Translations under genes and position numbers: made by a program | The notes under the pieces: generated by a model | Told to the model about the DNA's origin: nothing | The model's input: only the letters and a program-made list of their open reading frames with translations | The model's database searches: none | Assembly: GCF_021088345.1 (NCBI RefSeq) | Contig: NZ_CP088156.1 | Location: forward strand, 8,051,001-8,115,000 | DNA: 64,000 bases | Direction of reading: 5' to 3' | Origin: Bradyrhizobium ontarionense | Lineage (GTDB): Bacteria > Pseudomonadota > Alphaproteobacteria > Rhizobiales > Xanthobacteraceae | Shown: piece by piece, positions 1-64,000 of the stretch | Position numbering within the stretch: position 1 is the first letter of the stretch | Layout of the letters: each line of letters opens with the position of its first letter

Positions 1-281
1 CGCGTGGAGGCTCTTCACCCGTTTTCACGATGTCAGCGTAGCGATGTTCCGTTGCCAACCAGGTGCAGAAGCGGGGGATGCCTCGCGCGGGCCGATTTTG
101 AGATTCCGACCAGCAGGGCAGCAGTCTTGGCAGCAGACTTGGCATCGGAACTTCGAAATTCGCGGCGTAAAGCGGCGAGCGGCAGCGCGGAGTCTATCGC
201 TGGCGGCTGCGCGCGCAGGCCGAATTTCGCTGGAGTCCCAGCCCGATGCCCCTTGTCCAGTGCCGGCGCGAAAAATATTCT

Positions 282-674
282 TCTTTCGTTTTATCAGAAA
301 GTGTGGTTGTCTGTGCGCATCCCGCCTCGTGCAGAGGGACGTACGCGTCGTCACGAAACGTGGAGGTGGGCTGCGATGGACGTGACGGCTGCGCGAGACG
401 AGCGCAGGTCGCACGGACGGCGAAGTCGTGTGGTCCTGGCCTCTCGACGCTGAGGTCAAGTTCGTGGCTGTTGCTTTGACGGCATGGCGCGGGCGATGGG
501 GGCAAGAACGCCGATCCCCAGGGAGAGCACGAAGGACACCGTAAAACTATCGCGCGGGGAAGGCCGGGTCGTCCGGCTGTACCTGTGGTACCTGCCGCCT
601 GCATTTCTTTGAGCAGGCGGGCCACGGGCCTCAGCCGAGGTCCGGCCTTCCTCGCGCCCTCTCGGTCGAGAGGG
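282..674 (-). repeat. Dispersed hairpin repeat, copy B
   Basis: Read on the minus strand, this stretch aligns along its length with 37223-37636 on the plus strand. It opens with a CCCTCTCG/CGAGAGGG hairpin, followed about 45 bases later by a CCGCCTGC/GCAGGCGG hairpin, then blocks such as GGCGGCAGG, ACCACAGGT and CAGGACCACACG, and it ends at a short A-rich block. It has no convincing gene: the ORFs across it have no recognisable domains or usable start signals. It resembles intergenic repeats common in Bradyrhizobium genomes (from memory, not searched). Positions 1-281 show nothing recognisable. Confidence 0.75.
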
Positions 675-742
675 CGATGATCAGCTCATCACTCGGGCGC
701 CATTGCGTCGCGAGAGCGATCGTCGACGCTATCGCTTCACGC

Positions 743-1405
743 TTATTCGAAGAAGATGAATTCGTGATCGCCGGTGTAGCCCGACCGCTTGAACTCGAAG
801 TCCCATTCCTCGGGCGTGTGGAAGATGCGGCAGGTGAGCTGCCAGTACATCAGGTTCACCTTCTCGCGCTCGTTGCGGTAACCCTCGACGCAGAGGTATT
901 TGGCGCCGCGGCTGACGCGCTCCATCTCGCGGAGCGCCGCATCGAGATCATAGTTGTAGAGGTTGTGCAGCGTGTTGATCGAGATGACGAGATCGAAATG
1001 CTTGTCCGGGTAGGGCAGCTTGGCCGCATTGCCGACCTGGCAGAACGGCTTCACGCTCTCCATCGTGTGCTCCACGCCGTAGGAGGAGACGTCGATGCCG
1101 GCGACCTCGAGATCCGGGATGGCCTCACGGAAATCGTGCAGGATGAAGCCCTTGCCGGAGCCGACGTCGAGCACGCGCATGCCCGGCTTGATGCCGTAGG
1201 CTTCGATCATGGCGTCGGCGACCTTGCGCCAGCGGCCGTCATATTTGTAGCCGCCATAGCCGGTCTCGCGGCTGCCGTCCCAATAGTCGTAGTCGAACTT
1301 GACCGCCATCTCGGCGACGTCGGCCTTGTCGCGCTGGGTGACGCGCGCGAGATAGTCGCGCTTGGTCGATTTGTGGACGAGACTGACGAACTCGCGATAG
1401 GCCAT
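743..1405 (-). CDS. SAM-dependent class I methyltransferase
   Basis: A 220-residue soluble protein with a class I methyltransferase fold. SAM-binding motif I is VLDVGSGKG at about residues 78-86, followed by the acidic end of strand beta-2 (AGIDVS) and a post-II segment with DLVISINTLHNL. It is the last gene of the eleven-gene minus-strand sugar operon, 27 bases after the kinase gene. In that setting it probably O- or C-methylates a sugar or sugar nucleotide, but nothing in the sequence identifies the acceptor. The length is normal for a single-domain methyltransferase and no motif is missing. Family assignment is firm; substrate is unknown. Confidence 0.85.
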   Translation of the reverse strand: MAYREFVSLVHKSTKRDYLARVTQRDKADVAEMAVKFDYDYWDGSRETGYGGYKYDGRWRKVADAMIEAYGIKPGMRVLDVGSGKGFILHDFREAIPDLEVAGIDVSSYGVEHTMESVKPFCQVGNAAKLPYPDKHFDLVISINTLHNLYNYDLDAALREMERVSRGAKYLCVEGYRNEREKVNLMYWQLTCRIFHTPEEWDFEFKRSGYTGDHEFIFFE

Positions 1406-1432
1406 GAAAATCTCCGGGCGTGGGGATGTCGG

Positions 1433-2485
1433 TTAGTCGGATGTGGCGCCGACCAGGCCGAGCTTTGCGTCGGCCTTGGCGAGCTGTTCGGCGCAGCGCT
1501 GCGCCCATGCTCCGGTGTCGGCGAAGGCGCGCCTGGTGGCGCCAAGCGGCAGGAAGTCGTTGAGGATGATGCAGGTCCACTTGATCTGGTAGGCGTCGAG
1601 CAGCAGGTGGCAGCGTGTGACGCTGGCCGCATCGAGCCCGAGTCCCTCCGTCAGCCGCTCGATGAAGTGCTCGTGCATCGCCAGCGGCACCGGCACTTCT
1701 GGCTGGCAGAAGAAGTCCGATACCAGCTTGGCCGGATCGTCGCGGCCGGCATATTCGAAATCGAGGAAAGTGAGCTTGCCGGTCTCGTCGATCAGCGCGT
1801 TGTGGAAGCCAAAGTCGGACGGCGACAGGCAGACCTGATCGCCGGGAATGGCTGCATCCAAGGCAAGACCTTCGGCCGCGGCGCCGCGCAGAATGTCCGC
1901 CTTCACGGCTTCCCAGGCCGGCTGCAGCCGCGCCGCCACCAGCTGGCGTGCCTCGGCCACATGCGGCACCTCGCCATCGAGCGTCGCCAGCCGCGCCACC
2001 CGGCGCTCGACGGTCGCAATGTGCTCGGTGAGCGAGAAGCAGGCCTCCGATCCCGGCGCCAGAGCAGGGCGCGGCGGGGCATTCACAGCGAGCACGAAAT
2101 CAATCGCCGCATCGACATGAACAGGCGCGAGCTCGGTGGCGCCAAGCTTGCGGCCCTGCACGAAGCTGTAGAGCCCGGCCTGCTCGGCGCGATCGCAGGC
2201 GAGCGGCTCGGGCACCACATGGACGCCGCGCGACCAGGCGTGGCTGATGAAGCTCCATTCGGCACCGAGCCGGTCGCGGCTGTCGCGGGCATCGGTGAAG
2301 TAGCGCTTCAGGACCAGCGGGCCGGCCTCGGTGTCCAGACGAAAAACCTGATTGTTGCGGCCGCCCGCCAGCCGGGTCAACGCCTGCGGCGTCGCCTTGC
2401 CGGCCTGCGCGGTGAGGCGCTGCGCCAGCGCCAGCAGGGCGGCATCGGCGTCGGGGCTGGCGTCAGCCGCGGTCACGGACGACAT
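1433..2485 (-). CDS. APH/choline-kinase-fold phosphotransferase
   Basis: A 350-residue protein with an aminoglycoside phosphotransferase-type kinase fold. GGRNNQVF (41-48) forms the nucleotide loop and LVLKRYF carries the ATP-binding Lys60. The catalytic loop reads SPSDFGFHN (221-229), keeping the catalytic Asp224 and Asn229, but the usual HGD histidine is replaced. LDFEYAG carries the metal-binding Asp242. Members of this superfamily phosphorylate small alcohols, amino sugars and sugars; in this operon a sugar or cyclitol kinase is likelier than drug resistance. The start overlaps the end of the upstream HAD gene by 23 bases, suggesting translational coupling. The substrate is not known. Confidence 0.8.
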   Translation of the reverse strand: MSSVTAADASPDADAALLALAQRLTAQAGKATPQALTRLAGGRNNQVFRLDTEAGPLVLKRYFTDARDSRDRLGAEWSFISHAWSRGVHVVPEPLACDRAEQAGLYSFVQGRKLGATELAPVHVDAAIDFVLAVNAPPRPALAPGSEACFSLTEHIATVERRVARLATLDGEVPHVAEARQLVAARLQPAWEAVKADILRGAAAEGLALDAAIPGDQVCLSPSDFGFHNALIDETGKLTFLDFEYAGRDDPAKLVSDFFCQPEVPVPLAMHEHFIERLTEGLGLDAASVTRCHLLLDAYQIKWTCIILNDFLPLGATRRAFADTGAWAQRCAEQLAKADAKLGLVGATSD

Positions 2486-3080
2486 CCGCCGCGATCTCGG
2501 TCCAGGAAGCGCGGCGCTCGTAACCCGTGGCTTTGGTCGCGAACTGGTTCTCGGGGTCGAACAGCACCTTGCGCATCCCTTCCGGAAATCCGGTCATGGC
2601 CAGGATCTCCGGCAGGTCGTCGACGAAGACCTCGCAGGCCAGCGCATGGGCGCGGGCGACCTTGTCGTCCTTGGTCAGTTCGAAGAACACCCGGTCTGGC
2701 GCAATCTGGCCGGGGGCCGCGCCCATCAGGCCGCGGTCCGACAGGAAGCCGCGGGCAGCTGCGTGCATGTCGTGCTTCGGCCCGAGAATGGGATGCTTGG
2801 TCTTATGGCTGACGATGAACAGGTCATGGCCGGCCGCGCGGGCCGCCGCCACGAACGCGGCGAAGCCGGGGTAGGGCGACACCAGGTCCATGCGGGCGCC
2901 ATAGACGTAGCCCTGCAGCTCGGTGAAATCGTCCTTGCGTCCGGAGCCGTTGAGATGGTCGCGGACGCTGTTCTTGTCGCGGCCGAGATCGGCCGGGATC
3001 AGGCCGCGCTCGAGTGCTGCCGCATGAAACACGCCGTCATAGCAGGCGATCGTGTTGTCGAAATCGATCCCGATCCGCAT
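2463..3080 (-). CDS. HAD-superfamily hydrolase (putative sugar phosphatase)
   Basis: A 205-residue HAD-like protein. Motif I is DFDNT at residues 6-10, with Asp6 as nucleophile and Asp8 as acid/base. Motif II is probably the FIVSHKT segment near residue 95, and motif IV the FVDDLPE segment near residue 155. It lacks the DRDG start typical of GmhB, so it is not an obvious GmhB orthologue. In an operon with a heptose-type kinase and nucleotidyltransferase, a role in removing the terminal phosphate of a sugar bisphosphate is plausible. It lies 9 bases after the dehydrogenase gene and overlaps the kinase gene downstream. The function is inferred from context. Confidence 0.75.
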   Translation of the reverse strand: MRIGIDFDNTIACYDGVFHAAALERGLIPADLGRDKNSVRDHLNGSGRKDDFTELQGYVYGARMDLVSPYPGFAAFVAAARAAGHDLFIVSHKTKHPILGPKHDMHAAARGFLSDRGLMGAAPGQIAPDRVFFELTKDDKVARAHALACEVFVDDLPEILAMTGFPEGMRKVLFDPENQFATKATGYERRASWTEIAADVVRDRG

Positions 3081-3089
3081 GGCCTGGAC

Positions 3090-4127
3090 TTAAGCCAGCG
3101 ACATGTCGATCAGCGGACGGCCGACCTTGCCGGCGGCGAGATCCTGCAGCGCCTGATCGGCCTGGGCGAGGCTGTAGGGCTTCGACAGGAGATCCCGCAC
3201 CGGGAAGCGGCCGGAGCTCAGCAGCCGGCCGTAGCGGCCGTAATCGCGATCCGGGACGCTGTCGCCGCCCCAGGTGCCGAGCAGGCTCTTGCCCTGGTTG
3301 AAGACGCCGGGATTCAGCGTGAGCGCCGCGCCATGCTTGGCATTACCGATCACGACGGCGCGGCCGCCCTGCTGGCGCGTGGCATTGATTGCCTGTTCCA
3401 TCACAGCGGGAATGCCGGAGGATTCCACCGCGAGATCAACGCCCTGCGGCACGATCTTCTTGATCTCGGCCAGCACGTCGCCGGATGCATCGATGACATG
3501 GGTCGCGCCATAGAGCTGGGCGAGCGCCCGGCGAGTCGGGTTGGGATCGATGCCGATCACCGGCATGGCGCCGGCCAGGCTTGCTGCCATCAGCGCGTTG
3601 AGGCCGATGCCACCGGTGCCGAACACGGCGACCGCATCGCCCGGCTGCACCTTCAGCACGTTGTAGACCGCGCCCATGCCGGTCGGCGCGGCGCAACCGA
3701 GCAGTACCGCGACGTCCATCGGCAGGTCAGGCGGCAGCAGGGTCAGGCGGTTCTCGCTGACAACCGCATGGCGCTGGAAGGTGGTGACGCCGCCGGCGTT
3801 GACCTTCTTGCCGTCCCAGTCATAGACGGCGCCGCCGGCCTCGATGCCGCTGCCCTTGATCCAGGACAGCACGACCTTGTCGCCGACCTTGACCTTGGTG
3901 ACGGCGTGGCCTGCTTCGATGACCGTGCCGGTGCCTTCATGGCCGAGGCAATGCGGCACCCATTTGTCCTCGCCCTTGTCGCCGCGCCACTCCATCACCT
4001 GGGTGCCGCAGGCGCCGGAATAGGCGATCTCGACCAGCACCTGCCCCGGCTTCAGGGCCGGCGTCTCGATCTCGGCCAGGACGAGCGGCTGGCCGGTCTG
4101 GACCAGGAGGGCAGCTTGGGTCTTCAT
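3090..4127 (-). CDS. Zinc-type medium-chain alcohol dehydrogenase
   Basis: A 345-residue MDR-family dehydrogenase, started at the ATG at 4127, 8 bases after the transketolase stop; a longer reading runs back into that gene. The catalytic-zinc Cys lies in ACGTQVMEW and the zinc His/Glu pair in LGHEGTG. The NAD-binding loop is FGTGGIGLNA. The Cys-rich structural-zinc lobe of classical alcohol dehydrogenases is missing: no cysteines occur between the catalytic domain strands and the Rossmann fold. It presumably oxidises or reduces a sugar hydroxyl or carbonyl in the pathway encoded here. It could equally act on a cyclitol, as many relatives do. The substrate is unknown. Confidence 0.87.
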   Translation of the reverse strand: MKTQAALLVQTGQPLVLAEIETPALKPGQVLVEIAYSGACGTQVMEWRGDKGEDKWVPHCLGHEGTGTVIEAGHAVTKVKVGDKVVLSWIKGSGIEAGGAVYDWDGKKVNAGGVTTFQRHAVVSENRLTLLPPDLPMDVAVLLGCAAPTGMGAVYNVLKVQPGDAVAVFGTGGIGLNALMAASLAGAMPVIGIDPNPTRRALAQLYGATHVIDASGDVLAEIKKIVPQGVDLAVESSGIPAVMEQAINATRQQGGRAVVIGNAKHGAALTLNPGVFNQGKSLLGTWGGDSVPDRDYGRYGRLLSSGRFPVRDLLSKPYSLAQADQALQDLAAGKVGRPLIDMSLA

Positions 4128-4135
4128 GTGATGTC

Positions 4136-5059
4136 TCAGCTCAACACGTGGATGATCTTGTCCGCGATCTGGTGGCCGGTCAGTCCCAGCACCTCGCGGG
4201 CATATTCCTGTTCGCCGGATTTCTTGAAGAAGGCGTCGGGCGTGCCGAAGCGCAGGAACTTCTGGTGCTTCGTCTCGGTATCGGCGAGCCATTCGGAGAC
4301 GGCGGAGCCGAAGCCGCCGATCAGCGAATGCTCCTCGATGGTCGCGACCAGCTTGAAGCGGCTGAAGGCCTGCTTGAGCTTGTCCTCATCCAGCGGCTTC
4401 ACGGTGTGGAAGCTGACGACCTCGGCGGAGATGCCCTTCTCCTTCAACTTGTGCGCGGCTTCAATGACTTCCGGCAGCATGTTGCCGGTCGAGAGCAGGC
4501 AGACGTCGGAGCCTTCCTCGATCGTGATCGCCTTGCCGATCTTGAAATCCGTGATGGGGCCCTTGTGAACGACCGGCTCACCCTTCTTGCCCATGCGGAT
4601 GTAGACCGGACGGTCCTGCTGCATGGCCGCCCGCAACGCGCCGCGCACCTCGAAGGCGTCGCCCGGGCAGATCACGACCATGTTCGGGATCGAGCGCAGG
4701 AACGAGATGTCCTCGCAGGCGTGATGGGTCGGGCCGAGGCCGGAATAGGAAAGACCGGCGCCGACCGCGACGATCGTCACCGGTGCCTCGTGATAGCAGA
4801 CATCGGTGCGGATCTGCTCCAGGCAGCGCGTCGTCACGAACGGCGTGATGGTGTAGGCGACCGGGCGCAGGCCGTTCATGGCCATGCCGGCGGCGACGCC
4901 CATCATGTTGGCTTCGGCGACGCCGCAGTTGAAGAAGCGGCTCGGATGCTTGTCCTTGAACTTGTCGAACAGACGGTTGCCGATGTCGCCCGAGAGCATG
5001 ACGACGCGGCTGTCCTCGTTGCCGAGCTTGGTCAGTTCGTCAGCGAACGCATTTCTCAT
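4136..5059 (-). CDS. Transketolase, C-terminal (pyrimidine-binding) subunit
   Basis: A 307-residue protein covering the pyrimidine-binding and C-terminal domains of transketolase. FFNCGVAEANMMGVAAGMA is the region with the glutamate that activates the thiamine diphosphate ring. Its ATG overlaps the stop of the N-terminal subunit gene by four bases, so the two chains are made together as an alpha2beta2-type split transketolase. Full-length housekeeping transketolase is about 660 residues in one chain, so this is a dedicated split enzyme. In a nucleotide-sugar operon it could make sedoheptulose 7-phosphate or a longer ketose phosphate, or transfer a C2 unit to a keto sugar. Confidence 0.9.
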   Translation of the reverse strand: MRNAFADELTKLGNEDSRVVMLSGDIGNRLFDKFKDKHPSRFFNCGVAEANMMGVAAGMAMNGLRPVAYTITPFVTTRCLEQIRTDVCYHEAPVTIVAVGAGLSYSGLGPTHHACEDISFLRSIPNMVVICPGDAFEVRGALRAAMQQDRPVYIRMGKKGEPVVHKGPITDFKIGKAITIEEGSDVCLLSTGNMLPEVIEAAHKLKEKGISAEVVSFHTVKPLDEDKLKQAFSRFKLVATIEEHSLIGGFGSAVSEWLADTETKHQKFLRFGTPDAFFKKSGEQEYAREVLGLTGHQIADKIIHVLS

Positions 5060-5904
5060 GACAGGCCGAGCTCCTTGAACGACTTGACGACTTCCTCAGC
5101 GGTCGGGGCGCGATAATGCCAGTTGTTGTCGTCCTCCATGAACGACACGCCCTTGCCCTTGACGGTATGGGCGATCAGCGCCACCGGCTTGCCGGAGCCG
5201 TTCGGGATGTTCTGCATGGCTTCCGCCAGCGCGCCGACGTCGTGGCCGTCGATCTCGTGCGCGTCCCAGCCGAAGGCGGCCCATTTGTCGCGCAGCGGCG
5301 CCAGCATCAGGGTCTCGTTGGAGCGCGCGGTCGCCTGCCACTTGTTGTAGTCGACGACGACGCAGACATTCTCGAGCTTCTGGGCGGCGGCGAACATCGC
5401 GGCCTCCCACACCGAGCCCTCGTTGTTCTCGCCGTCCGACAGCAGCGCGAACACGCGGAAGCTCTCGCCCTTGATGCGCCCCGCAAGCGCCATGCCGCAG
5501 CCGAGCGGCAGGCCGTGGCCGAGCGAGCCGGTGGCTGCCTCCACGCCGGGCAGCAGGTTGGCCGGCGGATGCTCGGCGAGCCGGCCGCCGTCCTGGCAAT
5601 AGGTCTCGAGCTCTTCGATCGGGAAATAGCCCTTCATCGCCAGGGTCGCAAACAGCGCCGCGGCGGCATGCCCCTTCGACAGGATGAAGCGATCGCGCAG
5701 CGGATCGGTCGGGTTTGTCGGGTCGATGTTCAGCACGTGCCAATAGGCCGCGGTCATCGCGTCGGCGCAGGACAGCGAGGACGCCAGATGGGCGGCCTGC
5801 GCTTTGTGCGACATCTGGATGATCTTGCCGCGCAACTTCGCCGCCTGCGCCTTCAGGGCGGCGACGTCAGGCTTGGCCGCTGTGCTCCGGACTGCCACGT
5901 TCAT
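5056..5904 (-). CDS. Transketolase, N-terminal (ThDP diphosphate-binding) subunit
   Basis: A 282-residue N-terminal half of transketolase. It has the SKGHAAAALFATLA segment with the conserved histidine, the GSLGHGLPLGCGMAL loop, and the metal/ThDP-binding motif SDGENNEGSVWEA ending in VVVDYNKWQ. The C-terminal half is encoded next, overlapping by four bases. It has no signal peptide and acts in the cytosol. The split arrangement is typical of special-purpose transketolases in secondary metabolism or surface sugar loci rather than the pentose phosphate pathway. The donor and acceptor sugars cannot be read from the sequence. Confidence 0.9.
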   Translation of the reverse strand: MNVAVRSTAAKPDVAALKAQAAKLRGKIIQMSHKAQAAHLASSLSCADAMTAAYWHVLNIDPTNPTDPLRDRFILSKGHAAAALFATLAMKGYFPIEELETYCQDGGRLAEHPPANLLPGVEAATGSLGHGLPLGCGMALAGRIKGESFRVFALLSDGENNEGSVWEAAMFAAAQKLENVCVVVDYNKWQATARSNETLMLAPLRDKWAAFGWDAHEIDGHDVGALAEAMQNIPNGSGKPVALIAHTVKGKGVSFMEDDNNWHYRAPTAEEVVKSFKELGLS

Positions 5905-5949
5905 CGTGCTCTCCAGTCGCGCTTCCCCGGGGAAGCGCAGGGGTCTCGA

Positions 5950-6948
5950 TCAGGGTTTATGGTCGTACTTGGTCGGCAGCTTGGCCATGACATCTTCGAA
6001 GCGTCGCGCCCAGGCGATGACGTCGTCGATGCCCTGTTCCAGCGAGAACGTGTCGCGCCAGCCGAGTTCGGTGCGCAGCTTGAAGCTGTCGAGCGTATAG
6101 GCGGTGTCCTTGCCGGGGCGCTCGGGGCCGATCTCGACGCAGTCCTCGAACGATTTGCCGAGCCGCGCCAGGATCATCTCGACCAGGGTGCGGATCGAGA
6201 CCAGCTCATAGCCCGAGATGTGATAGGTGTCGCCGAGCGTGCCCTTGCGGCCGATCTTCACTGTCGCATCCGACACGTCGGTCATGTGGATGAAGACGCG
6301 GATCGACTTGCCGCCGCCGTCGAGGCGCAATTTCTGCCCGGTCATCGCGGCCACGATGGTGCGCGGCACGATGCGATAGAGCTGCTGGCCGGGGCCGTAG
6401 ACGTTGGCCGCCCGCGTGAACACGACGGGAAACTGGTAGTTGGCGAAATAGGTGCGCAGGCTCATGTCGCCGGCCGCGCGCGACACCGCATAAGGCGTCG
6501 ACGGATTGAACGGCGCATCCTCGCGCACCCAGCCCTCGGTCGAGCCGTAGACCTCCGGCGTGGTAACGTGGACGTAGCGGTCGAGGCCGTCATAGTTGCG
6601 CAGGATGTCGTGCAGCCTGACAGCGGAGACGACGTTGGTCATCATCCAGTGGTCCGGATACAGCCAGCTCTCGCCGACCATGCTCTGCGCCGCGAAATTC
6701 ACCACATGGGTCGGACGCTCGGCCGCAAGCAGCGCCTTCAGCGCATCGAGATCGTGATTGAGATCGACGCGCTTGAAGCGCACGCTGCCGGGACGCTTCT
6801 GCCACTTGTAGGGCAGGAAGGCCTCGTGCGGCTCATCCGACCGACTGGTCGCGATCACGTCGTGACCGGCCGCAGCGAGGAAGTCGACGAAGGTTGCGCC
6901 CGAAAAGGAGTTCGAGCCGAGGATCAGGTACTTTTCGTTCGCAGCCAT
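5950..6948 (-). CDS. Atypical SDR epimerase/4,6-dehydratase-like protein
   Basis: A 332-residue extended short-chain dehydrogenase related to dTDP-glucose and GDP-mannose 4,6-dehydratases. The nucleotide loop reads GSNSFSG, so the middle glycine of GxxGxxG is a serine. The dehydratase-type motif TTPEVYGS takes the place of TDEVYG. The catalytic pair is YAVSR, so the usual YxxxK lysine is an arginine. FTRAANVYGPGQQ follows. In this operon it may dehydrate, oxidise or epimerise an NDP-heptose. It lies 12 bases before the SIS gene start region and 45 bases upstream of the transketolase pair. Fold certain, chemistry uncertain. Confidence 0.82.
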   Translation of the reverse strand: MAANEKYLILGSNSFSGATFVDFLAAAGHDVIATSRSDEPHEAFLPYKWQKRPGSVRFKRVDLNHDLDALKALLAAERPTHVVNFAAQSMVGESWLYPDHWMMTNVVSAVRLHDILRNYDGLDRYVHVTTPEVYGSTEGWVREDAPFNPSTPYAVSRAAGDMSLRTYFANYQFPVVFTRAANVYGPGQQLYRIVPRTIVAAMTGQKLRLDGGGKSIRVFIHMTDVSDATVKIGRKGTLGDTYHISGYELVSIRTLVEMILARLGKSFEDCVEIGPERPGKDTAYTLDSFKLRTELGWRDTFSLEQGIDDVIAWARRFEDVMAKLPTKYDHKP

Positions 6949-6960
6949 CGTCCCTGTCCG

Positions 6961-7569
6961 TCAGACCTCGCGTGTCGTGATGATGTCGCCGCGCTGGGCG
7001 TACAGCCACTGCATGATCATGTGGCCGATCACCATCTGCGCGTCCTCGGCGATCTGCATGTCGTCCACCGCAAAATGGATCGGCACATCGGCCAGCGCCT
7101 TGGACTTGCCGCCGGAAAAACCGAGCACGGCATAGCTGGTCATGCCGATCTTCTTGCCCTCTTCGAGCGCCTTGACGATGTTCGGCGAGTTGCCGGAGCC
7201 GGAGAACGCGATCAGCACGTCGCCCTTGCGCGCGAGCACCGCGAGCTGCAGCGAGAACACCTGGTCGTAGCCTTCGTCGTTGGCGAGGCAGGTGATCACG
7301 GACGGGTTCGACGACAGCGAATGCACCCGCAGGCCGGAGCCGGGCGTCTTCGAGAGCGCGTAAAGGAAATCGTTGGCGAGATGGTTGGCGTTGCCACCGC
7401 TGCCGCCATTGCCGCAGAAGAACACTTGGCGGCCGGTCTGCCAGCAATCGCGCAGCTCGTAGGCGAGCTTCTCGACCGGGCTCCAGTCGAAATCCTTCAG
7501 CACGGTGCTGAAGCGGCTGGTGTAGTCGGCGAACAGGCTGCCGGGGGTCTTGAAGGCCAAGACGTTCAT
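6961..7569 (-). CDS. SIS-domain sugar-phosphate isomerase, GmhA-like
   Basis: A 202-residue single-SIS protein, started at the ATG at 7569 because this overlaps the upstream stop as ATGA. The phosphosugar loops are GNGGSGGNA (53-61) and FSGSGNSPN (122-130), as in phosphoheptose isomerase GmhA, which converts sedoheptulose 7-phosphate to D-glycero-D-manno-heptose 7-phosphate. Its length matches GmhA (about 190-200). With the adjacent split transketolase and HldE-like fusion this supports a heptose-type pathway. Alternatives are DiaA-like or other SIS proteins, but the context favours an isomerase. Confidence 0.87.
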   Translation of the reverse strand: MNVLAFKTPGSLFADYTSRFSTVLKDFDWSPVEKLAYELRDCWQTGRQVFFCGNGGSGGNANHLANDFLYALSKTPGSGLRVHSLSSNPSVITCLANDEGYDQVFSLQLAVLARKGDVLIAFSGSGNSPNIVKALEEGKKIGMTSYAVLGFSGGKSKALADVPIHFAVDDMQIAEDAQMVIGHMIMQWLYAQRGDIITTREV

Positions 7570-8504
7570 TTCACGACCTCCTTCTCCATCCATTTCAGAT
7601 TGTACCAGCGGTCCTCGTTCTTGAGCTGGCCTTGCGAGTACATGCCGATGATTTCCTTGATCGCGTCCTCCACCGTCTTCTTCGGGCGGAAGCCGGTCGC
7701 GAGCAGGCGATCGGAATTGACGCGATAGCTGCGCGGATCGTTCGAGGGCGTCACGATGACCTCGGCCGGCACGTGCTTGGTGACGAGGTTGGCGATGTCG
7801 AGGATCGAGATGTTCTCGAAGCCGGCATTGTAGACGCCGGTGTGCTCAGGATGATCGAGCAGGAACAGATAGAGGTCGGTGATGTCATCGATGTGAATGT
7901 TCGGGCGCGTCTGGTCGCCGCCGAACACGGTGATGCGGCCGTTCGTCAGAGCCTGCATCGTCAGCATGTTGACGGAGACGTCGAGTCGCTGCCTCGGAGA
8001 ATAGCCGCACACCGTGGCCGGGCGCACGATCTGCACCACCATGTCGTCCTTGTAGGACAGCACGATGCGCTCGCCGCACATCTTGGTCTTGTTGTACTCG
8101 GAGATCGGCAGCAGCTCGAGGTCCTCGGTGACCTGCTCCTCTTCCTTGACGCCGTAGACGCTGCCGGAGGAGGCGTAGATGAAGCGCTTGATGCCGTGGC
8201 GGTAGGCGCGATCGGCGAGCTGCATCGTGGCGAGGCAGGAGATCTCCCAGGTCAGCTTGGGGTCGAGATCGCCGCAGGGATCGTTGGCAACGCTGGAGAG
8301 ATGGATGATGGCGTCGACGCCGGTCAGGTCGATGGCGTCGGGATTGCGGACGTCGCCCTGGACGACCGTGAGATCCGGATGCGGCTCGAGGAAGTTGCCG
8401 AACCACATGATGTCGAACGCGACGACCTTGTGGCCGGCCTTCAGGAGCTTCGGCACGAGCACGCTGCCCTTGTAGCCGCACGCTCCGGTCACGAATACTT
8501 TCAT
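7566..8504 (-). CDS. NAD-dependent epimerase/dehydratase (SDR)
   Basis: A 312-residue extended SDR. The NAD-binding loop is TGACGYKGS at the N terminus, the catalytic Ser lies in YASSGSVYG, and the Tyr/Lys pair is in YNKTK, all intact. It resembles UDP-glucose 4-epimerase-type enzymes and GDP-heptose or NDP-sugar epimerases found in LPS and capsule loci. It follows a 108-base gap after the nucleotidyltransferase gene, the largest gap in the operon, which could hold an internal promoter. Its likely job is epimerisation or reduction of the activated sugar. It contrasts with the second SDR of the operon, which has non-canonical residues. Confidence 0.88.
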   Translation of the reverse strand: MKVFVTGACGYKGSVLVPKLLKAGHKVVAFDIMWFGNFLEPHPDLTVVQGDVRNPDAIDLTGVDAIIHLSSVANDPCGDLDPKLTWEISCLATMQLADRAYRHGIKRFIYASSGSVYGVKEEEQVTEDLELLPISEYNKTKMCGERIVLSYKDDMVVQIVRPATVCGYSPRQRLDVSVNMLTMQALTNGRITVFGGDQTRPNIHIDDITDLYLFLLDHPEHTGVYNAGFENISILDIANLVTKHVPAEVIVTPSNDPRSYRVNSDRLLATGFRPKKTVEDAIKEIIGMYSQGQLKNEDRWYNLKWMEKEVVK

Positions 8505-8612
8505 CTGAGCAATCCCCGTGGCTCGCCTGTCGTTCCGCTCGCTCTCGCGTCGAGCGCACCTTTATACAAATTGGCAGCAAAAGGCGACCAGCCCAGCGAC
8601 GAAAGCCGCCCG

Positions 8613-9335
8613 TCAAACGCCCCCGCCATGGCGTGGTTTGTGCTTAAACTCCAAATGCGCCCGGCGCAAGCTTTCCGGGTTGCCGATGTCCCGGTGATAA
8701 CCACTGGTTTCCACGCACAAAATTCGTCCCAGATAGTTCGGGATGATTTCGGTGGAAAGGTCGACGACGGGTTTTCCGAGCGCCGCAATGTCCTCGATCA
8801 CCTCTGGATCGAACACATAGACCGCACCATTGGCGAGGTTCCCGGGCGGATTTTCGACCTTCTCGTGAAACGCGACCACCCTGTTCTCGCGGTCGAGCTC
8901 GAGGATTCCGCAGGAACTCGGATCGTCGGTCCGGAACGCCAGCATGGTCATGATGCAGCCGGAGGGCCGGTTGGCATGAGCGGCGATCAGGCCTTCGACA
9001 TCGAGGTCGGTCAGATTGTCGGCGTGTGCGACGAGAAACGGCTGGTCGCCGAACCATTCGCGGTTGGCAAGCACCGTGCCGCCGGTTCCGAGCAGTTCAT
9101 CTTCGTGAACGAGGTCGATGCGGTCGCGCCACCGCGATTGCGCCACATGGGCCCGGACCTGTTCGGCCAGCCAGTGGGTGTTGAGCAGCGCCCGCTCGAC
9201 GCCGCCCTCGAAAACGAGGTCGAGCCAGTAGTCCAGCAGTGGACGATCATGCACACGGACCAGGCATTTCGGCGTCGTGTCGGTGAGCGGGCGCAGCCGG
9301 CTTCCGATTCCCGCCGCGAGCAGAAGGGCACGCAT
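8613..9335 (-). CDS. Sugar-1-phosphate nucleotidyltransferase, HddC/RmlA-like
   Basis: A 240-residue nucleotidyltransferase with the N-terminal signature LLLAAGIGSRLRPLTD (residues 4-19). The sugar-binding DELLGTGGT segment lies near residue 79, and HADNLTD supplies the metal-binding Asp. The length fits the short HddC-type enzymes that make GDP-D-glycero-D-manno-heptose, rather than the longer ManC type found elsewhere in this window. It lies 9 bases after the HldE-like gene. Because that neighbour also has a cytidylyltransferase domain, the operon holds two potential activating enzymes, which suggests two sugars or two steps. Nucleotide and sugar specificity are not decided. Confidence 0.88.
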   Translation of the reverse strand: MRALLLAAGIGSRLRPLTDTTPKCLVRVHDRPLLDYWLDLVFEGGVERALLNTHWLAEQVRAHVAQSRWRDRIDLVHEDELLGTGGTVLANREWFGDQPFLVAHADNLTDLDVEGLIAAHANRPSGCIMTMLAFRTDDPSSCGILELDRENRVVAFHEKVENPPGNLANGAVYVFDPEVIEDIAALGKPVVDLSTEIIPNYLGRILCVETSGYHRDIGNPESLRRAHLEFKHKPRHGGGV

Positions 9336-9344
9336 GACGACATC

Positions 9345-10850
9345 CTACTCGTGGCTGAAGCCGGCTTCGTCGATTTCCCGCACCAGTTCCGCGGAGGTCA
9401 GCGGCAGATTGCCGACGCGGGAGACCTGCAGGGCCGCAGCCAGCGAGCCGAGATAGGACGCCTGCCAGATGTCTGCGCCTGCGCGCAGGGCCATCGACGA
9501 CGCCATGAACAAGCTGTCGCCCGCGCCCGAGACGTCCTTTGGAGACGGATTGAAGGCGGGCAGGCGGTCGGAGGTAAACGTGCCGTCGGCCAGCGTGTTG
9601 ATCAGCGCCCCTTCCGCGCCGAGCGTGATCACCAGGTTCTTGGTCCGCGCCCGCTCCACCAGCCGCTCGCTGATGACGGCAAGGCCCGAGATGAAGTCGT
9701 TCAGCGCGACGCGGGCCTCGCGCTCGGTCGGCGTCAACAGCGTCATGCCCCTGAAACGCGAGACATCGCCGGTCTGCGAGGACACTTGGCTGTCGGCTGC
9801 CATCATCACGCCCTTGGACCGGGCGAGATCGGCGATCGCGTCCACCAGGTCCTGCGGCAGGCAGCCATAGTTGAAGCAGGAGAACAGCAGAAGATCGCTG
9901 GTCTTCAATGCGCGCTCGACCGCCGCCAGCATCTGCCGCTGCAATTCGGCATCGGAGGCGTGCTGGCGCAGATGATTGACCCGCAACAGCGTCTTGTTGA
10001 GGGCGCGGAAACGCTGCTTGCGCGTGGTCGGCCTGGTCTGGTCGGTGAACGCATTGAAATTGACGCCGTGCTGCTCGAGCGTGTTGCGGGCAAAGCGCGC
10101 CGCCTCGTCATCGCCGACCAGCGTGAAGAATTTCACGTCGGCGCCCAGTCCATGCGCATGCGCCGCGACTGCGCCGGCGCCGCCGACGAAGGTGCGCGTC
10201 ATCAGCGGGGTGACGACGATGGTCGGATCTTCCTGCGACATGCCGACGGCATCGCAGGTGACATATTCGTCGACGATCAGGTCGCCAATGACCGCCACCC
10301 GCATGCCGGTCAGCTTTCCGAGGAGACCCTTCAGGTTCGAGATATCGAAGCCGTGACGCTTGGGGAACTCGAGCGGTTTACGGACCGTCGACATGTCAAC
10401 GTTCGCGTCGCGTTCCAACAGCGACAGCGAGGCAAATCGCAGTTCGCCGGACGAGAAGATCAGGCGTCCGCCATAGCTGTCGACGGCATCCTGCTCAGGG
10501 TTGGCGCGGTCTTCGAACTCCTTGCCTTTGACGACCACCGTCGGTTTCAGGCGTGCAATGAAGTCGGAAGCATTTGTTCCCAAACGCACGACATGGTGCA
10601 CAAAAGAGATCGAGCGCACGTTCTCGAAGCGCATGTCCTGCGCCAGGGTCACGCCGGGAGTCGAATCCGGGTTGACGCCGACGACGAGCACCTCGGCCTG
10701 CTCGGCAGCGAATTTCAGAAGCCGCAAATGTCCGGGGTGCACGACGTTGAAATTGCCGGACACGAACGCAATGGTTTGCCCGGATTCGCATGACGCACGA
10801 ATCGTCTCACAGGCCAGATCCATGCGGGCGGTATCGATCATCTGGTCCAA
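9345..10850 (-). CDS. Reverse-order HldE-like fusion: cytidylyltransferase then PfkB kinase
   Basis: A 501-residue fusion. Residues about 27-150 are a cytidylyltransferase domain with GNFNVVHPGH (32-41, HxGH active site). Residues about 183-495 are a PfkB sugar kinase starting VAVIGDLIVDEYV and ending with the DVSGAGD signature (439-445, catalytic Asp445). HldE of LPS heptose synthesis has the same two domains in the opposite order (kinase first). The start is a TTG at 10850 with GGAGG 8 bases upstream; an ATG three codons later is an alternative. First gene of the operon. It probably phosphorylates a heptose-type sugar at C1 and transfers a nucleotide to it. Confidence 0.88.
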   Translation of the reverse strand: MDQMIDTARMDLACETIRASCESGQTIAFVSGNFNVVHPGHLRLLKFAAEQAEVLVVGVNPDSTPGVTLAQDMRFENVRSISFVHHVVRLGTNASDFIARLKPTVVVKGKEFEDRANPEQDAVDSYGGRLIFSSGELRFASLSLLERDANVDMSTVRKPLEFPKRHGFDISNLKGLLGKLTGMRVAVIGDLIVDEYVTCDAVGMSQEDPTIVVTPLMTRTFVGGAGAVAAHAHGLGADVKFFTLVGDDEAARFARNTLEQHGVNFNAFTDQTRPTTRKQRFRALNKTLLRVNHLRQHASDAELQRQMLAAVERALKTSDLLLFSCFNYGCLPQDLVDAIADLARSKGVMMAADSQVSSQTGDVSRFRGMTLLTPTEREARVALNDFISGLAVISERLVERARTKNLVITLGAEGALINTLADGTFTSDRLPAFNPSPKDVSGAGDSLFMASSMALRAGADIWQASYLGSLAAALQVSRVGNLPLTSAELVREIDEAGFSHE

Positions 10851-10858
10851 GGATTTCG

Positions 10859-10863
10859 CCTCC
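10859..10863 (-). promoter_or_regulatory. Ribosome binding site supporting a TTG start
   Basis: GGAGG on the minus strand, eight bases before the TTG at 10850. It is 17 bases before the next in-frame ATG, so it favours the TTG as the start of the HldE-like fusion gene. Confidence 0.6.
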
Positions 10864-11023
10864 GGCTCATTCGTGCTGAAGTAAGATAGCCGGCCATCAT
10901 GCTATTCGTCCGACTCATAACCTGTGACGCACGTGCATTTCCGACTTGGCACAGCTGCTCCGGGACTTTGTTCCGGACGTGCTTCGACCATCTCTCAACA
11001 TTGATTCCATTGTCAAAAATCAA

Positions 11024-11040
11024 GATCATTCATCATGATC
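11024..11040. promoter_or_regulatory. GATCAT-N5-ATGATC inverted repeat, possible operator
   Basis: A perfect 6-base inverted repeat (GATCAT, five bases, ATGATC) sits in a locally AT-rich patch about 175 bases upstream of the sugar operon. A TTGACA hexamer pointing toward the operon lies just beside it (minus strand, around 11010-11015), but I see no good -10 element. It may be an operator or part of the promoter. The rest of 10851-11370 shows no gene. Confidence 0.3.
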
Positions 11041-11370
11041 GGAACGATGAACATGGTGCTGCCCGTCATTTCTCAGCATCTCTTTATCAGGTGTGCGCAG
11101 CAGCACAAACACTCCTGTGAGCATCAGCGTCAATTCGGGAGTTTGAACGCGCCGGAATGCTGCTCCACAGGAAAGCAACTGATGCTCACGCCATCGGCGG
11201 CGCTCTCGGTCTGTGCACAAGGCACCGGCATATGCCGGATATGCTTTCGCCGACCCAAGTTGACGTGTCGTTGGTGGAGCGCGGTCGTCGACCCCGCGCG
11301 CGCTGAGTCAGCCCGTCGAATTGCACAGCGGCGGTCTGAACGAAGTGTCGACAGACGACCATTCGAGCGA

Positions 11371-11520
11371 CTGGCCAAGGCCTCAATCGAAGCCATCGCT
11401 CCCCGCCGTTGGACGGTTGCGACCCTCGACGGCGGTGGCGCCTGGACGAGAAGGGAGGCTCGAAAGTTCACCGGCTACTTAGCCACTGGGATCGTCGAGA
11501 CAACGGTCTTCAAGGAGGTA
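11371..11520 (+). pseudogene. C-terminal remnant of an SGNH-like acetylation protein gene
   Basis: Translating this stretch gives LAKASIEAIA, then TLDGGG, then ARKFTGYLATGIVETTVFKE. This matches the C terminus of the intact SGNH-like gene at 16150-17205 (LAKALNVELI, TVDGGGH, AQKFTSYLAREIVKTEAFKQ), with 12 of 21 residues identical in the last block. The catalytic histidine after DGGG is lost. No matching N-terminal part is found upstream in any frame. It appears to be the decayed tail of a fourth paralogue of the acetylation module. It is on the opposite strand to the neighbouring intact SGNH gene. Confidence 0.6.
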
Positions 11521-11572
11521 TCCTGTCCAATTCAAGCAAAGCCAGGAGGCCCGCGAATCGTTGGCAACTGGT

Positions 11573-12739
11573 TCAGTGATAGAGGTCGAACTGTTCGTCT
11601 TTTCGCCGATCGAGGTCGGCCGCCAGGGCGTCCCGGTCGATCAGCGGGAACAGCTTGCTGAATTCGGGTCGGGTCAGCAGGGCGAGGTAGGTCTTGAGCA
11701 TGCCCCGCTCGGACGGATGCGCTGGATCGAAGAAGTTGCCGGAATCCTGCGATATCTCGGTGCGACTCATGTCGAAGAACGGGATGCCGAGCCGTGCAAA
11801 TCTCTCGACGGTCTGCGGGCTCTTGAGTTCGCGCCAGAGGCCTGAATAGGGCCAGTAGGTTTCGTCGGTATCGAGGAAGGCTGCCGCGCTCTCCAGCAAT
11901 GGATACTGGATCGCAACCACCGAGAAGCCACGTTCGCGAGACAGTCGGGACAAGCGCTCGACCTCGCGAATTTGCCCTTCGCTCAGATGGGGGGCTCCCG
12001 GAAACGAGGATGTAACGTATTGAGCGCCTCGGGACAACGTCTCTGCCGATGTGCTTCGATAGGGTGGGGCGACGATGACAGAACCGTCCTTGCGGAATCC
12101 GAACTTTCCGCGAATCGCCTCCGGACCAATCAGTATGTTGTTATCCACGGGCTCGACTTGCGGAGTGAGTAGCGTGGACCGAATGGTATCGACATTTCCG
12201 CCGGTCCGGATCACGAAGTCCGTCACGTCGTGCAACTTCCGCCGGTGCGAATCGATGCCCTGGGTGAAGTCCATCGTGCGTTCCTTCCGCCAGGCCTCGG
12301 CGAGGAAATCGCCGAACAGGAAGTAATCCAGCGCCACGATGACGACCCGCGGCTTCGCAGCCGTGGTCGCGCGATCTATGAAATCCACGACGTGTGTGAG
12401 AGGCCAAGCCGTCAGGCAGGCGTTGTAGGCCACATAGGGGCGAAACATCTGCTCGCGGGCTTGGCCGCAGCGTGAGCTTCCCACCAGCAAGACCTCAGGG
12501 CGGATCTGCCTGATTCGCTCGAGCTTGTAGGGCGCATAGTCCTTGAATGTGCCGAGCCAGACGAGTCGATCGCTACGCGACTGCTCCACCGCAATCACCG
12601 ACAGTGGAACCGTCGCGCCCAATCGCCACCCGGCCCATTCCAAAACCGCCAGCAGCGGCACGAAAACGGCAGCAAATAGCGCCACGACTATCGCGAGATA
12701 CCGAGTCACCGGTTCGTACCCACTTTGATGGTATTGCAT
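11573..12739 (-). CDS. SGNH/AlgJ-like polysaccharide acetylation protein
   Basis: A protein of about 388 residues with one N-terminal membrane segment (starting around YLAIVVALFAAVFVPLL) and a periplasmic SGNH-hydrolase-like domain. The presumed nucleophile is in VGSSRCGQ and the Asp/His pair in DPAHPSERG near the C terminus, as in AlgJ/AlgX/DltD-type proteins that pass acetyl groups to polysaccharides. The ATG at 12739 is chosen; a TTG at 12769 with AGGAT upstream would add ten residues. It is the third gene of a minus-strand set led by the MBOAT gene. The role in O-acetylation is inferred from motifs and neighbours. Confidence 0.72.
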   Translation of the reverse strand: MQYHQSGYEPVTRYLAIVVALFAAVFVPLLAVLEWAGWRLGATVPLSVIAVEQSRSDRLVWLGTFKDYAPYKLERIRQIRPEVLLVGSSRCGQAREQMFRPYVAYNACLTAWPLTHVVDFIDRATTAAKPRVVIVALDYFLFGDFLAEAWRKERTMDFTQGIDSHRRKLHDVTDFVIRTGGNVDTIRSTLLTPQVEPVDNNILIGPEAIRGKFGFRKDGSVIVAPPYRSTSAETLSRGAQYVTSSFPGAPHLSEGQIREVERLSRLSRERGFSVVAIQYPLLESAAAFLDTDETYWPYSGLWRELKSPQTVERFARLGIPFFDMSRTEISQDSGNFFDPAHPSERGMLKTYLALLTRPEFSKLFPLIDRDALAADLDRRKDEQFDLYH

Positions 12740-12847
12740 ACTGCCAAGTTCGACGATTTTGGCTCGCAATCGGCATCATCCTGAAGTCGATTGCGCGCAT
12801 TCAGGCTAGTGGCTAAGAGGGGCGGCTGCAAGAACGTCGTCTCGCGC

Positions 12848-14014
12848 TCAGCTTTTCGGAAGAGCCGCGAGAGAGTGCTGGATCTCAGCGGCATCGATCC
12901 TCGGAAACTCTGCTCGAAAATCCGGATCGTTCAGCAAATGCAGCATCACTCTGGCGGCGCCGGATTCGGCGAGGTGGTATGCGTCCACGAAACTCGCTGT
13001 CTCATCTTCCATCGGCAGACGCGCCAGATCAAAGAAAGGGATTCCTATCTCCCGCAACCAGTTCCTGGTCTCCTTGGCTGCGAACTCGCGCCAGGCGCCG
13101 AATCCGAGGGGACCGGCCTGCTCGCGATCCAATAGATCGACGCCGGCGCGAATGAATGGCAACTGGATGCCCAACAGCTTCACGCCGCGTGCCTCTGCGA
13201 TCTCGGCAAGACGCATGATCGGTTGCTTCAGCCACGATGAAAGGCCCGATGCGCGAGGCAGGGTCTCAGCGAGCGTTTCTGCGTTCATGTAACGTGAGCG
13301 CGCGTCGGCAACGTGGCCCGGTGAATAGAGGTACGACCCGTCGTCGCGGAAGCCCTCCTCATGAAAGATGGATTGAGTGCCGATGAAGGCTGTCGGCGCG
13401 TTCAGGTAGTTCCGAAAAGGGGCAGGGTGGCGCGTTGCCGTCCGGGCAAAATCCAGCAGGCTCGATCTCACATAGGAGAGAGCGCGATCATGATACATCT
13501 TTCGTGGAAGCGCGAACCATTCTTCCCATCGTTCCGCGAACAGGAAATGATCCAGCGACAGGATCGCGATCCTGGGGGGCGCCTGCCGCGTGGCGCGCTC
13601 GAACAGATCGGCCATCTGGCCGGTGGTCCAGGCCGTGAACGAGAGATTGTAGAACCGGTAGGGAGCAAAAAGAGCAGCCCGAAACGTGCCTGCGCGCGAT
13701 GTGCTGATCCAGATGATTTCGGGGTGCTCCTGCTCGACCCTCGCCAGCTTGAACGCCGCGTTGTAGCGCAGATCGAACGGAAGCACGATCTGCTCCGGGT
13801 GGTCCCGTTGCGATTGCGCAAGGTCCTTCAGGGTCGCGGAAGCGCCGAATGGGCGGGCGGCGTGAAACAGGCCGATCGGAGGAAGGTAGCCTGCAACGGC
13901 AGCGGCTGCCAGAACGCCCATGCAATAGCGCCGCGTGAGATCCCTTGGCGGCAGTTCCGCGCGAGGCTGCGGCTGGTCGTTCATGCGCCGGTCGTTTGAG
14001 CCGTGATCCGTCAC
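12848..14014 (-). CDS. SGNH/AlgX-like protein, second paralogue
   Basis: A 388-residue protein with an N-terminal signal anchor (around YCMGVLAAAAVAGYLPPIG) and a predicted extracytoplasmic SGNH-like fold. The first block reads STSRAGTFR and the Asp/His block DAYHLAESGA. The layout parallels the 11573-12739 protein: the TS/SSRxG block, a central LDxFLF segment (LDHFLF versus LDYFLF), and IPFFDxxR before the catalytic His. The start is a GTG at 14014 with GGAGCG upstream; an ATG at 13984 is possible. It lies between the MBOAT gene and the first paralogue, so the two probably work with the same MBOAT donor protein. Confidence 0.72.
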   Translation of the reverse strand: MTDHGSNDRRMNDQPQPRAELPPRDLTRRYCMGVLAAAAVAGYLPPIGLFHAARPFGASATLKDLAQSQRDHPEQIVLPFDLRYNAAFKLARVEQEHPEIIWISTSRAGTFRAALFAPYRFYNLSFTAWTTGQMADLFERATRQAPPRIAILSLDHFLFAERWEEWFALPRKMYHDRALSYVRSSLLDFARTATRHPAPFRNYLNAPTAFIGTQSIFHEEGFRDDGSYLYSPGHVADARSRYMNAETLAETLPRASGLSSWLKQPIMRLAEIAEARGVKLLGIQLPFIRAGVDLLDREQAGPLGFGAWREFAAKETRNWLREIGIPFFDLARLPMEDETASFVDAYHLAESGAARVMLHLLNDPDFRAEFPRIDAAEIQHSLAALPKS

Positions 14015-14046
14015 GATGAGCCCACGCTCCGGGTGCGCCTACGTGC

Positions 14047-15549
14047 TCAGAACTGGAAATAGAGGAACTGCGAGGTGTCGCCGGCAATGATGTTCATGAG
14101 CACCGCTGCAACCAGCGCGACGGACGTCCCGATTGCCCAGGCCAGGGACGGTCGCCACTTGAGGTTGAGGATGCTCCAGGGCCGCGGATTGTGATAGGTT
14201 TCCAGGCCGACCTTCCAGCTTTCGAACATCGCGTTGACGTTGGGGAGCGCAAGACAGGCGGCGTAGCCCAGCAGGATTGCGATCATCAGGCGCGGGTCCA
14301 CGAGGTTCGTCATCGTGATCCGCTCTGGATTGGACAGCCCGATCATCCCCTTGATGAGCCTGACGGCAGCGTTCGGATTGTCGGCGCGGAAGAAGACCCA
14401 GGCCAGAACCACGACGAATTGCGTCAACAGAAGTGCCGCCACGGCGTACCAGACGGAACCCGACAGGCGGGCGAGCGTCGGCCGCGCCTGGACGAATTTG
14501 CTCCAGCGATGATTGACGATCAGAAACAGCCCGTGCAGGGCGCCCCAGATCACGAACGTGAAGCCTGCTCCGTGCCAGAGGCCGCCGAGCAGCATGGTGG
14601 CGAAAAGGTTCGCATTCCGACGATGCTCGCCATAGCGGTTGCCGCCCAGGGGAATGTAGAGATAGTCGCGCAGGAATCGCGACAGGGAGATATGCCATCG
14701 ACGCCAGAATTCGATGATGCTCTGGGACTTATAGGGGGCGTCGAAATTGAAGGGCAGCTTGATCCCGAACATGATCGAAATGCCGATCGCCATGTCCGAA
14801 TATCCGGAAAAGTCGAAATAGATCTGCAGCGAGTAGGCGAGCGCGCCGCCCCAGGCATCCATCAGATGGAGATGGCTCGAATTGGCTGCCTGGAATACAG
14901 GATTGGCGACCAGGCCAAAGCCGTCGGCGATGAACGACTTCTTGAACAGGCCAATCGTCAGGATCGTGAGGCCGACCGCGACCTTCTCGATGGAAATCCT
15001 TCGGCTGTCCTCCGCGCCGAATTGCGGAATCATCTCGCGATGATGCAGGATCGGCCCCGCGACCAGATGCGGGAAATACGTGACGAACAGCCCATATTTG
15101 ACGAAGCTGCGCTCATCGGCGTAGCCGCCATAGACGTCGGCCAGATAGGCGATCTGGGTGAAGGTGAAGAACGAAATACCCAGTGGAAGAACGATGGCGA
15201 GCGATGGGTACTTCGATGCGGAGAGCGCATTGAATATCTGAATGCCGAAGTTGGTATATTTGTAGAACGCGAGCGCTCCGAGATTGAGCGTGACGGCGGT
15301 CGCAAGGAGGCCGCTGCGAAGCTTTCCGCTCTGTCCTGCGATGAGCAGGCCCATCGTGTAATTGAAGACGATGGAGACCAGGATGATCGGGACGAAATGA
15401 ATGTCCCAATAGCTGTAGAAGGCCAGCGACGCGGCGGCGAGCCAGCTCAAGCGCGCGAAAGGTGCCACGAAAAAGCGGGCCAACAGGAAATATCCGGCGA
15501 ACGTCACCGGCAGGAACAGGAACAGAAACTCAAATTGCGTGAAGAGCAT
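14047..15549 (-). CDS. MBOAT-family O-acyltransferase, AlgI/DltB-like
   Basis: A 500-residue integral membrane protein with about a dozen hydrophobic segments. The MBOAT core includes PYKSQSIIEFWRRWHISLSR and the segment LLGGLWHGAGFTFVIWGALHG with the invariant catalytic histidine. It resembles AlgI, which moves acetyl groups across the inner membrane for alginate O-acetylation. It leads the set MBOAT, SGNH, SGNH on the minus strand. A third SGNH gene diverges from it across a 600-base spacer. The likely role is acetylation of the exopolysaccharide or O-antigen made by this region. Confidence 0.93.
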   Translation of the reverse strand: MLFTQFEFLFLFLPVTFAGYFLLARFFVAPFARLSWLAAASLAFYSYWDIHFVPIILVSIVFNYTMGLLIAGQSGKLRSGLLATAVTLNLGALAFYKYTNFGIQIFNALSASKYPSLAIVLPLGISFFTFTQIAYLADVYGGYADERSFVKYGLFVTYFPHLVAGPILHHREMIPQFGAEDSRRISIEKVAVGLTILTIGLFKKSFIADGFGLVANPVFQAANSSHLHLMDAWGGALAYSLQIYFDFSGYSDMAIGISIMFGIKLPFNFDAPYKSQSIIEFWRRWHISLSRFLRDYLYIPLGGNRYGEHRRNANLFATMLLGGLWHGAGFTFVIWGALHGLFLIVNHRWSKFVQARPTLARLSGSVWYAVAALLLTQFVVVLAWVFFRADNPNAAVRLIKGMIGLSNPERITMTNLVDPRLMIAILLGYAACLALPNVNAMFESWKVGLETYHNPRPWSILNLKWRPSLAWAIGTSVALVAAVLMNIIAGDTSQFLYFQF

Positions 15550-16149
15550 ACCAAGTTTCGCGATGTTGCCGCATGTTGCGTTGCTTTATCAATGATTGCG
15601 GGCGCTGCCAAGTTGGGCGAGGCCACACATGCGGTGATTTCGGGGGATGCTTCTTTCGGCCGGGAAACGAACGCAGTCAGCCGCCCGATCGGGCGACGGC
15701 GCGGGCGCACACTTTTCGGCTAGCAATTCTTCTGCTATGGCTGCCCGCAATTCGACCGGCGATGTAACGATGAGGCTTTCGCGTATTCGCTGAATCGGGT
15801 CTTTGCGGTAGTCGATGGGCGGTCCGCGACATGCACGGGGCGGGATGCAATCTTCGATTTTTGCGGGCCTTTGCAGCGGTTACCTCGTCAATGCATGCAA
15901 ATGCATGAGGCGGGTGAAGGGGACCGGCGGTGAACTGAGTGCTGGTTTTTCTGGGCTTCCAGCCGCAAGAATGGCTTCGGCGGCGAAGCGGGCTACCTAT
16001 GGAATGCACAGATGACGTCGTGACGGGTCCGCGCATAGGCGCCTAAACAGAGCGCGGGGATCCTTGAGCACGTTGTTTCAGGACCGCATTTCGTCCCCGG
16101 ATTTTCCTCGATCCGAGTCCCAAGCAGACTATCAAGCGAGATTTGCGTC
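15550..16149. other. 600-base divergent spacer, no gene seen
   Basis: The spacer separates the MBOAT gene (minus) from the third SGNH gene (plus) and must hold both promoters. A short sequence with overlapping ATGCAT repeats lies at 15891-15907. The open frames here (15573-15767, 15815-16015 and the opposite strand) have arginine- and serine-rich shadow-like products and no domains. I see no terminator or RNA gene. Confidence 0.4.
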
Positions 16150-17205
16150 ATGTCGACAGTCACCGGGACGGCACCGGAAACGACGTCAGAACCGTTTGCC
16201 TTCAGGCGCTATCTCGCCGTGGTCGGCATTGTTGGCATCATGGCGGCTTTCGTGTTTTCGCTCGGTCTGTCCCAGCTCTCTTTTGACGGTTGGACGCTGC
16301 GGGACGGCCTGTTGCAGATTCCACGTCAGGGAGACGCCAACTGGTACCGCGATTTCGGAGGCCGCCATGTGCCGCAGATCCAGGACCAGGACATCTTCTA
16401 CAGCAATTTGGGAGGGGCGGTCGACGCAGCCAAGAATGCTGACATCGTTTTCCTCGGTCCGTCCTTCGTCAATTATGCCGTTGACAGGCAGACGCTCGAG
16501 CGATCGCCGATGCTCGATCGATTGAAGATCTACAATATGGCCTTTGTCGGATTGCGTGGCGGCGAGTTCTCGCGCCGGGTGATCAAGCGCTGGAAAATCC
16601 GTCCGCGCCTCTGGGTCATCAACGCCGACGACCAGTTTGTTCATTTCTTCAGCAGCGATCTCAATGTCACCCTTGGTCCGCAGAAGCAGCCTATCGCTGC
16701 TGTAGGGCGCAGTCGGCTCCGCGGGTACCTTACCGTCATTGGCCGCAATCTGCACTGGCGCATCGAGGACCTGGTCGCGGCGTATCAAAACGGATATTTC
16801 ACGCCGACCGGACTCTATCGCAACGTCTTCAACGGCGACATGGGACTGGACGCGAACCCCGGCTATGTTGCCATGGGCAACAAGCCGATGTTATCCGCCC
16901 GTGATCCTGATTGTCACACGAACCCGGCGGTCGTAGCCTATGCGAAGACCCTGCTTGAAGAAATCGGTGGTCGGGTCGTGCTCACGCTGGTTCCCCACAG
17001 TCAGTCGTGCACGCAGCAGGCGGCAGAGTTGGCGAAGGCGCTGAATGTCGAACTGATCACCCCGCCGTTCGACGGCCTCACGACCGTCGACGGGGGCGGC
17101 CATCTGGACCAGCCGGGTGCGCAGAAGTTCACGAGCTATCTTGCCCGCGAGATCGTCAAGACCGAGGCATTCAAGCAGGCGTTCCCCGCCGGACTCGGTG
17201 AGTGA
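16150..17205 (+). CDS. SGNH-like acetylation protein, third paralogue
   Basis: A 351-residue protein with an N-terminal membrane anchor (RYLAVVGIVGIMAAFVFSLGL) and an extracytoplasmic domain. The putative nucleophile Ser sits in FLGPSFVNYAV and the Asp/His near the C terminus in DGGGHLDQPGAQ. It is more distant from the two minus-strand SGNH proteins than they are from each other. It is clearly related to the decayed fragment at 11371-11520. It probably takes part in polysaccharide O-acetylation or deacetylation with the MBOAT across the divergent spacer. The family label rests on motif pattern, so another SGNH esterase role is possible. Confidence 0.65.
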   Translation: MSTVTGTAPETTSEPFAFRRYLAVVGIVGIMAAFVFSLGLSQLSFDGWTLRDGLLQIPRQGDANWYRDFGGRHVPQIQDQDIFYSNLGGAVDAAKNADIVFLGPSFVNYAVDRQTLERSPMLDRLKIYNMAFVGLRGGEFSRRVIKRWKIRPRLWVINADDQFVHFFSSDLNVTLGPQKQPIAAVGRSRLRGYLTVIGRNLHWRIEDLVAAYQNGYFTPTGLYRNVFNGDMGLDANPGYVAMGNKPMLSARDPDCHTNPAVVAYAKTLLEEIGGRVVLTLVPHSQSCTQQAAELAKALNVELITPPFDGLTTVDGGGHLDQPGAQKFTSYLAREIVKTEAFKQAFPAGLGE

Positions 17206-17642
17206 AGACACACAAAACGGCAGGGCACCTCGGTGAGAGCAAGCAGAGCGGTCTACGAGCAGCCGGGCTTCACGTTCACGTAGCCATTCGGATTCCGAGG
17301 CGCTGAGGCTGGTCCAAGGGAGGCGACGAGTATGTCCGGTGTCTCGATGTCCTGAATACCCCGTCTCGCTTCGGTTGGCGGCGTTCAGCTGCATGTTCGG
17401 CTTGGCTTGTCGGTCGCTCCTCTGATATAGCTGGCGCCAATCCGGTCGGCTCAATCATTGGTCGGCCTCTGCGAAGCAGGGTCTCCTCGTCGAAGGAGTT
17501 TCCGCTTCGAACCCGATGTGCGTCCGGTCCTCGTCCTGAGAATTGATCGTGGGTGCGCATCGCGCGCGATGTCCAGGGTCGGTCGTCCAAGCTCTGCCTT
17601 GATCCGAACGCGTGGAGTCAAGGTTACAGGGGACTTGGTCGC
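17206..17642. other. 437-base spacer, no gene seen
   Basis: No open frame here has a recognisable domain or start signal. A reading that extends the next gene upstream by 30 residues is unlikely, since the added residues look like shadow sequence. No hairpin terminator with a T-run was found after the SGNH gene. Confidence 0.4.
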
Positions 17643-19607
17643 ATGAAACTGCAAAAGCACCGGTCGAAGCGCTTGCGCCACAGGCGGTTTGTTTATCTGG
17701 TCTTTGTCGTGGTTGGAGCGATCCTCAATCTGCTGCCCCGACGCATCGTGTTCCTTCTTCTCGTGATCGCCGACGTCGTGAGGGTTCCGCTCCGGGAGCG
17801 CTTGTATCAGGCGTATTTTCCCTATGTCACGTCTCGCCTCGTAGATCAGCCAGGGTTTCGTTTCTCGACCGCTCTCAGCCGATGCTTCCATGAAGCCTCA
17901 GCGCGCGTCTTGTCCAGCATTGGCGCTTACCGAGAAGTGGTTGGTGCTGTCCGCCGCGAAACGTTGTCGCTGGACGATACTGATATCAGATACGCACTGG
18001 TTCGATCGTTGTTCGAGCTGGGCGAGTTTACCGATGCACGAGAAGCCGCAGCCGGAGCGAGACCGGAAGAGCTCGCGACGGTCGTCGATCTGGCGTTCCA
18101 CAAGGCCATGGTCGACATGATCGCGGGTGACGAAGCTGGGGCTCTCGATGCGATGTATTGGGCCTGCCGAGGCAGCCCGAGTTTCTTCCGTCCTCATCAG
18201 AACATAGCGGCGCGGAACTCCAAGCATTATTTTCCCAACACTCTGGATGTGCTGTGCGGGGCTCCTGGCCGATTGTTCGACTTGTGCAACTTCACCGGCC
18301 AGCGGGTGACGCATGTCGGCTGCGGTGAGATCGGCATTCGGCTGTTTGAGCGTGCATTGGATGCGCAACGGGACCTCCGCAAATCGCCGCCGTCGCTGTC
18401 TGATGAGTTGAAGCGGCTGCTCGACAGGCTCGACGTGTCCTTGGAAGCCCTGCGGCTGATTCCGGAGGAGTGGGCCACCCAGATCGGTCATCTCGGCATG
18501 CTCGACATTCTGTTCCGCATGCGTGAGCTTGGCTGGTGGTCAGGTGAAGCGGTGATCGTGGTCCGTCCGGAGCTGATCGCCAACGCGATCTTCTTCAAGC
18601 TCTTTGAAGGGCTTGGTCGGATCGTGGTGATCGGTGAGACCATATCGGAACGCGTGGGCGAGGAATTGCTCTCCTTGCAGCGTTGGTATGGCCTGAACTT
18701 CAACGCGTTCCGTTTGCCGGATGGGCGGACTGTGGCTTGGCAGGAAGCGGGTGCGATCGCCATCGAACAATGGGAGCGTGAAGGAAGAGGGCATCCGCTG
18801 CGTGAAATCTATGATCGGACCGCAGCCGTTTCGAACGTCGCAGCGGAGCGCTTCGATGAGCTCCGGTCCAGGCATGGCCTGAAGCCCGACGACTGGTATG
18901 TCTGCCTGCACACGCGGGACGCGGCCCACTACTTCGAGTTCATGGGCACGGGGCAGACCCATCGCAACGCGCCGATCGAGACATCCCTGGATGCCATTCG
19001 TCTCATCACCTCGCGAGGCGGATGGGTCATCAAGCTCGGTGGACCGAATTCTCCCAAGCTTCCTGCCATGGAACGCACGATCGACTATGCGTTGAGCGAG
19101 TTCAGATCGGATCTGATGGACATTCACCTCATCCGCCATGCCCGCGCGTTCATCGGGACCACGTCGGGGTTGACGAATGTCGCCGTCAGCTTCGGAATCC
19201 CCTGTGCGATCGTGAATGCGATTACGACGGATGCCCAGCTGTGGAACGGGAATGTCCGCTTTGCCCTCAAGCCGGTCAGGCTGACGGATGGGACCATGTT
19301 GACGCAGCGGCAACTGACGACGGCGCCCTGGCGTTGGCGCGTGTTCGATGCGGCTGTGCTGGGCCGGAGCGGTGCTCATCCGGAGAACAACTCTGCGGAT
19401 GACATCCTGCGCACGGCGGAGGAAGTCTTGGCGGTTGCCGATGGCCGGACGGCTGAATTCGACGGCGGCCATGATGCCGACAGGCTGTTGTCACGCTGGC
19501 GACGTACGCTGGGATTGCCGTATTACTACGCCACAAGTCGTCCCAGTCTCGGTTTCCTCGCCCGTCACGAGAAGGATCTGCTGCGCGACACGGCTGAGGG
19601 CGACTGA
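17643..19607 (+). CDS. TIGR04372-type putative glycosyltransferase
   Basis: A 654-residue protein whose C-terminal half fits the TIGR04372 putative glycosyltransferase family: YVCLHTRDA, then HRNAPIETSLDAIRLI, GGWVIKLG, and a GTTSGLTNVAVSFGIP donor-site-like segment. The N terminus has a hydrophobic stretch (VYLVFVVVGAILNLLPRRIVFLLLVI), so it is probably attached to the inner membrane. The middle part (about residues 90-200) is helical and TPR-like. The ATG at 17643 is preferred over an upstream one at 17553. It lies 38 bases before asnB and may be co-transcribed. It probably adds a sugar in surface polysaccharide synthesis; donor and acceptor are unknown. Confidence 0.75.
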   Translation: MKLQKHRSKRLRHRRFVYLVFVVVGAILNLLPRRIVFLLLVIADVVRVPLRERLYQAYFPYVTSRLVDQPGFRFSTALSRCFHEASARVLSSIGAYREVVGAVRRETLSLDDTDIRYALVRSLFELGEFTDAREAAAGARPEELATVVDLAFHKAMVDMIAGDEAGALDAMYWACRGSPSFFRPHQNIAARNSKHYFPNTLDVLCGAPGRLFDLCNFTGQRVTHVGCGEIGIRLFERALDAQRDLRKSPPSLSDELKRLLDRLDVSLEALRLIPEEWATQIGHLGMLDILFRMRELGWWSGEAVIVVRPELIANAIFFKLFEGLGRIVVIGETISERVGEELLSLQRWYGLNFNAFRLPDGRTVAWQEAGAIAIEQWEREGRGHPLREIYDRTAAVSNVAAERFDELRSRHGLKPDDWYVCLHTRDAAHYFEFMGTGQTHRNAPIETSLDAIRLITSRGGWVIKLGGPNSPKLPAMERTIDYALSEFRSDLMDIHLIRHARAFIGTTSGLTNVAVSFGIPCAIVNAITTDAQLWNGNVRFALKPVRLTDGTMLTQRQLTTAPWRWRVFDAAVLGRSGAHPENNSADDILRTAEEVLAVADGRTAEFDGGHDADRLLSRWRRTLGLPYYYATSRPSLGFLARHEKDLLRDTAEGD

Positions 19608-19645
19608 GCCATGCGGGATCGCGACGGAGCATCGGAGGCGGCATC

Positions 19646-21616
19646 ATGTGCGGCATAACGGGACTGCTGTGTCCGGGTGGAGCTGATGATGGTCGACTGA
19701 GCGGCATCGTCGACCGGATGACCACGGCGCTGGCGCATCGTGGGCCCGATGCCTCGGGCATCTGGACCCAGGCGGCTGCCGGCATTGCGTTCGGCCACCG
19801 CCGTCTGGCGATCCTCGATCTCTCCGAGGCCGGCGCGCAGCCGATGCACAGCGTGTGCGGACGCTATACCGTCACCTTCAACGGTGAGATCTACAATCAT
19901 CTCGATGTCCGCGCCGAGCTGGAGGCATGCGGGGCGGCGCCGAACTGGCGCGGGCATTCCGACACCGAAACGTTGCTGGCCGCGGTCAGGCAATGGGGTG
20001 TCCAGCCGGCGCTTCAGCGGCTGATCGGCATGTTCGCCTTCGCGCTGTGGGACGCCGAGACGCGGCGGCTGACCCTGGCGCGCGACCGTTTCGGCGAGAA
20101 GCCGCTGTTCTATGGCTGGAGCGGCGCCGACCTTGTGTTCGGCTCGGAGCTGAAGGCGCTCGCCGCCCATCCCTCCTGGGCGCCTTCGCTCGATCGCGCG
20201 GCGCTGACCGCGTTCATGCGCTACTCCTATGTACCGGCGCCGGCCACGATCTGGAGCGGTGTGCGCAAGCTGCCAGCCGCGTCATTCGTGAGTGTTTCCG
20301 GCGACGCGGCGCCCGGCACCTGGCCGGAGCCGCAACCCTATTGGTCGCTGCGCGATCGTGTCGTCGCCGGCCAAGGCGACCGGATCAGCAATGATAGCGA
20401 CGCCATCGAACGGCTGGAGCAGTTGCTCGCGGTCGCCGTGAAGCGGCAGTGCCTTTCGGATGTGCCGCTCGGCGCGTTCCTGTCCGGCGGCATCGACTCC
20501 TCGACCATCGTCGCCTTGATGCAGGCGCAGGCCAGCCGGCCGGTCCGCACCTTCAGCATCGGCTTTGCCGAAGGCGGCTACAACGAGGCCGAGGACGCCC
20601 GCAGGGTTGCGCAGCATCTCGGCACGGATCACACCGAGCTTTATGTCGACGCGCGGACCGCCATGGACGTGATCCCGAAGCTGCCGCGCATCTACGACGA
20701 GCCGTTCGCCGACTCCTCTCAGATCCCGACCCATCTCGTGGCTCAGCTGGCGCGCCAGCACGTCACGGTGGCGCTGTCGGGTGACGCCGGTGACGAGCTG
20801 TTCGGCGGCTACAACAGGCATGTCTGGGGTGGCGCGCTGCAGGCGCGTCTCGGTCACCTGCCGATGCCGGTGCGGCGGGCGATCGGCGCCGTGCTCAGCG
20901 CGATCGCGCCGGAGCCGGCTGATACGATCATCACGGCGCTGCAGCCTGTGCTGCCGGCCCGGTTGAGGGTCCGGCACGCCGGCGATCAGGTTGCCAAGCT
21001 CGGCCGAATCATCGCCGCCGACGGTTTTGAGGGCCTCTACCGGACACTGTGCTCGATCGACCACGATCCGGCCAGGACCGTGGTGGCAGGCGAGGAGCGC
21101 CCGAGCTGGGCCGGAGACGAGATGCGGCGGCTGACCGTGCAGCTCGATCGGCTCGACCGCATGACCCTTGCGGATTCCCTGAGCTATCTGAGCGACGACA
21201 TCCTGCAGAAGGTCGATCGCGCGGCCATGGCTGTGGCGCTCGAAACACGCGTGCCCTTCCTCGACAAGGACGTCGTCGAATTCTCGACCAGGGTTCCCGC
21301 CGGCATGAAGGTGCGTGACGGCCGCGGCAAATGGCTGGTGCGGCAGGTGCTGTATCGCCACGTGCCGGCTGACATGATCGACCGGCCGAAGACCGGCTTC
21401 AGCATTCCGCTCGATGCCTGGCTGCGCGGGCCGCTGAAATCATGGGCCGCAGACTTGTTGTCTCCGGCGCGGCTGCAGCGGCAGGGCCTGTTCGATCCGG
21501 CACGGGTGACCCGCATGTTCGACGAGCATCTCAGCCGCCGCCACAATCATTCCTACTGGCTGTGGAACGTGCTGATGGCCGAGGCGTGGCACAACGAATG
21601 GGCGCCGGCCCGATAG
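19646..21616 (+). CDS. asnB: Asparagine synthase-type amidotransferase (glutamine-hydrolysing)
   Basis: A 656-residue two-domain protein. The N-terminal Ntn glutaminase begins MCGITGLL with the catalytic Cys2, and has RGPDASG and NGEIYNH. The ATP pyrophosphatase domain carries LSGGIDSS and the ALSGDAGDELFGGYNRH segment. The start has GGAGG upstream. In polysaccharide loci such AsnB proteins often amidate uronic acids or other acids rather than make asparagine for growth. The flanking TIGR04372 glycosyltransferase and uronate-forming enzymes fit that, but ordinary asparagine synthesis cannot be excluded. It ends one base before the end of the convergent flippase-like gene. Confidence 0.9.
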   Translation: MCGITGLLCPGGADDGRLSGIVDRMTTALAHRGPDASGIWTQAAAGIAFGHRRLAILDLSEAGAQPMHSVCGRYTVTFNGEIYNHLDVRAELEACGAAPNWRGHSDTETLLAAVRQWGVQPALQRLIGMFAFALWDAETRRLTLARDRFGEKPLFYGWSGADLVFGSELKALAAHPSWAPSLDRAALTAFMRYSYVPAPATIWSGVRKLPAASFVSVSGDAAPGTWPEPQPYWSLRDRVVAGQGDRISNDSDAIERLEQLLAVAVKRQCLSDVPLGAFLSGGIDSSTIVALMQAQASRPVRTFSIGFAEGGYNEAEDARRVAQHLGTDHTELYVDARTAMDVIPKLPRIYDEPFADSSQIPTHLVAQLARQHVTVALSGDAGDELFGGYNRHVWGGALQARLGHLPMPVRRAIGAVLSAIAPEPADTIITALQPVLPARLRVRHAGDQVAKLGRIIAADGFEGLYRTLCSIDHDPARTVVAGEERPSWAGDEMRRLTVQLDRLDRMTLADSLSYLSDDILQKVDRAAMAVALETRVPFLDKDVVEFSTRVPAGMKVRDGRGKWLVRQVLYRHVPADMIDRPKTGFSIPLDAWLRGPLKSWAADLLSPARLQRQGLFDPARVTRMFDEHLSRRHNHSYWLWNVLMAEAWHNEWAPAR

Positions 21617-21617
21617 C

Positions 21618-22580
21618 TCAATCTTCCACCGTCGCGGGAACGGTCATCTTGCCTGCGCTCTTTTCGGCGCTGAGAATCCAGACCAGGCCGCCCATGCCGC
21701 CGACGATGAAATAGACCGCGCCGAACAGGATCGAGACCACCGTTCCGTCGGCCGGCGCCAGCCCGGCATAGCCGAACGCGACCATCATGGTGGCCTCGCG
21801 CACGCCCCAGCCGGCGATCGAGATCGGCAGCATGGTGATCAGCATGATCGGCGGCGTCAGCAGGAACAGCTGCTCGAAGGCGGCAGGGGCCGCGATCGAG
21901 CGCACGGCGCACCAGGCGATGACGACGGCGAGCACGTGGATCGAGAGCGATAGCGCCGCGATCTTGGCGGCGGTGGTCCTGCCGAAGATCACCTTGCTCG
22001 CGATCACCGAGCACGCATAGACGTGGCGCGTCGGCCACCACGCCTTCATCCAGGCGGCGGGCAGATAGCCCATCGTGAGAAAGCCGACGCCGGCCGCCAG
22101 CGCCGCCGCGTCGACCGCCACCAGCGCGAGCCGCCCGTGCTCGTCTGCGATCATGCCATAGCTCCACGGCAGGCTGGCGACGATGATCAGCGCCAGCGCA
22201 ATGAAGCCGACGGCGCGGTCGGTCAGGATCGAGTAGCTGGCCGCGCGCCAGCCGGCGCCGGTGCGGCCGATGAGCCACAGCCGCACGGCATCTCCACCGA
22301 TCGAGGAGGGCAGCGTCTGGTTGAAGAAGGAGCCGATCATGTTGTAGCGGAACGCCTGCAGGTCGGTCAGCGGGGCGCCGCAGAGTGCGGAGATCTCGCG
22401 CCAGCGCAGGGCGCCGATGAAGATCTGCAACAGCGTGATGGCAACCGCCAGCACGATCCAGCCGATGCTGATCTGGCTGAGCCGTTCGCGGATCGCTGCA
22501 AAGTTGATCCCGCGCAGCGCGAGATAGAGCAGGGCGAGCGACACCGCGATCCGGAGGAGAAGAATCAAAAACGCACGCAT
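21618..22580 (-). CDS. Lysylphosphatidylglycerol synthase/AglD-like membrane protein (UPF0104)
   Basis: A 320-residue polytopic membrane protein of the LPG synthase transmembrane/UPF0104 family. It has the conserved segments FNQTLPSSIGGDAVR and LPISIAGWGVREATMV-like (LPISIAGWGVREATMM). Relatives include flippase-like and glycosylation-associated proteins in polysaccharide loci. The ATG at 22580 is chosen because the longer reading adds a charged, non-hydrophobic stretch. The gene is convergent with asnB with no spacer. Its role, perhaps in lipid-linked sugar transport, is not established for this family. Confidence 0.85.
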   Translation of the reverse strand: MRAFLILLLRIAVSLALLYLALRGINFAAIRERLSQISIGWIVLAVAITLLQIFIGALRWREISALCGAPLTDLQAFRYNMIGSFFNQTLPSSIGGDAVRLWLIGRTGAGWRAASYSILTDRAVGFIALALIIVASLPWSYGMIADEHGRLALVAVDAAALAAGVGFLTMGYLPAAWMKAWWPTRHVYACSVIASKVIFGRTTAAKIAALSLSIHVLAVVIAWCAVRSIAAPAAFEQLFLLTPPIMLITMLPISIAGWGVREATMMVAFGYAGLAPADGTVVSILFGAVYFIVGGMGGLVWILSAEKSAGKMTVPATVED

Positions 22581-22780
22581 GCCAGGTCGGCTTCGCTCTC
22601 GATTTGAAACGGTCCAAGCCGAGTGCGAGACGCGCAACTCCCCGTCCTGGCAAGATGACCGGACCTCTGACCGGGCGCACGCCGTCGCGGCGACCGACCC
22701 CTTGCAGTCCTGATGCCCCGGTGGCTAAACAGTCGCAGGGGTGGCGTCAATGGCCTCCGAAACGACCGGAATATCAATTT

Positions 22781-24064
22781 ATGTCTCATGGCCGGAAGAT
22801 TGCGGTAATAGGCCTTGGTTATGTCGGCCTGCCGGTCGCGGCTGCGTTCGCACGCGCGGGCTGTCCTGCCTTGGGATTTGACATCGATTCAGGACGGGTC
22901 GCCGAGCTGAGGGACGGAAAGGACCGGACCTGCGAGGTCGACACGGTCGATCTCAGGCGCCCGGGCCTGCGCTTCACCAGCGAGCCTGGTGACATGTCCA
23001 CGGCCGATTTCTTCATCGTCACCGTTCCGACTCCGATCGACAGCGCGCGCCGACCTGACCTGAGCGCCATGCTGGCCGCGACGCGCACGGTGGGCGCGGT
23101 GCTGAAGCGCGGCGACATCGTGGTCTATGAGTCCACCGTGTACCCGGGCGCCGTGGAAGAAGACTGCGTCCCGCTGCTGGAAAGCTGCTCGGGGCTGAAG
23201 GCGGGCCGCGACTTCAACGTCGGCTATTCGCCGGAGCGCATCAATCCCGGCGACAAGACGCATCGTTTCGAGACCATCACCAAGGTCGTCTCGGCGCAAA
23301 ATTCGGAAACGCTGCAGATCGTCGCCGACGTCTACGGATCGGTGGTCACGGCAGGGATCCATCGCGCGCCCTCGATCAAGGTGGCCGAAGCCGCGAAGGT
23401 GATCGAGAACACCCAGCGCGATCTCAACATCGCCTTCATGAACGAGCTCTCGCTGATCTTCCAGGCGCTCGAGATCGATACCGGCGATGTGCTGGCGGCG
23501 GCGGCAACCAAATGGAACTTCCTGCCGTTCACGCCCGGGCTGGTCGGCGGGCACTGCATCGGCGTCGATCCCTATTACCTCACCTATCGCGCCGAAAAGG
23601 CCGGCTATCATCCCGAGGTCATCCTGGCGGGACGTCGCATCAATGACGAAATGGGCCGGCGGATCGCGCGCGAATGCATCCGCGGGCTGCTGAAGCGCAG
23701 GGGACGCAGCGGCGTCGTCACCATCCTCGGCATGACCTTCAAGGAAAACGTGCCGGACATCCGCAACTCGCGCGTGATCGACATCATCAGCGAATTGCAG
23801 TCGTTCGGCGTCGAGGTGCAGGTCGCCGATCCCCTGGCCGATGCCGCGGCCGTTCACGAGGAATATGGCATCGGCCTCACGGCGATGGCAGCGCTGCGTC
23901 CAGCCGATGCGGTCGTGCTCGCCGTTTCGCACGATGAGTATCTCACCGGAGGCTGGCCTCTGGTGCAGGGCCTGCTGCGCGAGGAGAGCGGCCTCGTGCT
24001 CGACGTCAAGATGAAGCTCGACCGCGCGAGCAAACCGGACGCCATCGAACTGTGGCGACCCTGA
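22781..24064 (+). CDS. UDP-sugar 6-dehydrogenase (WbpO/TviB-like nucleotide sugar dehydrogenase)
   Basis: A 427-residue UDP-glucose/GDP-mannose dehydrogenase-family protein. It has IAVIGLGYVGLP at the N terminus, ESTVYPGAVEEDC, the GYSPERINPGD segment, and the catalytic-cysteine motif LVGGHCIGVDPYYLTY. The length and motifs fit UDP-N-acetylgalactosamine/mannosamine dehydrogenases such as TviB and WbpO, which oxidise C6 to a uronic acid with two NAD+. The ATG at 22781 is used; the upstream extension is unlike protein. It leads a tight plus-strand run with the epimerase 10 bases downstream. Exact UDP-sugar substrate is uncertain. Confidence 0.92.
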   Translation: MSHGRKIAVIGLGYVGLPVAAAFARAGCPALGFDIDSGRVAELRDGKDRTCEVDTVDLRRPGLRFTSEPGDMSTADFFIVTVPTPIDSARRPDLSAMLAATRTVGAVLKRGDIVVYESTVYPGAVEEDCVPLLESCSGLKAGRDFNVGYSPERINPGDKTHRFETITKVVSAQNSETLQIVADVYGSVVTAGIHRAPSIKVAEAAKVIENTQRDLNIAFMNELSLIFQALEIDTGDVLAAAATKWNFLPFTPGLVGGHCIGVDPYYLTYRAEKAGYHPEVILAGRRINDEMGRRIARECIRGLLKRRGRSGVVTILGMTFKENVPDIRNSRVIDIISELQSFGVEVQVADPLADAAAVHEEYGIGLTAMAALRPADAVVLAVSHDEYLTGGWPLVQGLLREESGLVLDVKMKLDRASKPDAIELWRP

Positions 24065-24074
24065 CGGAGCGACC

Positions 24075-25091
24075 ATGGCAGACAACCCGATCCTCGTGAC
24101 TGGCGCGGCCGGCTTCATCGGCTTTCATCTGACGCAGCGGCTGCTTGCCGAGGGACGCCAGGTCGTCGGCATCGACAACCTCAACAGTTACTACGATCCG
24201 AGACTGAAGGAAGCGCGTCTCGACATTCTGAAGACGCAGCCCGGATTCACCTTCCACAAACTGGATCTGGTCGATCGCGCCGGCATCAAGGCGCTGTTCG
24301 CCCAGCATCGCTTTCCCGCGGTGGTGCATCTCGCCGCCCAGGCGGGCGTGCGCTACTCGCTGGAAAATCCGCACGCCTATGTCGATGCCAATCTCGAAGG
24401 CTTCATCAACGTGCTCGAAGGCTGCCGGCACCACGGCTGCGAGCATCTGCTGTTCGCCTCGTCCTCGTCGGTCTACGGCGCCAACACCAAGCTGCCGTTC
24501 TCGGTCAGGGACAATGTCGATCATCCGATCAGCCTCTATGCGGCGAGCAAGAAGGCGAACGAGCTGATGGCGCATTCCTACAGCCATCTGTACCGGCTGC
24601 CGGCCACCGGCCTGCGCTTCTTTACCGTCTACGGCCCGTGGGGCCGGCCCGACATGGCGATGTTCATCTTCGCCAAGGCCATTTTGGCGGGGCAGCCGGT
24701 CAAGCTGTTCAATCATGGCAAGATGCAGCGCGATTTTACCTATGTCGATGACATCGTGCAGGCCATCGTCCGCCTGATCGGCCGCCCGCCGGCAGGTAAT
24801 CCGAACTGGGACGGAAATAAGCCGGACCCGTCGAGCAGCCGGGCACCCTGGCGGATTTACAATATCGGCAACAATCACCCCGAACAGCTGACCGACGTGA
24901 TATCGCTGCTGGAGAAGGAGTTCGGGCGGCCGGCCATCAAGGAGATGCTGCCGATGCAGCCCGGGGACGTCGAAGCGACCTATGCGGACGTGAGCGATCT
25001 CGAGCGTGACATCGGCTTTCGGCCGGCAACCGCGATCGCCGACGGTATCGCGCGGTTCGCGCGCTGGTATCGCGACTATCATCGGATTTGA
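24075..25091 (+). CDS. UDP-glucuronate 4-epimerase-like SDR
   Basis: A 338-residue extended SDR with an intact VTGAAGFIGFH loop, SSSSVYG, and the YAASKKANE catalytic Tyr/Lys. HLAAQAGVRYSLENP and GRPDMAMFIFAKAIL are typical of UDP-glucuronate 4-epimerases (LpsL/Cap1J type), which interconvert UDP-GlcA and UDP-GalA. It lies between the nucleotide-sugar dehydrogenase and ManC with spacers of about 10 bases, so it is in one operon with them. It probably supplies an epimerised uronic acid precursor for the polysaccharide. A 4-epimerase acting on an N-acetylated uronate is an alternative. Confidence 0.9.
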   Translation: MADNPILVTGAAGFIGFHLTQRLLAEGRQVVGIDNLNSYYDPRLKEARLDILKTQPGFTFHKLDLVDRAGIKALFAQHRFPAVVHLAAQAGVRYSLENPHAYVDANLEGFINVLEGCRHHGCEHLLFASSSSVYGANTKLPFSVRDNVDHPISLYAASKKANELMAHSYSHLYRLPATGLRFFTVYGPWGRPDMAMFIFAKAILAGQPVKLFNHGKMQRDFTYVDDIVQAIVRLIGRPPAGNPNWDGNKPDPSSSRAPWRIYNIGNNHPEQLTDVISLLEKEFGRPAIKEMLPMQPGDVEATYADVSDLERDIGFRPATAIADGIARFARWYRDYHRI

Positions 25092-25103
25092 GGGCCTCAT
25101 TTC

Positions 25104-26516
25104 ATGACCGGACGCATCATTCCTCTCATCATGTGTGGCGGCGCCGGAACCCGGCTCTGGCCGGCATCGCGCGAGGTCCGGCCGAAGCAGTTTCTGCCGC
25201 TGTTCGGCGCCCGTTCCACCTTCCAGGACACGCTGCTGCGTGTGTCGGATGCCGATCTGTTCGAGCGGCCGATCATCATCACCAACATGGCCTATCGCTT
25301 CATGGTGCTGGAGCAGCTGGCCGAAATCGGCATCGAGGCCGACGTGCTGCTGGAGCCGATGCGACGCGACTCCGGACCTGCGATCGCGGCCGGCGCTGCC
25401 TTTGCGCAGTCGCGCGATCAGGACGCGGTGGTGCTGGCGCTCGCCGCCGACCATGTCGTGCGTGATACCGCGGCCTTCCTCGACGCCTGCCGCGCCGGAC
25501 TGACTGCCGCCGAGAGCGGGCGCATCGTCACCTTCGGCGTCAAGCCGGAACGTGCCGCCACCGAGTACGGCTATATCAGCCCGGGCTCGCCGGTATCCGG
25601 AGAGGTGCGGGCCGTCGCGAAATTCGTCGAGAAGCCGGATCAGCCGACTGCCGAGCGCTACATCCGCGAGGGCTATCTCTGGAACAGCGGCAACTTCATG
25701 TTCCGGGCCGGCGTCCTGCTCGACGAATACCGCAAGTATGATGCCGGCAGTGTGCAGACGGTGGCCGATGCGGTGACCAGGGCCGGGCGAGACCTCAGCT
25801 TCATCATCCTGGACTCCGACTCCTTCGCGGCGGCAAAGCCGATCTCGATCGACTACGCCGTGATGGAGAAGACCGAGCGCGCCGCCGTTGCGCCGGTGTC
25901 GTGCGGCTGGTCGGACGTCGGCTCCTGGCACGCGGTCTGGGAGCTGTCCGACAAGGACGCGCAGGGCAATGCCGCGCGCGGTATCGCAGTGTTCGAGGAT
26001 TCCCGCAACTGCAACGTGGTCACCGACAAGGCGCTGGTCGCGCTCGAGGGCGTGGATGATCTCGTCGTGGTGGCTGCGCAGGATGCGATCCTGGTGTCGC
26101 GCCAGCGCGATGCCAATGGACTGAAGCGGCTGGTCGCGAGGTTGAAGACGGTCGCTCCGGAAGTCACCGAGGCTCACATCAAGGTGCATCGCCCCTGGGG
26201 CAGCTATCAGTCGGTCGACAATGGCGAACGGCACCAGGTCAAGCGCATCGTCGTCAAGCCGGGCCAGCGGCTGTCGCTGCAGAAGCACTATCACCGGTCC
26301 GAGCACTGGATCGTGGTGCGCGGGGCGGCGCGGGTCACCGTGAACGAGACCGTCAAGACCGTGCACGAAAACGAATCGATCTACATCCCGATGGGCGCGG
26401 TGCATCGGCTGGAGAACCCGGGCAAGATTCTCCTGGAGCTCATCGAGGTCCAGACCGGCTCGTATCTCGGCGAGGACGACATCATCCGGATCGAGGATGA
26501 TTACCGCCGCGAGTAG
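25104..26516 (+). CDS. manC: Mannose-1-phosphate guanylyltransferase/mannose-6-phosphate isomerase
   Basis: A 470-residue bifunctional enzyme. The N-terminal GDP-mannose pyrophosphorylase has the signature GGAGTRLWPASRE and the FVEKPD segment. The C-terminal type II phosphomannose isomerase cupin has RPWGSYQ and QKHYHRSEHWIVV. The length is typical of ManC/AlgA/XanB (about 470-480). It makes GDP-mannose from fructose 6-phosphate-derived mannose phosphate. It is the third gene of the run from 22781, followed 69 bases later by the first of three TPR-GT41 genes. GDP-mannose or a derivative is therefore a likely building block of the local glycan. Confidence 0.95.
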   Translation: MTGRIIPLIMCGGAGTRLWPASREVRPKQFLPLFGARSTFQDTLLRVSDADLFERPIIITNMAYRFMVLEQLAEIGIEADVLLEPMRRDSGPAIAAGAAFAQSRDQDAVVLALAADHVVRDTAAFLDACRAGLTAAESGRIVTFGVKPERAATEYGYISPGSPVSGEVRAVAKFVEKPDQPTAERYIREGYLWNSGNFMFRAGVLLDEYRKYDAGSVQTVADAVTRAGRDLSFIILDSDSFAAAKPISIDYAVMEKTERAAVAPVSCGWSDVGSWHAVWELSDKDAQGNAARGIAVFEDSRNCNVVTDKALVALEGVDDLVVVAAQDAILVSRQRDANGLKRLVARLKTVAPEVTEAHIKVHRPWGSYQSVDNGERHQVKRIVVKPGQRLSLQKHYHRSEHWIVVRGAARVTVNETVKTVHENESIYIPMGAVHRLENPGKILLELIEVQTGSYLGEDDIIRIEDDYRRE

Positions 26517-26526
26517 GGCGGTGTAT

Positions 26527-26547
26527 CGCCTCGAATCACGCGAGGCG
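26527..26547. other. Hairpin between manC and the first TPR-GT41 gene
   Basis: CGCCTCG, seven bases, CGAGGCG forms a perfect 7-base-pair stem 11 bases after the manC stop. No T-run follows, so it is not a clear intrinsic terminator. It could stabilise the manC transcript end or modulate read-through into the next gene. Confidence 0.4.
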
Positions 26548-26574
26548 TGCTAGATAGCCCCGGAGTCCTCCGCC

Positions 26575-26580
26575 GGAGAG
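26575..26580 (+). promoter_or_regulatory. Ribosome binding site for the TTG start of TPR-GT41 copy 1
   Basis: GGAGAG lies five bases before the TTG at 26586. The residues after the TTG (QSTIGSRAFQNAR) align with the N termini of the two downstream paralogues, which supports this start over the upstream frame extension. Confidence 0.6.
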
Positions 26581-26585
26581 CATCC

Positions 26586-28808
26586 TTGCAAAGCACGATC
26601 GGATCGCGCGCGTTCCAGAACGCGCGCATGCAGAAGAAGAACCGCAAGCAGGCCGATGGCCTGCTGCCGCAAGCCGTCACGGCCTACCGCGGCGGCCGGC
26701 ATGCGGATGCACAGGCGGTCTGCGGACAGATCCTGGCGCTCGTGCCCGATCATTTCGAGGCCCTGCACCTTCTGGGCGCCTCCGCGCTCGACAGCGGCCG
26801 GCTCGATCTGGCCGAGCAGGCGCTGACCCGTGCCGTTGCGGTCGAGCCGCGCAATGCCGAGGCTCAGGCCAATCTCGGCCTCGTCCTCTCCAGCATGAAG
26901 CGCTACGAGGAAGCCCGCGCCGCCCAGGAGCGCGCCATCGCCTTGAAGCCGAATTTCGCAACCGCGCTGACCGGTCTCGGCAATACGTTCATGAACATGC
27001 GGCTGTTCGAGCAGGCGATCGAGGCGCATGACCGGGCCATCGCGGTCAAGCCCGATTTCGCCGACGCCTACTGTAACCGCGGCATGGCGCAGCTGCTTCT
27101 GCTGCGGAACGAAGAAGCGCGACAGAGCTTCGAGCGCGCCTTGGCGTTGGCGCCGCGGCACATGCAGGCGACCTTCGGCAAGGGGCTGGTCAGCATCAAT
27201 CTGAGGCATTTCGACCAGGCTCTCGCAGCCTTCAACGCGGCGCTCGCCATGAAGCCGGGAACGGCCGCCGTGATCGCGCAGCGTGGCCGGCTCTACATCC
27301 AGATGGGACGGTTCAAGGAGGCCGAGGCGGATTTCGACGCCGCGCTGGCCACTGATCCGATGCTGGAGGCTGCGCTGCTCGGCAAGGCCCATGTCTGCGT
27401 GCTCACCGAACGGATCGCTCCGGCCATGGCCGCCTGCCAACGGGTGCTGGAGCACAATCCGGCGTCGGAGATCGCGCTGGTCTGGCTCGGCGCCTGTTTC
27501 GCCAAGCAGGGCGATACGGCCACCGCAATCCAGCACTTCGACCGCGCGCTCGAGATCAAACCGGATTTCGAGGACGCGATCATGAAGAAGATCTTCGCGC
27601 TCGATTTCTATCCCGAGGCGGATGTCGCCGTGCATCAGGCCGTCAGGCGCGAATGGTGGGACCGCATCGGCGCCCACATTCCGCAGCGGCAACTCGCGTC
27701 CGTCGACCGCGACGCAGGTCGGCGTATCACGATCGGCTATGTGTCGTCCGACTTCCGCAGCCATTCGGCGGCGCTGACCTTCCTTCCGGTGCTGCGCCAT
27801 CACGACCACGGGGCCTTCGAGGTCATCTGCTATTCCTGCTCGCCGTTGGTGGACTCGGTGACGGACCAGTGCAAGGCGGTCGCCGATGGCTGGGTCGACT
27901 CATGGCAGTTGTCGGATGATGAGCTTGCCGATCGCATCCAGTCGGACCAGGTCGACATTCTCGTCGACCTCTCGGGTCATTCGGCCGGCAATCGCCTCAC
28001 GGTGTTCGCGCGCAAGCCCGCTCCGATCCAGGTCACGGCTTGGGGCAACGCCACCGGCACCGGTCTGCCGACGATGGACTACTTCTTTTCCGATCCGGTC
28101 ACGGTGCTGCCGGCCGTTCGGCCGCTGTTCGCCGAGCAGGTCTACGACCTGCCGGCGCTGATCACGACCGATCCGCTGCCGGGCGCGCAGCCGACGCCGC
28201 TGCCGATGCTGCGCAACGGCTACGTCACCTTCGGCGTCTTCAACCGCATCGACAAGATTTCCGATCACGTGCTTGCCGTCTGGTCGGCACTGCTCCGGGC
28301 GCTTCCCGATGCCCGCGTCGTGATCAAGAACGGCGCGCTGGACGACACATTCCTGCGTGACGGGCTGATCTCGCGCTTCGTCGCTCACGGCATCGGCGAG
28401 AGCCGGCTCACTTGTATGGGCGCATCGATGCGGCAGGAGCACATCGCAGCCTTCGCCGACATCGACATCTCGCTCGATCCGTTCCCGCAGAATGGCGGCG
28501 TGAGCACCTGGGAGTCGCTGCAAGCGGGTGTTCCGGTCGTCGCCAAGCTGGGCAACAGCTCGGCGTCGCGGGCCGGTGGCGCGATCGTCAAGGCGATCGG
28601 GCTCGACGATTGGGTTGCCGAGGACGATGACGGCTACATCGCGATCGCCCTGAGACATGCCGCGCAGCCCGCCGAGCTGGCGCGTGTCAGGGCGGAGCTG
28701 CCGGCGCGGGTTGCGAATTCTGCGGCGGGCAATGTCGAGACCTACACGCGCAAGGTCGAGGAAGGCTACCGGCAGTTCTGGCGCCGCTATTGCGCGGAAG
28801 CCGGCTGA
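26586..28808 (+). CDS. TPR plus GT41 glycosyltransferase (OGT/SPINDLY-like), copy 1
   Basis: A 740-residue protein. Residues about 20-350 are tetratricopeptide repeats (for example ALTGLGNTFMNMRLFEQAIE). Residues about 375-740 are a GT41 catalytic region with IGYVSSDFRSHSAAL, VDLSGHSAGNRL, and the UDP-site-like segment DPFPQNGGVSTWESLQAGVPVV. Bacterial relatives are O-GlcNAc transferase-like enzymes that may glycosylate proteins or act in surface polysaccharide assembly. The start is TTG with a GGAGAG site. This is the most divergent of the three tandem copies, with GNATGTG where the others have GSGTGTG. Acceptor unknown; no signal peptide, so cytosolic. Confidence 0.9.
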   Translation: MQSTIGSRAFQNARMQKKNRKQADGLLPQAVTAYRGGRHADAQAVCGQILALVPDHFEALHLLGASALDSGRLDLAEQALTRAVAVEPRNAEAQANLGLVLSSMKRYEEARAAQERAIALKPNFATALTGLGNTFMNMRLFEQAIEAHDRAIAVKPDFADAYCNRGMAQLLLLRNEEARQSFERALALAPRHMQATFGKGLVSINLRHFDQALAAFNAALAMKPGTAAVIAQRGRLYIQMGRFKEAEADFDAALATDPMLEAALLGKAHVCVLTERIAPAMAACQRVLEHNPASEIALVWLGACFAKQGDTATAIQHFDRALEIKPDFEDAIMKKIFALDFYPEADVAVHQAVRREWWDRIGAHIPQRQLASVDRDAGRRITIGYVSSDFRSHSAALTFLPVLRHHDHGAFEVICYSCSPLVDSVTDQCKAVADGWVDSWQLSDDELADRIQSDQVDILVDLSGHSAGNRLTVFARKPAPIQVTAWGNATGTGLPTMDYFFSDPVTVLPAVRPLFAEQVYDLPALITTDPLPGAQPTPLPMLRNGYVTFGVFNRIDKISDHVLAVWSALLRALPDARVVIKNGALDDTFLRDGLISRFVAHGIGESRLTCMGASMRQEHIAAFADIDISLDPFPQNGGVSTWESLQAGVPVVAKLGNSSASRAGGAIVKAIGLDDWVAEDDDGYIAIALRHAAQPAELARVRAELPARVANSAAGNVETYTRKVEEGYRQFWRRYCAEAG

Positions 28809-28878
28809 GTGCCGCCTGCGGCTGCATCGAGCGAGGCTGCAACAAGTCCACTCTGTCGATCTACGCGTCACCCCCGGT

Positions 28879-28883
28879 GGAGG
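28879..28883 (+). promoter_or_regulatory. Ribosome binding site for the GTG start of TPR-GT41 copy 2
   Basis: GGAGG lies six bases before the GTG at 28890, within a leader (GGAGGCCATCT) that is identical before copy 3. No ATG lies near this position in frame. Confidence 0.7.
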
Positions 28884-28889
28884 CCATCT

Positions 28890-31109
28890 GTGGCAAGCGA
28901 TGTCGGTTCCCGCGCGTTTCAGAATGCGAGGCTTCAGAAGAAGCATCGCAAGCAGGCCGATGCGCTGATGCCCGCGGCCGTCGCCGCCTATCGCGGTGGT
29001 CGCCGGGCCGAAGCCCAGGCGATCTGCGGACAGATCCTGGCGCTGTTGCCCGACCATTTCGATGCCCTGCATCTGCTCGGCGTGTCGGCGCTCGACAGCG
29101 GCCAGCTCGATCTCGCCGAGCAGGCCCTGACGAAGGCGGTGGAAATCGAGCCGCGTCATGCCGAGGCGCTGTCCAATCTCGGCCTCGCGCTGTTCAACCG
29201 GAAGCGCTACGACGAGGCCCGCAAGGCTCAGGAGCGCGCGATCGCGCTGAAGCCTGCGCTCGTGGTCGCGCAGACCGGCCTTGGCAATACGCTGATGCGC
29301 CTGGGCCAGCCGGCCGAGGCGATCGTCGCTCACGACCGAGCGATCGCGCTGAAGCCTGATTACGCCGATGCCTATTGCAATCGCGGCATGGCGCTGCTGC
29401 CGCTCAACCGAAATGAGGACGCCAACCAGAGTTTCGATCGCGCGCTGTCGCTCAACCCGCGCCACATGGAGGCGATGTTCGGCAAGGGGCTGGCCAGCAT
29501 CAACCTGCGTCACTTCAACGAGGCGCTCGCGGCCTTCGATGCCGCGCTCGCGATCAAGCCCGGCGCAGCGCAGGTGCTGGCGCAGCGCGGGCGGCTGCAT
29601 CAGATCGCCGGGCGCTTCGACCAGGCGAGGGCGGATTTCGATGCCGCGCTGGCCGGTGATCCGATGCTGGAGATGGCGCTGCTCGGCAAGGCCCAGCTCG
29701 GCCATTTCAAGGACGTGGCGCAATCGGTGGATGCCTGCCGCAAGGTGCTGGAGCAGAACCCGCGCTCCGAGGATGCCTGGCTGTGGCTCGGCGTCTGCTA
29801 CGGCAAGCAGGGCGAGGTCAGTGCTGCCGTCGCGCATTTCGACCGGGCCTTGGAGATCAGGCCCGACTTCGCGGAGGCGATGACCGCAAAGATCTTCACG
29901 CTCGAATTCATGCCCGATGCCGACTTCGAACTGCATCAGGCCGTCAGGCGCGAATGGTGGCAGCGGATCGGCAGCCACGTCGCCCGCAGACCGTTGCCGC
30001 CGCGCGATCTCGATCCGGAGCGGCGCCTCACCATCGGCTACGTCTCCTCGGATTTCAGGAATCACTCGGCCGCGCTGACCTTTCTGCCGGTGCTGAAGCA
30101 TCACGACCGGCAGGATTTCCGCGTCGCCTGCTATGCCTGCTCGCCTGTCCAGGACGCCGTCACGGCGCAATTCCGTGCCTGCGCCGACCTCTGGGTGGAT
30201 GCCTCGCAGATGTCCGACGACGAACTGGCCGATCGCATCGAGGCCGACGGCGTCGATATCCTGGTCGATCTCTCCGGCCACTCCGCCGGCAACCGTCTGC
30301 CGCTGTTTGCCCGCAAGCCCGCGCCGGTTCAGGTGACGGCGTGGGGCAGCGGCACCGGCACCGGCTTGCCGACCATCGACTACTTCTTTGCCGATCCGGT
30401 CACGGTGCCCGAGGCCACGCGGCATTTGTTCGCCGAGCAGGTCCATGATTTGCCCGCGGTGATCACCACGGAAGCCTTGCCGGGCGTGCAGCCGACGCCG
30501 CTGCCGATGCTGCGCAACGGCCACGTGACCTTCGGCGTGTTCAATCGGCTCGACAAGATCTCCGATCCGGCGCTGATGGTCTGGACGCGCATCATGCGAG
30601 AGCTGCCGGACTCGCGCATCGTGCTCAAGAGCGGCTCGCTCGACGATCCCCTGCTGCGTGACCGCCTGCTGGCCCGCTTCGCCGCGCAAGGCGTGACGCA
30701 GGAGCGCATCATTTGTCTCGGCTGGTCGACACGCGAGCAGCAGATCGCGCAGTTTGCTCTGGTCGATATCTCGCTCGACCCGTTCCCGCAGAATGGCGGC
30801 GTCAGCACCTGGGAATCGCTGCAGGCCGGCGTTCCCGTCATCGCCAAGCTCGGACGGAGCGCGGCGTCGCGCGCCGCCGGGGCCATCGTCACGGCGACAG
30901 GGCTCGGCGACTGGGTGGCCGAGGACGATGACGGCTACGTCGCGATCGCGTTGAAGCACGGAGCGGAGCCGGCCGAGCTGGCGAAGCTGCGGGCCGAACT
31001 GCCGGCAATGGTTGCCAACTCCGCGGCCGGCAATGTCGAGATCTACACGCGCAAGGTCGAAGAAGGCTATCGCCTGTTCTGGCGTCGGCATTGTGCCGGC
31101 GCCGGCTGA
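28890..31109 (+). CDS. TPR plus GT41 glycosyltransferase (OGT/SPINDLY-like), copy 2
   Basis: A 739-residue paralogue of the preceding gene, same architecture: TPR array (about residues 20-350) and GT41 domain with IGYVSSDFRNHSAAL, VDLSGHSAGNRLPLF and DPFPQNGGVSTWESLQ. The GTG start is favoured by the GGAGGCCATCT leader and by alignment of the ASDVGSRAFQNARLQKK N terminus with copies 1 and 3. Long identical blocks are shared with copy 3, including LPLNRNEDANQSFDRALSLN versus LPLNRNAEANQ. The three genes are probably one transcript with spacers of 81 and 85 bases. Acceptor unknown. Confidence 0.9.
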   Translation: MASDVGSRAFQNARLQKKHRKQADALMPAAVAAYRGGRRAEAQAICGQILALLPDHFDALHLLGVSALDSGQLDLAEQALTKAVEIEPRHAEALSNLGLALFNRKRYDEARKAQERAIALKPALVVAQTGLGNTLMRLGQPAEAIVAHDRAIALKPDYADAYCNRGMALLPLNRNEDANQSFDRALSLNPRHMEAMFGKGLASINLRHFNEALAAFDAALAIKPGAAQVLAQRGRLHQIAGRFDQARADFDAALAGDPMLEMALLGKAQLGHFKDVAQSVDACRKVLEQNPRSEDAWLWLGVCYGKQGEVSAAVAHFDRALEIRPDFAEAMTAKIFTLEFMPDADFELHQAVRREWWQRIGSHVARRPLPPRDLDPERRLTIGYVSSDFRNHSAALTFLPVLKHHDRQDFRVACYACSPVQDAVTAQFRACADLWVDASQMSDDELADRIEADGVDILVDLSGHSAGNRLPLFARKPAPVQVTAWGSGTGTGLPTIDYFFADPVTVPEATRHLFAEQVHDLPAVITTEALPGVQPTPLPMLRNGHVTFGVFNRLDKISDPALMVWTRIMRELPDSRIVLKSGSLDDPLLRDRLLARFAAQGVTQERIICLGWSTREQQIAQFALVDISLDPFPQNGGVSTWESLQAGVPVIAKLGRSAASRAAGAIVTATGLGDWVAEDDDGYVAIALKHGAEPAELAKLRAELPAMVANSAAGNVEIYTRKVEEGYRLFWRRHCAGAG

Positions 31110-31181
31110 GTGCCGTCTGGTACGGCATGAAGCGGTGCCGGAGTTCAAGTCGGTCCATGCTGTAGGTTTTGCACGTCACCT

Positions 31182-31188
31182 GGGGAGG
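31182..31188 (+). promoter_or_regulatory. Ribosome binding site for the TTG start of TPR-GT41 copy 3
   Basis: GGGGAGG lies six bases before the TTG at 31195. The same GGAGGCCATCT leader precedes copy 2, so the site and start codon position are conserved while the start codon itself differs (TTG versus GTG). Confidence 0.7.
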
Positions 31189-31194
31189 CCATCT

Positions 31195-33414
31195 TTGGCA
31201 AGCAATGTCGGGTCTCGCGCCTTCCAGAATGCGAGGCTTCAGAAGAAGCATCGCAAGCAGGCCGATGAGCTGCTGCCGCGCGCCGTCGCGGCCTATCGCG
31301 CCGGCCGGCCGGCCGAGGCGCAGGCGATCTGCGGTCAGATCCTGGCGCTGCTGCCCGACCATTTCGATACCCTGCATCTGCTCGGCGTGTCGGCACTTGA
31401 TGGTGGCCAGCTCGATCTGGCCGAGCAGGCCTTGATCCAGGCCGTCGAGATCGAGCCGCGCAATGCCGAGGCGCTGTCCAATCTCGGCCTCGCGCTGTTC
31501 AACCGCAAACGCTACGAGGAGGCGCGCAAATGCCAGGAACGGGCGATCGCGCTGAAACCCAATCTGGTGGTCGCGCTCACCGGTCTCGGCAACACGCTGA
31601 TGCGCCTGGGCCGGCCGGACGAGGCGATTGCGGCCCACGATCGGGCGATTGCGCTGAAGCCTGATTACGCCGACGCCTATTGCAACCGCGGCATGGCGCT
31701 GCTGCCGCTCAATCGCAATGCCGAGGCCAATCAGAGCTTCGATCGGGCGCTGTCGCTCAACCCGCGTCACATGGAGGCGATGTTCGGCAAGGGGCTGGCG
31801 AGCATCAACCTGCGTCATTTCAACGATGCGCTGGCGGCGTTCGATGCCGCGCTCGCGATCAGGCCCAGAGCCGTGCAGGTGCTGGCGCAGCGCGGCCGGC
31901 TGCAGCAGCAGGCCGGGCAGTTCGACCAGGCCAAGGCCGACTACGATGCGGCGCTGGCGCTCGATCCGCGGCAGGACGTGGCGCTGCTGGGGTTCGCCCA
32001 GTTGAGCGTGATCAAGAACAACATCGCGCCGGCGATCGACGCCTGCCGCAAGGTGCTCGAGCAGAACCCTGCGTCTGAAGTCGCCTGGACCTGGCTCGCT
32101 GAATGCTTCTCGAAGCAGGGCGATCTCGCCACGGCCTTGCAGCACGTCGAGCACGCGCTCGAGCTCAAGCCCGATTTCGGCGATGCGATCACCGCAAAGA
32201 TCTTCCTGCTCGACTTCATGCCTGACGCCGACTTCGCCCAGCATCAGGCCGTCAGGCGGGAATGGTGGACCAGGATTGGCGCCCAGATCGCGCGCCGGCC
32301 ACAGCCCTTGCGCGACCGCGATCCGGAGCGTCGGCTCACCATCGGCTATGTCTCGTCCGATTTCAGGACCCATTCGGCCGCCCTGGTGTTCCTGCCGGTG
32401 CTGCGCCATCACGATCACGAGGCGTTCAAGGTCGTCTGCTATTCCTGCTCGCCGCTGCGAGACGTGATGACGGAGCAATGCCGCGCTACAGCCGACGTCT
32501 GGGTCGATGCCTGGCAGATGTCCGACGAGGAGCTGACCGACCGCATCGAAACCGACCAGGTCGACATCCTGGTCGATCTCTCCGGCCATTCCGCCGGCAA
32601 CCGTCTGCCGGTGTTTGCGCGCAAGCCCGCGCCGGTCCAGGTCACGGCCTGGGGCAGCGGCACCGGCACCGGCCTGCCGACCATCGATTATTTCTTTGCC
32701 GATCCGGTGACGGTGCCCGAGCCTGCGCGGCACCTGTTTGCCGAGCGGGTCTACGACCTGCCGGCGGTGATCACCACCGATCCGCTGCAGGGATGGCAGC
32801 CGACGCCGCTGCCGATGCTGCGCAACGGCCATGTGACCTTCGGCGTGTTCAACCGGATCGACAAGATCTCGGAGCCTGCGCTGACGCTGTGGTCCCGGCT
32901 GATGAGCGCGCTGCCGGACTCCCGGATCGTGATCAAGAATGGCGCGCTCGATGATCCCTTCCTGCGCGACGGTCTCGTCGCCCGTTTCGTGGCGCATGGC
33001 ATCGCGCAGGAGCGCATCACCTGCCTCGGCCTGTCGACGCGCGATCAACACATCGCGCAGTTCGCAGACATCGACATGTCGCTCGACCCGTTCCCGCAGA
33101 ATGGCGGCGTCAGCACCTGGGAATCGCTGCAGGCGGGGGTGCCCGTCGTCGCCAAGCTCGGTCTCAGCGCGGCCTCGCGCGCGGCCGGAGGCATCGTCAA
33201 GGCGGTCGGCCTGCACGACTGGGTAACCGAGGACGATGACGGCTACATCGCCATCGCCATGGAGCAGGCCGCGCAGCCAGCCGAGCTGGCGAAGCTGCGG
33301 GCGGAGCTGCCGGCGATGGTCGCAAGCTCCGCCGCCGGCAATGTCGAGACCTATGCGCGCAAGGTCGAGGAGGGCTATCGCCTGTTCTGGCGCCGCTTCT
33401 GCGCGTCCGCCTGA
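31195..33414 (+). CDS. TPR plus GT41 glycosyltransferase (OGT/SPINDLY-like), copy 3
   Basis: A 739-residue paralogue, TPR array followed by a GT41 domain with IGYVSSDFRTHSAAL, VDLSGHSAGNRLPVF and DPFPQNGGVSTWESLQAGVPVV. It starts at TTG with a strong GGGGAGG site. The ASNVGSRAFQNARLQKKHRKQ start matches copy 2. Differences from copy 2 are scattered in the TPR superhelix (for example LSVIKNNIAPAIDA versus LGHFKDVAQSVDA), which in OGT enzymes sets acceptor choice. It is the last of the tandem array and is convergent with the DUF1223 gene 13 bases away. Confidence 0.9.
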   Translation: MASNVGSRAFQNARLQKKHRKQADELLPRAVAAYRAGRPAEAQAICGQILALLPDHFDTLHLLGVSALDGGQLDLAEQALIQAVEIEPRNAEALSNLGLALFNRKRYEEARKCQERAIALKPNLVVALTGLGNTLMRLGRPDEAIAAHDRAIALKPDYADAYCNRGMALLPLNRNAEANQSFDRALSLNPRHMEAMFGKGLASINLRHFNDALAAFDAALAIRPRAVQVLAQRGRLQQQAGQFDQAKADYDAALALDPRQDVALLGFAQLSVIKNNIAPAIDACRKVLEQNPASEVAWTWLAECFSKQGDLATALQHVEHALELKPDFGDAITAKIFLLDFMPDADFAQHQAVRREWWTRIGAQIARRPQPLRDRDPERRLTIGYVSSDFRTHSAALVFLPVLRHHDHEAFKVVCYSCSPLRDVMTEQCRATADVWVDAWQMSDEELTDRIETDQVDILVDLSGHSAGNRLPVFARKPAPVQVTAWGSGTGTGLPTIDYFFADPVTVPEPARHLFAERVYDLPAVITTDPLQGWQPTPLPMLRNGHVTFGVFNRIDKISEPALTLWSRLMSALPDSRIVIKNGALDDPFLRDGLVARFVAHGIAQERITCLGLSTRDQHIAQFADIDMSLDPFPQNGGVSTWESLQAGVPVVAKLGLSAASRAAGGIVKAVGLHDWVTEDDDGYIAIAMEQAAQPAELAKLRAELPAMVASSAAGNVETYARKVEEGYRLFWRRFCASA

Positions 33415-33427
33415 CAGGCGGCCAAGG

Positions 33428-34132
33428 CTACAGGCGCGCGGCACCGACGATGCGTCCATCCGCGGCTTCGAGGATCACGGCGGCATCCTCGCCCTCCGGC
33501 ATCGGCTCGGTGAGGCGCAGCGCGGCGCCGCTCCAATCGGCGAGCGCGCGGACGGAGCGGACCACGTTCAGCTCCTCCAGCTTCCGGCCGCTATTCTCGC
33601 CGCGACCGATCGCCGTCTCATGCCGATGGTCGAACCCGACCAGCAGAGCGCGTCCGCGACCCTCGCCGCCGCCGATCTCCACGCTGATCTGGTTGCCGTT
33701 GCGGGCGAGCTTGATGGTCGCCGCAGTCGACCGCGCGCCTCGGGCGCGGTCGATCGCCGGTCCGACCTCGGCCCGGTTGGAGCCGACATGACTCGTCTTG
33801 CCGTCGACGACGATCTCCGGCGTGTAGGAACCGTCGCCGAAGCGGCTGCCATAGCGCGCCTGGCGATCGGTCGCCGCGGCCAGTGAGAACGGATCCTTCC
33901 AGCCGAGCCGGTCCCAATAGGTGACGTGGAAGGCCAGCGGCAGCACATCGCGCTGCTGCCGCACCAGCTCGTTCAGATAGGCATTTGCAGGTGGGCAGGA
34001 CGAGCAGCCTTGCGAGGTGAACAACTCGATCACCACCGGGCGCTCGCCGGCGGTCGCGGGCAACGGCGTGGCGCCGAGGGAGACGAGGGCCACAGCGGAC
34101 GTGAAAGCGAGTGATGCGAGGCGTGCGATCAT
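33428..34132 (-). CDS. DUF1223 thioredoxin-like secreted protein
   Basis: A 234-residue DUF1223 protein with an N-terminal signal peptide (LASLAFTSAVALVSLGATPLPATAG). VIELFTSQGCSSCPPANAYL carries a CxxC-type pair (CSSC) in a thioredoxin-like fold, and the family segment HVTYWDRLGWKDPF follows. The ATG at 34132 has GGAGG five bases upstream. Such proteins are widespread in alphaproteobacteria and thought to be periplasmic; their reaction is not known. It points toward the last TPR-GT41 gene and shares a 345-base divergent spacer with the Gfo/Idh/MocA gene. Confidence 0.9.
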   Translation of the reverse strand: MIARLASLAFTSAVALVSLGATPLPATAGERPVVIELFTSQGCSSCPPANAYLNELVRQQRDVLPLAFHVTYWDRLGWKDPFSLAAATDRQARYGSRFGDGSYTPEIVVDGKTSHVGSNRAEVGPAIDRARGARSTAATIKLARNGNQISVEIGGGEGRGRALLVGFDHRHETAIGRGENSGRKLEELNVVRSVRALADWSGAALRLTEPMPEGEDAAVILEAADGRIVGAARL

Positions 34133-34477
34133 GGGATCCTCCAGCGATCTGGTAAGAGGTCCTTCGCCGGTCGGATCCACCGCGTTACCTTCCTCACGTG
34201 ACGCACACGCAGGCGTGAAGACGGCTCGACCATTGTGGCCATGATCTGTCGCGATGCGTGAACGGGGCGCTCGCCACACGCGAAGGCCGCGCCGCAGGCC
34301 CTTCAAAATACTTCGTTTTTCGTTCTCTTCGGATGTAACTTTCTGAATCAAATCGTGTCCTGAAAAGGGTTTCCGCATTCGCCTCGCTTGAGGTGGCGTG
34401 CTAGGAGAGCTTCGACCGGCTGATTTGCAGTTCGTTAACTGTTGAGGCCAATCCGGGACATCGATGGGGTCGCTGAC
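34133..34477. other. 345-base divergent spacer, no gene seen
   Basis: The spacer between the DUF1223 gene (minus) and the oxidoreductase gene (plus). It presumably holds both promoters. A very long minus-strand open frame runs through it, but its product here has no domain and matches no start signal. No clear hairpin or terminator was found. Confidence 0.4.
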
Positions 34478-35488
34478 ATGAGTTCGAAGGGGGCGGGCCA
34501 CAAGGCCGAGATGAGGCAGGCGCTGCGGGTCGGCGTGATCGGAGCCGGCGTGATGGGCAGCAACCATGCCCGCGTGCTCGCCGGACTGCCCGACGTCCAC
34601 CTCGTCGGCGTCGTTGACCCGCTGCCGGCGCATCGCAGCCGCGTCAACGAGCTTGCGAACTGCGCGACCTTCGAGACCCTCGATGAGCTCGTGTCCGAGG
34701 GCGTCGACGCGGTCACCATCGCCGCTCCGACGCATCTGCATCATGAGCTTGCGCTCGCCTGCATCGCGCGCAAGGTGCACCTGATGGTCGAGAAGCCGAT
34801 CGCCTCCACGGTGGATGAGGGCAAGGAGATCGTCTCGGCCGCGCATCGCGCCGGCGTCACCTTGATGATCGGCCATGTCGAGCGCTTCAACCCGGCGGTG
34901 GCCGCGATCAAGAAGGCGATCGCGGGCGAGGACCTCCTGTCGATCGCCATCACCCGCGTCGGCCCGTTCCCGCCGCGCATGTCGAACGTCGGCGTCGTCA
35001 TCGATCTCGCCGTGCACGACATCGATCTCATCCGCTGGTTCACCGAATCCGACATCATCGAGGTGCAGCCGCAGCTGTCGAGCGCGGTGGCCGAGCGCGA
35101 GGACATCGCGCTGCTGCAGTTCCGCACCGCCTCCGGCGTGCTCGCTCACATCAACACCAACTGGCTGACGCCGTTCAAGGCGCGCAACGTGACAGTGGCG
35201 ACGCGCGGCAAGTACATCATGGGCGATCTGCTGACGCGCCAGGTCACCGAATGCTTCGGCTTCAAGCCGGACGGCAGCTACTCGATGCGCCATCTGCCGG
35301 TCGGTCACGACGAGCCGCTGCGCGCCGAGCTGATCGCCTTCCTGCACGCGGTGCGCTCGGGCACGTCCCCGGCCGTCACCGGTGACGAGGGCGTTGCGAG
35401 CCTCGCGATCGCCACGCAGTGCCTGGAGACTTCGAGCCATCGTCCGGCCGAGGCAGCCGCGCGCAAGCTGCGCGCTGCCGCTGGTTGA
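34478..35488 (+). CDS. Gfo/Idh/MocA-family sugar oxidoreductase
   Basis: A 336-residue NAD(P)-dependent oxidoreductase with VGVIGAGVMGSNHARVLAG at the N terminus and the conserved EKPIA motif (VEKPIASTVDEG) carrying the catalytic lysine. VDLAVHDIDLI-like IDLAVHDIDLIRWF supplies the histidine. The start is uncertain between ATG at 34478 and 34511; a TTG at 34442 would add 12 residues. It lies 21 bases upstream of a DegT aminotransferase. This pairing (dehydrogenase plus aminotransferase) is as in WbpB/WbpE of 3-amino-uronate synthesis, so it may oxidise a UDP-sugar at C3 to prepare it for amination. Confidence 0.87.
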   Translation: MSSKGAGHKAEMRQALRVGVIGAGVMGSNHARVLAGLPDVHLVGVVDPLPAHRSRVNELANCATFETLDELVSEGVDAVTIAAPTHLHHELALACIARKVHLMVEKPIASTVDEGKEIVSAAHRAGVTLMIGHVERFNPAVAAIKKAIAGEDLLSIAITRVGPFPPRMSNVGVVIDLAVHDIDLIRWFTESDIIEVQPQLSSAVAEREDIALLQFRTASGVLAHINTNWLTPFKARNVTVATRGKYIMGDLLTRQVTECFGFKPDGSYSMRHLPVGHDEPLRAELIAFLHAVRSGTSPAVTGDEGVASLAIATQCLETSSHRPAEAAARKLRAAAG

Positions 35489-35509
35489 CGCCGGCCTGTC
35501 CTTCGCCCG

Positions 35510-36694
35510 ATGTCCACTTCCCAATCCGTAGTAGCATCCGCCATGAATCAGCATCTGCGTCAGCAGCCCATCCCGTTCATCGACACCGCCGCGCAGCGCC
35601 AGCGGCTCGGCAAGTCGCTCGACGACGCCGTCGCCCGCGTGCTCGCGCATTGCCAGTTTCTCGGCGGCCCCGAGATCATCCAGCTCGAAGCCGAGCTCGC
35701 AGCGTTCTGCGGCGCCAAATATGCCGTGAGCTGCTCGAGCGGCACCGATGCGCTGTTGATGGTGCTGATGGCGCAGGGCATCGGGCCCGGAGATGCCGTG
35801 CTGTGCCCGTCCTTCACGTTCTGTGCGACCGGCGAGGCGGTCGCGCTCACCGGCGCTACGCCTGTGTTCGTCGACGTGCTGGAGGAGACCTTCAACATCG
35901 ATCCGGCCTCGCTGCGCCGTGGCATCGCCACCGCCCGCAGGCTGGGCCTCAAGCCCAAGGCCGTGATCCCGGTCGACCTGTTCGGGCAGAGCGCGGACCA
36001 TGATTCGGTTGCCGCGATCGCTGCGGACGAAGGAATGTTCGTGCTCGACGACGCCGCGCAGGGCTTTGGCGCCAGCTACAAGGGCCGCCGCATCGGCACC
36101 TTCGGGCTCGCCACCGCCACCAGCTTCTATCCGGCCAAGCCGCTCGGCTGCTTCGGCGACGGCGGCGCCATCCTCACCGACGATGCCGGCCTGGCGGAGC
36201 GCCTGCGCAGCGTGCGCGCCCATGGCGGCGGCACCGACAGATACGACAACGTCCGCCTTGGCCTCACCGCGCGGCTCGACACCATCCAGGCGGCCATCCT
36301 GATCGAGAAGCTCAGGATTTTCGAGGACGAGATCGCGGCGCGCGATGTGGCGGCGGCGCGTTACACCAAGGGCCTTGCCGACGTCGTCAACGTGCCTCGC
36401 CTTGCGGACGGCTGCACCTCGGTCTGGGCGCAATACACCATCCGCCTGCCCAGGGGCGTCGGACGTGACGACTTCGCCGCGGCGCTGAAGGCGCAGGGCA
36501 TTCCGACCGCGATCTACTACCCGAAATCGATGCACCAGCAGACGGCCTACCGGATCTTCCCGAGCGCCGACGGCGGCCTGCCGGTCAGCGAGCAGCTGTC
36601 CAGCGACGTCATCAGCCTGCCGATGCACGCCTATCTCGACGAGGCGACCCAGGCGCGGATCATCGACGTGGTCCGCGGCGCGGTCCAGGCCTGA
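35510..36694 (+). CDS. DegT/DnrJ/EryC1/StrS sugar aminotransferase
   Basis: A 394-residue PLP-dependent aminotransferase of the DegT family. The PLP lysine is in SFYPAKPLGCFGDGG, preceded by DDAAQGFGA; SSGTDALLM binds the cofactor phosphate. It has the usual length for WbpE/WlbC-type enzymes. ATGs at 35510 and 35543 are both possible starts. It follows the Gfo/Idh/MocA gene and probably aminates a keto sugar nucleotide for the polysaccharide of this region. No matching N-acetyltransferase gene lies beside it. Confidence 0.9.
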   Translation: MSTSQSVVASAMNQHLRQQPIPFIDTAAQRQRLGKSLDDAVARVLAHCQFLGGPEIIQLEAELAAFCGAKYAVSCSSGTDALLMVLMAQGIGPGDAVLCPSFTFCATGEAVALTGATPVFVDVLEETFNIDPASLRRGIATARRLGLKPKAVIPVDLFGQSADHDSVAAIAADEGMFVLDDAAQGFGASYKGRRIGTFGLATATSFYPAKPLGCFGDGGAILTDDAGLAERLRSVRAHGGGTDRYDNVRLGLTARLDTIQAAILIEKLRIFEDEIAARDVAAARYTKGLADVVNVPRLADGCTSVWAQYTIRLPRGVGRDDFAAALKAQGIPTAIYYPKSMHQQTAYRIFPSADGGLPVSEQLSSDVISLPMHAYLDEATQARIIDVVRGAVQA

Positions 36695-36827
36695 GGTCTC
36701 ACGCATTGCTGAGCTGACCGCGCACGCGATCTGGCTCACTCGATCTCGGTCTCACTTGGCCGCGCTCTCCCCATGACGAAAGCGCGGCCGCAAGTGATAT
36801 GCCCCGCCGGCAATCCCAACTGACAAT

Positions 36828-36974
36828 GTCGTCCCGGCGAACGCCGGGACCCATACCGCGTGATGCCTGAAACGGGCAGGCGGCGCATTCCGCGCCCCAT
36901 CGTCTGCACGGCATATGGATCCCGGATCGGCGCCCGCCGCCGCGCTGCGTCGGCGGACTTGTCCGGGATGACGG
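36828..36974. repeat. Intergenic inverted-repeat element, GTCGTCCCGG...CCGGGATGAC type
   Basis: The ends are inverted copies (GTCGTCCCGG and CCGGGATGAC), with inner matching blocks GGGACCCATA and TATGGATCCC. A tight CCCGGCGAACGCCGGG hairpin sits near the left end. It lies after the aminotransferase gene. This style of element is common between Bradyrhizobium genes, as far as I recall. The flanks 36695-36827 and 36975-37076 show no gene. Confidence 0.6.
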
Positions 36975-37076
36975 CGAAGTGTGGAGCGGGCATCTTTCTA
37001 CCGACTTCTCCCACTGGCTTTGTCCTGGCGAATGCTGCCAATGGTCACCCGCGCGGCGTGAGATCGGTCTATCCTC

Positions 37077-37158
37077 CGTCATTGCGAGCGAAGCGAAGCA
37101 ATCCAGGGCTGCGCGTGCGGCCCTGGATTGCTTCGTCGCTTCGCTCCTCGCAATGACG
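37077..37158. repeat. REP-like palindrome, CGTCATTGCGAG type
   Basis: A nearly perfect palindrome: CGTCATTGCGAG with AGCGAAGC and AATCCAGG on the left, CCTGGATT, GCTTCGCT and CTCGCAATGACG on the right, around a short GC-rich loop. It would form a long hairpin in DNA or RNA. It matches a palindromic repeat I recognise from Bradyrhizobium and its relatives. No gene overlaps it. Confidence 0.75.
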
Positions 37159-37222
37159 GTGGCGAGACATGTGTTCCCTTTCTCGCGGCGCCTTTCGCGT
37201 CCGAGCTTTGCCGATGGACCTA

Positions 37223-37636
37223 CCCTCTCCAAACAGAGGGCACGGGGAATGCCGGGCGCTGGCCGCACCCATGGCCCGCCAGCTGAAAAAAATGCTGGCG
37301 GCAGGAACCACAGGTTCAGCCGAGAACACCCGGCATTCCCCGCGCAATGGTTGGAACGGCTGCTTCGCGTTCTCCCCGGTGCTCCGGGCTTTTTGGCCAC
37401 CGTCATCGGCACCGCGCGCCTTGCGCATCAGCACCAACTTGGCATCAGCGTCGGGATGCCAGGACCACGCGACTTGACCGTGCGCATCGTTGCCGTTCGT
37501 CGGCGCGGACAAAACCACGCTGCAGCATCGACACGCCCACCGCATCCCGCCTCAACGTCCGTGACGACCGCGAAGCGCCCCTCTGATCGAGACGGGATGC
37601 GGATATACAATCATGATTTCTGGTAAAAAGAAATAG
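37223..37636 (+). repeat. Dispersed hairpin repeat, copy A
   Basis: Second copy of the element at 282-674, in the opposite orientation. It has hairpins CCCTCT/AGAGGG and CCGCCAGC/GCTGGCGG, then GGCGGCAGG, ACCACAGGT and CAGGACCACGCG blocks, and ends at TGGTAAAAAGAAA. Compared with the other copy, the second stem has A-T where the other has T-A, so the pairing is kept. The 37637-37880 remainder has no gene apart from the short repeat at 37791. Confidence 0.75.
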
Positions 37637-37790
37637 TTTTTTTTTCCGAAGCGAGTGAATGAGAGGATGTGCTTGGGCCGGCTCGCGAAATGAGTCCTTG
37701 GGGGCGGTCCCGACGGCGCCAATCGGAAGACCATCGCGTAAGGGATTGGCGTCGTCCGCCGTCTTGGCGCTATTGTCGGCGATCTGATGA

Positions 37791-37856
37791 CATCGTCGAT
37801 GTGTTCGAGCCGGGCGTGGCGGATGACGCTGCGCTCATCCGCCCAGCGGGCTAGCC
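37791..37856. repeat. Short direct repeat, copy 1
   Basis: About 65 bases shared with 38619-38691: TGTTCG, GCCGGGCG, CGGATGAC and CGCTCAT blocks in the same order. The opposite strand would read ERSVIRHARLEH here and ERSVIRRARREH in the other copy, which is why spurious ORFs cover both. Confidence 0.55.
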
Positions 37857-37880
37857 TCGTCGCCAAACTTGAGGACGTTC

Positions 37881-38237
37881 ATGCCAAAGAGAATGACGCT
37901 GAAGTTGCTCGACGCTTTCGCAGATCAATCATGGTCCTATGAAACCTTCTCGCCCGACGGCCGATGGCATCTGGTCTGCCCGCATTGTCGTGCGATCGTT
38001 CTGCTCTTCGAGGGCCTCTCACCGGTGGACAGGGGCGAAATCGCGCGCTTGCATCATGCGAATTCAGCCGAGGCGATCAAGATGCTCACGCGCGTGTCGG
38101 GGGGTGACGTTCATCAGGCGAAGGCCAACGTCCTTCATATGCGGGACGCCGAGTCACGGTGTCACAACTGCAAGCAAGAGATCCCAAGAGGGGCCTTGCT
38201 CTGCAGTCGGTGTATGGCGGTCAATCTGGATTGGTGA
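37881..38237 (+). CDS. Small zinc-ribbon protein, function unknown
   Basis: A 118-residue protein with two treble-clef or zinc-ribbon-like cysteine pairs: CPHC near residue 35 and CHNC with CSRC near the C terminus (spacing typical of a C-x2-C...C-x2-C zinc ribbon). The middle is helical. The ATG at 37881 has GAGG upstream; a TTG four codons earlier is less likely. It stands alone in a repeat-rich stretch between repeats. No signal peptide. I do not recognise a named family. Confidence 0.65.
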   Translation: MPKRMTLKLLDAFADQSWSYETFSPDGRWHLVCPHCRAIVLLFEGLSPVDRGEIARLHHANSAEAIKMLTRVSGGDVHQAKANVLHMRDAESRCHNCKQEIPRGALLCSRCMAVNLDW

Positions 38238-38319
38238 CCGCGCGCGGCGGATCAGGCCGTGCTGATCCTCCCCACCGGCTGCCATCCGCATCATAATTTC
38301 AGAACGAGAGCAACGCGCA

Positions 38320-38589
38320 ATGTATTCGACGGTCAAGACGCTTGAAAGCATCAATGGCCGCGAGCGCGTGCTAATTTTGCGCCGACCAGATGGAGCTTAT
38401 ACGTATCAAAGGCAGTGGTTGTCGGCGAGCTTGCCCAATGACGATCCGGACAGCCCCATCATTCTTGCGGGCGAGCAACTCGAAGGCGAATGGGGACCGC
38501 CGGGTCCCGATTGCGGAATCTATGACACTGCAGAGACAGCCGAGAACGAGGCGCGAGGGCTTGTGCCGTGGTTGGCGGACGTTCGTTAA
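38320..38589 (+). CDS. Small hypothetical protein
   Basis: An 89-residue soluble acidic protein with an ATG start and no recognised domain. It has RRPDGAYTYQRQWL and EGEWGPPGPDCGIYDTAETAENEARGLVPWL, a proline/glycine turn then a helix. Codon use looks like real coding. It follows the zinc-ribbon gene by 82 bases and may share its transcript. Homologues would have to be searched for to support it further. Confidence 0.55.
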   Translation: MYSTVKTLESINGRERVLILRRPDGAYTYQRQWLSASLPNDDPDSPIILAGEQLEGEWGPPGPDCGIYDTAETAENEARGLVPWLADVR

Positions 38590-38618
38590 AGCCAACCAGC
38601 GCCGGTTTGGAGATGCGG

Positions 38619-38691
38619 CATCTGTCGGTGTTCGCGCCGGGCGCGACGGATGACACTTCGCTCATTCGTCGCATGTAGTGCCCAATGAGTT
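38619..38691. repeat. Short direct repeat, copy 2
   Basis: Second copy of the repeat at 37791-37856. It flanks the two small genes on their far side, so the pair of repeats brackets them. Confidence 0.55.
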
Positions 38692-38695
38692 ACTC

Positions 38696-38781
38696 CGTCA
38701 TGCCCGGGCTTGTCCCGGGCATCCACGTCGTACAGAGAGTGCCGAACGACGTGGATGGCCGGGACAAGCCCGGCCATGACG
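38696..38781. repeat. Palindromic repeat, CGTCATGCCCGG type
   Basis: Left arm CGTCATGCCCGGGCTTGTCC and ATCCACGTCGT, right arm ACGACGTGGAT and GGACAAGCCCGGCCATGACG; it would form a long hairpin with a short loop. It is a different class from the palindrome at 37077. The rest of 38590-39002 holds no gene. Confidence 0.7.
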
Positions 38782-39002
38782 ACTGGAAGCAGACGGGCGC
38801 AAAATGTGGAGCGCCATAGGGCGAAAGCCTGCTGCAAGTGGGGGAAGGTTTCCAGCCGGCGCCCGCGGGCCTCAGAAAATGCATTCCAGCCGTTGCCTCC
38901 AGCGGGACGGGGGGACGCGACCGGGGCGCCGCATTTTAGCCGCAAGCAACGCGAGCAGACGTTCCGCTTCAAACTAGCCCCTCGATGCTCTAGAAGCCCC
39001 CC

Positions 39003-40532
39003 ATGCTCGGACGTATTTTCACTGTCGGCGGCTATACGCTGCTGTCTCGGCTCACCGGCTTTGCCCGCGACATCATGCTGGCGGCGATTCTTGGCGCCGG
39101 GCCGGTGGCGGACGCGTTTTTCGTCGCGTTCCGGCTGCCCAACCATTTTCGCGCGATCTTCGCCGAGGGGGCGTTCAACGCCGCTTTCGTGCCGGCCTAT
39201 GCGCATGTCCATGGCGAGAAGGGGCCGGCCTCGGCGAGCCTGTTTGCCGACCGCATCTTCACGCTGCTGCTGGCGTCGCAGGTGGTGCTGCTGATCCTGG
39301 CCTGGCTGTTCATGCCGCAGGCGATGACGTTGCTGGCGCCGGGCTTCGGCGACGACCCGGCGCAGCGGGAACTGGCGATCACGCTGACGCGCATCACCTT
39401 TCCCTATCTGCTGCTGATCACGCTGGTGACGCTGTATGGCGGCATGCTCAACGTGATGCAGCGCTTCGCCAGCGCAGCCGCCGCCTCGATCTTCCTCAAT
39501 CTCGCGATGATGGCGACCCTGGCGCTCGCGGCGTTCTTCCCCAATGCCGGGCATGCCGCGGCCTGGGGCGTGCTGATCTCCGGCTTCCTGCAGTATGTCC
39601 TGCTGGCCGGCGATCTCGCCCGCCATGGCGGCCTGCCGCGCTTTGCGCCGCTGAAGCTCGATGAGGACATCCGCGCCTTCTTCCGGGCGCTGGGACCGGC
39701 CACGCTGGGCTCGATGGGGACGCAGGTCGCGATGTTCGCCGACACCATCATCGCGACCTTCCTGCCGGCCGGTGCGCTGTCGGCGCTGTACTACGCCGAC
39801 CGGCTCAACCAGCTGCCGATCGGGGTGATCGGCATCGCCATCGGCACCGTGCTGCTGCCGGAGATGTCGCGGCGGCTCACCGCGAACGATCATGACGGCG
39901 CCATGGAGCAGCAGCGCCGCGCCTTCGACTTCACGCTCTTGTTCTCGGTCCCCTTCGTGGCGGCCTTCCTGGCGGTGCCCGACGTCATCACGCGCGCGAT
40001 GTTCGCGCGCGGCGCCTTCACTAGGGGGGATGCGGCGGCGGCCGGCGCGACGCTGGCGGCCTATGCGGTCGGCCTCATTCCCTTCGTGATGATCCGCAGC
40101 GCGGTGTCCACCTTCTACGCGCGCAAGGACACGGCGACCCCGGTCAAGGCGTCGCTCACCGGCCTCAGCGTCAACGTGCTGCTGAAGGTGCTGCTGATGG
40201 GCTCGCTGGCCCAGGTCGGCCTGGCGCTGGCGACGGCGGTGGGGGCGTGGATCAATCTGCTGCTGGTGCTCGGCTTTGCCGTGCACAAGGGCTATCTCCG
40301 CTTCGATCGGCGGCTCACCTCGTCGCTGCTCAAATTCGCCGGCACCGGCGTGGTGCTCGCGGCTGCGCTGTGGCTGACCGCTCGCTACGGCGCAGGCCAT
40401 CTCGCAGTCCTCGGCCGCATGCAGGACGAGGCGCTGCTCGGCGTGCTGATCGTGGTCGGGGCCGTCATCTATGCGGGCGCGATCCTCGCGCTGTTCGGCC
40501 CGCGCTGGCTCAAGGTGCTCGTGCGGCGTTGA
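39003..40532 (+). CDS. murJ: Lipid II flippase MurJ
   Basis: A 509-residue MVF-family membrane protein with about 14 transmembrane helices. It contains the family segments GPVADAFFVAFRLPNHFRAI and FAEGAFNAAFVPAY near the N terminus. The FYARKDTATPVKASL segment near the middle is typical. It moves lipid II across the inner membrane for peptidoglycan synthesis. It starts at the ATG at 39003 after a repeat-rich spacer and is not obviously in an operon with the next gene, 149 bases downstream. Length and motifs are standard. Confidence 0.95.
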   Translation: MLGRIFTVGGYTLLSRLTGFARDIMLAAILGAGPVADAFFVAFRLPNHFRAIFAEGAFNAAFVPAYAHVHGEKGPASASLFADRIFTLLLASQVVLLILAWLFMPQAMTLLAPGFGDDPAQRELAITLTRITFPYLLLITLVTLYGGMLNVMQRFASAAAASIFLNLAMMATLALAAFFPNAGHAAAWGVLISGFLQYVLLAGDLARHGGLPRFAPLKLDEDIRAFFRALGPATLGSMGTQVAMFADTIIATFLPAGALSALYYADRLNQLPIGVIGIAIGTVLLPEMSRRLTANDHDGAMEQQRRAFDFTLLFSVPFVAAFLAVPDVITRAMFARGAFTRGDAAAAGATLAAYAVGLIPFVMIRSAVSTFYARKDTATPVKASLTGLSVNVLLKVLLMGSLAQVGLALATAVGAWINLLLVLGFAVHKGYLRFDRRLTSSLLKFAGTGVVLAAALWLTARYGAGHLAVLGRMQDEALLGVLIVVGAVIYAGAILALFGPRWLKVLVRR

Positions 40533-40681
40533 TCCGTTGCAGTGCGGCATGAGGCCGCGGCCCACGCTGGCCGAGAGTTGACCACTCGTTTTCCGGCGCC
40601 GACCATATGGCGTTTGCGCGGGTCGTCGATCCGCTGCAATATGGCGCCAATATCGCCAAAGCGAAGCGGGAAGTGAAACAG

Positions 40682-42991
40682 ATGGCTGCTCCAATCAAGT
40701 TCGGCGTCGGACAAAGCGTTCTCCGGAAAGAGGATGACGCGCTGATTCGCGGCAAGGGCCGCTATACCGACGATCTCGCGCCATCGGCCGCTTTGCATGC
40801 GCTGGTGCTGCGCTCGCCGCACGCGCATGCCAAATTCACCATCGATGTCGCTGCGGCGCGGCTGCTGCCGGGCGTGGCGCTGATCCTGACGGCGGAGGAC
40901 ACCGCGGAACTTGGCGGGCTGCCCTGCCTGTTCAACCTGGAAACCGATCCGTTCACCGCGCCTGTTTATCCGATCCTCGCCAAGGACGAGGTGCGTCACG
41001 TCGGCGATGCCATCGCCTTCGTCGTCGCCGACACGCTCGATCATGCGCGCGATGCGTTGGAGGCGATCCAGGTCGCGTGGACGACGCTGCCGGCGGTCAC
41101 CGGCGTCGTCAATGCGATCAAGTCCGACGCGCCGCAGGTGTGGGCCGAGCACAAGGGCAACGTGCTGTTCGACGTCTCGATCGGCGACAAGGCCGCGGTC
41201 GAGGCCGCCTTTGCGAAAGCGCATGCGGTGGCCGAGATCCGCATCGTCAATCCGCGCGTGGTGGCGAGCTTCATGGAGACGCGCGCCGCGGTCTGCGAAT
41301 ACGACGTCAAGCGCGACCATCTGACCTTGACGGCCGGCAGCCAGGGCAGCCACCGCCTGCGCGACATTCTGTGCCAGAACGTCCTGAAGATCCCGACCGA
41401 GAAGATGCGGGTGATCTGCCCCGATGTCGGCGGCGGCTTCGGCACCAAGCTGTTCCCCTACCGCGAATACGCGCTGCTGGCGGTCGCGGCGCGCCGCCTG
41501 CGCAAGTCGGTGCGCTGGGCGGCCGATCGCTCCGAACATTTCATGGGCGACGCCCAGGGCCGCGACAACGTCACCACAGCGAAGATGGCGCTGGCCCCGG
41601 ACGGCAAGTTCCTGGCGATGGATGTCGATCTGATGGGCGACATGGGCGCCTATCTCTCGACCTTCGCGCCCTATATCCCGCATGGCGGCGCCGGCATGCT
41701 GCCGGGGCTCTACGACGTCCAGGCGTTCCACTGCCGGGTGCGCACCATCTTCACCCACACCGTTCCGGTCGACGCCTATCGCGGCGCGGGCCGCCCCGAA
41801 GCTGCCTACGTCATCGAGCGCCTGGTCGATGCCTGCGCGCGCAAGCTCGATCTGAGCGTCGATGCCGTCAGGCGCAAGAACTTCATCGCGCCGCGCGCGC
41901 TGCCCTACAAGACCGCGACCGGCAAAGTGTATGACTCCGGCGACTTCAACGCGCATCTCAAGCGCGCGATGGAGATCGCCGAGTGGAAAGAGTTTCCGAA
42001 GCGCGCCAAGGCGGCCAAGAAGAACGAGCTGATCCGCGGCATCGGGCTCGCGAGCTATGTCGAGGTCTGCGGCGTGATGGGCGAGGAGACCGCTAATGTG
42101 CGGCTCGACCCCAACGGAGACGTCACCATCCTGATCGGCACGCAGTCGAGCGGGCAGGGCCACCAGACCGCCTATGCCCAGATCGTCGCCGAGCAGTTCG
42201 GCCTTGCGCCGGAGCGCGTGCACATCCACCAGGGCGATACCCAGGAGATCGCGACCGGCCTCGGCACCGGCGGCTCGGCCTCGATTCCCTCGGGCGGCGT
42301 CAGCGTGCAGCGCGCCACCCATGAGCTCGGCGACAAGCTCAAGCAGATCGCCGCCGAGGCGCTGGAAGCAGGGCTGGGCGATCTCGAGATCGCCGACGGG
42401 CGGGTGCGGGTGGCCGGCACCGACCGCACGATCTCTTTCGCCGATCTCGCCAAGCGTCCCGGCGTCGATCCCGCCAAGCTCAACGGCAGTGCCACCTTCG
42501 CCAGCGCCGACGGCACCTATCCGAACGGCACGCATGTGGCGGAGGTCGAGATCGATCCCGCGACCGGCATCATCAAGGTCGTGAACTACGTCATCGTCGA
42601 CGATTTCGGCGTGACGCTGAATCCGCTGCTGCTGGCCGGCCAGGTGCACGGCGGCGCGGTGCAGGGCATCGGCCAGGCGCTGATGGAGCAGGTGGTCTAC
42701 AGCAACTCCGATGCGCAGCTGGTGACCGGCAGCTTCATGGACTATGCGCTGCCGCGCGCGGCCGATGCGCCGTCCTTCACCTTCGAGACCCACAACGTGC
42801 CCTGCAAGACCAATCCGATGGGCGTCAAGGGCGCCGGCGAAGCGGGCGCGATCGGCTCATGTCCGGCCGTGGTCAACGCGATCGTCGAGGCACTCTGGCG
42901 CGAGTACAAGATCGATCACATCGACATGCCGGCGACCCCCGAGCGCGTGTGGATCGCGATCCGGGAGCAGCATCGCCGTCATAGTCTCTGA
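40682..42991 (+). CDS. Xanthine dehydrogenase-family molybdopterin-binding large subunit
   Basis: A 769-residue large subunit with an N-terminal IRGKGRYTDDL segment and a molybdenum cofactor-binding core (TLTAGSQGSHRLRD, PDVGGGFGTKLFPYREY). It has the active-site loop AYRGAGRPEA, as in form II CO-dehydrogenase-like enzymes, and the C-terminal GVKGAGEAGAIG with the catalytic Glu. The start at 40682 is preferred over an upstream one at 40607. No FAD or 2Fe-2S subunit gene is adjacent; two cytochromes c follow. It probably oxidises an aldehyde or N-heterocycle. Substrate unknown. Confidence 0.9.
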   Translation: MAAPIKFGVGQSVLRKEDDALIRGKGRYTDDLAPSAALHALVLRSPHAHAKFTIDVAAARLLPGVALILTAEDTAELGGLPCLFNLETDPFTAPVYPILAKDEVRHVGDAIAFVVADTLDHARDALEAIQVAWTTLPAVTGVVNAIKSDAPQVWAEHKGNVLFDVSIGDKAAVEAAFAKAHAVAEIRIVNPRVVASFMETRAAVCEYDVKRDHLTLTAGSQGSHRLRDILCQNVLKIPTEKMRVICPDVGGGFGTKLFPYREYALLAVAARRLRKSVRWAADRSEHFMGDAQGRDNVTTAKMALAPDGKFLAMDVDLMGDMGAYLSTFAPYIPHGGAGMLPGLYDVQAFHCRVRTIFTHTVPVDAYRGAGRPEAAYVIERLVDACARKLDLSVDAVRRKNFIAPRALPYKTATGKVYDSGDFNAHLKRAMEIAEWKEFPKRAKAAKKNELIRGIGLASYVEVCGVMGEETANVRLDPNGDVTILIGTQSSGQGHQTAYAQIVAEQFGLAPERVHIHQGDTQEIATGLGTGGSASIPSGGVSVQRATHELGDKLKQIAAEALEAGLGDLEIADGRVRVAGTDRTISFADLAKRPGVDPAKLNGSATFASADGTYPNGTHVAEVEIDPATGIIKVVNYVIVDDFGVTLNPLLLAGQVHGGAVQGIGQALMEQVVYSNSDAQLVTGSFMDYALPRAADAPSFTFETHNVPCKTNPMGVKGAGEAGAIGSCPAVVNAIVEALWREYKIDHIDMPATPERVWIAIREQHRRHSL

Positions 42992-43118
42992 CTAGTCTTC
43001 GCGGGGATCTCCGATATCCGCCTCAATTCCGGAATAACCCCCCGGAGTTGGGGTTGACTGATGGCAACGACCCGTCCAGGTGGGCGGGACGAGATTGTGA
43101 CAACAAAGGAGCGAATTG

Positions 43119-43568
43119 ATGAAGCGGACTGTCGTGGCTGTCGCAGCTTTGCTGCTAGGGGCCGGAGCCGTGATGGCGCAGCAGGATCTGGTCAAGCATA
43201 GCCAGGACACGATGAAGGCCAACGCCAAGAACCTCGGCGGTGTTCTGATCGCCATGGTGAAGGGCGAGAAGCCGTACGACCAGGCCGCGGTCAATGCCGC
43301 TCTTGCGCAGCTCGACGAGACGGCCAAGAAGCTGCCGATGATGTATCCCGCGAGCGTCAAGGGTGCGAAGTTCGAGGGCGATTACAGCCCCTCGCCGAAG
43401 ATCTGGGAAGACCAGGCCGGCTTCAAGGCCAAGATCGACGGCTTCGCCAAGGTGGTCGTCGAGGCCAAGGCCAAGATCAAGGATCTCGACAGCCTCAAGG
43501 CGACGGCGCCGGCGATCGGCAAGGAGTGCGGCGGCTGCCACGAGACCTTCCGGCTCAAGGCCAGCTGA
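43119..43568 (+). CDS. Cytochrome c'/c556-family protein
   Basis: A 149-residue secreted c-type cytochrome. Signal peptide VVAVAALLLGAGAVMAQ, four-helix-bundle composition, and one haem site CGGCH close to the C terminus (ECGGCHETFRLK), as in cytochromes c' and c556. The ATG at 43119 follows AAAGGA. A strong terminator follows at 43589. Placed after the molybdenum hydroxylase gene by 127 bases, it may accept electrons from it, but that is not shown. Confidence 0.92.
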   Translation: MKRTVVAVAALLLGAGAVMAQQDLVKHSQDTMKANAKNLGGVLIAMVKGEKPYDQAAVNAALAQLDETAKKLPMMYPASVKGAKFEGDYSPSPKIWEDQAGFKAKIDGFAKVVVEAKAKIKDLDSLKATAPAIGKECGGCHETFRLKAS

Positions 43569-43588
43569 CCTGATGTGATCTCATGCGA

Positions 43589-43628
43589 GGGGCGAACGCG
43601 TGCTGCGCGTTCGCCCCGTTTGTTTGTG
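43589..43628 (+). terminator. Rho-independent terminator
   Basis: GGGGCGAACGCG, loop TGCTG, CGCGTTCGCCCC is a perfect 12-base-pair stem followed by GTTTGTTTGT. It lies 20 bases after the cytochrome c556 stop and separates it from the diheme cytochrome gene, which therefore probably has its own promoter. Confidence 0.85.
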
Positions 43629-43717
43629 CGCCCGGGCGTCCTGTCGTATCGATCGCCGTCGATGTCCAGCGGCTTGCGGCCAACCGACGACATCCTCCCC
43701 GCCGTGACGGAGCGACC

Positions 43718-44638
43718 ATGCTGCGACGCCTTCTGCTTGCTGTCTGTGTGCTCGGCGCCGCCGGCCTGGCGGTATTCTGGTGGCTGACCAGCCCCGCGAC
43801 CGTGGCGCTCGCGGCTGCGGCGCGAGCGCCGGATCTCGCCAACGGGCAGGAGATGTTCAACATTGGCGGCTGCTCGTCATGCCATGCTGTACCGAACCAG
43901 CCGGATCGCCTGAAGCTCGGCGGCGGGCTGCCGCTGACATCTCCGTTCGGCACGTTCTACGCGCCCAACATCTCGCCGGACCCGAATGACGGTATCGGAC
44001 GCTGGAGCGAGGCCGATTTCGTGAATGCAGTCGTCAGGGGCGTCTCGCCCGGCGGCAGCCACTACTATCCGGCGTTTCCCTATACCTCCTATGCGGCGGC
44101 GAAGGTCGACGACATCAGCGATCTCTTCGCCTACATGAAGACGCTGCCGGCCGTCGCTGGTCCCTCGCGCACGCACGAGCTGCCATTCCCGTTCAACATC
44201 CGCCGCACCGTCGGCGTCTGGAAGCTGCTGTTCTTCAACGACAGACCGTTCGTGGCGGACGGCTCGCGCTCCGCCGAATGGAATCGCGGCGCCTATCTCG
44301 TCAACACCCTCGGTCATTGCGCGGAATGCCACAGCCCCCGCAATCCGCTTGGCGGCATCAAGACTGCGCAGCGCTTTGCCGGCGGGCCGGAGCCGGAAGG
44401 CCAGGGCTTCGTGCCGAACATCACCCAGAAGGGGCTGTCCGACTGGAGCGAGAGCGACATCAGCTATTTCCTCGAGACCGGGCAGCTGCCGGACGGCGAC
44501 AACGCGGGCGGGTCGATGGCGCGCGTGATCCGCAATACGTCGCAGCTGAGCGCCGACGATCGCAAGGCGATGGCGGTCTATCTGAAATCCCTGCCGCCGG
44601 TCGAAGGACCGCCGAAGCCGAAGAAGCCGGTGGGCTGA
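43718..44638 (+). CDS. Diheme cytochrome c, membrane-anchored
   Basis: A 306-residue protein with an N-terminal membrane segment (LLLAVCVLGAAGLAVFWWLT) and two haem c motifs: CSSCH near residue 50 and CAECH near residue 205. Each is in a class I cytochrome domain with a downstream Met ligand candidate. The layout fits the cytochrome subunit of membrane-bound alcohol or aldehyde dehydrogenases, such as those paired with molybdenum hydroxylases. The ATG at 43718 is chosen for the signal anchor. It probably passes electrons to the respiratory chain. Confidence 0.9.
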   Translation: MLRRLLLAVCVLGAAGLAVFWWLTSPATVALAAAARAPDLANGQEMFNIGGCSSCHAVPNQPDRLKLGGGLPLTSPFGTFYAPNISPDPNDGIGRWSEADFVNAVVRGVSPGGSHYYPAFPYTSYAAAKVDDISDLFAYMKTLPAVAGPSRTHELPFPFNIRRTVGVWKLLFFNDRPFVADGSRSAEWNRGAYLVNTLGHCAECHSPRNPLGGIKTAQRFAGGPEPEGQGFVPNITQKGLSDWSESDISYFLETGQLPDGDNAGGSMARVIRNTSQLSADDRKAMAVYLKSLPPVEGPPKPKKPVG

Positions 44639-44653
44639 GCCGCCCGACGACAG

Positions 44654-45814
44654 CTAGATCGGCTTGAAGCTGCCGTCGCTCTGGATCACCGTCAGCGATA
44701 CCGGCGGCGGATTCTCCTTGCGGGCGTTGCCGAAGCTCACGATTAGGCCGCCAATGTCGAATTGGCCGACCTCGTTGATGATCCTGAGCAGCTCGGCACG
44801 GGTCGGGTTGGGCCCGGTCATCGCCAGCGCCCGCGCCACCAGACGGCCGGTGATGTAGCCCTCCAGCCCGATGAAGTCCGGCGTCTGGCTGGGGTCGAGG
44901 GCCTTCATCGCGGCCTGGTAGTCGGCGACGACGCGGCGGTCGGTGTCCCATGGGAACGGGACCACTTCCGACACGATGACGCCGCGGCCCTCCGGACCGA
45001 GCTCCTTGGCGAGCGCGTTGCCGCCGACGAAGGACACCGCCGTGAAGGTCGGATTGAAGCCGCTGCGATGCGACATCTTGATGAACTCGGCACATGGGCC
45101 ATAGGTGCCGACCAGGATCACCGCCTCCGGTTCGGCGCGCCGGATGACCTTCAACGCCGCGCCGACCGCCCGCGTGTTGCGCTCGAACGTGCCTTCAGCG
45201 GCCAGCTCCAGGCCGCGGCGATCGAGATAGGTCTTTACGCCGGCCAGCACGTCGCGGCCGAACGCGTCATCCTGATAGAAGATCGCGATTCGCGTCAGGC
45301 GAAGCTCTTCCGTGAGATATTTGATCGAGGCCTCGGCTTCCGCCGCGTAGCTCGCGCGGATGTTCACGACGTTCTGAAACTCGGGCGCGCGCAGGAATTC
45401 GGCACCGGAGATCGGCCCGATGAAGGGCACGTCGTTCGAGGCCGCGATCGGCGCGGTGGCCATTGCCGTCGGCGTGCCGACGGCGCCGATCAGCGCGAAC
45501 ACCTTGTCCTCATAGATCAGCTTGATGGTCTCGACCACCGAGCGATCGGGGTCGTAGCCGTCGTTGCGGCTCGCCAGCTTCAGCCTGCGTCCGTAGACGC
45601 CGCCCTTGGCGTTCAGCTCGCTGAACGCGGCCAGCAGGCCCTGACGCGCCGCCTGGCCGAGTGCCGCAGACGGGCCTTCGAGCGCAGCGACCTGACCAAA
45701 CAGGATCGAGTCGTTGGTGACGCCGAGTTCGTCCGCACTCGTCGTGGCGGGCAGCAGCACGCCGGCGACCAGGATGACGATGATGGAAGTCCAGAACTTT
45801 GAAAGCCACTTCAT
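44654..45814 (-). CDS. ABC transporter substrate-binding protein, Leu/Ile/Val-type
   Basis: A 386-residue periplasmic binding protein of the branched-chain amino acid type (peripla_BP_6). Signal peptide TSIIVILVAGVLLPATTSA; LGVTNDSILFGQVAALEGP is the family start, with INVGTYGP-like LVGTYGPCAEFI in the middle. The ATG at 45814 is preferred over 45853. No permease or ATPase gene is adjacent, so it is an orphan solute binder. The ligand could be an amino acid, amide, urea or aromatic acid. It is convergent with the diheme cytochrome gene. Confidence 0.9.
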   Translation of the reverse strand: MKWLSKFWTSIIVILVAGVLLPATTSADELGVTNDSILFGQVAALEGPSAALGQAARQGLLAAFSELNAKGGVYGRRLKLASRNDGYDPDRSVVETIKLIYEDKVFALIGAVGTPTAMATAPIAASNDVPFIGPISGAEFLRAPEFQNVVNIRASYAAEAEASIKYLTEELRLTRIAIFYQDDAFGRDVLAGVKTYLDRRGLELAAEGTFERNTRAVGAALKVIRRAEPEAVILVGTYGPCAEFIKMSHRSGFNPTFTAVSFVGGNALAKELGPEGRGVIVSEVVPFPWDTDRRVVADYQAAMKALDPSQTPDFIGLEGYITGRLVARALAMTGPNPTRAELLRIINEVGQFDIGGLIVSFGNARKENPPPVSLTVIQSDGSFKPI

Positions 45815-45999
45815 AGCGATATTCGATGAACCGTGCGCTTGACCGAAATCCACCCTACGCGCCTTGAATGAAGACCTCGCTAAAGACGCATCTCGCGCTT
45901 GATCGCGTTTTGCGCGGCCCCCAACAGTCAGGTGTTAACCAAGCCGTGGGATCCAACACCGGACATGTCATCATCTTTGACCGTCCTTAACTTCGCACG

Positions 46000-48564
46000 G
46001 TGTCCCATCCGTCGGATCGTAGTAAGGGGCAGCCGTTTGGCGGGGGCCAGGTTTTGCAGGTTGAAGAGTACAGCGCACCGACGCTGCTGACAGATCAGGA
46101 CAATGCTCGCGACGGTGGCGGGCGTGACAGGTTTCGCGCGTCGCTATCGCGATACCGCCTTTATCGTCCCGCGATCATCGCGGCGTGCGTCGGCGTGGTG
46201 CTGTCGGTGGTTGGTACGGTTGCAGTCGGACGCTGGGAAAACCGGCTGGCGCGTACCGATTTCGAGGGCGTCGCCGAAGCGCAGGCGATCCTGGTGCAGA
46301 ACGGCGTCAACGAATATGTCAGCCGGCTGACCGCGCTGCGGACGCGCTTCGAATCCGCCAACGACGACATCACCCGCAGCGAATATCAGACCTTCAGCGC
46401 GCGGCTGTTCGAGGCGCATCGCGGCATGCTGCGTCTGGCGTGGCTGCCGCGGATCAAGCGCAAGGAGCGCGGCGAATACGAGGCCGCGGCGATCACCGAC
46501 GGCGTTCCTGCCTTCCGCATCAAATCCTATCCGGACGGCACCGTCGCGCCGGAGAGCGACGAGTATTATCCCGTCTACTTCTCCACGGAGGCGAAGACTT
46601 CGCCGGTCTACGGCCTCGACTATTGGAGCATCCCGGACCACCGCGCCGTGCTCGAGCAGTCGCGCGACTACGACATGATCGGCGCGTTGCGGACCCGGCA
46701 GAATCTGATCAACCAGAGCGAGCGCGCGAATGCGGTGATGATCGGGATTCCCGTCTACGCCAAGGGGACCTCGCGCACGACGGTCGCCGATCGCCGCCGC
46801 AATCTCACCGGTTTCATCGTCGGTGTCTTCGATCTGCCGATGCTGCTGGAATCGGTACGAGCCAACAATCCCAACAGTCCGGCGCTCGCGATCAACCTGC
46901 TTCCGCCGGAGCGGGTCATCAATGCCTCCGGAGTGGATCCGCAACGCTGGCCGGCGGCCCCCAACATCTGGTCGACGACACTGCGGATCGGCGACGCCGA
47001 CTGGGTGTTTCAGGCGGCACCCGCCGGCGGCGGGCTGATAGCCACCCATAACCGTGCGCTGGCGCTGTATGCGGCGGGCATTGCGACGACGATCTTCCTC
47101 GCGGTCTATCTCGCGCTGTCGAGCCGCAATGCGCAGCAGCTCGCGCTGGCCAATCGCCGCGTGCTCGAGCTTGCGCAGACCGACGCCCTGACCGGGCTCG
47201 CGAACCGTGCTTTCTTCCTGGAGGAGATGGAGCGGATCAACGACGACACGAGCGGCCGGTTCACCGTGTTCCTGCTCGACCTCGATCGCTTCAAGAACGT
47301 CAACGACTCCCTCGGCCACGGTGCGGGCGACGAGTTGCTGGTGCAGGTCGCGCAGCGGTTGAAGTCGCAGCTGCGTGCTGAGGACGTGCTGGCCCGGCTC
47401 GGCGGCGATGAATTTGCCTTGATCCAGGTCGGCGGCGCCGATCAGCGCGCGGCAGCCATCGAGCTCGCGCAACGGATCACGAAGCTGATCGCCGAACCGT
47501 TCCTGCTCGGCGGGCAGCGGGCCGAGATCGGCACCAGCATCGGCATCTCGCTGGCGCCCGAGCACGGCCGCGACCAGGAGCATCTGCTCAAGAAGGCCGA
47601 CCTTGCCCTCTATCGTTCGAAATCCGCGGGCCGCAGCTGCTACACGCTCTATGATGATGCGATGTCCGCCGAGCTCGAGGCGCGCAACACCTTGGAGGGC
47701 GATCTGCGCGACGCCATCGCGCAGTGTCAGTTCGAAGTGCACTATCAGCCGTTCTACGATGCGGAGAGCCGCGATCGCCGCGGCGTCGAAGCCTTGGTGC
47801 GCTGGCGCCACCCGGTCAAGGGACTGGTGCCGCCGGACAAGTTCATTCCGCTTGCGGAATCGACCGGCCTGATCGTGCCGCTCGGCGAGTGGATCATCGG
47901 CCGCGTCTGCGACGATGCGACTGCGTGGCCCGACGACGTCAAGGTCGCGGTCAACCTGTCGCCCGTTCAGTTCAAGCAGGCCGAGCTGTTCGACGTCATC
48001 CAGTCGGCGCTCGCCCGCTCCGGTCTCGATCCGAAACGTCTCGAGATCGAGATCACCGAATCGGTATTGCTGGAGCGTGCGGCGGAGAACGAGAGCTTCA
48101 TCGACAAGCTCAAGGGTCTGGGCATTTCGCTGGCGCTCGACGATTTCGGGACCGGCTATTCGTCGCTGCGCTCGCTGACCGCATTCCCGTTCAACAAGAT
48201 CAAGATCGACAAATCATTCGTCGCCAATCTGAGCGTGCGCGACGAAAGCGCGGCCGTGATCTCCTCGGTCGTGACCTTGGCGCGCGGGCTCGGCATCCAG
48301 ATCACCGCCGAGGGCGTCGAGACGGAGGAGCAGCTGACGCAGCTGCGCTCGCTCGGGGTCAATTTCGCGCAAGGTTACCTGCTGGGCCGGCCGATGCCGG
48401 TCGAGCAGCTCGAAGAGCATCTGGAGATCGCGCGGACCGCCCGCGATGCCGGCGAGGCGGAGCCGGATGCCGAAGCGCCCGAGGACGCAGATGCGCACTC
48501 GGCCGACGTCGTCGCGCTCATTCCGCGCTCCGCGGCGGTGCTATCTCTCGCATCCAACGGCTGA
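46000..48564 (+). CDS. CHASE-GGDEF-EAL cyclic di-GMP enzyme
   Basis: A protein of about 854 residues. A transmembrane helix (IIAACVGVVLSVVGTVAVG) precedes a CHASE sensor domain (about residues 90-300), then a second helix near 350-370. A GGDEF domain with an intact GGDEF (about 395-560) and an EAL domain with VEALVRW follow. EAL residues for metal binding and catalysis (NLSPVQF, EITES, DDFGTGYSS, KIDKSF, EGVET) look intact, so it could both make and degrade c-di-GMP. The start is uncertain: GTG at 46000, or TTG at 46054. Its 3' end overlaps the convergent AraC gene by 47 bases. Confidence 0.92.
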   Translation: MSHPSDRSKGQPFGGGQVLQVEEYSAPTLLTDQDNARDGGGRDRFRASLSRYRLYRPAIIAACVGVVLSVVGTVAVGRWENRLARTDFEGVAEAQAILVQNGVNEYVSRLTALRTRFESANDDITRSEYQTFSARLFEAHRGMLRLAWLPRIKRKERGEYEAAAITDGVPAFRIKSYPDGTVAPESDEYYPVYFSTEAKTSPVYGLDYWSIPDHRAVLEQSRDYDMIGALRTRQNLINQSERANAVMIGIPVYAKGTSRTTVADRRRNLTGFIVGVFDLPMLLESVRANNPNSPALAINLLPPERVINASGVDPQRWPAAPNIWSTTLRIGDADWVFQAAPAGGGLIATHNRALALYAAGIATTIFLAVYLALSSRNAQQLALANRRVLELAQTDALTGLANRAFFLEEMERINDDTSGRFTVFLLDLDRFKNVNDSLGHGAGDELLVQVAQRLKSQLRAEDVLARLGGDEFALIQVGGADQRAAAIELAQRITKLIAEPFLLGGQRAEIGTSIGISLAPEHGRDQEHLLKKADLALYRSKSAGRSCYTLYDDAMSAELEARNTLEGDLRDAIAQCQFEVHYQPFYDAESRDRRGVEALVRWRHPVKGLVPPDKFIPLAESTGLIVPLGEWIIGRVCDDATAWPDDVKVAVNLSPVQFKQAELFDVIQSALARSGLDPKRLEIEITESVLLERAAENESFIDKLKGLGISLALDDFGTGYSSLRSLTAFPFNKIKIDKSFVANLSVRDESAAVISSVVTLARGLGIQITAEGVETEEQLTQLRSLGVNFAQGYLLGRPMPVEQLEEHLEIARTARDAGEAEPDAEAPEDADAHSADVVALIPRSAAVLSLASNG

Positions 48565-49678
48565 GCGGAGAGGCCGCGCCGTTGCCTCCGGGCGGGACCT
48601 GCCGGGCGCCGAACAGAGCCACTTCGCGCGCGGCGCTCGGCGTGATGCCGTAGGCTGCCTTGAACAGGCGCGCGAAATGCGCGTCCGTCCCGAGCTGCCA
48701 GCGCCGCGCCACCTCGCTGATCCTGACCTGGCGTGAGCCGGCGGACGCGAGCTCGAAGAAGGCGCGGTGCAGGCGGCGGCTGCGGATGTAGTCGGCAATG
48801 CCGCCGATCGGTGCGAACAGGCGGTACAGCGATGCGCGCGACAGGCCGAAATGCAGCGCCACGGCGTCGGCGCTCAGCTCGGCGCTCGACAGCTGCGCTT
48901 CGATGTATTGGCGGACGCGAAGCAGCGAGGCGTCCGCCGTGACGTTGCGGTCCGCGTCGCGGCGCTCGAGCTCGCCGCGCAGGCAGGCGGCGACCAGGGA
49001 GATCGTCCCCTCGATCACCGCTTGGCATTCGTCGAAGCTCGTGCGCGGTGCGTAGTCGAACAATGCGCCGAAATGCCGCGCCAGAAGCGGTGCGAGCGCG
49101 CCTTGGGCGGGCAATACCAGGCCGTGCAGGTCCTCGACCCGCAGCAGGCGCGCGTCGAACATCGGGCGCGGCACCACCAGGGTGAAGTTCTCGAACGCGG
49201 TGGCGCGCGTCTCCAGCGTCTGGGCGAGGTCGAGCACGCAGATGTCTCCGGCGTCGACGCGGATCGGCCGGCCCCCGGTGACGCCCTCATAGCTGCCCTT
49301 CACGTAGAGCTGCAGAATGATGTGGTCGACGCCGCTGCGTACGATGGTCTCGGCGGTACGGCGGAAGCGCTGGCCGCTGGCTCGCGCCATTCCGAACAGG
49401 ACCGGACCCAGGGCATAGGACAGCACATCCGCGCGAAACGGCAGCGCGTCAGCCGCCGCGAGCTCATCGACGTCGAAGAACGTGGACGTCGCTTCGCGCC
49501 AGGCCGCAATATTGGTTTCGGTCTCCATCTGCTCGGCCGAGAAGCCATAGCTCGGCACGAGGGACGACACGGTTTTGATCTCACTCGTCACGCAACGCGC
49601 CGCAGACTCTTGTGCTTCTGTCTCAACTTCTTGATCGACCGTATCGATTGGTCCGCTCGTCTTGACCCGGTGCTGCAT
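48518..49678 (-). CDS. AraC-family transcriptional regulator
   Basis: A 386-residue regulator. The N-terminal two thirds resemble the AraC-binding-like domain (PF14525 type), and the C-terminal 100 residues are an AraC HTH (SRASLYRLF, ISEVARRWQLGTDAHFARLFKAAYG). The second helix-turn-helix is intact. The first 35 residues look disordered; METET at about residue 50 is an alternative start. The gene tail overlaps the c-di-GMP gene. A long hairpin (49718-49775) lies in its upstream region. Target genes are unknown. Confidence 0.87.
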   Translation of the reverse strand: MQHRVKTSGPIDTVDQEVETEAQESAARCVTSEIKTVSSLVPSYGFSAEQMETETNIAAWREATSTFFDVDELAAADALPFRADVLSYALGPVLFGMARASGQRFRRTAETIVRSGVDHIILQLYVKGSYEGVTGGRPIRVDAGDICVLDLAQTLETRATAFENFTLVVPRPMFDARLLRVEDLHGLVLPAQGALAPLLARHFGALFDYAPRTSFDECQAVIEGTISLVAACLRGELERRDADRNVTADASLLRVRQYIEAQLSSAELSADAVALHFGLSRASLYRLFAPIGGIADYIRSRRLHRAFFELASAGSRQVRISEVARRWQLGTDAHFARLFKAAYGITPSAAREVALFGARQVPPGGNGAASPLSRWMREIAPPRSAE

Positions 49679-49717
49679 GCTGCCGCTATAGCAGCCCTAT
49701 CGCCAAGTCGCGGAAAA

Positions 49718-49775
49718 GGAAAGCCGGGCCGTTCGACGGTCCCCCAGCCCCTCACGTCGAAGGGTCCGGCTTTCC
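49718..49775. other. Long near-perfect inverted repeat
   Basis: Left arm 49718-49738 (GGAAAGCCGGGCCGTTCGACG) is mirrored by 49755-49775 with two mismatches over 21 bases, around a 16-base loop. Arms are described by position; the pairing begins GGAAAGCCGG and ends CCGGCTTTCC. It lies between the AraC start and the Lrp-like gene. It may be a structured RNA, a regulator site or a repeat element. Confidence 0.6.
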
Positions 49776-49954
49776 GACCTCCCAAGACGATTTGGCCGGG
49801 TGGAATGCAGTCCTGGGAATGGCTCGAATGAACGGCCGCCCCGGCTCGCGCCGAGGCTTGGCCGTAGGGCAGAACCTGCCGCGTCCGGAGATCGGCCTCC
49901 GGCCGGCCATCGTCTTTCATGACGAAACCATGCTTGTACGATTTTCATGACGTC

Positions 49955-49984
49955 GGCGCCCGTCGGAAACGGCGGGCGCCTTTT
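49955..49984 (+). terminator. Rho-independent terminator on the plus strand
   Basis: GGCGCCCGTC, loop GGAAAC, GGCGGGCGCC gives a 10-pair stem (one G-T pair), followed directly by TTTT. No annotated plus-strand gene ends before it, so it may close a short RNA starting in 49680-49950. The minus-strand side has no T-run, so it does not look like the terminator of the Lrp-like gene. Confidence 0.65.
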
Positions 49985-50021
49985 GTCTCCCCGAGACATG
50001 ATCCGGCGCGACGGGCGTCGG

Positions 50022-50267
50022 CTAGCTCGCGCCGAAGGCCTTGAACGTGATGATGGTGTGAGTGTCCTGGATGCCGGGCAGGACCTGGACCTTCTCATTC
50101 ACAAAGTGACCGATGTCGGTGGCGTTGTCGACGTAGAACTTCACCAGCAGGTCGTAATTGCCTGCCGTCGAGTAGATCTCGGAGGCGATCTCGGCTTCTG
50201 CCAGCGCATTGGCGACCGTATACGACTGGCCGAGCTTGCACTTGATCTGGACGAAGAAGGGAACCAT
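50022..50267 (-). CDS. Stand-alone Lrp/AsnC ligand-binding (RAM) domain protein
   Basis: An 81-residue protein equal to the RAM domain of Lrp/AsnC regulators, without the DNA-binding HTH. It opens MVPFFVQIKCKLGQSY and has GNYDLLVKFYV and HTIITFKAFG. The ATG at 50267 is the only start giving this clean domain. Such stand-alone domains bind amino acids and form oligomers. It diverges from thiD with a 122-base spacer. The role is unknown; it may tune another Lrp-family protein. Confidence 0.88.
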   Translation of the reverse strand: MVPFFVQIKCKLGQSYTVANALAEAEIASEIYSTAGNYDLLVKFYVDNATDIGHFVNEKVQVLPGIQDTHTIITFKAFGAS

Positions 50268-50389
50268 TGCGGGCTGTCTCCGGAAGGCGTCTTTCGCCTC
50301 AATATAGCGTTTTCCGGCGAAGTCGATACGCTTTCTCCGGTGGCCCGGCCTGCTTGCCGAGCGCGGCCGGCCCGCGCTAGGAAAGCGGG

Positions 50390-51190
50390 ATGAGCACCCC
50401 CGTCGCACTCACCATCGCCGGCTCGGATTCCTCAGGGGGAGCCGGCATCCAGGCGGACCTGAAGACCTTCGCGGCGCTGTCCGTCTACGGCGCCTCGGTG
50501 CTGACCGCGCTGACCGCGCAGAACACGACAGGCGTGACCGGGGTGCACCTGGTGCCACCGGAATTCGTCACCAAGCAGATCGACGCCGTGTTCGACGATC
50601 TCCTCGTCGGCGCCGTGAAGATCGGCATGGTCGCCCAGGCTCCGATCGCGGATGCGATCAGCACGAGCCTGGCACGCTGGCGGCCGGCCCATGTGGTGCT
50701 CGATCCGGTGATGGTCGCGACATCGGGCGCGCGGCTGCTGCCGGAGGATGCCATCGCGGCGCTCCGCAGCCGGCTCATTCCACAGGCATCACTGCTCACG
50801 CCGAACCTGCCGGAGGCCGCCGCGCTGCTGGGCGAGGCGATGGCGACGTCGGATGAGGCCGTCGCAGAGCAGGGCCGCCGCCTGCTGGCGCTCGGCTGCC
50901 CGGCCGTGCTGATCAAGGGCGGCCACGGGCAGGGCGCTGACAGCACCGACTACCTGATCACCGCCGAGCGCAGCATCGCGCTCGCAGCGCCGCGCGTCGC
51001 GACCGGCAACACGCACGGCACCGGCTGCTCGCTGTCGTCGGCGGTGGCTGCGGGGCTTGCGAAGGGCGAGACGATGGAGGTCGCTGTGCGCAATGCCAAG
51101 GCCTTCATCTCCGGCGCCATCGCGGCGGCCGATCGCTTCACCGTCGGGCACGGCCATGGCCCAGTGCATCATTTCTACCGCTATTATTGA
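50390..51190 (+). CDS. thiD: Hydroxymethylpyrimidine/phosphomethylpyrimidine kinase
   Basis: A 266-residue ribokinase-fold kinase. [20 protein letters not shown] is the ThiD N terminus. [23 protein letters not shown] and [18 protein letters not shown] (with the catalytic GTGC) are all intact. It phosphorylates HMP and HMP-P in thiamine synthesis. The upstream 122-base spacer has no TPP riboswitch that I can recognise. It is a single gene with no thiamine neighbours here. Confidence 0.95.
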
Positions 51191-51294
51191 TGCGACCTCA
51201 TGCGATGAGGTCTGCATCATCGCAGATGATCCCATCCAAGCCCGGATAGGCAGGCCGCTGCTGCCTGGCGCGGCCGTTCAGAGGAGATGACACG

Positions 51295-51753
51295 ATGAAG
51301 AAACCTTTCGCCGTCGTGCTGGCCGCGGCGCTTGCCGCCGTGCTCGCGGCACCGGCGCTGGCGCAGCGCGCCTATTCGGCTCAGGAGGAGCGTAACAAGG
51401 CGATCGTGCTCGACTTCTATGAGCAGGGCCTCAATCGCAAGGATTTCGAAAGCGCGTCGAAATATCTCGGCACCTACATTCAGCACAATCCGAACGCCGA
51501 GGATGGCCCGGAAGGTTTTCGCAAGTTCATCGAATTTCTGAAGACCAAGTTTCCGCAGTCGCACAGCGAGATCACACAGGTGCATGTCGACGGCGATTTC
51601 GTCGTGCTGCGGGTTCACGCCATCCGCGAGCCCGGCACCCGCGGCAATGCCATCGTCGACATCTTCCGCCTCAAGGACGGCAAGATCGAAGAGCATTGGG
51701 ATTCGGTGCAACCGATTCCCGAACAGTCGGCCAATACCAACGGGATGTTCTGA
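51295..51753 (+). CDS. Secreted SnoaL-like (NTF2-fold) protein
   Basis: A 152-residue protein with a signal peptide (AVVLAAALAAVLAAPALAQ) and a SnoaL/NTF2-like cone fold. NKAIVLDFYEQGLNRKDFESASKYLGTYIQHNP and GNAIVDIFRLKDGKIEEHWD are typical. The start has GGAGATGACACG upstream. Its role is unknown, but similar secreted SnoaL proteins are common in this group. It is convergent with the downstream AraC gene (33 bases between stops). Confidence 0.85.
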   Translation: MKKPFAVVLAAALAAVLAAPALAQRAYSAQEERNKAIVLDFYEQGLNRKDFESASKYLGTYIQHNPNAEDGPEGFRKFIEFLKTKFPQSHSEITQVHVDGDFVVLRVHAIREPGTRGNAIVDIFRLKDGKIEEHWDSVQPIPEQSANTNGMF

Positions 51754-51786
51754 AGCAGGCCTTCTGAACGCGCCTGTGGCGGCGGG

Positions 51787-52833
51787 TTACGTGCCGCGCG
51801 CGAGCGCGATTTCCCGGCGGTGTCCGTTCACCACCCGGGAGCGATACTCGCCCGGCGATTCGCCGAACCAGCGGTTCGAGGCGCGGAAGAAGGTGCTTTG
51901 ATCGGCATAGCCGAGCAGATAGCCGATGTCGGCGAGCGTCATGCGCGGATCGGCAAGATGGCGCTGGGCGAGCTCGCGTCGCGTGTCTTCGACGAGATCG
52001 CTGAAGGAGAGGCCTTCATCGGCAAGCCTGCGCTGGAAGGTGCGATCGCTCAAGCCCAGCTCGGCTGCGATGGCCGAGCGCAGCGGGCTGCCGTCGGGCA
52101 GCAGCTTGGCGATCGCCGCTCGCGCGCGATGTGCGGTATCGGTCTTGACGAGACGCTCGAGCGCTTCGTCGGCGATGCGGTCGTGAATCGCGGCGAGCTG
52201 AGGCGCTGATGTCGTCAGCTTGCAGGCGAGATCCTGGTCCGACACCAGAAAGCCGTTGAACGGTGCATCGAATTCGAGCGGCGACTGGAAGGCCTTGTTG
52301 TAGGCCGCGATCGACATCGGCACCGCGTGCGAAAAGCGTGCGGCCAGCGGCGTCAACGGCCGGTCCAGCATCCAGCGGCACAGATTGAGCAGATTGACGA
52401 CGCCATAGTCATAGCGCTGCCGCGGGATCGGGCATTCGCCGCTGAACACGTCGGTGCGCACCCAGCGGCCGCCCTTGCCCGGTTCGAGCGTGATGACAAC
52501 GGCGTCGCTCACCAGGCACATGTAGCGGATGAGACGCGTGAGCCCGGTCAACAGATCAGGGCTCGACATCATCGCATAGCCGGCAACGCCATAGTGATCG
52601 GGACGCGGCGCATCGAGATTTGCAAGGCCGATGTCCGGATTGCCCGAGCGCTCGGCAGCCAATGTCCACAGCCGGCTCAGCTCCTCGGTCGGCCAGCGAT
52701 GATCGGGATCGTCGAGGTCCTTGATCGAGAGGCCGACCTCGGCAAACAGCGCCGCCGCGTCGAGCCCTTGCTCGTTCAGCGTGATGGCGACGCCCCTCAT
52801 CCATGAGGACGATGTTGTTCGAAGCTGCGGCAT
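51787..52833 (-). CDS. AraC-family regulator (OruR/PF12625-type)
   Basis: A 348-residue regulator with the Arabinose_bd-like N-terminal domain and a C-terminal AraC HTH (LGLSDRTFQRRLADEGLSFSDLVEDTRRELAQRHL, MTLADIGYLLGYADQSTFFRA; quoted as parts). The ATG at 52833 has AGAAGG 8 bases upstream; an upstream ATG at 52902 is less likely. It diverges from a chloroperoxidase-like gene at 52978 and probably controls that seven-gene cluster through the 144-base spacer. Confidence 0.9.
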   Translation of the reverse strand: MPQLRTTSSSWMRGVAITLNEQGLDAAALFAEVGLSIKDLDDPDHRWPTEELSRLWTLAAERSGNPDIGLANLDAPRPDHYGVAGYAMMSSPDLLTGLTRLIRYMCLVSDAVVITLEPGKGGRWVRTDVFSGECPIPRQRYDYGVVNLLNLCRWMLDRPLTPLAARFSHAVPMSIAAYNKAFQSPLEFDAPFNGFLVSDQDLACKLTTSAPQLAAIHDRIADEALERLVKTDTAHRARAAIAKLLPDGSPLRSAIAAELGLSDRTFQRRLADEGLSFSDLVEDTRRELAQRHLADPRMTLADIGYLLGYADQSTFFRASNRWFGESPGEYRSRVVNGHRREIALARGT

Positions 52834-52977
52834 CCCCTTGGCCTTCTGGAGCCAGTGGTTTGGCGTCCTCGGATCATTGTGCAGGTGCACATGAGATTGC
52901 ATAGCATCTGCCAGGCGGGGCCGCGATACGAATTTCGTCGCAGCCGCCGGCGCGAGACGGGACGCAGGAGAGAGATC

Positions 52978-53802
52978 ATGGCTGTTCTGAAAACCAACGA
53001 CGGCACAGACATTTACTACAAGGATTGGGGCTCGGGGCAGCCGATCGTGTTCAGCCATGGCTGGCCGCTTTCGTCCGACGATTGGGATGCGCAGATGCTG
53101 TTCTTCCTCAATCGCGGCTTCCGCGTCGTTGCCCATGACCGCCGCGGCCATGGCCGCTCGGCCCAAGTCGCCGGCGGTCACGACATGGACCATTATGCCG
53201 ACGATCTTGCGGCGCTCACGACTCATCTCGACCTGAAGAACGCCATCCATGTCGGTCATTCCACCGGCGGTGGCGAGGTGGTGCATTACCTCGCGCGTCA
53301 CGGCGAGAGCAGGGCTGCGAAGGCCGCGATCATCGCCGCGGTGCCGCCTTTGATGGTGCAGACGGCCGCCAACCCGGGTGGCCTGCCGAAGGCGGTGTTC
53401 GACGACTTCCAGACCCAGGTCGCCACCCGCCGCGCGGAGTTCTACCGCGATGTCGCGGCAGGACCTTTCTACGGCTACAACAAGCCCGGCGCCAAGCCGT
53501 CGGAAGCGGTGATCCAGAACTGGTGGCGCCAGGGCATGATGGGCAGCGCGAAGGCGCATTATGACGGCGTCGTCGCCTTTTCGCAGACCGACTTCACCGA
53601 AGACTTGAAGAAGATCACGCTGCCGGTGCTGGTCATGCACAGCGAGGACGACCAGATCGTTCCCTACGCGGACTCGGCGCCGCTGTCGGCCAAGCTCCTG
53701 AAGAACGGCACCCTGAAGACCTACAAGGGTTTTCCGCACGGCATGCCGACGACCGAGGCCGAGACCATCAACGCCGATCTGCTGTCCTTCATCAAGAGCT
53801 GA
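52978..53802 (+). CDS. Alpha/beta hydrolase, non-heme chloroperoxidase-like
   Basis: A 274-residue alpha/beta hydrolase. VFSHGWPLSSDDW is the oxyanion region, GHSTGGGEV carries the catalytic Ser, and HSEDDQIVPY and FPHGMPTTEAE supply the acid and His. It resembles cofactor-free chloroperoxidases/arylesterases. The ATG at 52978 has AGGAGAGAG upstream. It is the first gene of the cluster, divergent from the AraC regulator. Substrate unknown. Confidence 0.92.
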   Translation: MAVLKTNDGTDIYYKDWGSGQPIVFSHGWPLSSDDWDAQMLFFLNRGFRVVAHDRRGHGRSAQVAGGHDMDHYADDLAALTTHLDLKNAIHVGHSTGGGEVVHYLARHGESRAAKAAIIAAVPPLMVQTAANPGGLPKAVFDDFQTQVATRRAEFYRDVAAGPFYGYNKPGAKPSEAVIQNWWRQGMMGSAKAHYDGVVAFSQTDFTEDLKKITLPVLVMHSEDDQIVPYADSAPLSAKLLKNGTLKTYKGFPHGMPTTEAETINADLLSFIKS

Positions 53803-53817
53803 TCAGAGGAGGCTTGC

Positions 53818-54330
53818 ATGAGCTGGGGAATTCCGACGACTCTGTTTCTTCAGATTCACGTGGTGCTGAGCCTGATCGGAATTGCGACCGGGCTCGTCAT
53901 GCTCGCGGGCATGCTGGCAGGCCGCCATCTGGCGGTCTGGGCGGCGCTGTTCCTGGCCACGACCTTCCTCACCGGCGTGACCGGCTTTCCGCTGCCGCCG
54001 TTCGGTCTCGACCCGCCGCGGATCATCGGCATCATCCTGCTCGCGCTGCTCGTTGCGGCCGCCGCTGCGCTCTACGTGTTCGCGCTGTCGGGGCGGTGGC
54101 GGTCGGTCTACGTCGTCTCAGCGCTGCTCTCGCTCTATCTCAACGTCTTCGTCGCGATCGTGCAGTCGTTCCAGAAGATCGGCGTGCTCAATGCGTTGGC
54201 GCCGACCCAGAGCGAGCCGCCGTTCGCGGCGGCACAACTCGTCACGCTCGCACTCTTCATTCTCCTCGGCGTCCTGGCGTGGCGCCGTTTCGCACCGGGC
54301 GGCGCTGCGCCGCGCGGCTCGCTCGCCTGA
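53818..54330 (+). CDS. Small polytopic membrane protein, function unknown
   Basis: A 170-residue protein with about five hydrophobic segments (such as VVLSLIGIATGLVMLAGMLA and IIGIILLALLVAAAAALYVFAL). No catalytic motif is visible. It starts 15 bases after the hydrolase gene with AGGAGG upstream. It is conserved in position with the neighbouring isochorismatase-like gene in this cluster. Function unknown. Confidence 0.8.
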   Translation: MSWGIPTTLFLQIHVVLSLIGIATGLVMLAGMLAGRHLAVWAALFLATTFLTGVTGFPLPPFGLDPPRIIGIILLALLVAAAAALYVFALSGRWRSVYVVSALLSLYLNVFVAIVQSFQKIGVLNALAPTQSEPPFAAAQLVTLALFILLGVLAWRRFAPGGAAPRGSLA

Positions 54331-54378
54331 TCCACTCACCTGATCCACTCAATCGAATCGTTTTCCACGGAGATATTC

Positions 54379-55029
54379 ATGTCCAAGCTCGAAATGTTGA
54401 CCCCGCAGAACAGCGCCATCGCGCTGATCGACTATCAGCCGGCGATGTATCAGGGCGTGCAGTCGCACGACCGTCTCGGCGTGTTCAACAACGTCCAGAT
54501 TCTCGCCAAGGCCGCCAAGCTGTTCAAGATCCCGACCGTGCTGACGACCGTGGCAAAGGATTCCTTCTCCGGGCCCTTCATGCCGGAGATCACGGATCTG
54601 TATCCGAGCCACGACATCATCGACCGCACCTCGATGAACTCCTGGCTGGACGCGGGTTTCCGCAAGGCCGTCGCTGCCACGGGCCGCAAGAAGTTCGTGA
54701 TCGCGGGCCTGTGGACCGAGGCCTGCGTGATGTTTCCGACGCTGGACATGCTGAGGGAAGGCTATGAGATCTACATCCCGGCCGATGCGTGCGGCGATCT
54801 GTCCGTGGAAGCGCATAACCGTTCGATGGAGCGGGCGATCCAGGCCGGTGCGGTGCCGATCACGTCCTGCCAATACGCCTTCGAGCTGCAGCAGGACTGG
54901 GCGCGGGCCGAGACCTATGACGGCATGATGGAGATCCTCAAGGCGCATTCGCCCTACGGCATCCAGGTCCGCTTCTCGAAATGGGCGCTCGGTGAACACG
55001 CTTCCGAGGGCGGCGCCAAGGTGGCCTGA
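54379..55029 (+). CDS. Isochorismatase-like (cysteine) hydrolase, YcaC-type
   Basis: A 216-residue protein with the isochorismatase-like fold. IALIDYQPAM supplies the Asp, VAKDSFSGP the Lys region, and LWTEACVMF the catalytic Cys. YcaC-type hydrolases of this kind act on amides or N-carbamoyl compounds; the actual substrate is unknown. It has GGAGATATTC upstream and sits 9 bases before the XapX gene, so it is co-transcribed. It may supply or remove an amide in the pathway with the downstream amidohydrolase. Confidence 0.88.
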   Translation: MSKLEMLTPQNSAIALIDYQPAMYQGVQSHDRLGVFNNVQILAKAAKLFKIPTVLTTVAKDSFSGPFMPEITDLYPSHDIIDRTSMNSWLDAGFRKAVAATGRKKFVIAGLWTEACVMFPTLDMLREGYEIYIPADACGDLSVEAHNRSMERAIQAGAVPITSCQYAFELQQDWARAETYDGMMEILKAHSPYGIQVRFSKWALGEHASEGGAKVA

Positions 55030-55038
55030 GGCGGCGCA

Positions 55039-55326
55039 ATGAAGATCTATCTGTTTTCGCTCGGGGCAGGGCTGCTGGTCGGCGTGATCTACAGCCTGCT
55101 CCAGGTGCGCTCGCCGGCGCCGCCCTTGGTGGCGCTGGTCGGCCTGCTCGGAATCCTGCTCGGTGAGCAGGTCATTCCCGTGAGCAAGCAGCTCCTCGAC
55201 GGCACGAGCCTTTCGGCAGCGTGGCAGAAGGCCGCCTGCGCCACCCACATCTTCGGCCTGCTGCCCGGCCATCACGGCCGGGCAGAGACCACCAATCCTC
55301 CGGCGCAAGGCGAGAAGGCCTCATGA
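55039..55326 (+). CDS. XapX domain (DUF1427) protein
   Basis: A 95-residue protein with two hydrophobic segments, YLFSLGAGLLVGVIYSLLQVRSPAPP and PPLVALVGLLGILLGE, which is the XapX domain. The C-terminal tail is soluble. Its stop overlaps the start of the amidohydrolase gene as ATGA, showing coupling. XapX proteins lie beside isochorismatase-like and amidohydrolase genes elsewhere; the molecular role is unknown. Confidence 0.88.
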   Translation: MKIYLFSLGAGLLVGVIYSLLQVRSPAPPLVALVGLLGILLGEQVIPVSKQLLDGTSLSAAWQKAACATHIFGLLPGHHGRAETTNPPAQGEKAS

Positions 55327-57200
55327 GCGAGCATCCCGATCTCATCCTGCATCGTGGCCTGCTCACGACGCTCGATCGTTCCAATCCCACGGCGAGTGCG
55401 GTCGCGATCAAGGACGGCGTCTTCACGGCCGTCGGCCACGAGCAGGACGTGATGCCGTTGGCAGGGCCGGCGACCAAGGTGATCGACCTCAAGGGCCGGC
55501 GCGTGCTGCCGGGCCTGATCGACAACCACCTGCACATCATCCGCGGCGGGCTCAACTTCAACATGGAGCTGCGCTGGGACGGTGTCCGTTCGCTCGCTGA
55601 TGCCATGGCGATGCTGAAGGCGCAGGTCGCGATCACGCCGCCGCCGCAATGGGTGCGCGTGGTCGGCGGCTTCACCGAGCACCAGTTCGCCGAGAAGCGG
55701 TTGCCGACGATCGACGAGCTCAACGCGGTCGCGCCGGACACGCCGGTGTTCCTGCTGCATCTGTATGACCGCGCCATTCTGAACGGCGCCGCGCTGCGCG
55801 CCGTCGGCTACGACAAGGACACGCCGCAGCCGCCCGGTGGCGAGATCATGCGTGACATCAAGGGCAATCCGACCGGATTGCTGCTGGCCAAGCCGAACGC
55901 CGCGATCCTCTATGCGACGCTCGCCAAGGGGCCGAAGCTGCCGTTCGACTATCAGCTCAACTCGACGCGGCACTTCATGCGCGAGCTGAACAGGCTCGGC
56001 GTCACCGGTGCGATCGATGCCGGCGGCGGCTTCCAGAACTATCCGGACGACTATGCCGTCATCCAGAAGCTCGCCGATGACGGCCAGCTCACGATCCGGC
56101 TGGCCTACAACCTGTTCACGCAGAAGCCGAAGGGCGAGAAGGACGACTTCCTGCGCTGGACGCAGACATCGTCCTACAAGCAGGGCACCGACTATTTCCG
56201 CCACAACGGTGCCGGCGAGATGCTGGTGTTCTCGGCCGCCGATTTCGAGGATTTCCGCGTGCCGCGGCCGGACATGCCGGCCGAGATGGAGGGCGAGCTC
56301 GAGGAGGTCGTGCGCATTCTCGCGCAGAACAAATGGCCGTGGCGGCTGCACGCGACCTATGACGAGACCATTTCGCGTGCGCTCGACGTGTTCGAGAGGG
56401 TCAATCAAGATACCCCGCTCGACGGCCTGCACTGGTTCTTCGATCATGCCGAGACCATCTCGGACCAGTCGATCGACCGTATCGCGGCGCTCGGCGGCGG
56501 CATCGCCGTGCAGCACCGCATGGCCTATCAGGGCGAATATTTCGTCGAGCGCTACGGGTTTGGCGCAGCCGAGGCGACGCCGCCGGTGAAGAAGATCCTG
56601 GACAAGGGCGTCAAGGTCTCGGCCGGCACGGACGCGACCCGCGTCGCGTCCTATAATCCCTGGGTCTCGCTGTCCTGGCTGGTCACCGGTCGCACCGTCG
56701 GCGGCCTCAGGCTCACGCCGCAGCGCAACTGCCTCGATCGCGAAACCGCGCTGCGGATGTGGACCGAGAACGTCACCTGGTTCTCCAACGAAGAGGGCAA
56801 GAAGGGCCGCATCGCGGTCGGCCAGCTCGCCGACCTGATCGTGCCGGATCGCGACTACTTCTCCTGTGCGGAGGCTGAGATCGCCGACACCACGAGCGAG
56901 CTTACGATGGTCGGCGGCCGCATCGTCTACGCGGCGTCGGACTTCAAGGCGCTGGACGAGGCCGCGCCGCCGCCGGCGATGCCGGAGTGGTCGCCGGTGC
57001 GCCGCTTCGGCGGCTACGGCGCCTGGCTGGAGAAGGACGACAACGGCGCCGTCCGCGCCCAGGCGATGCAGATGTGCGGCTGTGCCAGCGCCTGCGGCAT
57101 GCATGGCCACGATCATGCGCGCGCCTGGTCCTCCAGCCTGCCGGTGTCCGATCTCAAGAGCTTCTGGGGCGCGCTCGGCTGCGCCTGCTGGGCGGTCTGA
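55323..57200 (+). CDS. YtcJ-type amidohydrolase with Cys/His-rich tail
   Basis: A 625-residue amidohydrolase_3 protein. The metal motif is DNHLHI (HxH), with later metal and catalytic residues in HATYDET, WFFDHAE and SAGTDATRVAS. The last 42 residues (from about 584) are unusual for YtcJ proteins: CGC, C, then HGHDH, and a final CAC, giving cysteines at 585, 587, 591, 620 and 622. The start at 55323 overlaps the XapX stop by four bases. Predicted substrate is an amide or ester compound in the pathway of this cluster; unknown. Confidence 0.88.
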   Translation: MSEHPDLILHRGLLTTLDRSNPTASAVAIKDGVFTAVGHEQDVMPLAGPATKVIDLKGRRVLPGLIDNHLHIIRGGLNFNMELRWDGVRSLADAMAMLKAQVAITPPPQWVRVVGGFTEHQFAEKRLPTIDELNAVAPDTPVFLLHLYDRAILNGAALRAVGYDKDTPQPPGGEIMRDIKGNPTGLLLAKPNAAILYATLAKGPKLPFDYQLNSTRHFMRELNRLGVTGAIDAGGGFQNYPDDYAVIQKLADDGQLTIRLAYNLFTQKPKGEKDDFLRWTQTSSYKQGTDYFRHNGAGEMLVFSAADFEDFRVPRPDMPAEMEGELEEVVRILAQNKWPWRLHATYDETISRALDVFERVNQDTPLDGLHWFFDHAETISDQSIDRIAALGGGIAVQHRMAYQGEYFVERYGFGAAEATPPVKKILDKGVKVSAGTDATRVASYNPWVSLSWLVTGRTVGGLRLTPQRNCLDRETALRMWTENVTWFSNEEGKKGRIAVGQLADLIVPDRDYFSCAEAEIADTTSELTMVGGRIVYAASDFKALDEAAPPPAMPEWSPVRRFGGYGAWLEKDDNGAVRAQAMQMCGCASACGMHGHDHARAWSSSLPVSDLKSFWGALGCACWAV

Positions 57201-57201
57201 G

Positions 57202-57624
57202 ATGACGGCGCTGTCCGACACGCCACGGCCAATCGCCGCGATTCTCGACTGGCCGTGGCTATGGCCACTGACACGGCTTGCGCTGGTGTCGGCGTATCTG
57301 ATCGGCGGCATCCAGAAGCTCGTCGACTTCCCTGGCGCCATCGCCGAGCAGGCCCATTTCGGCCTGCAGCCGGCGTGGCTCTGGGCGGTGGCTGCCATCG
57401 CCGTCGAGCTGATCGGCTCGGTGCTGGTCATCGTAAACCGCTTCGTCTGGCTCGGCGCCGGCGCGCTCGGCGTGCTCACATCAGTGGCGATGCTCACCGC
57501 CAACGATTTCTGGCACATGGATGGCCATGACCGGTTCATGGCCCTCAACGCCTTCTTCGAGCATCTCGGGCTGATCGCCGGCCTCGTGCTCGTCTCCATG
57601 TCGATGCGCGCGCGCCGCGCGTAA
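57202..57624 (+). CDS. DoxX-family membrane protein
   Basis: A 140-residue protein with four hydrophobic segments, including LALVSAYLIGGIQKLVDFPG (the DoxX family signature region) and VAAIAVELIGSVLVIV. The start is one base after the amidohydrolase stop, so the two are coupled. DoxX proteins are thought to be respiratory or redox-associated membrane proteins. The role here is unknown. Confidence 0.87.
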   Translation: MTALSDTPRPIAAILDWPWLWPLTRLALVSAYLIGGIQKLVDFPGAIAEQAHFGLQPAWLWAVAAIAVELIGSVLVIVNRFVWLGAGALGVLTSVAMLTANDFWHMDGHDRFMALNAFFEHLGLIAGLVLVSMSMRARRA

Positions 57625-57649
57625 ATTCATCCATTCGTTCGAGGTTGCC

Positions 57650-58540
57650 ATGCTCCGTCGTCGTTCTCTGCTCAGCGCTGCGCTCGCGGCCACGCTGCTC
57701 GCAGCGCCCGTTCTCGCGAAAAAGCCCGCGCCGCTCATCGGCGTCGGCGCGCAATACGACACCACGCACGTCTACGTCGCGCCCGAGGATGTCGAGAAAT
57801 TCGCGACCAGCTTCCTCGCCACCTTCGGCGGCCAGAGTACGAAGCAGGTGGTGGTGACGGTGACGCCGACGCCGAGCAGCACGACCTCGCAGCTGCTGCA
57901 GACGCCGGTCGGCACCGTGTCGCTGTTCGGCTTCAAGACGGGTATTCCGTATCCGTTCGGCGCCGAGCGCACCGGCTATCTCGTCACCGACCTGGATGAT
58001 GCGATCAAGGCGGCCAGGGCCGCCGGCGCCGACGTGGTGGTGGCGCCGTTCCCCGATCCGATCGGACGCGATGCCGTGATCCAATGGCCGGGCGGCGTCA
58101 ACATGCAGCTGTACTGGCACACGACCAAGCCGTCCTATCCCGCGTTCCAGACCGTTCCGGACAATCGCGTCTACGTCTCGCGCGGGCGTGCCGAAGCCTT
58201 CACGCGCGCCTTCCTGCGTTTTTCCCATGGCAAGGTGGTGTCCGACGAGGCGAAGGCGCCGGGCATTGAGATCGGGCGCTCGAACGATCATTATCGGCGC
58301 ATCCGCATCGAGTCTGCGTTCGGAAAAATGACAGTGTTGGTCACCGATGGCCATCTGCCGTATCCGTTCGGTCGCGAGATGACCGGCTACGAGGTTGCCG
58401 ATCTCAAGGCCACCCTGGACAAGGCGAAAGGAACAGGCGCGACCGTACTGGTCGAGCCGTTCACCTCGGACAAGCGCGAGCAGGCGGTCGTGCAGTTTCC
58501 CGGCGGCTATGTCGCGGAGATTCATGCGGTCGTGAAGTAG
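57650..58540 (+). CDS. Secreted two-domain VOC/glyoxalase-fold protein
   Basis: A 296-residue protein with a signal peptide (LLSAALAATLLAAPVLA) and two VOC-like halves; YDTTHVYV and RTGYLVTDLDDAIKAARAAGADVV in the first half, RVYVSRG and MTGYEVADLKATLDKAKGTGATVL in the second. The duplicated halves are typical of two-domain VOC proteins. The start has GAGG upstream. It is the last gene of the cluster and is predicted to be periplasmic. Metal-binding residues and reaction are not clear. Confidence 0.82.
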   Translation: MLRRRSLLSAALAATLLAAPVLAKKPAPLIGVGAQYDTTHVYVAPEDVEKFATSFLATFGGQSTKQVVVTVTPTPSSTTSQLLQTPVGTVSLFGFKTGIPYPFGAERTGYLVTDLDDAIKAARAAGADVVVAPFPDPIGRDAVIQWPGGVNMQLYWHTTKPSYPAFQTVPDNRVYVSRGRAEAFTRAFLRFSHGKVVSDEAKAPGIEIGRSNDHYRRIRIESAFGKMTVLVTDGHLPYPFGREMTGYEVADLKATLDKAKGTGATVLVEPFTSDKREQAVVQFPGGYVAEIHAVVK

Positions 58541-58554
58541 GAGCCTTGGGGGAG

Positions 58555-59976
58555 ATGCCGGCGAAGTTGCGGATGGCACGGGCTCTGGCGAAGGCGGCGG
58601 TCGCGAGCGTGATGCTCGCTGCGCTATGCACTGCCAATTCGGCTCTTGCCGAGGACAATGCCGCGCGCCCCACGATCCGCACCAATCGCTGGCAGGAGGA
58701 CTGGTCCGTCCTGGCCAATCCGGCGCTGCGTACGGCCCCGTTCGACCCGATCAAGTACATCCCGCTGCAGCCCGGCAACCCGCAGAGCTATGTCTCGTTC
58801 GGCATGACCCTGCGCGAGCGGTTCGAGAGCCTGGACGCGGCAAGCTTCGGCATCGGCGGGACCAAGCCCGATTCGCATCTGCTGCAGCGGCTGCAGATCC
58901 ACGCCGACGCGCATCTCAATGAGCACTGGCAATTGTTCGTCCAGCTCGAGGACGACCGCGCGTTCGGCAAGGCCAACATCACGTCGGTCGACCAGGACCC
59001 GCTCGATCTCCGGCTCGCGTTCCTCGCCTATGTCGACACGACGGAGAAGGGCACCTTCAAGGCCCGTGTCGGCCGGCAGGATTTCGACTTCGACCTGCAG
59101 CGCTTCGTGTCGTCGCGCGACGGCCCGAACGTGCGCCAGTCCTTCGATGCACTGTGGGCCGACTGGGAGAGCGGCCCGTGGCGCTTCATCGGCTTCGTCA
59201 GCCAGCCGGTGCAGTACAATCTGGTGCGGCCGTTCGACGACACGTCCAATGGCCAGTTCCAGTTTCACACCCTGCGCGTCGAGCGCCAGGTGCTCGGCAC
59301 CAACGAGCTGTCGTCGTATTATTCCTACTATCAGCGCGACAATGTGCGCTTCCTCGATGCCACCGGCAACGAGCGTCGCCATGTGCTCGACATCCGCTTC
59401 GCCGGCAAGCTCGCGGGCTTCGACTGGGATCTCGAGGCAATGGGGCAGGCGGGATCGGTCGGGGCCAAGCAGATCCGGGCCTGGGGCGCCGGCGCGCGGG
59501 CCGGCTACACGTTTGCCGAATTCGCCTGGCAGCCGCGCATCGGCCTGCAGCTCGATGGCGCCTCCGGCGACCGCCATCGCGGTGACAACAGGATCGAGAC
59601 CTTCAATCCGCTGTTTCCGAATGGCTACTATTTCTCGCTCGCCGGTTTCACCGGCTACACCAACCTGATCCATGTCAAGCCGTCGCTGACGGTCAAGCCG
59701 GCGGCCGATCTCTCGGTCATGGCGGCGATCGGCCTGCAGTGGCGCGCGACCGCGGCGGATGCGATCTATGTCCAGCCCAATGTCGCGGTCGCCGGCACGG
59801 CTGGGCAGGGCAGTCTGTGGTCTGGGGTCTACGCGCAGTTGCGTGCCGACTACCGCTTCAACGCCAATCTCACCGGCGCGTTGGAGGCCGTGCACTACAG
59901 GATCGGTGATACGTTGCGCCGCGTTGGTGGTCACGACAGCGACTACATCGGCCTCGAACTCAAATACGCGCTCTGA
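58555..59976 (+). CDS. Alginate-export-type outer membrane beta-barrel
   Basis: A protein of about 473 residues of the alginate_exp family (outer membrane porin, AlgE type). The signal peptide (ALAKAAVASVMLAALCTANSALA) is followed by DWSVLANPALRTAPFDPIKYIPL and many amphipathic strands ending in YIGLELKYAL, with an aromatic/leucine C-terminal end. The ATG at 58555 is chosen; a TTG at 58546 would add three residues. It lies 14 bases after the VOC gene and 20 bases before the YoaK-like gene. It could be a porin for organic solutes or for a polysaccharide. Confidence 0.87.
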   Translation: MPAKLRMARALAKAAVASVMLAALCTANSALAEDNAARPTIRTNRWQEDWSVLANPALRTAPFDPIKYIPLQPGNPQSYVSFGMTLRERFESLDAASFGIGGTKPDSHLLQRLQIHADAHLNEHWQLFVQLEDDRAFGKANITSVDQDPLDLRLAFLAYVDTTEKGTFKARVGRQDFDFDLQRFVSSRDGPNVRQSFDALWADWESGPWRFIGFVSQPVQYNLVRPFDDTSNGQFQFHTLRVERQVLGTNELSSYYSYYQRDNVRFLDATGNERRHVLDIRFAGKLAGFDWDLEAMGQAGSVGAKQIRAWGAGARAGYTFAEFAWQPRIGLQLDGASGDRHRGDNRIETFNPLFPNGYYFSLAGFTGYTNLIHVKPSLTVKPAADLSVMAAIGLQWRATAADAIYVQPNVAVAGTAGQGSLWSGVYAQLRADYRFNANLTGALEAVHYRIGDTLRRVGGHDSDYIGLELKYAL

Positions 59977-59995
59977 ACAACGAAAGCGGAATCAC

Positions 59996-60685
59996 ATGGC
60001 TTCCACCGACTCGCGCGTCGTGCCGCTGCTGCTCAGCGTCAACGCAGGCTATGTCGACACCGCCGGCTTCCTGGCGCTGCAGGGCCTGTTCACGGCCCAC
60101 GTCACCGGCAACTTCGTGACGCTCGGCGCGGCGCTGGCGCTCGGCACCTCCGGCGCGGTCGCGAAGCTGCTGGCGCTGCCGGTGTTCTGCGTGGTCGTGA
60201 TCGCAACGCGGCTCGCCGGCACGCTGCTGTCGCGGCGGTGGTCGCGGGCGTTCGAGGTGCTGATCGCGGTCAAGCTCGTGCTGCTCATGCTCGGTGCCGC
60301 GCTCGCCGTCCATTTCGGCCCGTTCGACAACGGCGACAGCCATGAGGCCATCATCACCGGCATGGTGCTGGTGGCGGCGATGGCGATCCAGAACGCCGTG
60401 CACCGGATTCATCTGCCGACTGCGCCACCCTCGACCCTGATGACCGGCACCACGACGCAGGTGATGATCGACCTCGCGGATCGCATCTACGTCGGTGACA
60501 AGAGCCAGGCGCCGCCGTCCGCGCGTCTCGTCCAGATGGCGGTCAACGTGCTCGCCTTTGCGCTCGGCTGCGGCGCAGCCGCGCTGCTGTTCGTGCGGCT
60601 CGGCAGCTGGTGCTTCGTCGTCCCGCCGATCGTCGCCGCGCTGGCGCTGGTGGTGCGCCTTGCCGGGCCAGCATCGCCGCGCTGA
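59996..60685 (+). CDS. YoaK-like (DUF1275) membrane protein
   Basis: A 229-residue integral membrane protein of the YoaK/DUF1275 family, with about six helices. VDTAGFLALQGLFTAHVTGNFVTLGAAL is the family start, and PTAPPSTLMTGTTTQVMIDL is a conserved loop. The ATG at 59996 has AAAGCGG upstream. It probably follows the porin gene in one transcript. Function unknown; it may be a transporter. Confidence 0.88.
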   Translation: MASTDSRVVPLLLSVNAGYVDTAGFLALQGLFTAHVTGNFVTLGAALALGTSGAVAKLLALPVFCVVVIATRLAGTLLSRRWSRAFEVLIAVKLVLLMLGAALAVHFGPFDNGDSHEAIITGMVLVAAMAIQNAVHRIHLPTAPPSTLMTGTTTQVMIDLADRIYVGDKSQAPPSARLVQMAVNVLAFALGCGAAALLFVRLGSWCFVVPPIVAALALVVRLAGPASPR

Positions 60686-60758
60686 GCCGCTGCGGTCGCT
60701 TGGGCAGGCTCGGCCATCAATGGTACGTTGAGCGGGGGCGCTGCTTCGCCAAACGCAC

Positions 60759-60941
60759 CGTCATTCCGGGGCATTCGCGCGCAAAATGGCGAAGCCATTT
60801 TGGGGCAGCGCGAATGAGCCCGGAATCCATAGCCACAGGCGGTCATGGCTTGGCGAGACCGCTGGGGCATGCACCTCGAACATGATTGACGTTCGTGGTT
60901 ATGGATTCCGGGCTCGCGCTGTCGCGCGCCCCGGAATGACG
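60759..60941. repeat. Palindromic repeat, CGTCATTCCGGGG type
   Basis: Left end CGTCATTCCGGGGC and right end GCCCCGGAATGACG are inverted, with inner AATGAGCCCGGAATCCATA and TATGGATTCCGGGCTCGC arms. An inner AAAATGGCGAAGCCATTTT hairpin also occurs. The element fills most of the spacer between the YoaK-like gene and the fumarylacetoacetase-like gene. It is the same style as the one at 36828. Confidence 0.75.
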
Positions 60942-60958
60942 GCGGAGAGAGCGGACGC

Positions 60959-61810
60959 TCAAACCGCTTCGTCTACGATCCCATTCTTCAGCAGTCCGAT
61001 GCGGTCGATCTCTACCTCAACCACGTCGCCGGGCTTCATCCACAGCGGCGGCGTGCGGCGCGAGCCGACACCGCCGGGTGTGCCCGTGGCGATGACGTCG
61101 CCCGGCTCTAGCCGCGTGAACGACGAGCAGTATTCGATCTGGCGCGGGATATCGAAGATCATCTGGCTGATCGTGGCGTCCTGCACCACCTCGCCATTCA
61201 GCCGCGTCTGCAGCCGCAGCGGGCCGAGATCGTCGATCTCGTCCGCGGTGACGAGCCACGGGCCAAAGGCGCCGGTGGCGGGAAAATTCTTGCCGGGCGT
61301 GAACTGGTGGGTGTGGCGCTGGAAGTCGCGCACGCTGCCTTCGTTGTAGCAGGCGTAGCCTGCGATGTGCTGGAAGGCCTCGCTGCGCTTGATGTAGCGG
61401 CCGGGCTTGCCGATGACGATCGCGAGCTCGCCCTCGAAATCGAGATCGGTCGAGACCCGCGGCCGGATGATGTTGGTGAGATGCCCGGTCTGGCTGTTGG
61501 CGAAGCGGCCGAACACGGTGGGATTCTCGACCTCGGAGCGTCCGGTCTCCTTGCGATGGGTCTCGTAGTTGAGGCCGATGCAGAGGATCTTGTCGGGATT
61601 GGGGATGACCGGAAGGAAGGTGATGGCGGACAGCGGATGCCGCTTGGCGCGGGACGCGGCTGCAGCCGCTTCCTTCAGCGCGTCGGCCGCGATCGCCGAC
61701 TTCAGATCAGGGAAGCGATCGTGCAGGACCGCGCCGAGATCGGCGATGGCGTCGCCCTCGACCAGTCCCCAGGTCGGCGCATTGTCGATGGTGAAGCTTG
61801 CAAATTTCAT
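60959..61810 (-). CDS. Fumarylacetoacetate hydrolase-family protein
   Basis: A 283-residue FAH-family protein. ILCIGLNYETHRKE is the family start of the catalytic domain, with metal ligands in DFEGELAIVIGK (Glu/Glu) and later GFGPWLVTAD-like GAFGPWLVTADEI. The C-terminal TGTPGGVGSRRTPP loop is typical. It probably cleaves or hydrates a beta-keto or 2-oxo acid product of aromatic breakdown. It ends the minus-strand operon with the monooxygenase and MFS genes. Exact substrate unknown. Confidence 0.92.
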   Translation of the reverse strand: MKFASFTIDNAPTWGLVEGDAIADLGAVLHDRFPDLKSAIAADALKEAAAAASRAKRHPLSAITFLPVIPNPDKILCIGLNYETHRKETGRSEVENPTVFGRFANSQTGHLTNIIRPRVSTDLDFEGELAIVIGKPGRYIKRSEAFQHIAGYACYNEGSVRDFQRHTHQFTPGKNFPATGAFGPWLVTADEIDDLGPLRLQTRLNGEVVQDATISQMIFDIPRQIEYCSSFTRLEPGDVIATGTPGGVGSRRTPPLWMKPGDVVEVEIDRIGLLKNGIVDEAV

Positions 61811-61819
61811 CTGATGTCC

Positions 61820-63145
61820 TCAGGTCGAAACCGCCGGTACGGCGGAGGGAGAAGCCGGTTCTTGCGCCGACTTCGCGAAGCGCGCCATGGTGCGCTCCGG
61901 GAAGATCAGGGCAAAGGCCGAGATGGCGCCAACGATCAGCACGCCGGCGGTGAAGGTCATGGCATGCGCATAGCCGAGCGGCGCGTTGGCGCCGGCCTCG
62001 CCGACGATCCAGCCGGTGAGCGCATTCGACACCAGAGCCGATGCCGCGTTGCCGGAGTAGATCACGACGATCAGCCGGCCGCGCTGCACCGCGGGCGCAA
62101 TGGCGCCGAGCGCGACCGGGCCGAAGATCGTGGTGAGGCTGGGCGCCGCGAAGGCGATGGCGACGCAGGCGAGCTGCAGCGGGCCTGATGTGACGATGCT
62201 CAGCAGCAGCGCACAGCCGGCGGCAAGCAGCGCGAGACCCGAGGCCTGTCCGAGACAGGCACGCAGGCTGAAACCCCTGCGCTGCAGAACTTGCGTCAGC
62301 CAGGAGCCGCCGAGCAGCAGCGGCGACTGGAACAGATAGATGCCGGAGATGATCCAGCCGACCTCGACCTGCTTGTAGCCGAGCCCCAGCTGCAGAAAAG
62401 GCGGCAGCCAGGTCGCGGACATGCCGACGATCCAGTACGACGCCGTCGACATGATGATGACGCCGATCACGGTCGGGTCGGCCCACAGCACGCGCGCCGG
62501 CAGCGCCTTGTCCTTGGCCATTGCAGTTTCCGGCGCTTGCGCGGCCGAGTAGGGGCCTTCGCCGCCGACGACAAACCAGCCGAGCATCCAGGCAAGGCCG
62601 AGCAGGCCGCAGAACAGGAAGCCGGTGCGCCAGCCGTAGCTCACGATGATAGTGGTCAGGATCGGGCCGCCGGCGAGCAGGCCGACGCTGATGCCCTGCA
62701 GCACCACCGCGCTCGGCACGCTGCGCCTGTCGGCGGGAAACCAGTTGTAGCAGGCGTGGAGTGCGGTCGGCAGGCCCGGGCCTTCGCCGGCGCCGAGGAT
62801 GATGCGGCAGATCACGAGCACCGCGATCGAGCCGGAGAAGAAGATCGGGATCTGCGTCGCCGACCAGACGCCGGCCATGATGAGCAGCAGCCACTTCACC
62901 GGGAAGCGGCCGACCACGAACATGCCGACCGCCATGCCCGACAGCGAGAACAGTAGGAAGAAGCTGCTGCCGATCAGGCCGAAATCCTTCGGGCTCAGGC
63001 CCAGCTCCTTCATCATCGGCACCGCCGAGAGGCCGAACACCAGCTTGTCGAAGAAGTTCAGCGTCTGGAACAGGAACAGCATGATCAGGACGGCGATCGC
63101 GCGTCCTCCCACAGGGCTTCTGGCAGTGTCGGCTGATGTCGTCAT
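61820..63145 (-). CDS. MFS transporter, anion:cation symporter type
   Basis: A 441-residue major facilitator protein with twelve predicted helices. GAGEGPGLPTALHACYNWFPADRR and the loop after helix 2 match the ACS family, which imports organic acids such as aromatic acids and their derivatives. It lies 9 bases upstream of the FAH gene start and 31 bases from the monooxygenase stop. It is therefore the probable uptake system for the substrate of this operon. Confidence 0.93.
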   Translation of the reverse strand: MTTSADTARSPVGGRAIAVLIMLFLFQTLNFFDKLVFGLSAVPMMKELGLSPKDFGLIGSSFFLLFSLSGMAVGMFVVGRFPVKWLLLIMAGVWSATQIPIFFSGSIAVLVICRIILGAGEGPGLPTALHACYNWFPADRRSVPSAVVLQGISVGLLAGGPILTTIIVSYGWRTGFLFCGLLGLAWMLGWFVVGGEGPYSAAQAPETAMAKDKALPARVLWADPTVIGVIIMSTASYWIVGMSATWLPPFLQLGLGYKQVEVGWIISGIYLFQSPLLLGGSWLTQVLQRRGFSLRACLGQASGLALLAAGCALLLSIVTSGPLQLACVAIAFAAPSLTTIFGPVALGAIAPAVQRGRLIVVIYSGNAASALVSNALTGWIVGEAGANAPLGYAHAMTFTAGVLIVGAISAFALIFPERTMARFAKSAQEPASPSAVPAVST

Positions 63146-63176
63146 GGCGTTTCCCCGTTTGATATTCTTGTTTTGA

Positions 63177-64000
63177 TTAGTGCAGTCGTTCGTTCGACTC
63201 GCTCAGCAGCGCGGCGAGCTCCGGCGCGTCCGTCGCGACGCCGTAGACATAGTGGTCGGGTCGCACCAGCGCGGCGCTGCAGCCGTGGCGCTCGAACCAG
63301 CGCGCGACGACGCCGCTTTCCTCGGCCAATCCAGCGCCGCCGATGGTGATCGTATTGATGCCGGCGTCGCGCGTCGCAGCATCGATCGCGCTCGAATTGA
63401 GCGCGCCGCGTCCGTCGAGAACAAGCCGCCATCCGGTGCCGGCGACACCATCGAGCAGTGCACGTCCACTATCGCTGATGATCCAGGGCTGCGGAAACAG
63501 CGTGCCGTTGGCCGCGTTCGCCTTGGTCGCGAGCAGGCCCGTGGTCAGCGGCGGCACGATCTCCTGCCGCGTGATGGTGCGCGGCGCGCCGCCGCCTTCG
63601 GCAAGGATACGCGCATCGCGTGCCGCGGCAGCAATCGGATCCTGCTCGCAAATGACGCGGCCGATGGCCTTGATGCGGGTGGTCAGCTCGCGCACATGGG
63701 TGCTGCGCTCGGCCTCGTAGCTGTCGAGCAGCGCCGCCCTTGATTGTCCGCGCAGCACGCGCGCGAGTTTCCAGCACAGGTTGGCCGCGTCGCGCAGGCC
63801 CTGGCACATGCCCTGGCCGATGAAGGGCGGCTGTTGATGCGCGGCGTCCCCGGCGAGCAGGACGCGGCCCTGGCTCCAGCGGCTCGCCACCAGGGCATGG
63901 AAGCGGTAGCTCGCCGCGCGCCACAGTCTGCCGTCCTCCGGGGCGAGCCAGGGGGCGAGCAGCCGCCAGACCTGCTGCGGGTCTTCCATCGCGTGCCGGT
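63177..64000 (-). CDS. FAD-dependent aromatic monooxygenase, MhpA-like (partial)
   Basis: The C-terminal part of an FAD-binding monooxygenase; its start lies beyond the window's right end. The second FAD motif reads RVLLAGDAAHQQPPFIGQGMCQGLRDA (quoted as the GD-containing segment), as in MhpA and similar flavoprotein hydroxylases. The last ~100 residues are the thioredoxin-like C-terminal domain with the DHYVYG segment. It hydroxylates an aromatic or hydroxyaromatic acid with NAD(P)H and oxygen. The MFS and FAH genes downstream fit a catabolic operon. Length cannot be judged. Confidence 0.9.
   Translation of the reverse strand, partial: RHAMEDPQQVWRLLAPWLAPEDGRLWRAASYRFHALVASRWSQGRVLLAGDAAHQQPPFIGQGMCQGLRDAANLCWKLARVLRGQSRAALLDSYEAERSTHVRELTTRIKAIGRVICEQDPIAAAARDARILAEGGGAPRTITRQEIVPPLTTGLLATKANAANGTLFPQPWIISDSGRALLDGVAGTGWRLVLDGRGALNSSAIDAATRDAGINTITIGGAGLAEESGVVARWFERHGCSAALVRPDHYVYGVATDAPELAALLSESNERLH

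Follow-up and report, generated by a model that had tools for sequence, protein, structure and literature searches.

Comparative analysis of a putative bradyrhizose operon in Bradyrhizobium ontarionense suggests a possible route through a C4-branched heptose

Bradyrhizose, which is known from strains ORS278 and BTAi1, bears a methyl group. The available text of Busset et al. (2016; PMC4743980) describes it as a bicyclic C10 sugar, reports that its O-antigen does not trigger plant innate immunity, and presents an eleven-gene gdh cluster of Bradyrhizobium ORS285, comprised mostly of sugar-modification genes and located ~44 kb from rfaL, with synteny kept among photosynthetic strains. According to the same text, gdh insertion mutants of ORS285 lacked the bradyrhizose O-antigen and the cluster was proposed as the bradyrhizose operon; the authors regarded the gdh mutation as possibly polar, and the core of both published mutants lacked a methylated monosaccharide. 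The available portions of this source name the cluster and contain no biosynthetic route. Among ThDP-dependent enzymes, those of the E1 type add a C2 acetyl branch in known sugar clusters, whereas the split transketolases of miharamycin and amipurimycin are proposed to transfer hydroxyacetyl onto keto sugars, their function pending (2025 review, PMC12247030, as available). This source names such predicted split transketolases only for these two pathways and for 13 further streptomycete candidates, none of them characterised in vitro. A search of openly licensed PubMed Central papers for a published bradyrhizose pathway, transketolase-branched sugars and related structures was fruitless.

Here we compare with these systems an operon found in a 64,000-nucleotide stretch of the Bradyrhizobium ontarionense contig NZ_CP088156.1 (the window; positions 8,051,001 to 8,115,000). 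Our preferred reading, which we regard as about evenly balanced between right and wrong, is that this operon is the published bradyrhizose cluster making an activated C10 sugar via a C4-branched heptose, with each reaction put forward as a prediction.

The operon and its published counterpart

All eleven ORFs (Table 1) are encoded on the minus strand between window positions 10850 and 743, with intergenic gaps of 9, 108, 12, 45, 8, 9 and 27 bases and three overlaps of 28, 4 and 23 bases when the g8 start is taken at 4127, the later ATG chosen over 4292. A g4 start at 7569 would reduce the 28-base overlap to 4. A terminator scan behind g11 gave nothing useful. The original prediction of a one-strand eleven-gene operon is confirmed, the recomputed gaps and overlaps being close to its figures. 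Its named folds agree with Pfam (PfkB plus cytidylyltransferase, NTP_transferase, SIS_2, zinc ADH, APH, methyltransferase), as do its two SDRs (both epimerase-type) and its split transketolase (Transketolase_N and Transketolase pyr/C on two separate genes), while the HAD phosphatase call is backed by the fold matches of an AlphaFold model and not by Pfam or NCBIfam.

Table 1. Features of the operon and its surroundings (window coordinates)
Feature	Position	Strand	Predicted function	Basis
g1	9345..10850	-	Cytidylyltransferase-like domain ahead of PfkB kinase; predicted anomeric kinase for a heptose-type sugar phosphate	Pfam, NCBIfam; TTG start as listed
g2	8613..9335	-	NTP_transferase (MurU/HddC/GMP-type) nucleotidyltransferase; predicted NDP-sugar maker	Pfam, NCBIfam
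g3	7566..8504	-	SDR with YxxxK (SEYNKTK); predicted 4-oxidase, epimerase or ketoreductase	Pfam
g4	6961..7593	-	GmhA-like SIS ketose/aldose isomerase (start maybe 7569)	Pfam SIS_2, NCBIfam, residue alignment
g5	5950..6948	-	RmlB-like SDR, counterpart of 'gdh' (Busset et al., 2016)	Primer sites, residue alignment; PMC4743980
gdh forward primer site (ORS285), in g5	6803..6825	-		3 mismatches/23; primer from PMC4743980
gdh reverse primer site (ORS285), in g5	6445..6468	+		1 mismatch/24; primer from PMC4743980
g6	5056..5904	-	Split transketolase, N-terminal half, ThDP-binding	Pfam, NCBIfam
g7	4136..5059	-	Split transketolase, C-terminal half	Pfam, residue alignment
g8	3090..4127	-	Zinc-type medium-chain alcohol dehydrogenase, 345 aa from later ATG; predicted sugar-alcohol oxidiser	Pfam, NCBIfam
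g9	2463..3080	-	HAD-fold phosphatase, type without Pfam or NCBIfam match	AlphaFold model fold comparison
g10	1433..2485	-	APH/choline-kinase-fold small-molecule kinase (predicted)	Pfam
g11	743..1405	-	SAM-dependent methyltransferase; predicted source of tenth carbon	Pfam
Candidate accessory trio	11573..15549	-		MBOAT acyltransferase 14047-15549; family-less proteins 12848-14014 and 11573-12769

Of the 265 genus genomes, 16 have a close SIS gene with E at or below 4.8e-99, the window's own genome among them. The complete eleven-gene set is kept in identical order and strand in 14 of the 15 others, the remaining locus being broken off by a contig end, and all eleven genes also occur in another genus within the family (G306), a co-conservation beyond chance. 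The MBOAT gene of the neighbouring trio, which may perhaps serve O-acetylation of the sugar, adjoins the operon within the fetched stretch in 8 of the 14 complete genus loci (the whole trio in 5/14); at L083 an MBOAT gene and two family-less genes lie within the operon, one of them resembling the trio proteins at 36-37%.

Both gdh primer sites of ORS285 are recognizable in g5. One relative (G246) carries exact gdh primer sites, all eleven genes in the window's order and, on the same contig, exact rfaL primer sites (L186), the two sets of sites being 45.1-45.9 kb apart. The part of the window's genome that aligns with this rfaL region lies ~39 kb away from g5, as read off the alignment. Judged by these gdh and rfaL primer matches and by gene content, the operon is the cluster of Busset et al. 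(2016) in another strain. The same evidence supports bradyrhizose as the candidate product named in the original prediction, whereas the word "undescribed" used there was wrong: the available text of PMC4743980 had both the cluster and its proposed bradyrhizose link in print in 2016.

Two ideas on the wider context were rejected. The operon is not a mark of photosynthetic lifestyle, as neither needs the other: reaction-centre genes occur in 27/265 genus genomes and the close SIS marker in 16/265 (both in 10, operon only in 6, reaction-centre genes only in 17), a co-occurrence that is enriched (Fisher p ~1e-7, the genomes not being independent). Nor does the lack of a second gmhA imply that the operon SIS gene must take over from GmhA, since HldE without GmhA is common in the genus (HldE match at 1e-80 in 253/265 genomes, any GmhA-model match at 1e-15 in 130/265); G246 has a gmhA-like gene in a ~690-base stretch near hldE/rfaL, and the window's genome has ~120 bases between the same flanks.

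Heptose-type enzymes, SDRs and the split transketolase

In g1 the cytidylyltransferase domain (30-119, Pfam) precedes the kinase domain (185-480), the reverse of the E. coli HldE order and of the HldE NCBIfam model with its kinase at positions 8-314 of 475; thus, of the fusion predicted earlier, both domains stand but not their order. This protein is 31-91% identical to 11 homologues in one alignment and carries the HxGH and GAGD motifs. Its HldE scores (192.5 and 152.8 bits) are both below the respective cut-offs of 345 and 521, and its score for the generic cytidylyltransferase-type domain TIGR00125 (39 bits vs. a cut-off of 27.7) is the only one above cut-off among the NCBIfam matches listed for g1-g10, those of g2 being listed in part. 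A separate HldE above cut-off is encoded elsewhere in the window's genome. The g2 product likewise scores well below the HddC cut-off (60.8 vs. 300 bits). The operon has two nucleotidyltransferase domains (g1, g2), one of which may be idle.

The g4 product, the only SIS_2 match in the window's genome, reaches 110.5 bits against the GmhA model TIGR00441 (cut-off 209.45, strict for the genus, being reached by 0 of the 130 matching genomes among 265). It keeps His61 and His180 (E. coli GmhA numbering), which have catalytic roles in GmhA, along with the substitutions E65D and Q172E. Roles for Glu65 and Gln173 are described for the M. tuberculosis enzyme in the available text of PMC7705670, the equation with the E. 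coli positions being ours. The putative chain length of seven rests on weak GmhA/HldE similarity. At E 0.001 neither Pfam nor NCBIfam yielded a match for g9, and a PDB profile search gave a best E of 0.062; its AlphaFold model (mean pLDDT 95.2) is best matched by HAD-fold 5'(3')-deoxyribonucleotidases, and GmhB is absent from the best 50 fold matches listed. Going by the best matches of this model, the HAD protein is not of the GmhB type. The g10 product has SPSDFGFHN invariant across 11 rows and gave one partial match only in a PDB profile search.

Of the two SDRs, g3 finds counterparts of 72-82% identity at several loci outside the family (e.g., L098, L105, L106, L111, L144 and L146). RmlB carries Thr-Asp-Glu and YxxxK as its dehydratase and SDR catalytic signatures, and g5 has TPE in place of TDE and YxxxR in place of YxxxK. 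Its relatives scoring at least 235 bits all share TPE (34/34) and have Arg (32) or His (2) at the Lys position, whereas E. coli RmlB has TDE and Lys, as do three rows with lower scores; the 14 lower-scoring g5 rows are other SDRs, the TPE signature being limited to near relatives. Because of these two changes, g5 is probably not an ordinary 4,6-dehydratase, which calls the "gdh" label into question.

The C-terminal transketolase half, g7, keeps Glu411 and His473 and has Gly for His461, Leu for Asp469 and Lys for Arg520 (E. coli TktA numbering), while two other transketolases of the window's genome retain the His, Asp and Arg. All 25 rows with 54% identity or more, which represent 23 distinct records, have Gly461 and Leu469 with Glu411 kept, and the 22 more distant rows have His461 in none and Leu469 in 19; the wider alignment gaps the window's transketolase loop, and the 461-469 pairing rests on another comparison and on equal loop length. 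In the available text of PMC3657141, His461 is associated with phosphate binding of natural substrates, and mutation of Asp469 alters activity toward an aldehyde acceptor. Together with the sister operons in which an E1 pair replaces g6/g7 (see below), these active-site changes point to a branching enzyme rather than a sedoheptulose supplier and speak against the supplier role originally assigned. The idea that g6/g7 serves solely to supply sedoheptulose phosphate was rejected on the active-site changes and the presence of other transketolases in the genome.

A proposed route to bradyrhizose and its alternatives

In the available text of a review (PMC9912281), the C1 aldehyde of bradyrhizose closes on the C4 hydroxyl (furanose) or on the C5 or C9 hydroxyl (pyranoses), so that C4 lies between C5 and C9 and bears its own hydroxyl, as in a C4-branched sugar. 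In the proposed route, g4, g1, a phosphatase and g2 would lead from a ketose phosphate, of which sedoheptulose 7-phosphate is the likeliest, to an NDP-heptose, and an SDR (g3 and/or g5) would oxidise C4 to a ketone with the C6 hydroxyl retained. Addition of hydroxyacetyl (C2) to this ketone by g6/g7 would create a tertiary alcohol at C4 and a new branch C9-C8. After oxidation of C7 to an aldehyde by g8, an aldol attack of C8 on C7 would close the six-membered carbon ring C4-C5-C6-C7-C8-C9; there is no obvious aldol cyclase among the eleven genes. The g10 kinase may phosphorylate a hydroxyl of the added unit, which the g9 phosphatase may free later. Finally, g11 would add the tenth carbon beside the C9 ketone, to be reduced by an SDR (7 + 2 + 1 = 10).

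An equal carbon count (9 + 1) would result if g6/g7 instead lengthened an aldose phosphate (e.g., heptose 7-phosphate to nonulose phosphate) and the C9 chain were activated by the SIS, kinase, phosphatase and nucleotidyltransferase, with later ring closure through an aldol of C9 with a C4 ketone and addition of C10 by the methyltransferase. For activating an elongated ketose phosphate these four enzymes form a natural set, and HAD and APH accompany the transketolase in related loci. Such linear elongation nevertheless appears unlikely, as g6/g7 has lost both the His linked to binding phosphate and the Asp on the acceptor side, and in sister operons that share g1-g3 and g5 the place of the transketolase is taken by an E1 pair, from which elongation of aldose phosphates is not expected. 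A hexose origin, in which an NDP-4-keto-hexose takes two C2 units from the transketolase without any heptose, also yields the right sum (6 + 2 + 2 = 10) and draws on g5, whose best-scoring NCBIfam model is RmlB (196.3 bits, cut-off 365.1) and whose best solved relatives carry the name dTDP-glucose 4,6-dehydratase; however, it gives no role to the GmhA-like isomerase, the HldE-like kinase or the methyltransferase, and g5 is devoid of the RmlB Asp and Lys, making this the least probable option that we weighed.

Only slightly more credible, and still improbable, is that the eleven genes make another (core or side) sugar, that bradyrhizose is made elsewhere, and that the O-antigen loss in the gdh mutant stems from a missing primer or from polarity. 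The possible polarity and the core of both mutants without the methylated monosaccharide (available text of PMC4743980) would fit this, but the constant order of the eleven genes in 14/15 genus relatives (the 15th cut) and the fit of the enzyme set to a C4-branched carbocyclic sugar argue against it. The cluster itself having been named in 2016, the present comparison supplies a concrete, testable route for its product.

Related loci and comparison with known systems

Among 91 related g1 loci, which extend to Herbaspirillum, Chlorobium and an Acidobacteria bin, 56 have a g2 match of at least 90 bits. Of these g2-bearing loci, 18 contain an E1 alpha/beta pair (Pfam check: L084), 5 contain both transketolase and E1, and 24 contain neither ThDP type by our own thresholds within the fetched stretch (one with APH at its edge), so that g1 and g2 together do not depend on branching. 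HAD and APH occur together in 11/14 transketolase-only loci vs. 0/18 E1 loci, counts that do not represent independent cases as the loci are mutually related; the three transketolase loci without HAD/APH are L098 (contig cut), L120 and L137. Mapped onto a quick g1 tree, the E1 label calls for 9 changes, of which well-supported branches force no fewer than 5. Clustering of the transketolase label does not go beyond that seen in 62/500 shuffles, long branches meeting there.

A more tentative extension, to which we give somewhat less credence than to the route itself, is a multi-phylum family of higher-sugar operons with an NDP-heptose-like chassis (g1, g2, g3, g4, g5, g8, g11) and interchangeable C4-branching ThDP enzymes, a new transketolase subfamily adding hydroxyacetyl and an E1 pair adding acetyl, with the branch closed to a carbocycle. 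With the transketolase the product would be bradyrhizose, and groups such as Rhodopseudomonas, Herbaspirillum and Chlorobium would make further bicyclic sugars resembling it, so that related sugars are predicted well beyond Aeschynomene symbionts. If g6/g7 does add hydroxyacetyl to a ketone, Gram-negative O-antigen clusters would offer a route to tertiary alcohols.

Overall, the closest counterpart is the ORS285 gdh cluster, with the same gene number, the same gdh gene and a similar rfaL distance (~44 kb vs. 45 kb in G246). The ADP/GDP-heptose pathway (GmhA, HldE or HddA, GmhB, HddC) shares with the operon the logic of isomerase, kinase/nucleotidyltransferase fusion, phosphatase and nucleotidyltransferase, but the operon departs from it in the sub-cut-off GmhA, HldE and HddC scores, the reversed fusion, the other HAD type and the E65D/Q172E isomerase; thus, the "full heptose-type activation pathway" of the original prediction holds as a resemblance of parts and not as the full pathway. 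By description, g6/g7 is like the miharamycin and amipurimycin split transketolases with their proposed transfer of hydroxyacetyl to a keto sugar (PMC12247030, as available), although those belong to antibiotic pathways and g6/g7 to an O-antigen cluster. The E1-type (alpha-keto acid dehydrogenase 2) branching enzymes of aldgamycin, kibdelomycin and avilamycin are likened, by type only, to the E1-type pairs of sister operons L084-L086, L105 and L106; they use an acetyl rather than a hydroxyacetyl donor, and the window has no E1 pair. Finally, sugars of the YerE/ErwE/caryophyllose type in O-antigens and glycolipids receive a C4 branch from a ThDP enzyme, as proposed for the operon, but YerE is a decarboxylase-class enzyme according to the available text of PMC12247030, whereas g6/g7 is a transketolase.

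Correspondence to the published gdh cluster

According to the available text of Busset et al. (2016; PMC4743980), a transposon screen of strain ORS285 yielded gdh and rfaL mutants devoid of the O-antigen made of bradyrhizose (a ten-carbon bicyclic sugar); gdh resides in an eleven-gene cluster, composed mostly of sugar-modification genes and located ~44 kb from rfaL, whose synteny is conserved across six photosynthetic strains and which the authors proposed to make bradyrhizose. The gene-specific parts of the ORS285 gdh primers match g5 with three and one mismatches, at one site each in the window (0 matches in 100 shuffles used as a control). Exact matches of both gdh primers are found in genome G246 (locus L069 and a shorter copy, L005), the forward primer having an additional exact match in L098. 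Both rfaL primers also match G246 exactly (L186), on the same contig and ~45 kb from the gdh sites, and G246 is therefore either ORS285 itself or a strain that resembles it at the primer sites. It contains all eleven genes in the same order as in the window. Overall, the window almost certainly carries the published gdh cluster, in a relative of ORS285, and the product of the operon is very probably bradyrhizose; both the cluster and its proposed product are already known.

The original prediction of a single-strand operon of eleven genes with short gaps and three overlaps was borne out by the open reading frames, intergenic gaps (8–108 bases, with the g8 start taken at 4127) and overlaps in the window.

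Features of the operon, its surroundings and the gmhA-like site (g1–g11 listed in order of transcription; coordinates in the window unless another sequence is named)
Feature	Annotation	Coordinates	Strand
g1–g11	operon of eleven genes	10850 to 743	minus
g1	cytidylyltransferase-PfkB fusion		minus
g2	nucleotidyltransferase		minus
g3	SDR		minus
g4	SIS isomerase		minus
g5	SDR (counterpart of gdh)		minus
g6 and g7	two transketolase halves		minus
g8	zinc alcohol dehydrogenase		minus
g9	HAD phosphatase		minus
g10	APH-fold kinase		minus
g11	methyltransferase		minus
Upstream trio	MBOAT acyltransferase and two no-family proteins	11573–15549	minus
Plus-strand gene set	asparagine synthase, UDP-glucose dehydrogenase, epimerase, ManC-type enzyme, two TPR/GT41 proteins, DegT aminotransferase, MurJ-type flippase	19646–40532	plus
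Second gmhA-like gene, ORS285-like genome	near hldE and rfaL	L186 10154–10846	
Corresponding gmhA-less site, window's genome		G000:C1 near 8013520 (L087 14519–14638)	

Of the 14 complete loci from the genus, 8 have the MBOAT gene beside the operon within the fetched stretch, and 5 have the entire trio; an MBOAT with two no-family genes is located between g4 and g5 in genome G297, and inside the operon in locus L083. A possible role of this trio is O-acetylation of the sugar. The plus-strand gene set looks like another glycan locus, a part of which may act together with the operon. The second gmhA-like gene of the ORS285-like genome is absent from the window's genome, where the flanks of the corresponding site align at 87–89%; across the genus, genomes often have HldE but no GmhA.

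Residue signatures of the operon enzymes

The transketolase encoded by g6 and g7 retains Glu411 and His473 (E. coli TktA numbering), with His461 replaced by Gly, Asp469 by Leu and Arg520 by Lys in every one of the 25 rows with an identity of 54% or higher, which represent 23 distinct records. None of 22 more distant transketolase rows has His461 (Gly in 18), and 19 have Leu469; one of these rows, from locus L102, has both Asp469 and Arg520 and may represent a different ThDP enzyme. The available text of PMC3657141 links His461 of TktA to the phosphate group of its natural substrates and shows that substitutions of Asp469 affect the activity with propionaldehyde. Two other transketolases of the window's genome retain His461, Asp469 and Arg520, and the nearest solved relative of g7, a split transketolase from Carboxydothermus, has His, Glu and Asp in the same loop. 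A wider transketolase alignment shows a gap here in the loop of the operon's enzyme, but the length of the loop and its GPTH anchor are consistent with the TktA alignment.

All 34 g5 rows scoring at least 235 bits have TPE instead of TDE, and their YxxxK motif is changed to YxxxR (in 32) or YxxxH (in two), while 14 lower-scoring rows are other SDRs with Lys; three of these rows share TDE with E. coli RmlB. Judging by these sequence changes, the label "dTDP-glucose 4,6-dehydratase" is thus doubtful for g5. Some related dehydratases carry TSE, and the loss of Asp, taken alone, would not exclude dehydration. The SIS isomerase g4 retains H61 and H180, with E65D and Q172E substitutions. A confident predicted model of g9 has 5'(3')-deoxyribonucleotidases, and not GmhB, as its nearest folds; g10 matches choline-kinase and APH folds.

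Related loci and exchange of the ThDP enzyme

A close SIS gene (E <= 4.8e-99) is present in 16 of 265 Bradyrhizobium genomes, and reaction-centre genes in 27, the two occurring together in 10. All eleven genes were found in 14 of 15 fetched genus relatives (the fifteenth ends at its contig edge) and, outside the genus, in genome G306; G297 has ten of them within its fetched stretch. When the genome collection was scanned with an alignment of g1, at least 594 pattern matches were obtained and at least 159 relatives confirmed; the best 80 of these were retained. Among the matches listed, eleven-gene sets occur in a Gammaproteobacteria MAG (L111) and a Rhodospirillaceae MAG (L144). Herbaspirillum sp. 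Sphag64 (L146) matches all eleven, with g1-g2 on the opposite strand from the rest, and an uncultured alphaproteobacterium (L147) matches ten, g8 being missing; partial sets are found in L118, from an Acidobacteria MAG, and in L125 and L127, both from Chlorobium, with L118 and L127 truncated at the edge of the locus. Some loci are duplicated between sets (L096 = L073, L097 = L078, L161 = L090; same contigs, judged by their length). A distant g1 group (29–34% identity; L090–L095, L148–L175), in which g2 is absent at 90 bits, often carries g3-, g11- and transketolase- or E1-like genes and is also present in a Thermoplasmata MAG. The g1 homologue match contains one internal TGA each in L044/L085 (genome G426) and L047 (G437), which may be no more than the gene end.

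In five Rhodopseudomonas-type loci (L084–L086, L110, L114), g1, g2, g3, g5, g8 and g11 recur at 43–76% identity together with a more distant SIS gene (34–35%), and no match to g6, g9 or g10 was found within the fetched stretches. Instead, L084 encodes a ThDP-dependent pair of the E1 type, made up of an E1_dh alpha subunit and its beta partner (Transket_pyr, Transketolase_C), and both are matched by the other four loci at 85–92%. L084 also has an additional ThDP enzyme (TPP_enzyme N, M and C domains) downstream of g2, with relatives in all five loci.

Among 91 scored related loci (including one known duplicate, L090/L161), g2 was present at 90 bits or more in 56, comprising 11 with transketolase, HAD and APH genes (g9 and g10 types), three with transketolase alone, 13 with E1 alone, five with transketolase and E1 (HAD and APH absent), one with APH alone, and 23 without any of these. 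HAD and APH accompany 11 of 14 transketolase-only loci vs. 0 of 18 E1 loci (Fisher p ~3e-6, the loci not being independent). Of the 35 loci without g2, 12 have a transketolase and none has a HAD or APH gene. The transketolase and E1 pair stand next to g1-g2 in L109, L132, L135, L136 and L141, four of which form one close Alteromonas-like group. A quick g1 tree was built from 49 chosen rows. Nine changes are needed to account for the E1 label (on 14 rows, with L131 counted in though below the locus-scoring thresholds), and well-supported branches force at least five of them. The transketolase label needs 11 changes; 62 of 500 shuffles gave a number as low, and the program issued a long-branch warning.

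Predicted route to bradyrhizose

As described in the available text of PMC9912281, the C1 aldehyde of bradyrhizose closes on the C4 hydroxyl (furanose) or on the C5 or C9 hydroxyl (pyranoses). Since C5 and C9 both give pyranoses, C4 must be bonded to both, which makes it a branch point that also bears a hydroxyl. Such a branch would be the product expected from a ThDP enzyme attacking a 4-keto sugar, and we somewhat favor the transketolase as the enzyme making it. The carbon count would be satisfied by a heptose (7), a hydroxyacetyl unit (2) and a SAM-derived methyl (1), giving 10; we take bradyrhizose to be methylated, including the position of the methyl. The second ring (C4–C9) would be closed by an aldol reaction between an oxidised C7 and C8. 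The confinement of g9 and g10 to transketolase loci suggests a role in processing the additional hydroxyl by which a hydroxyacetyl branch differs from an acetyl one. This ring closure and these roles of g9 and g10 are put forward tentatively and are rather unlikely to hold exactly as proposed; the reaction order, the enzyme that closes the ring and the g9/g10 roles are conjecture.

We class the operon as a heptose-type activation pathway joined to predicted ThDP-dependent branching. A route to bradyrhizose, or a role of transketolase therein, was not found in the openly licensed literature searched. The reaction predicted here for g6/g7 is the same as that described in the available text of PMC12247030 as proposed, and still pending, for the split transketolases of miharamycin and amipurimycin; 13 further uncharacterised candidates, all streptomycete, are listed there.
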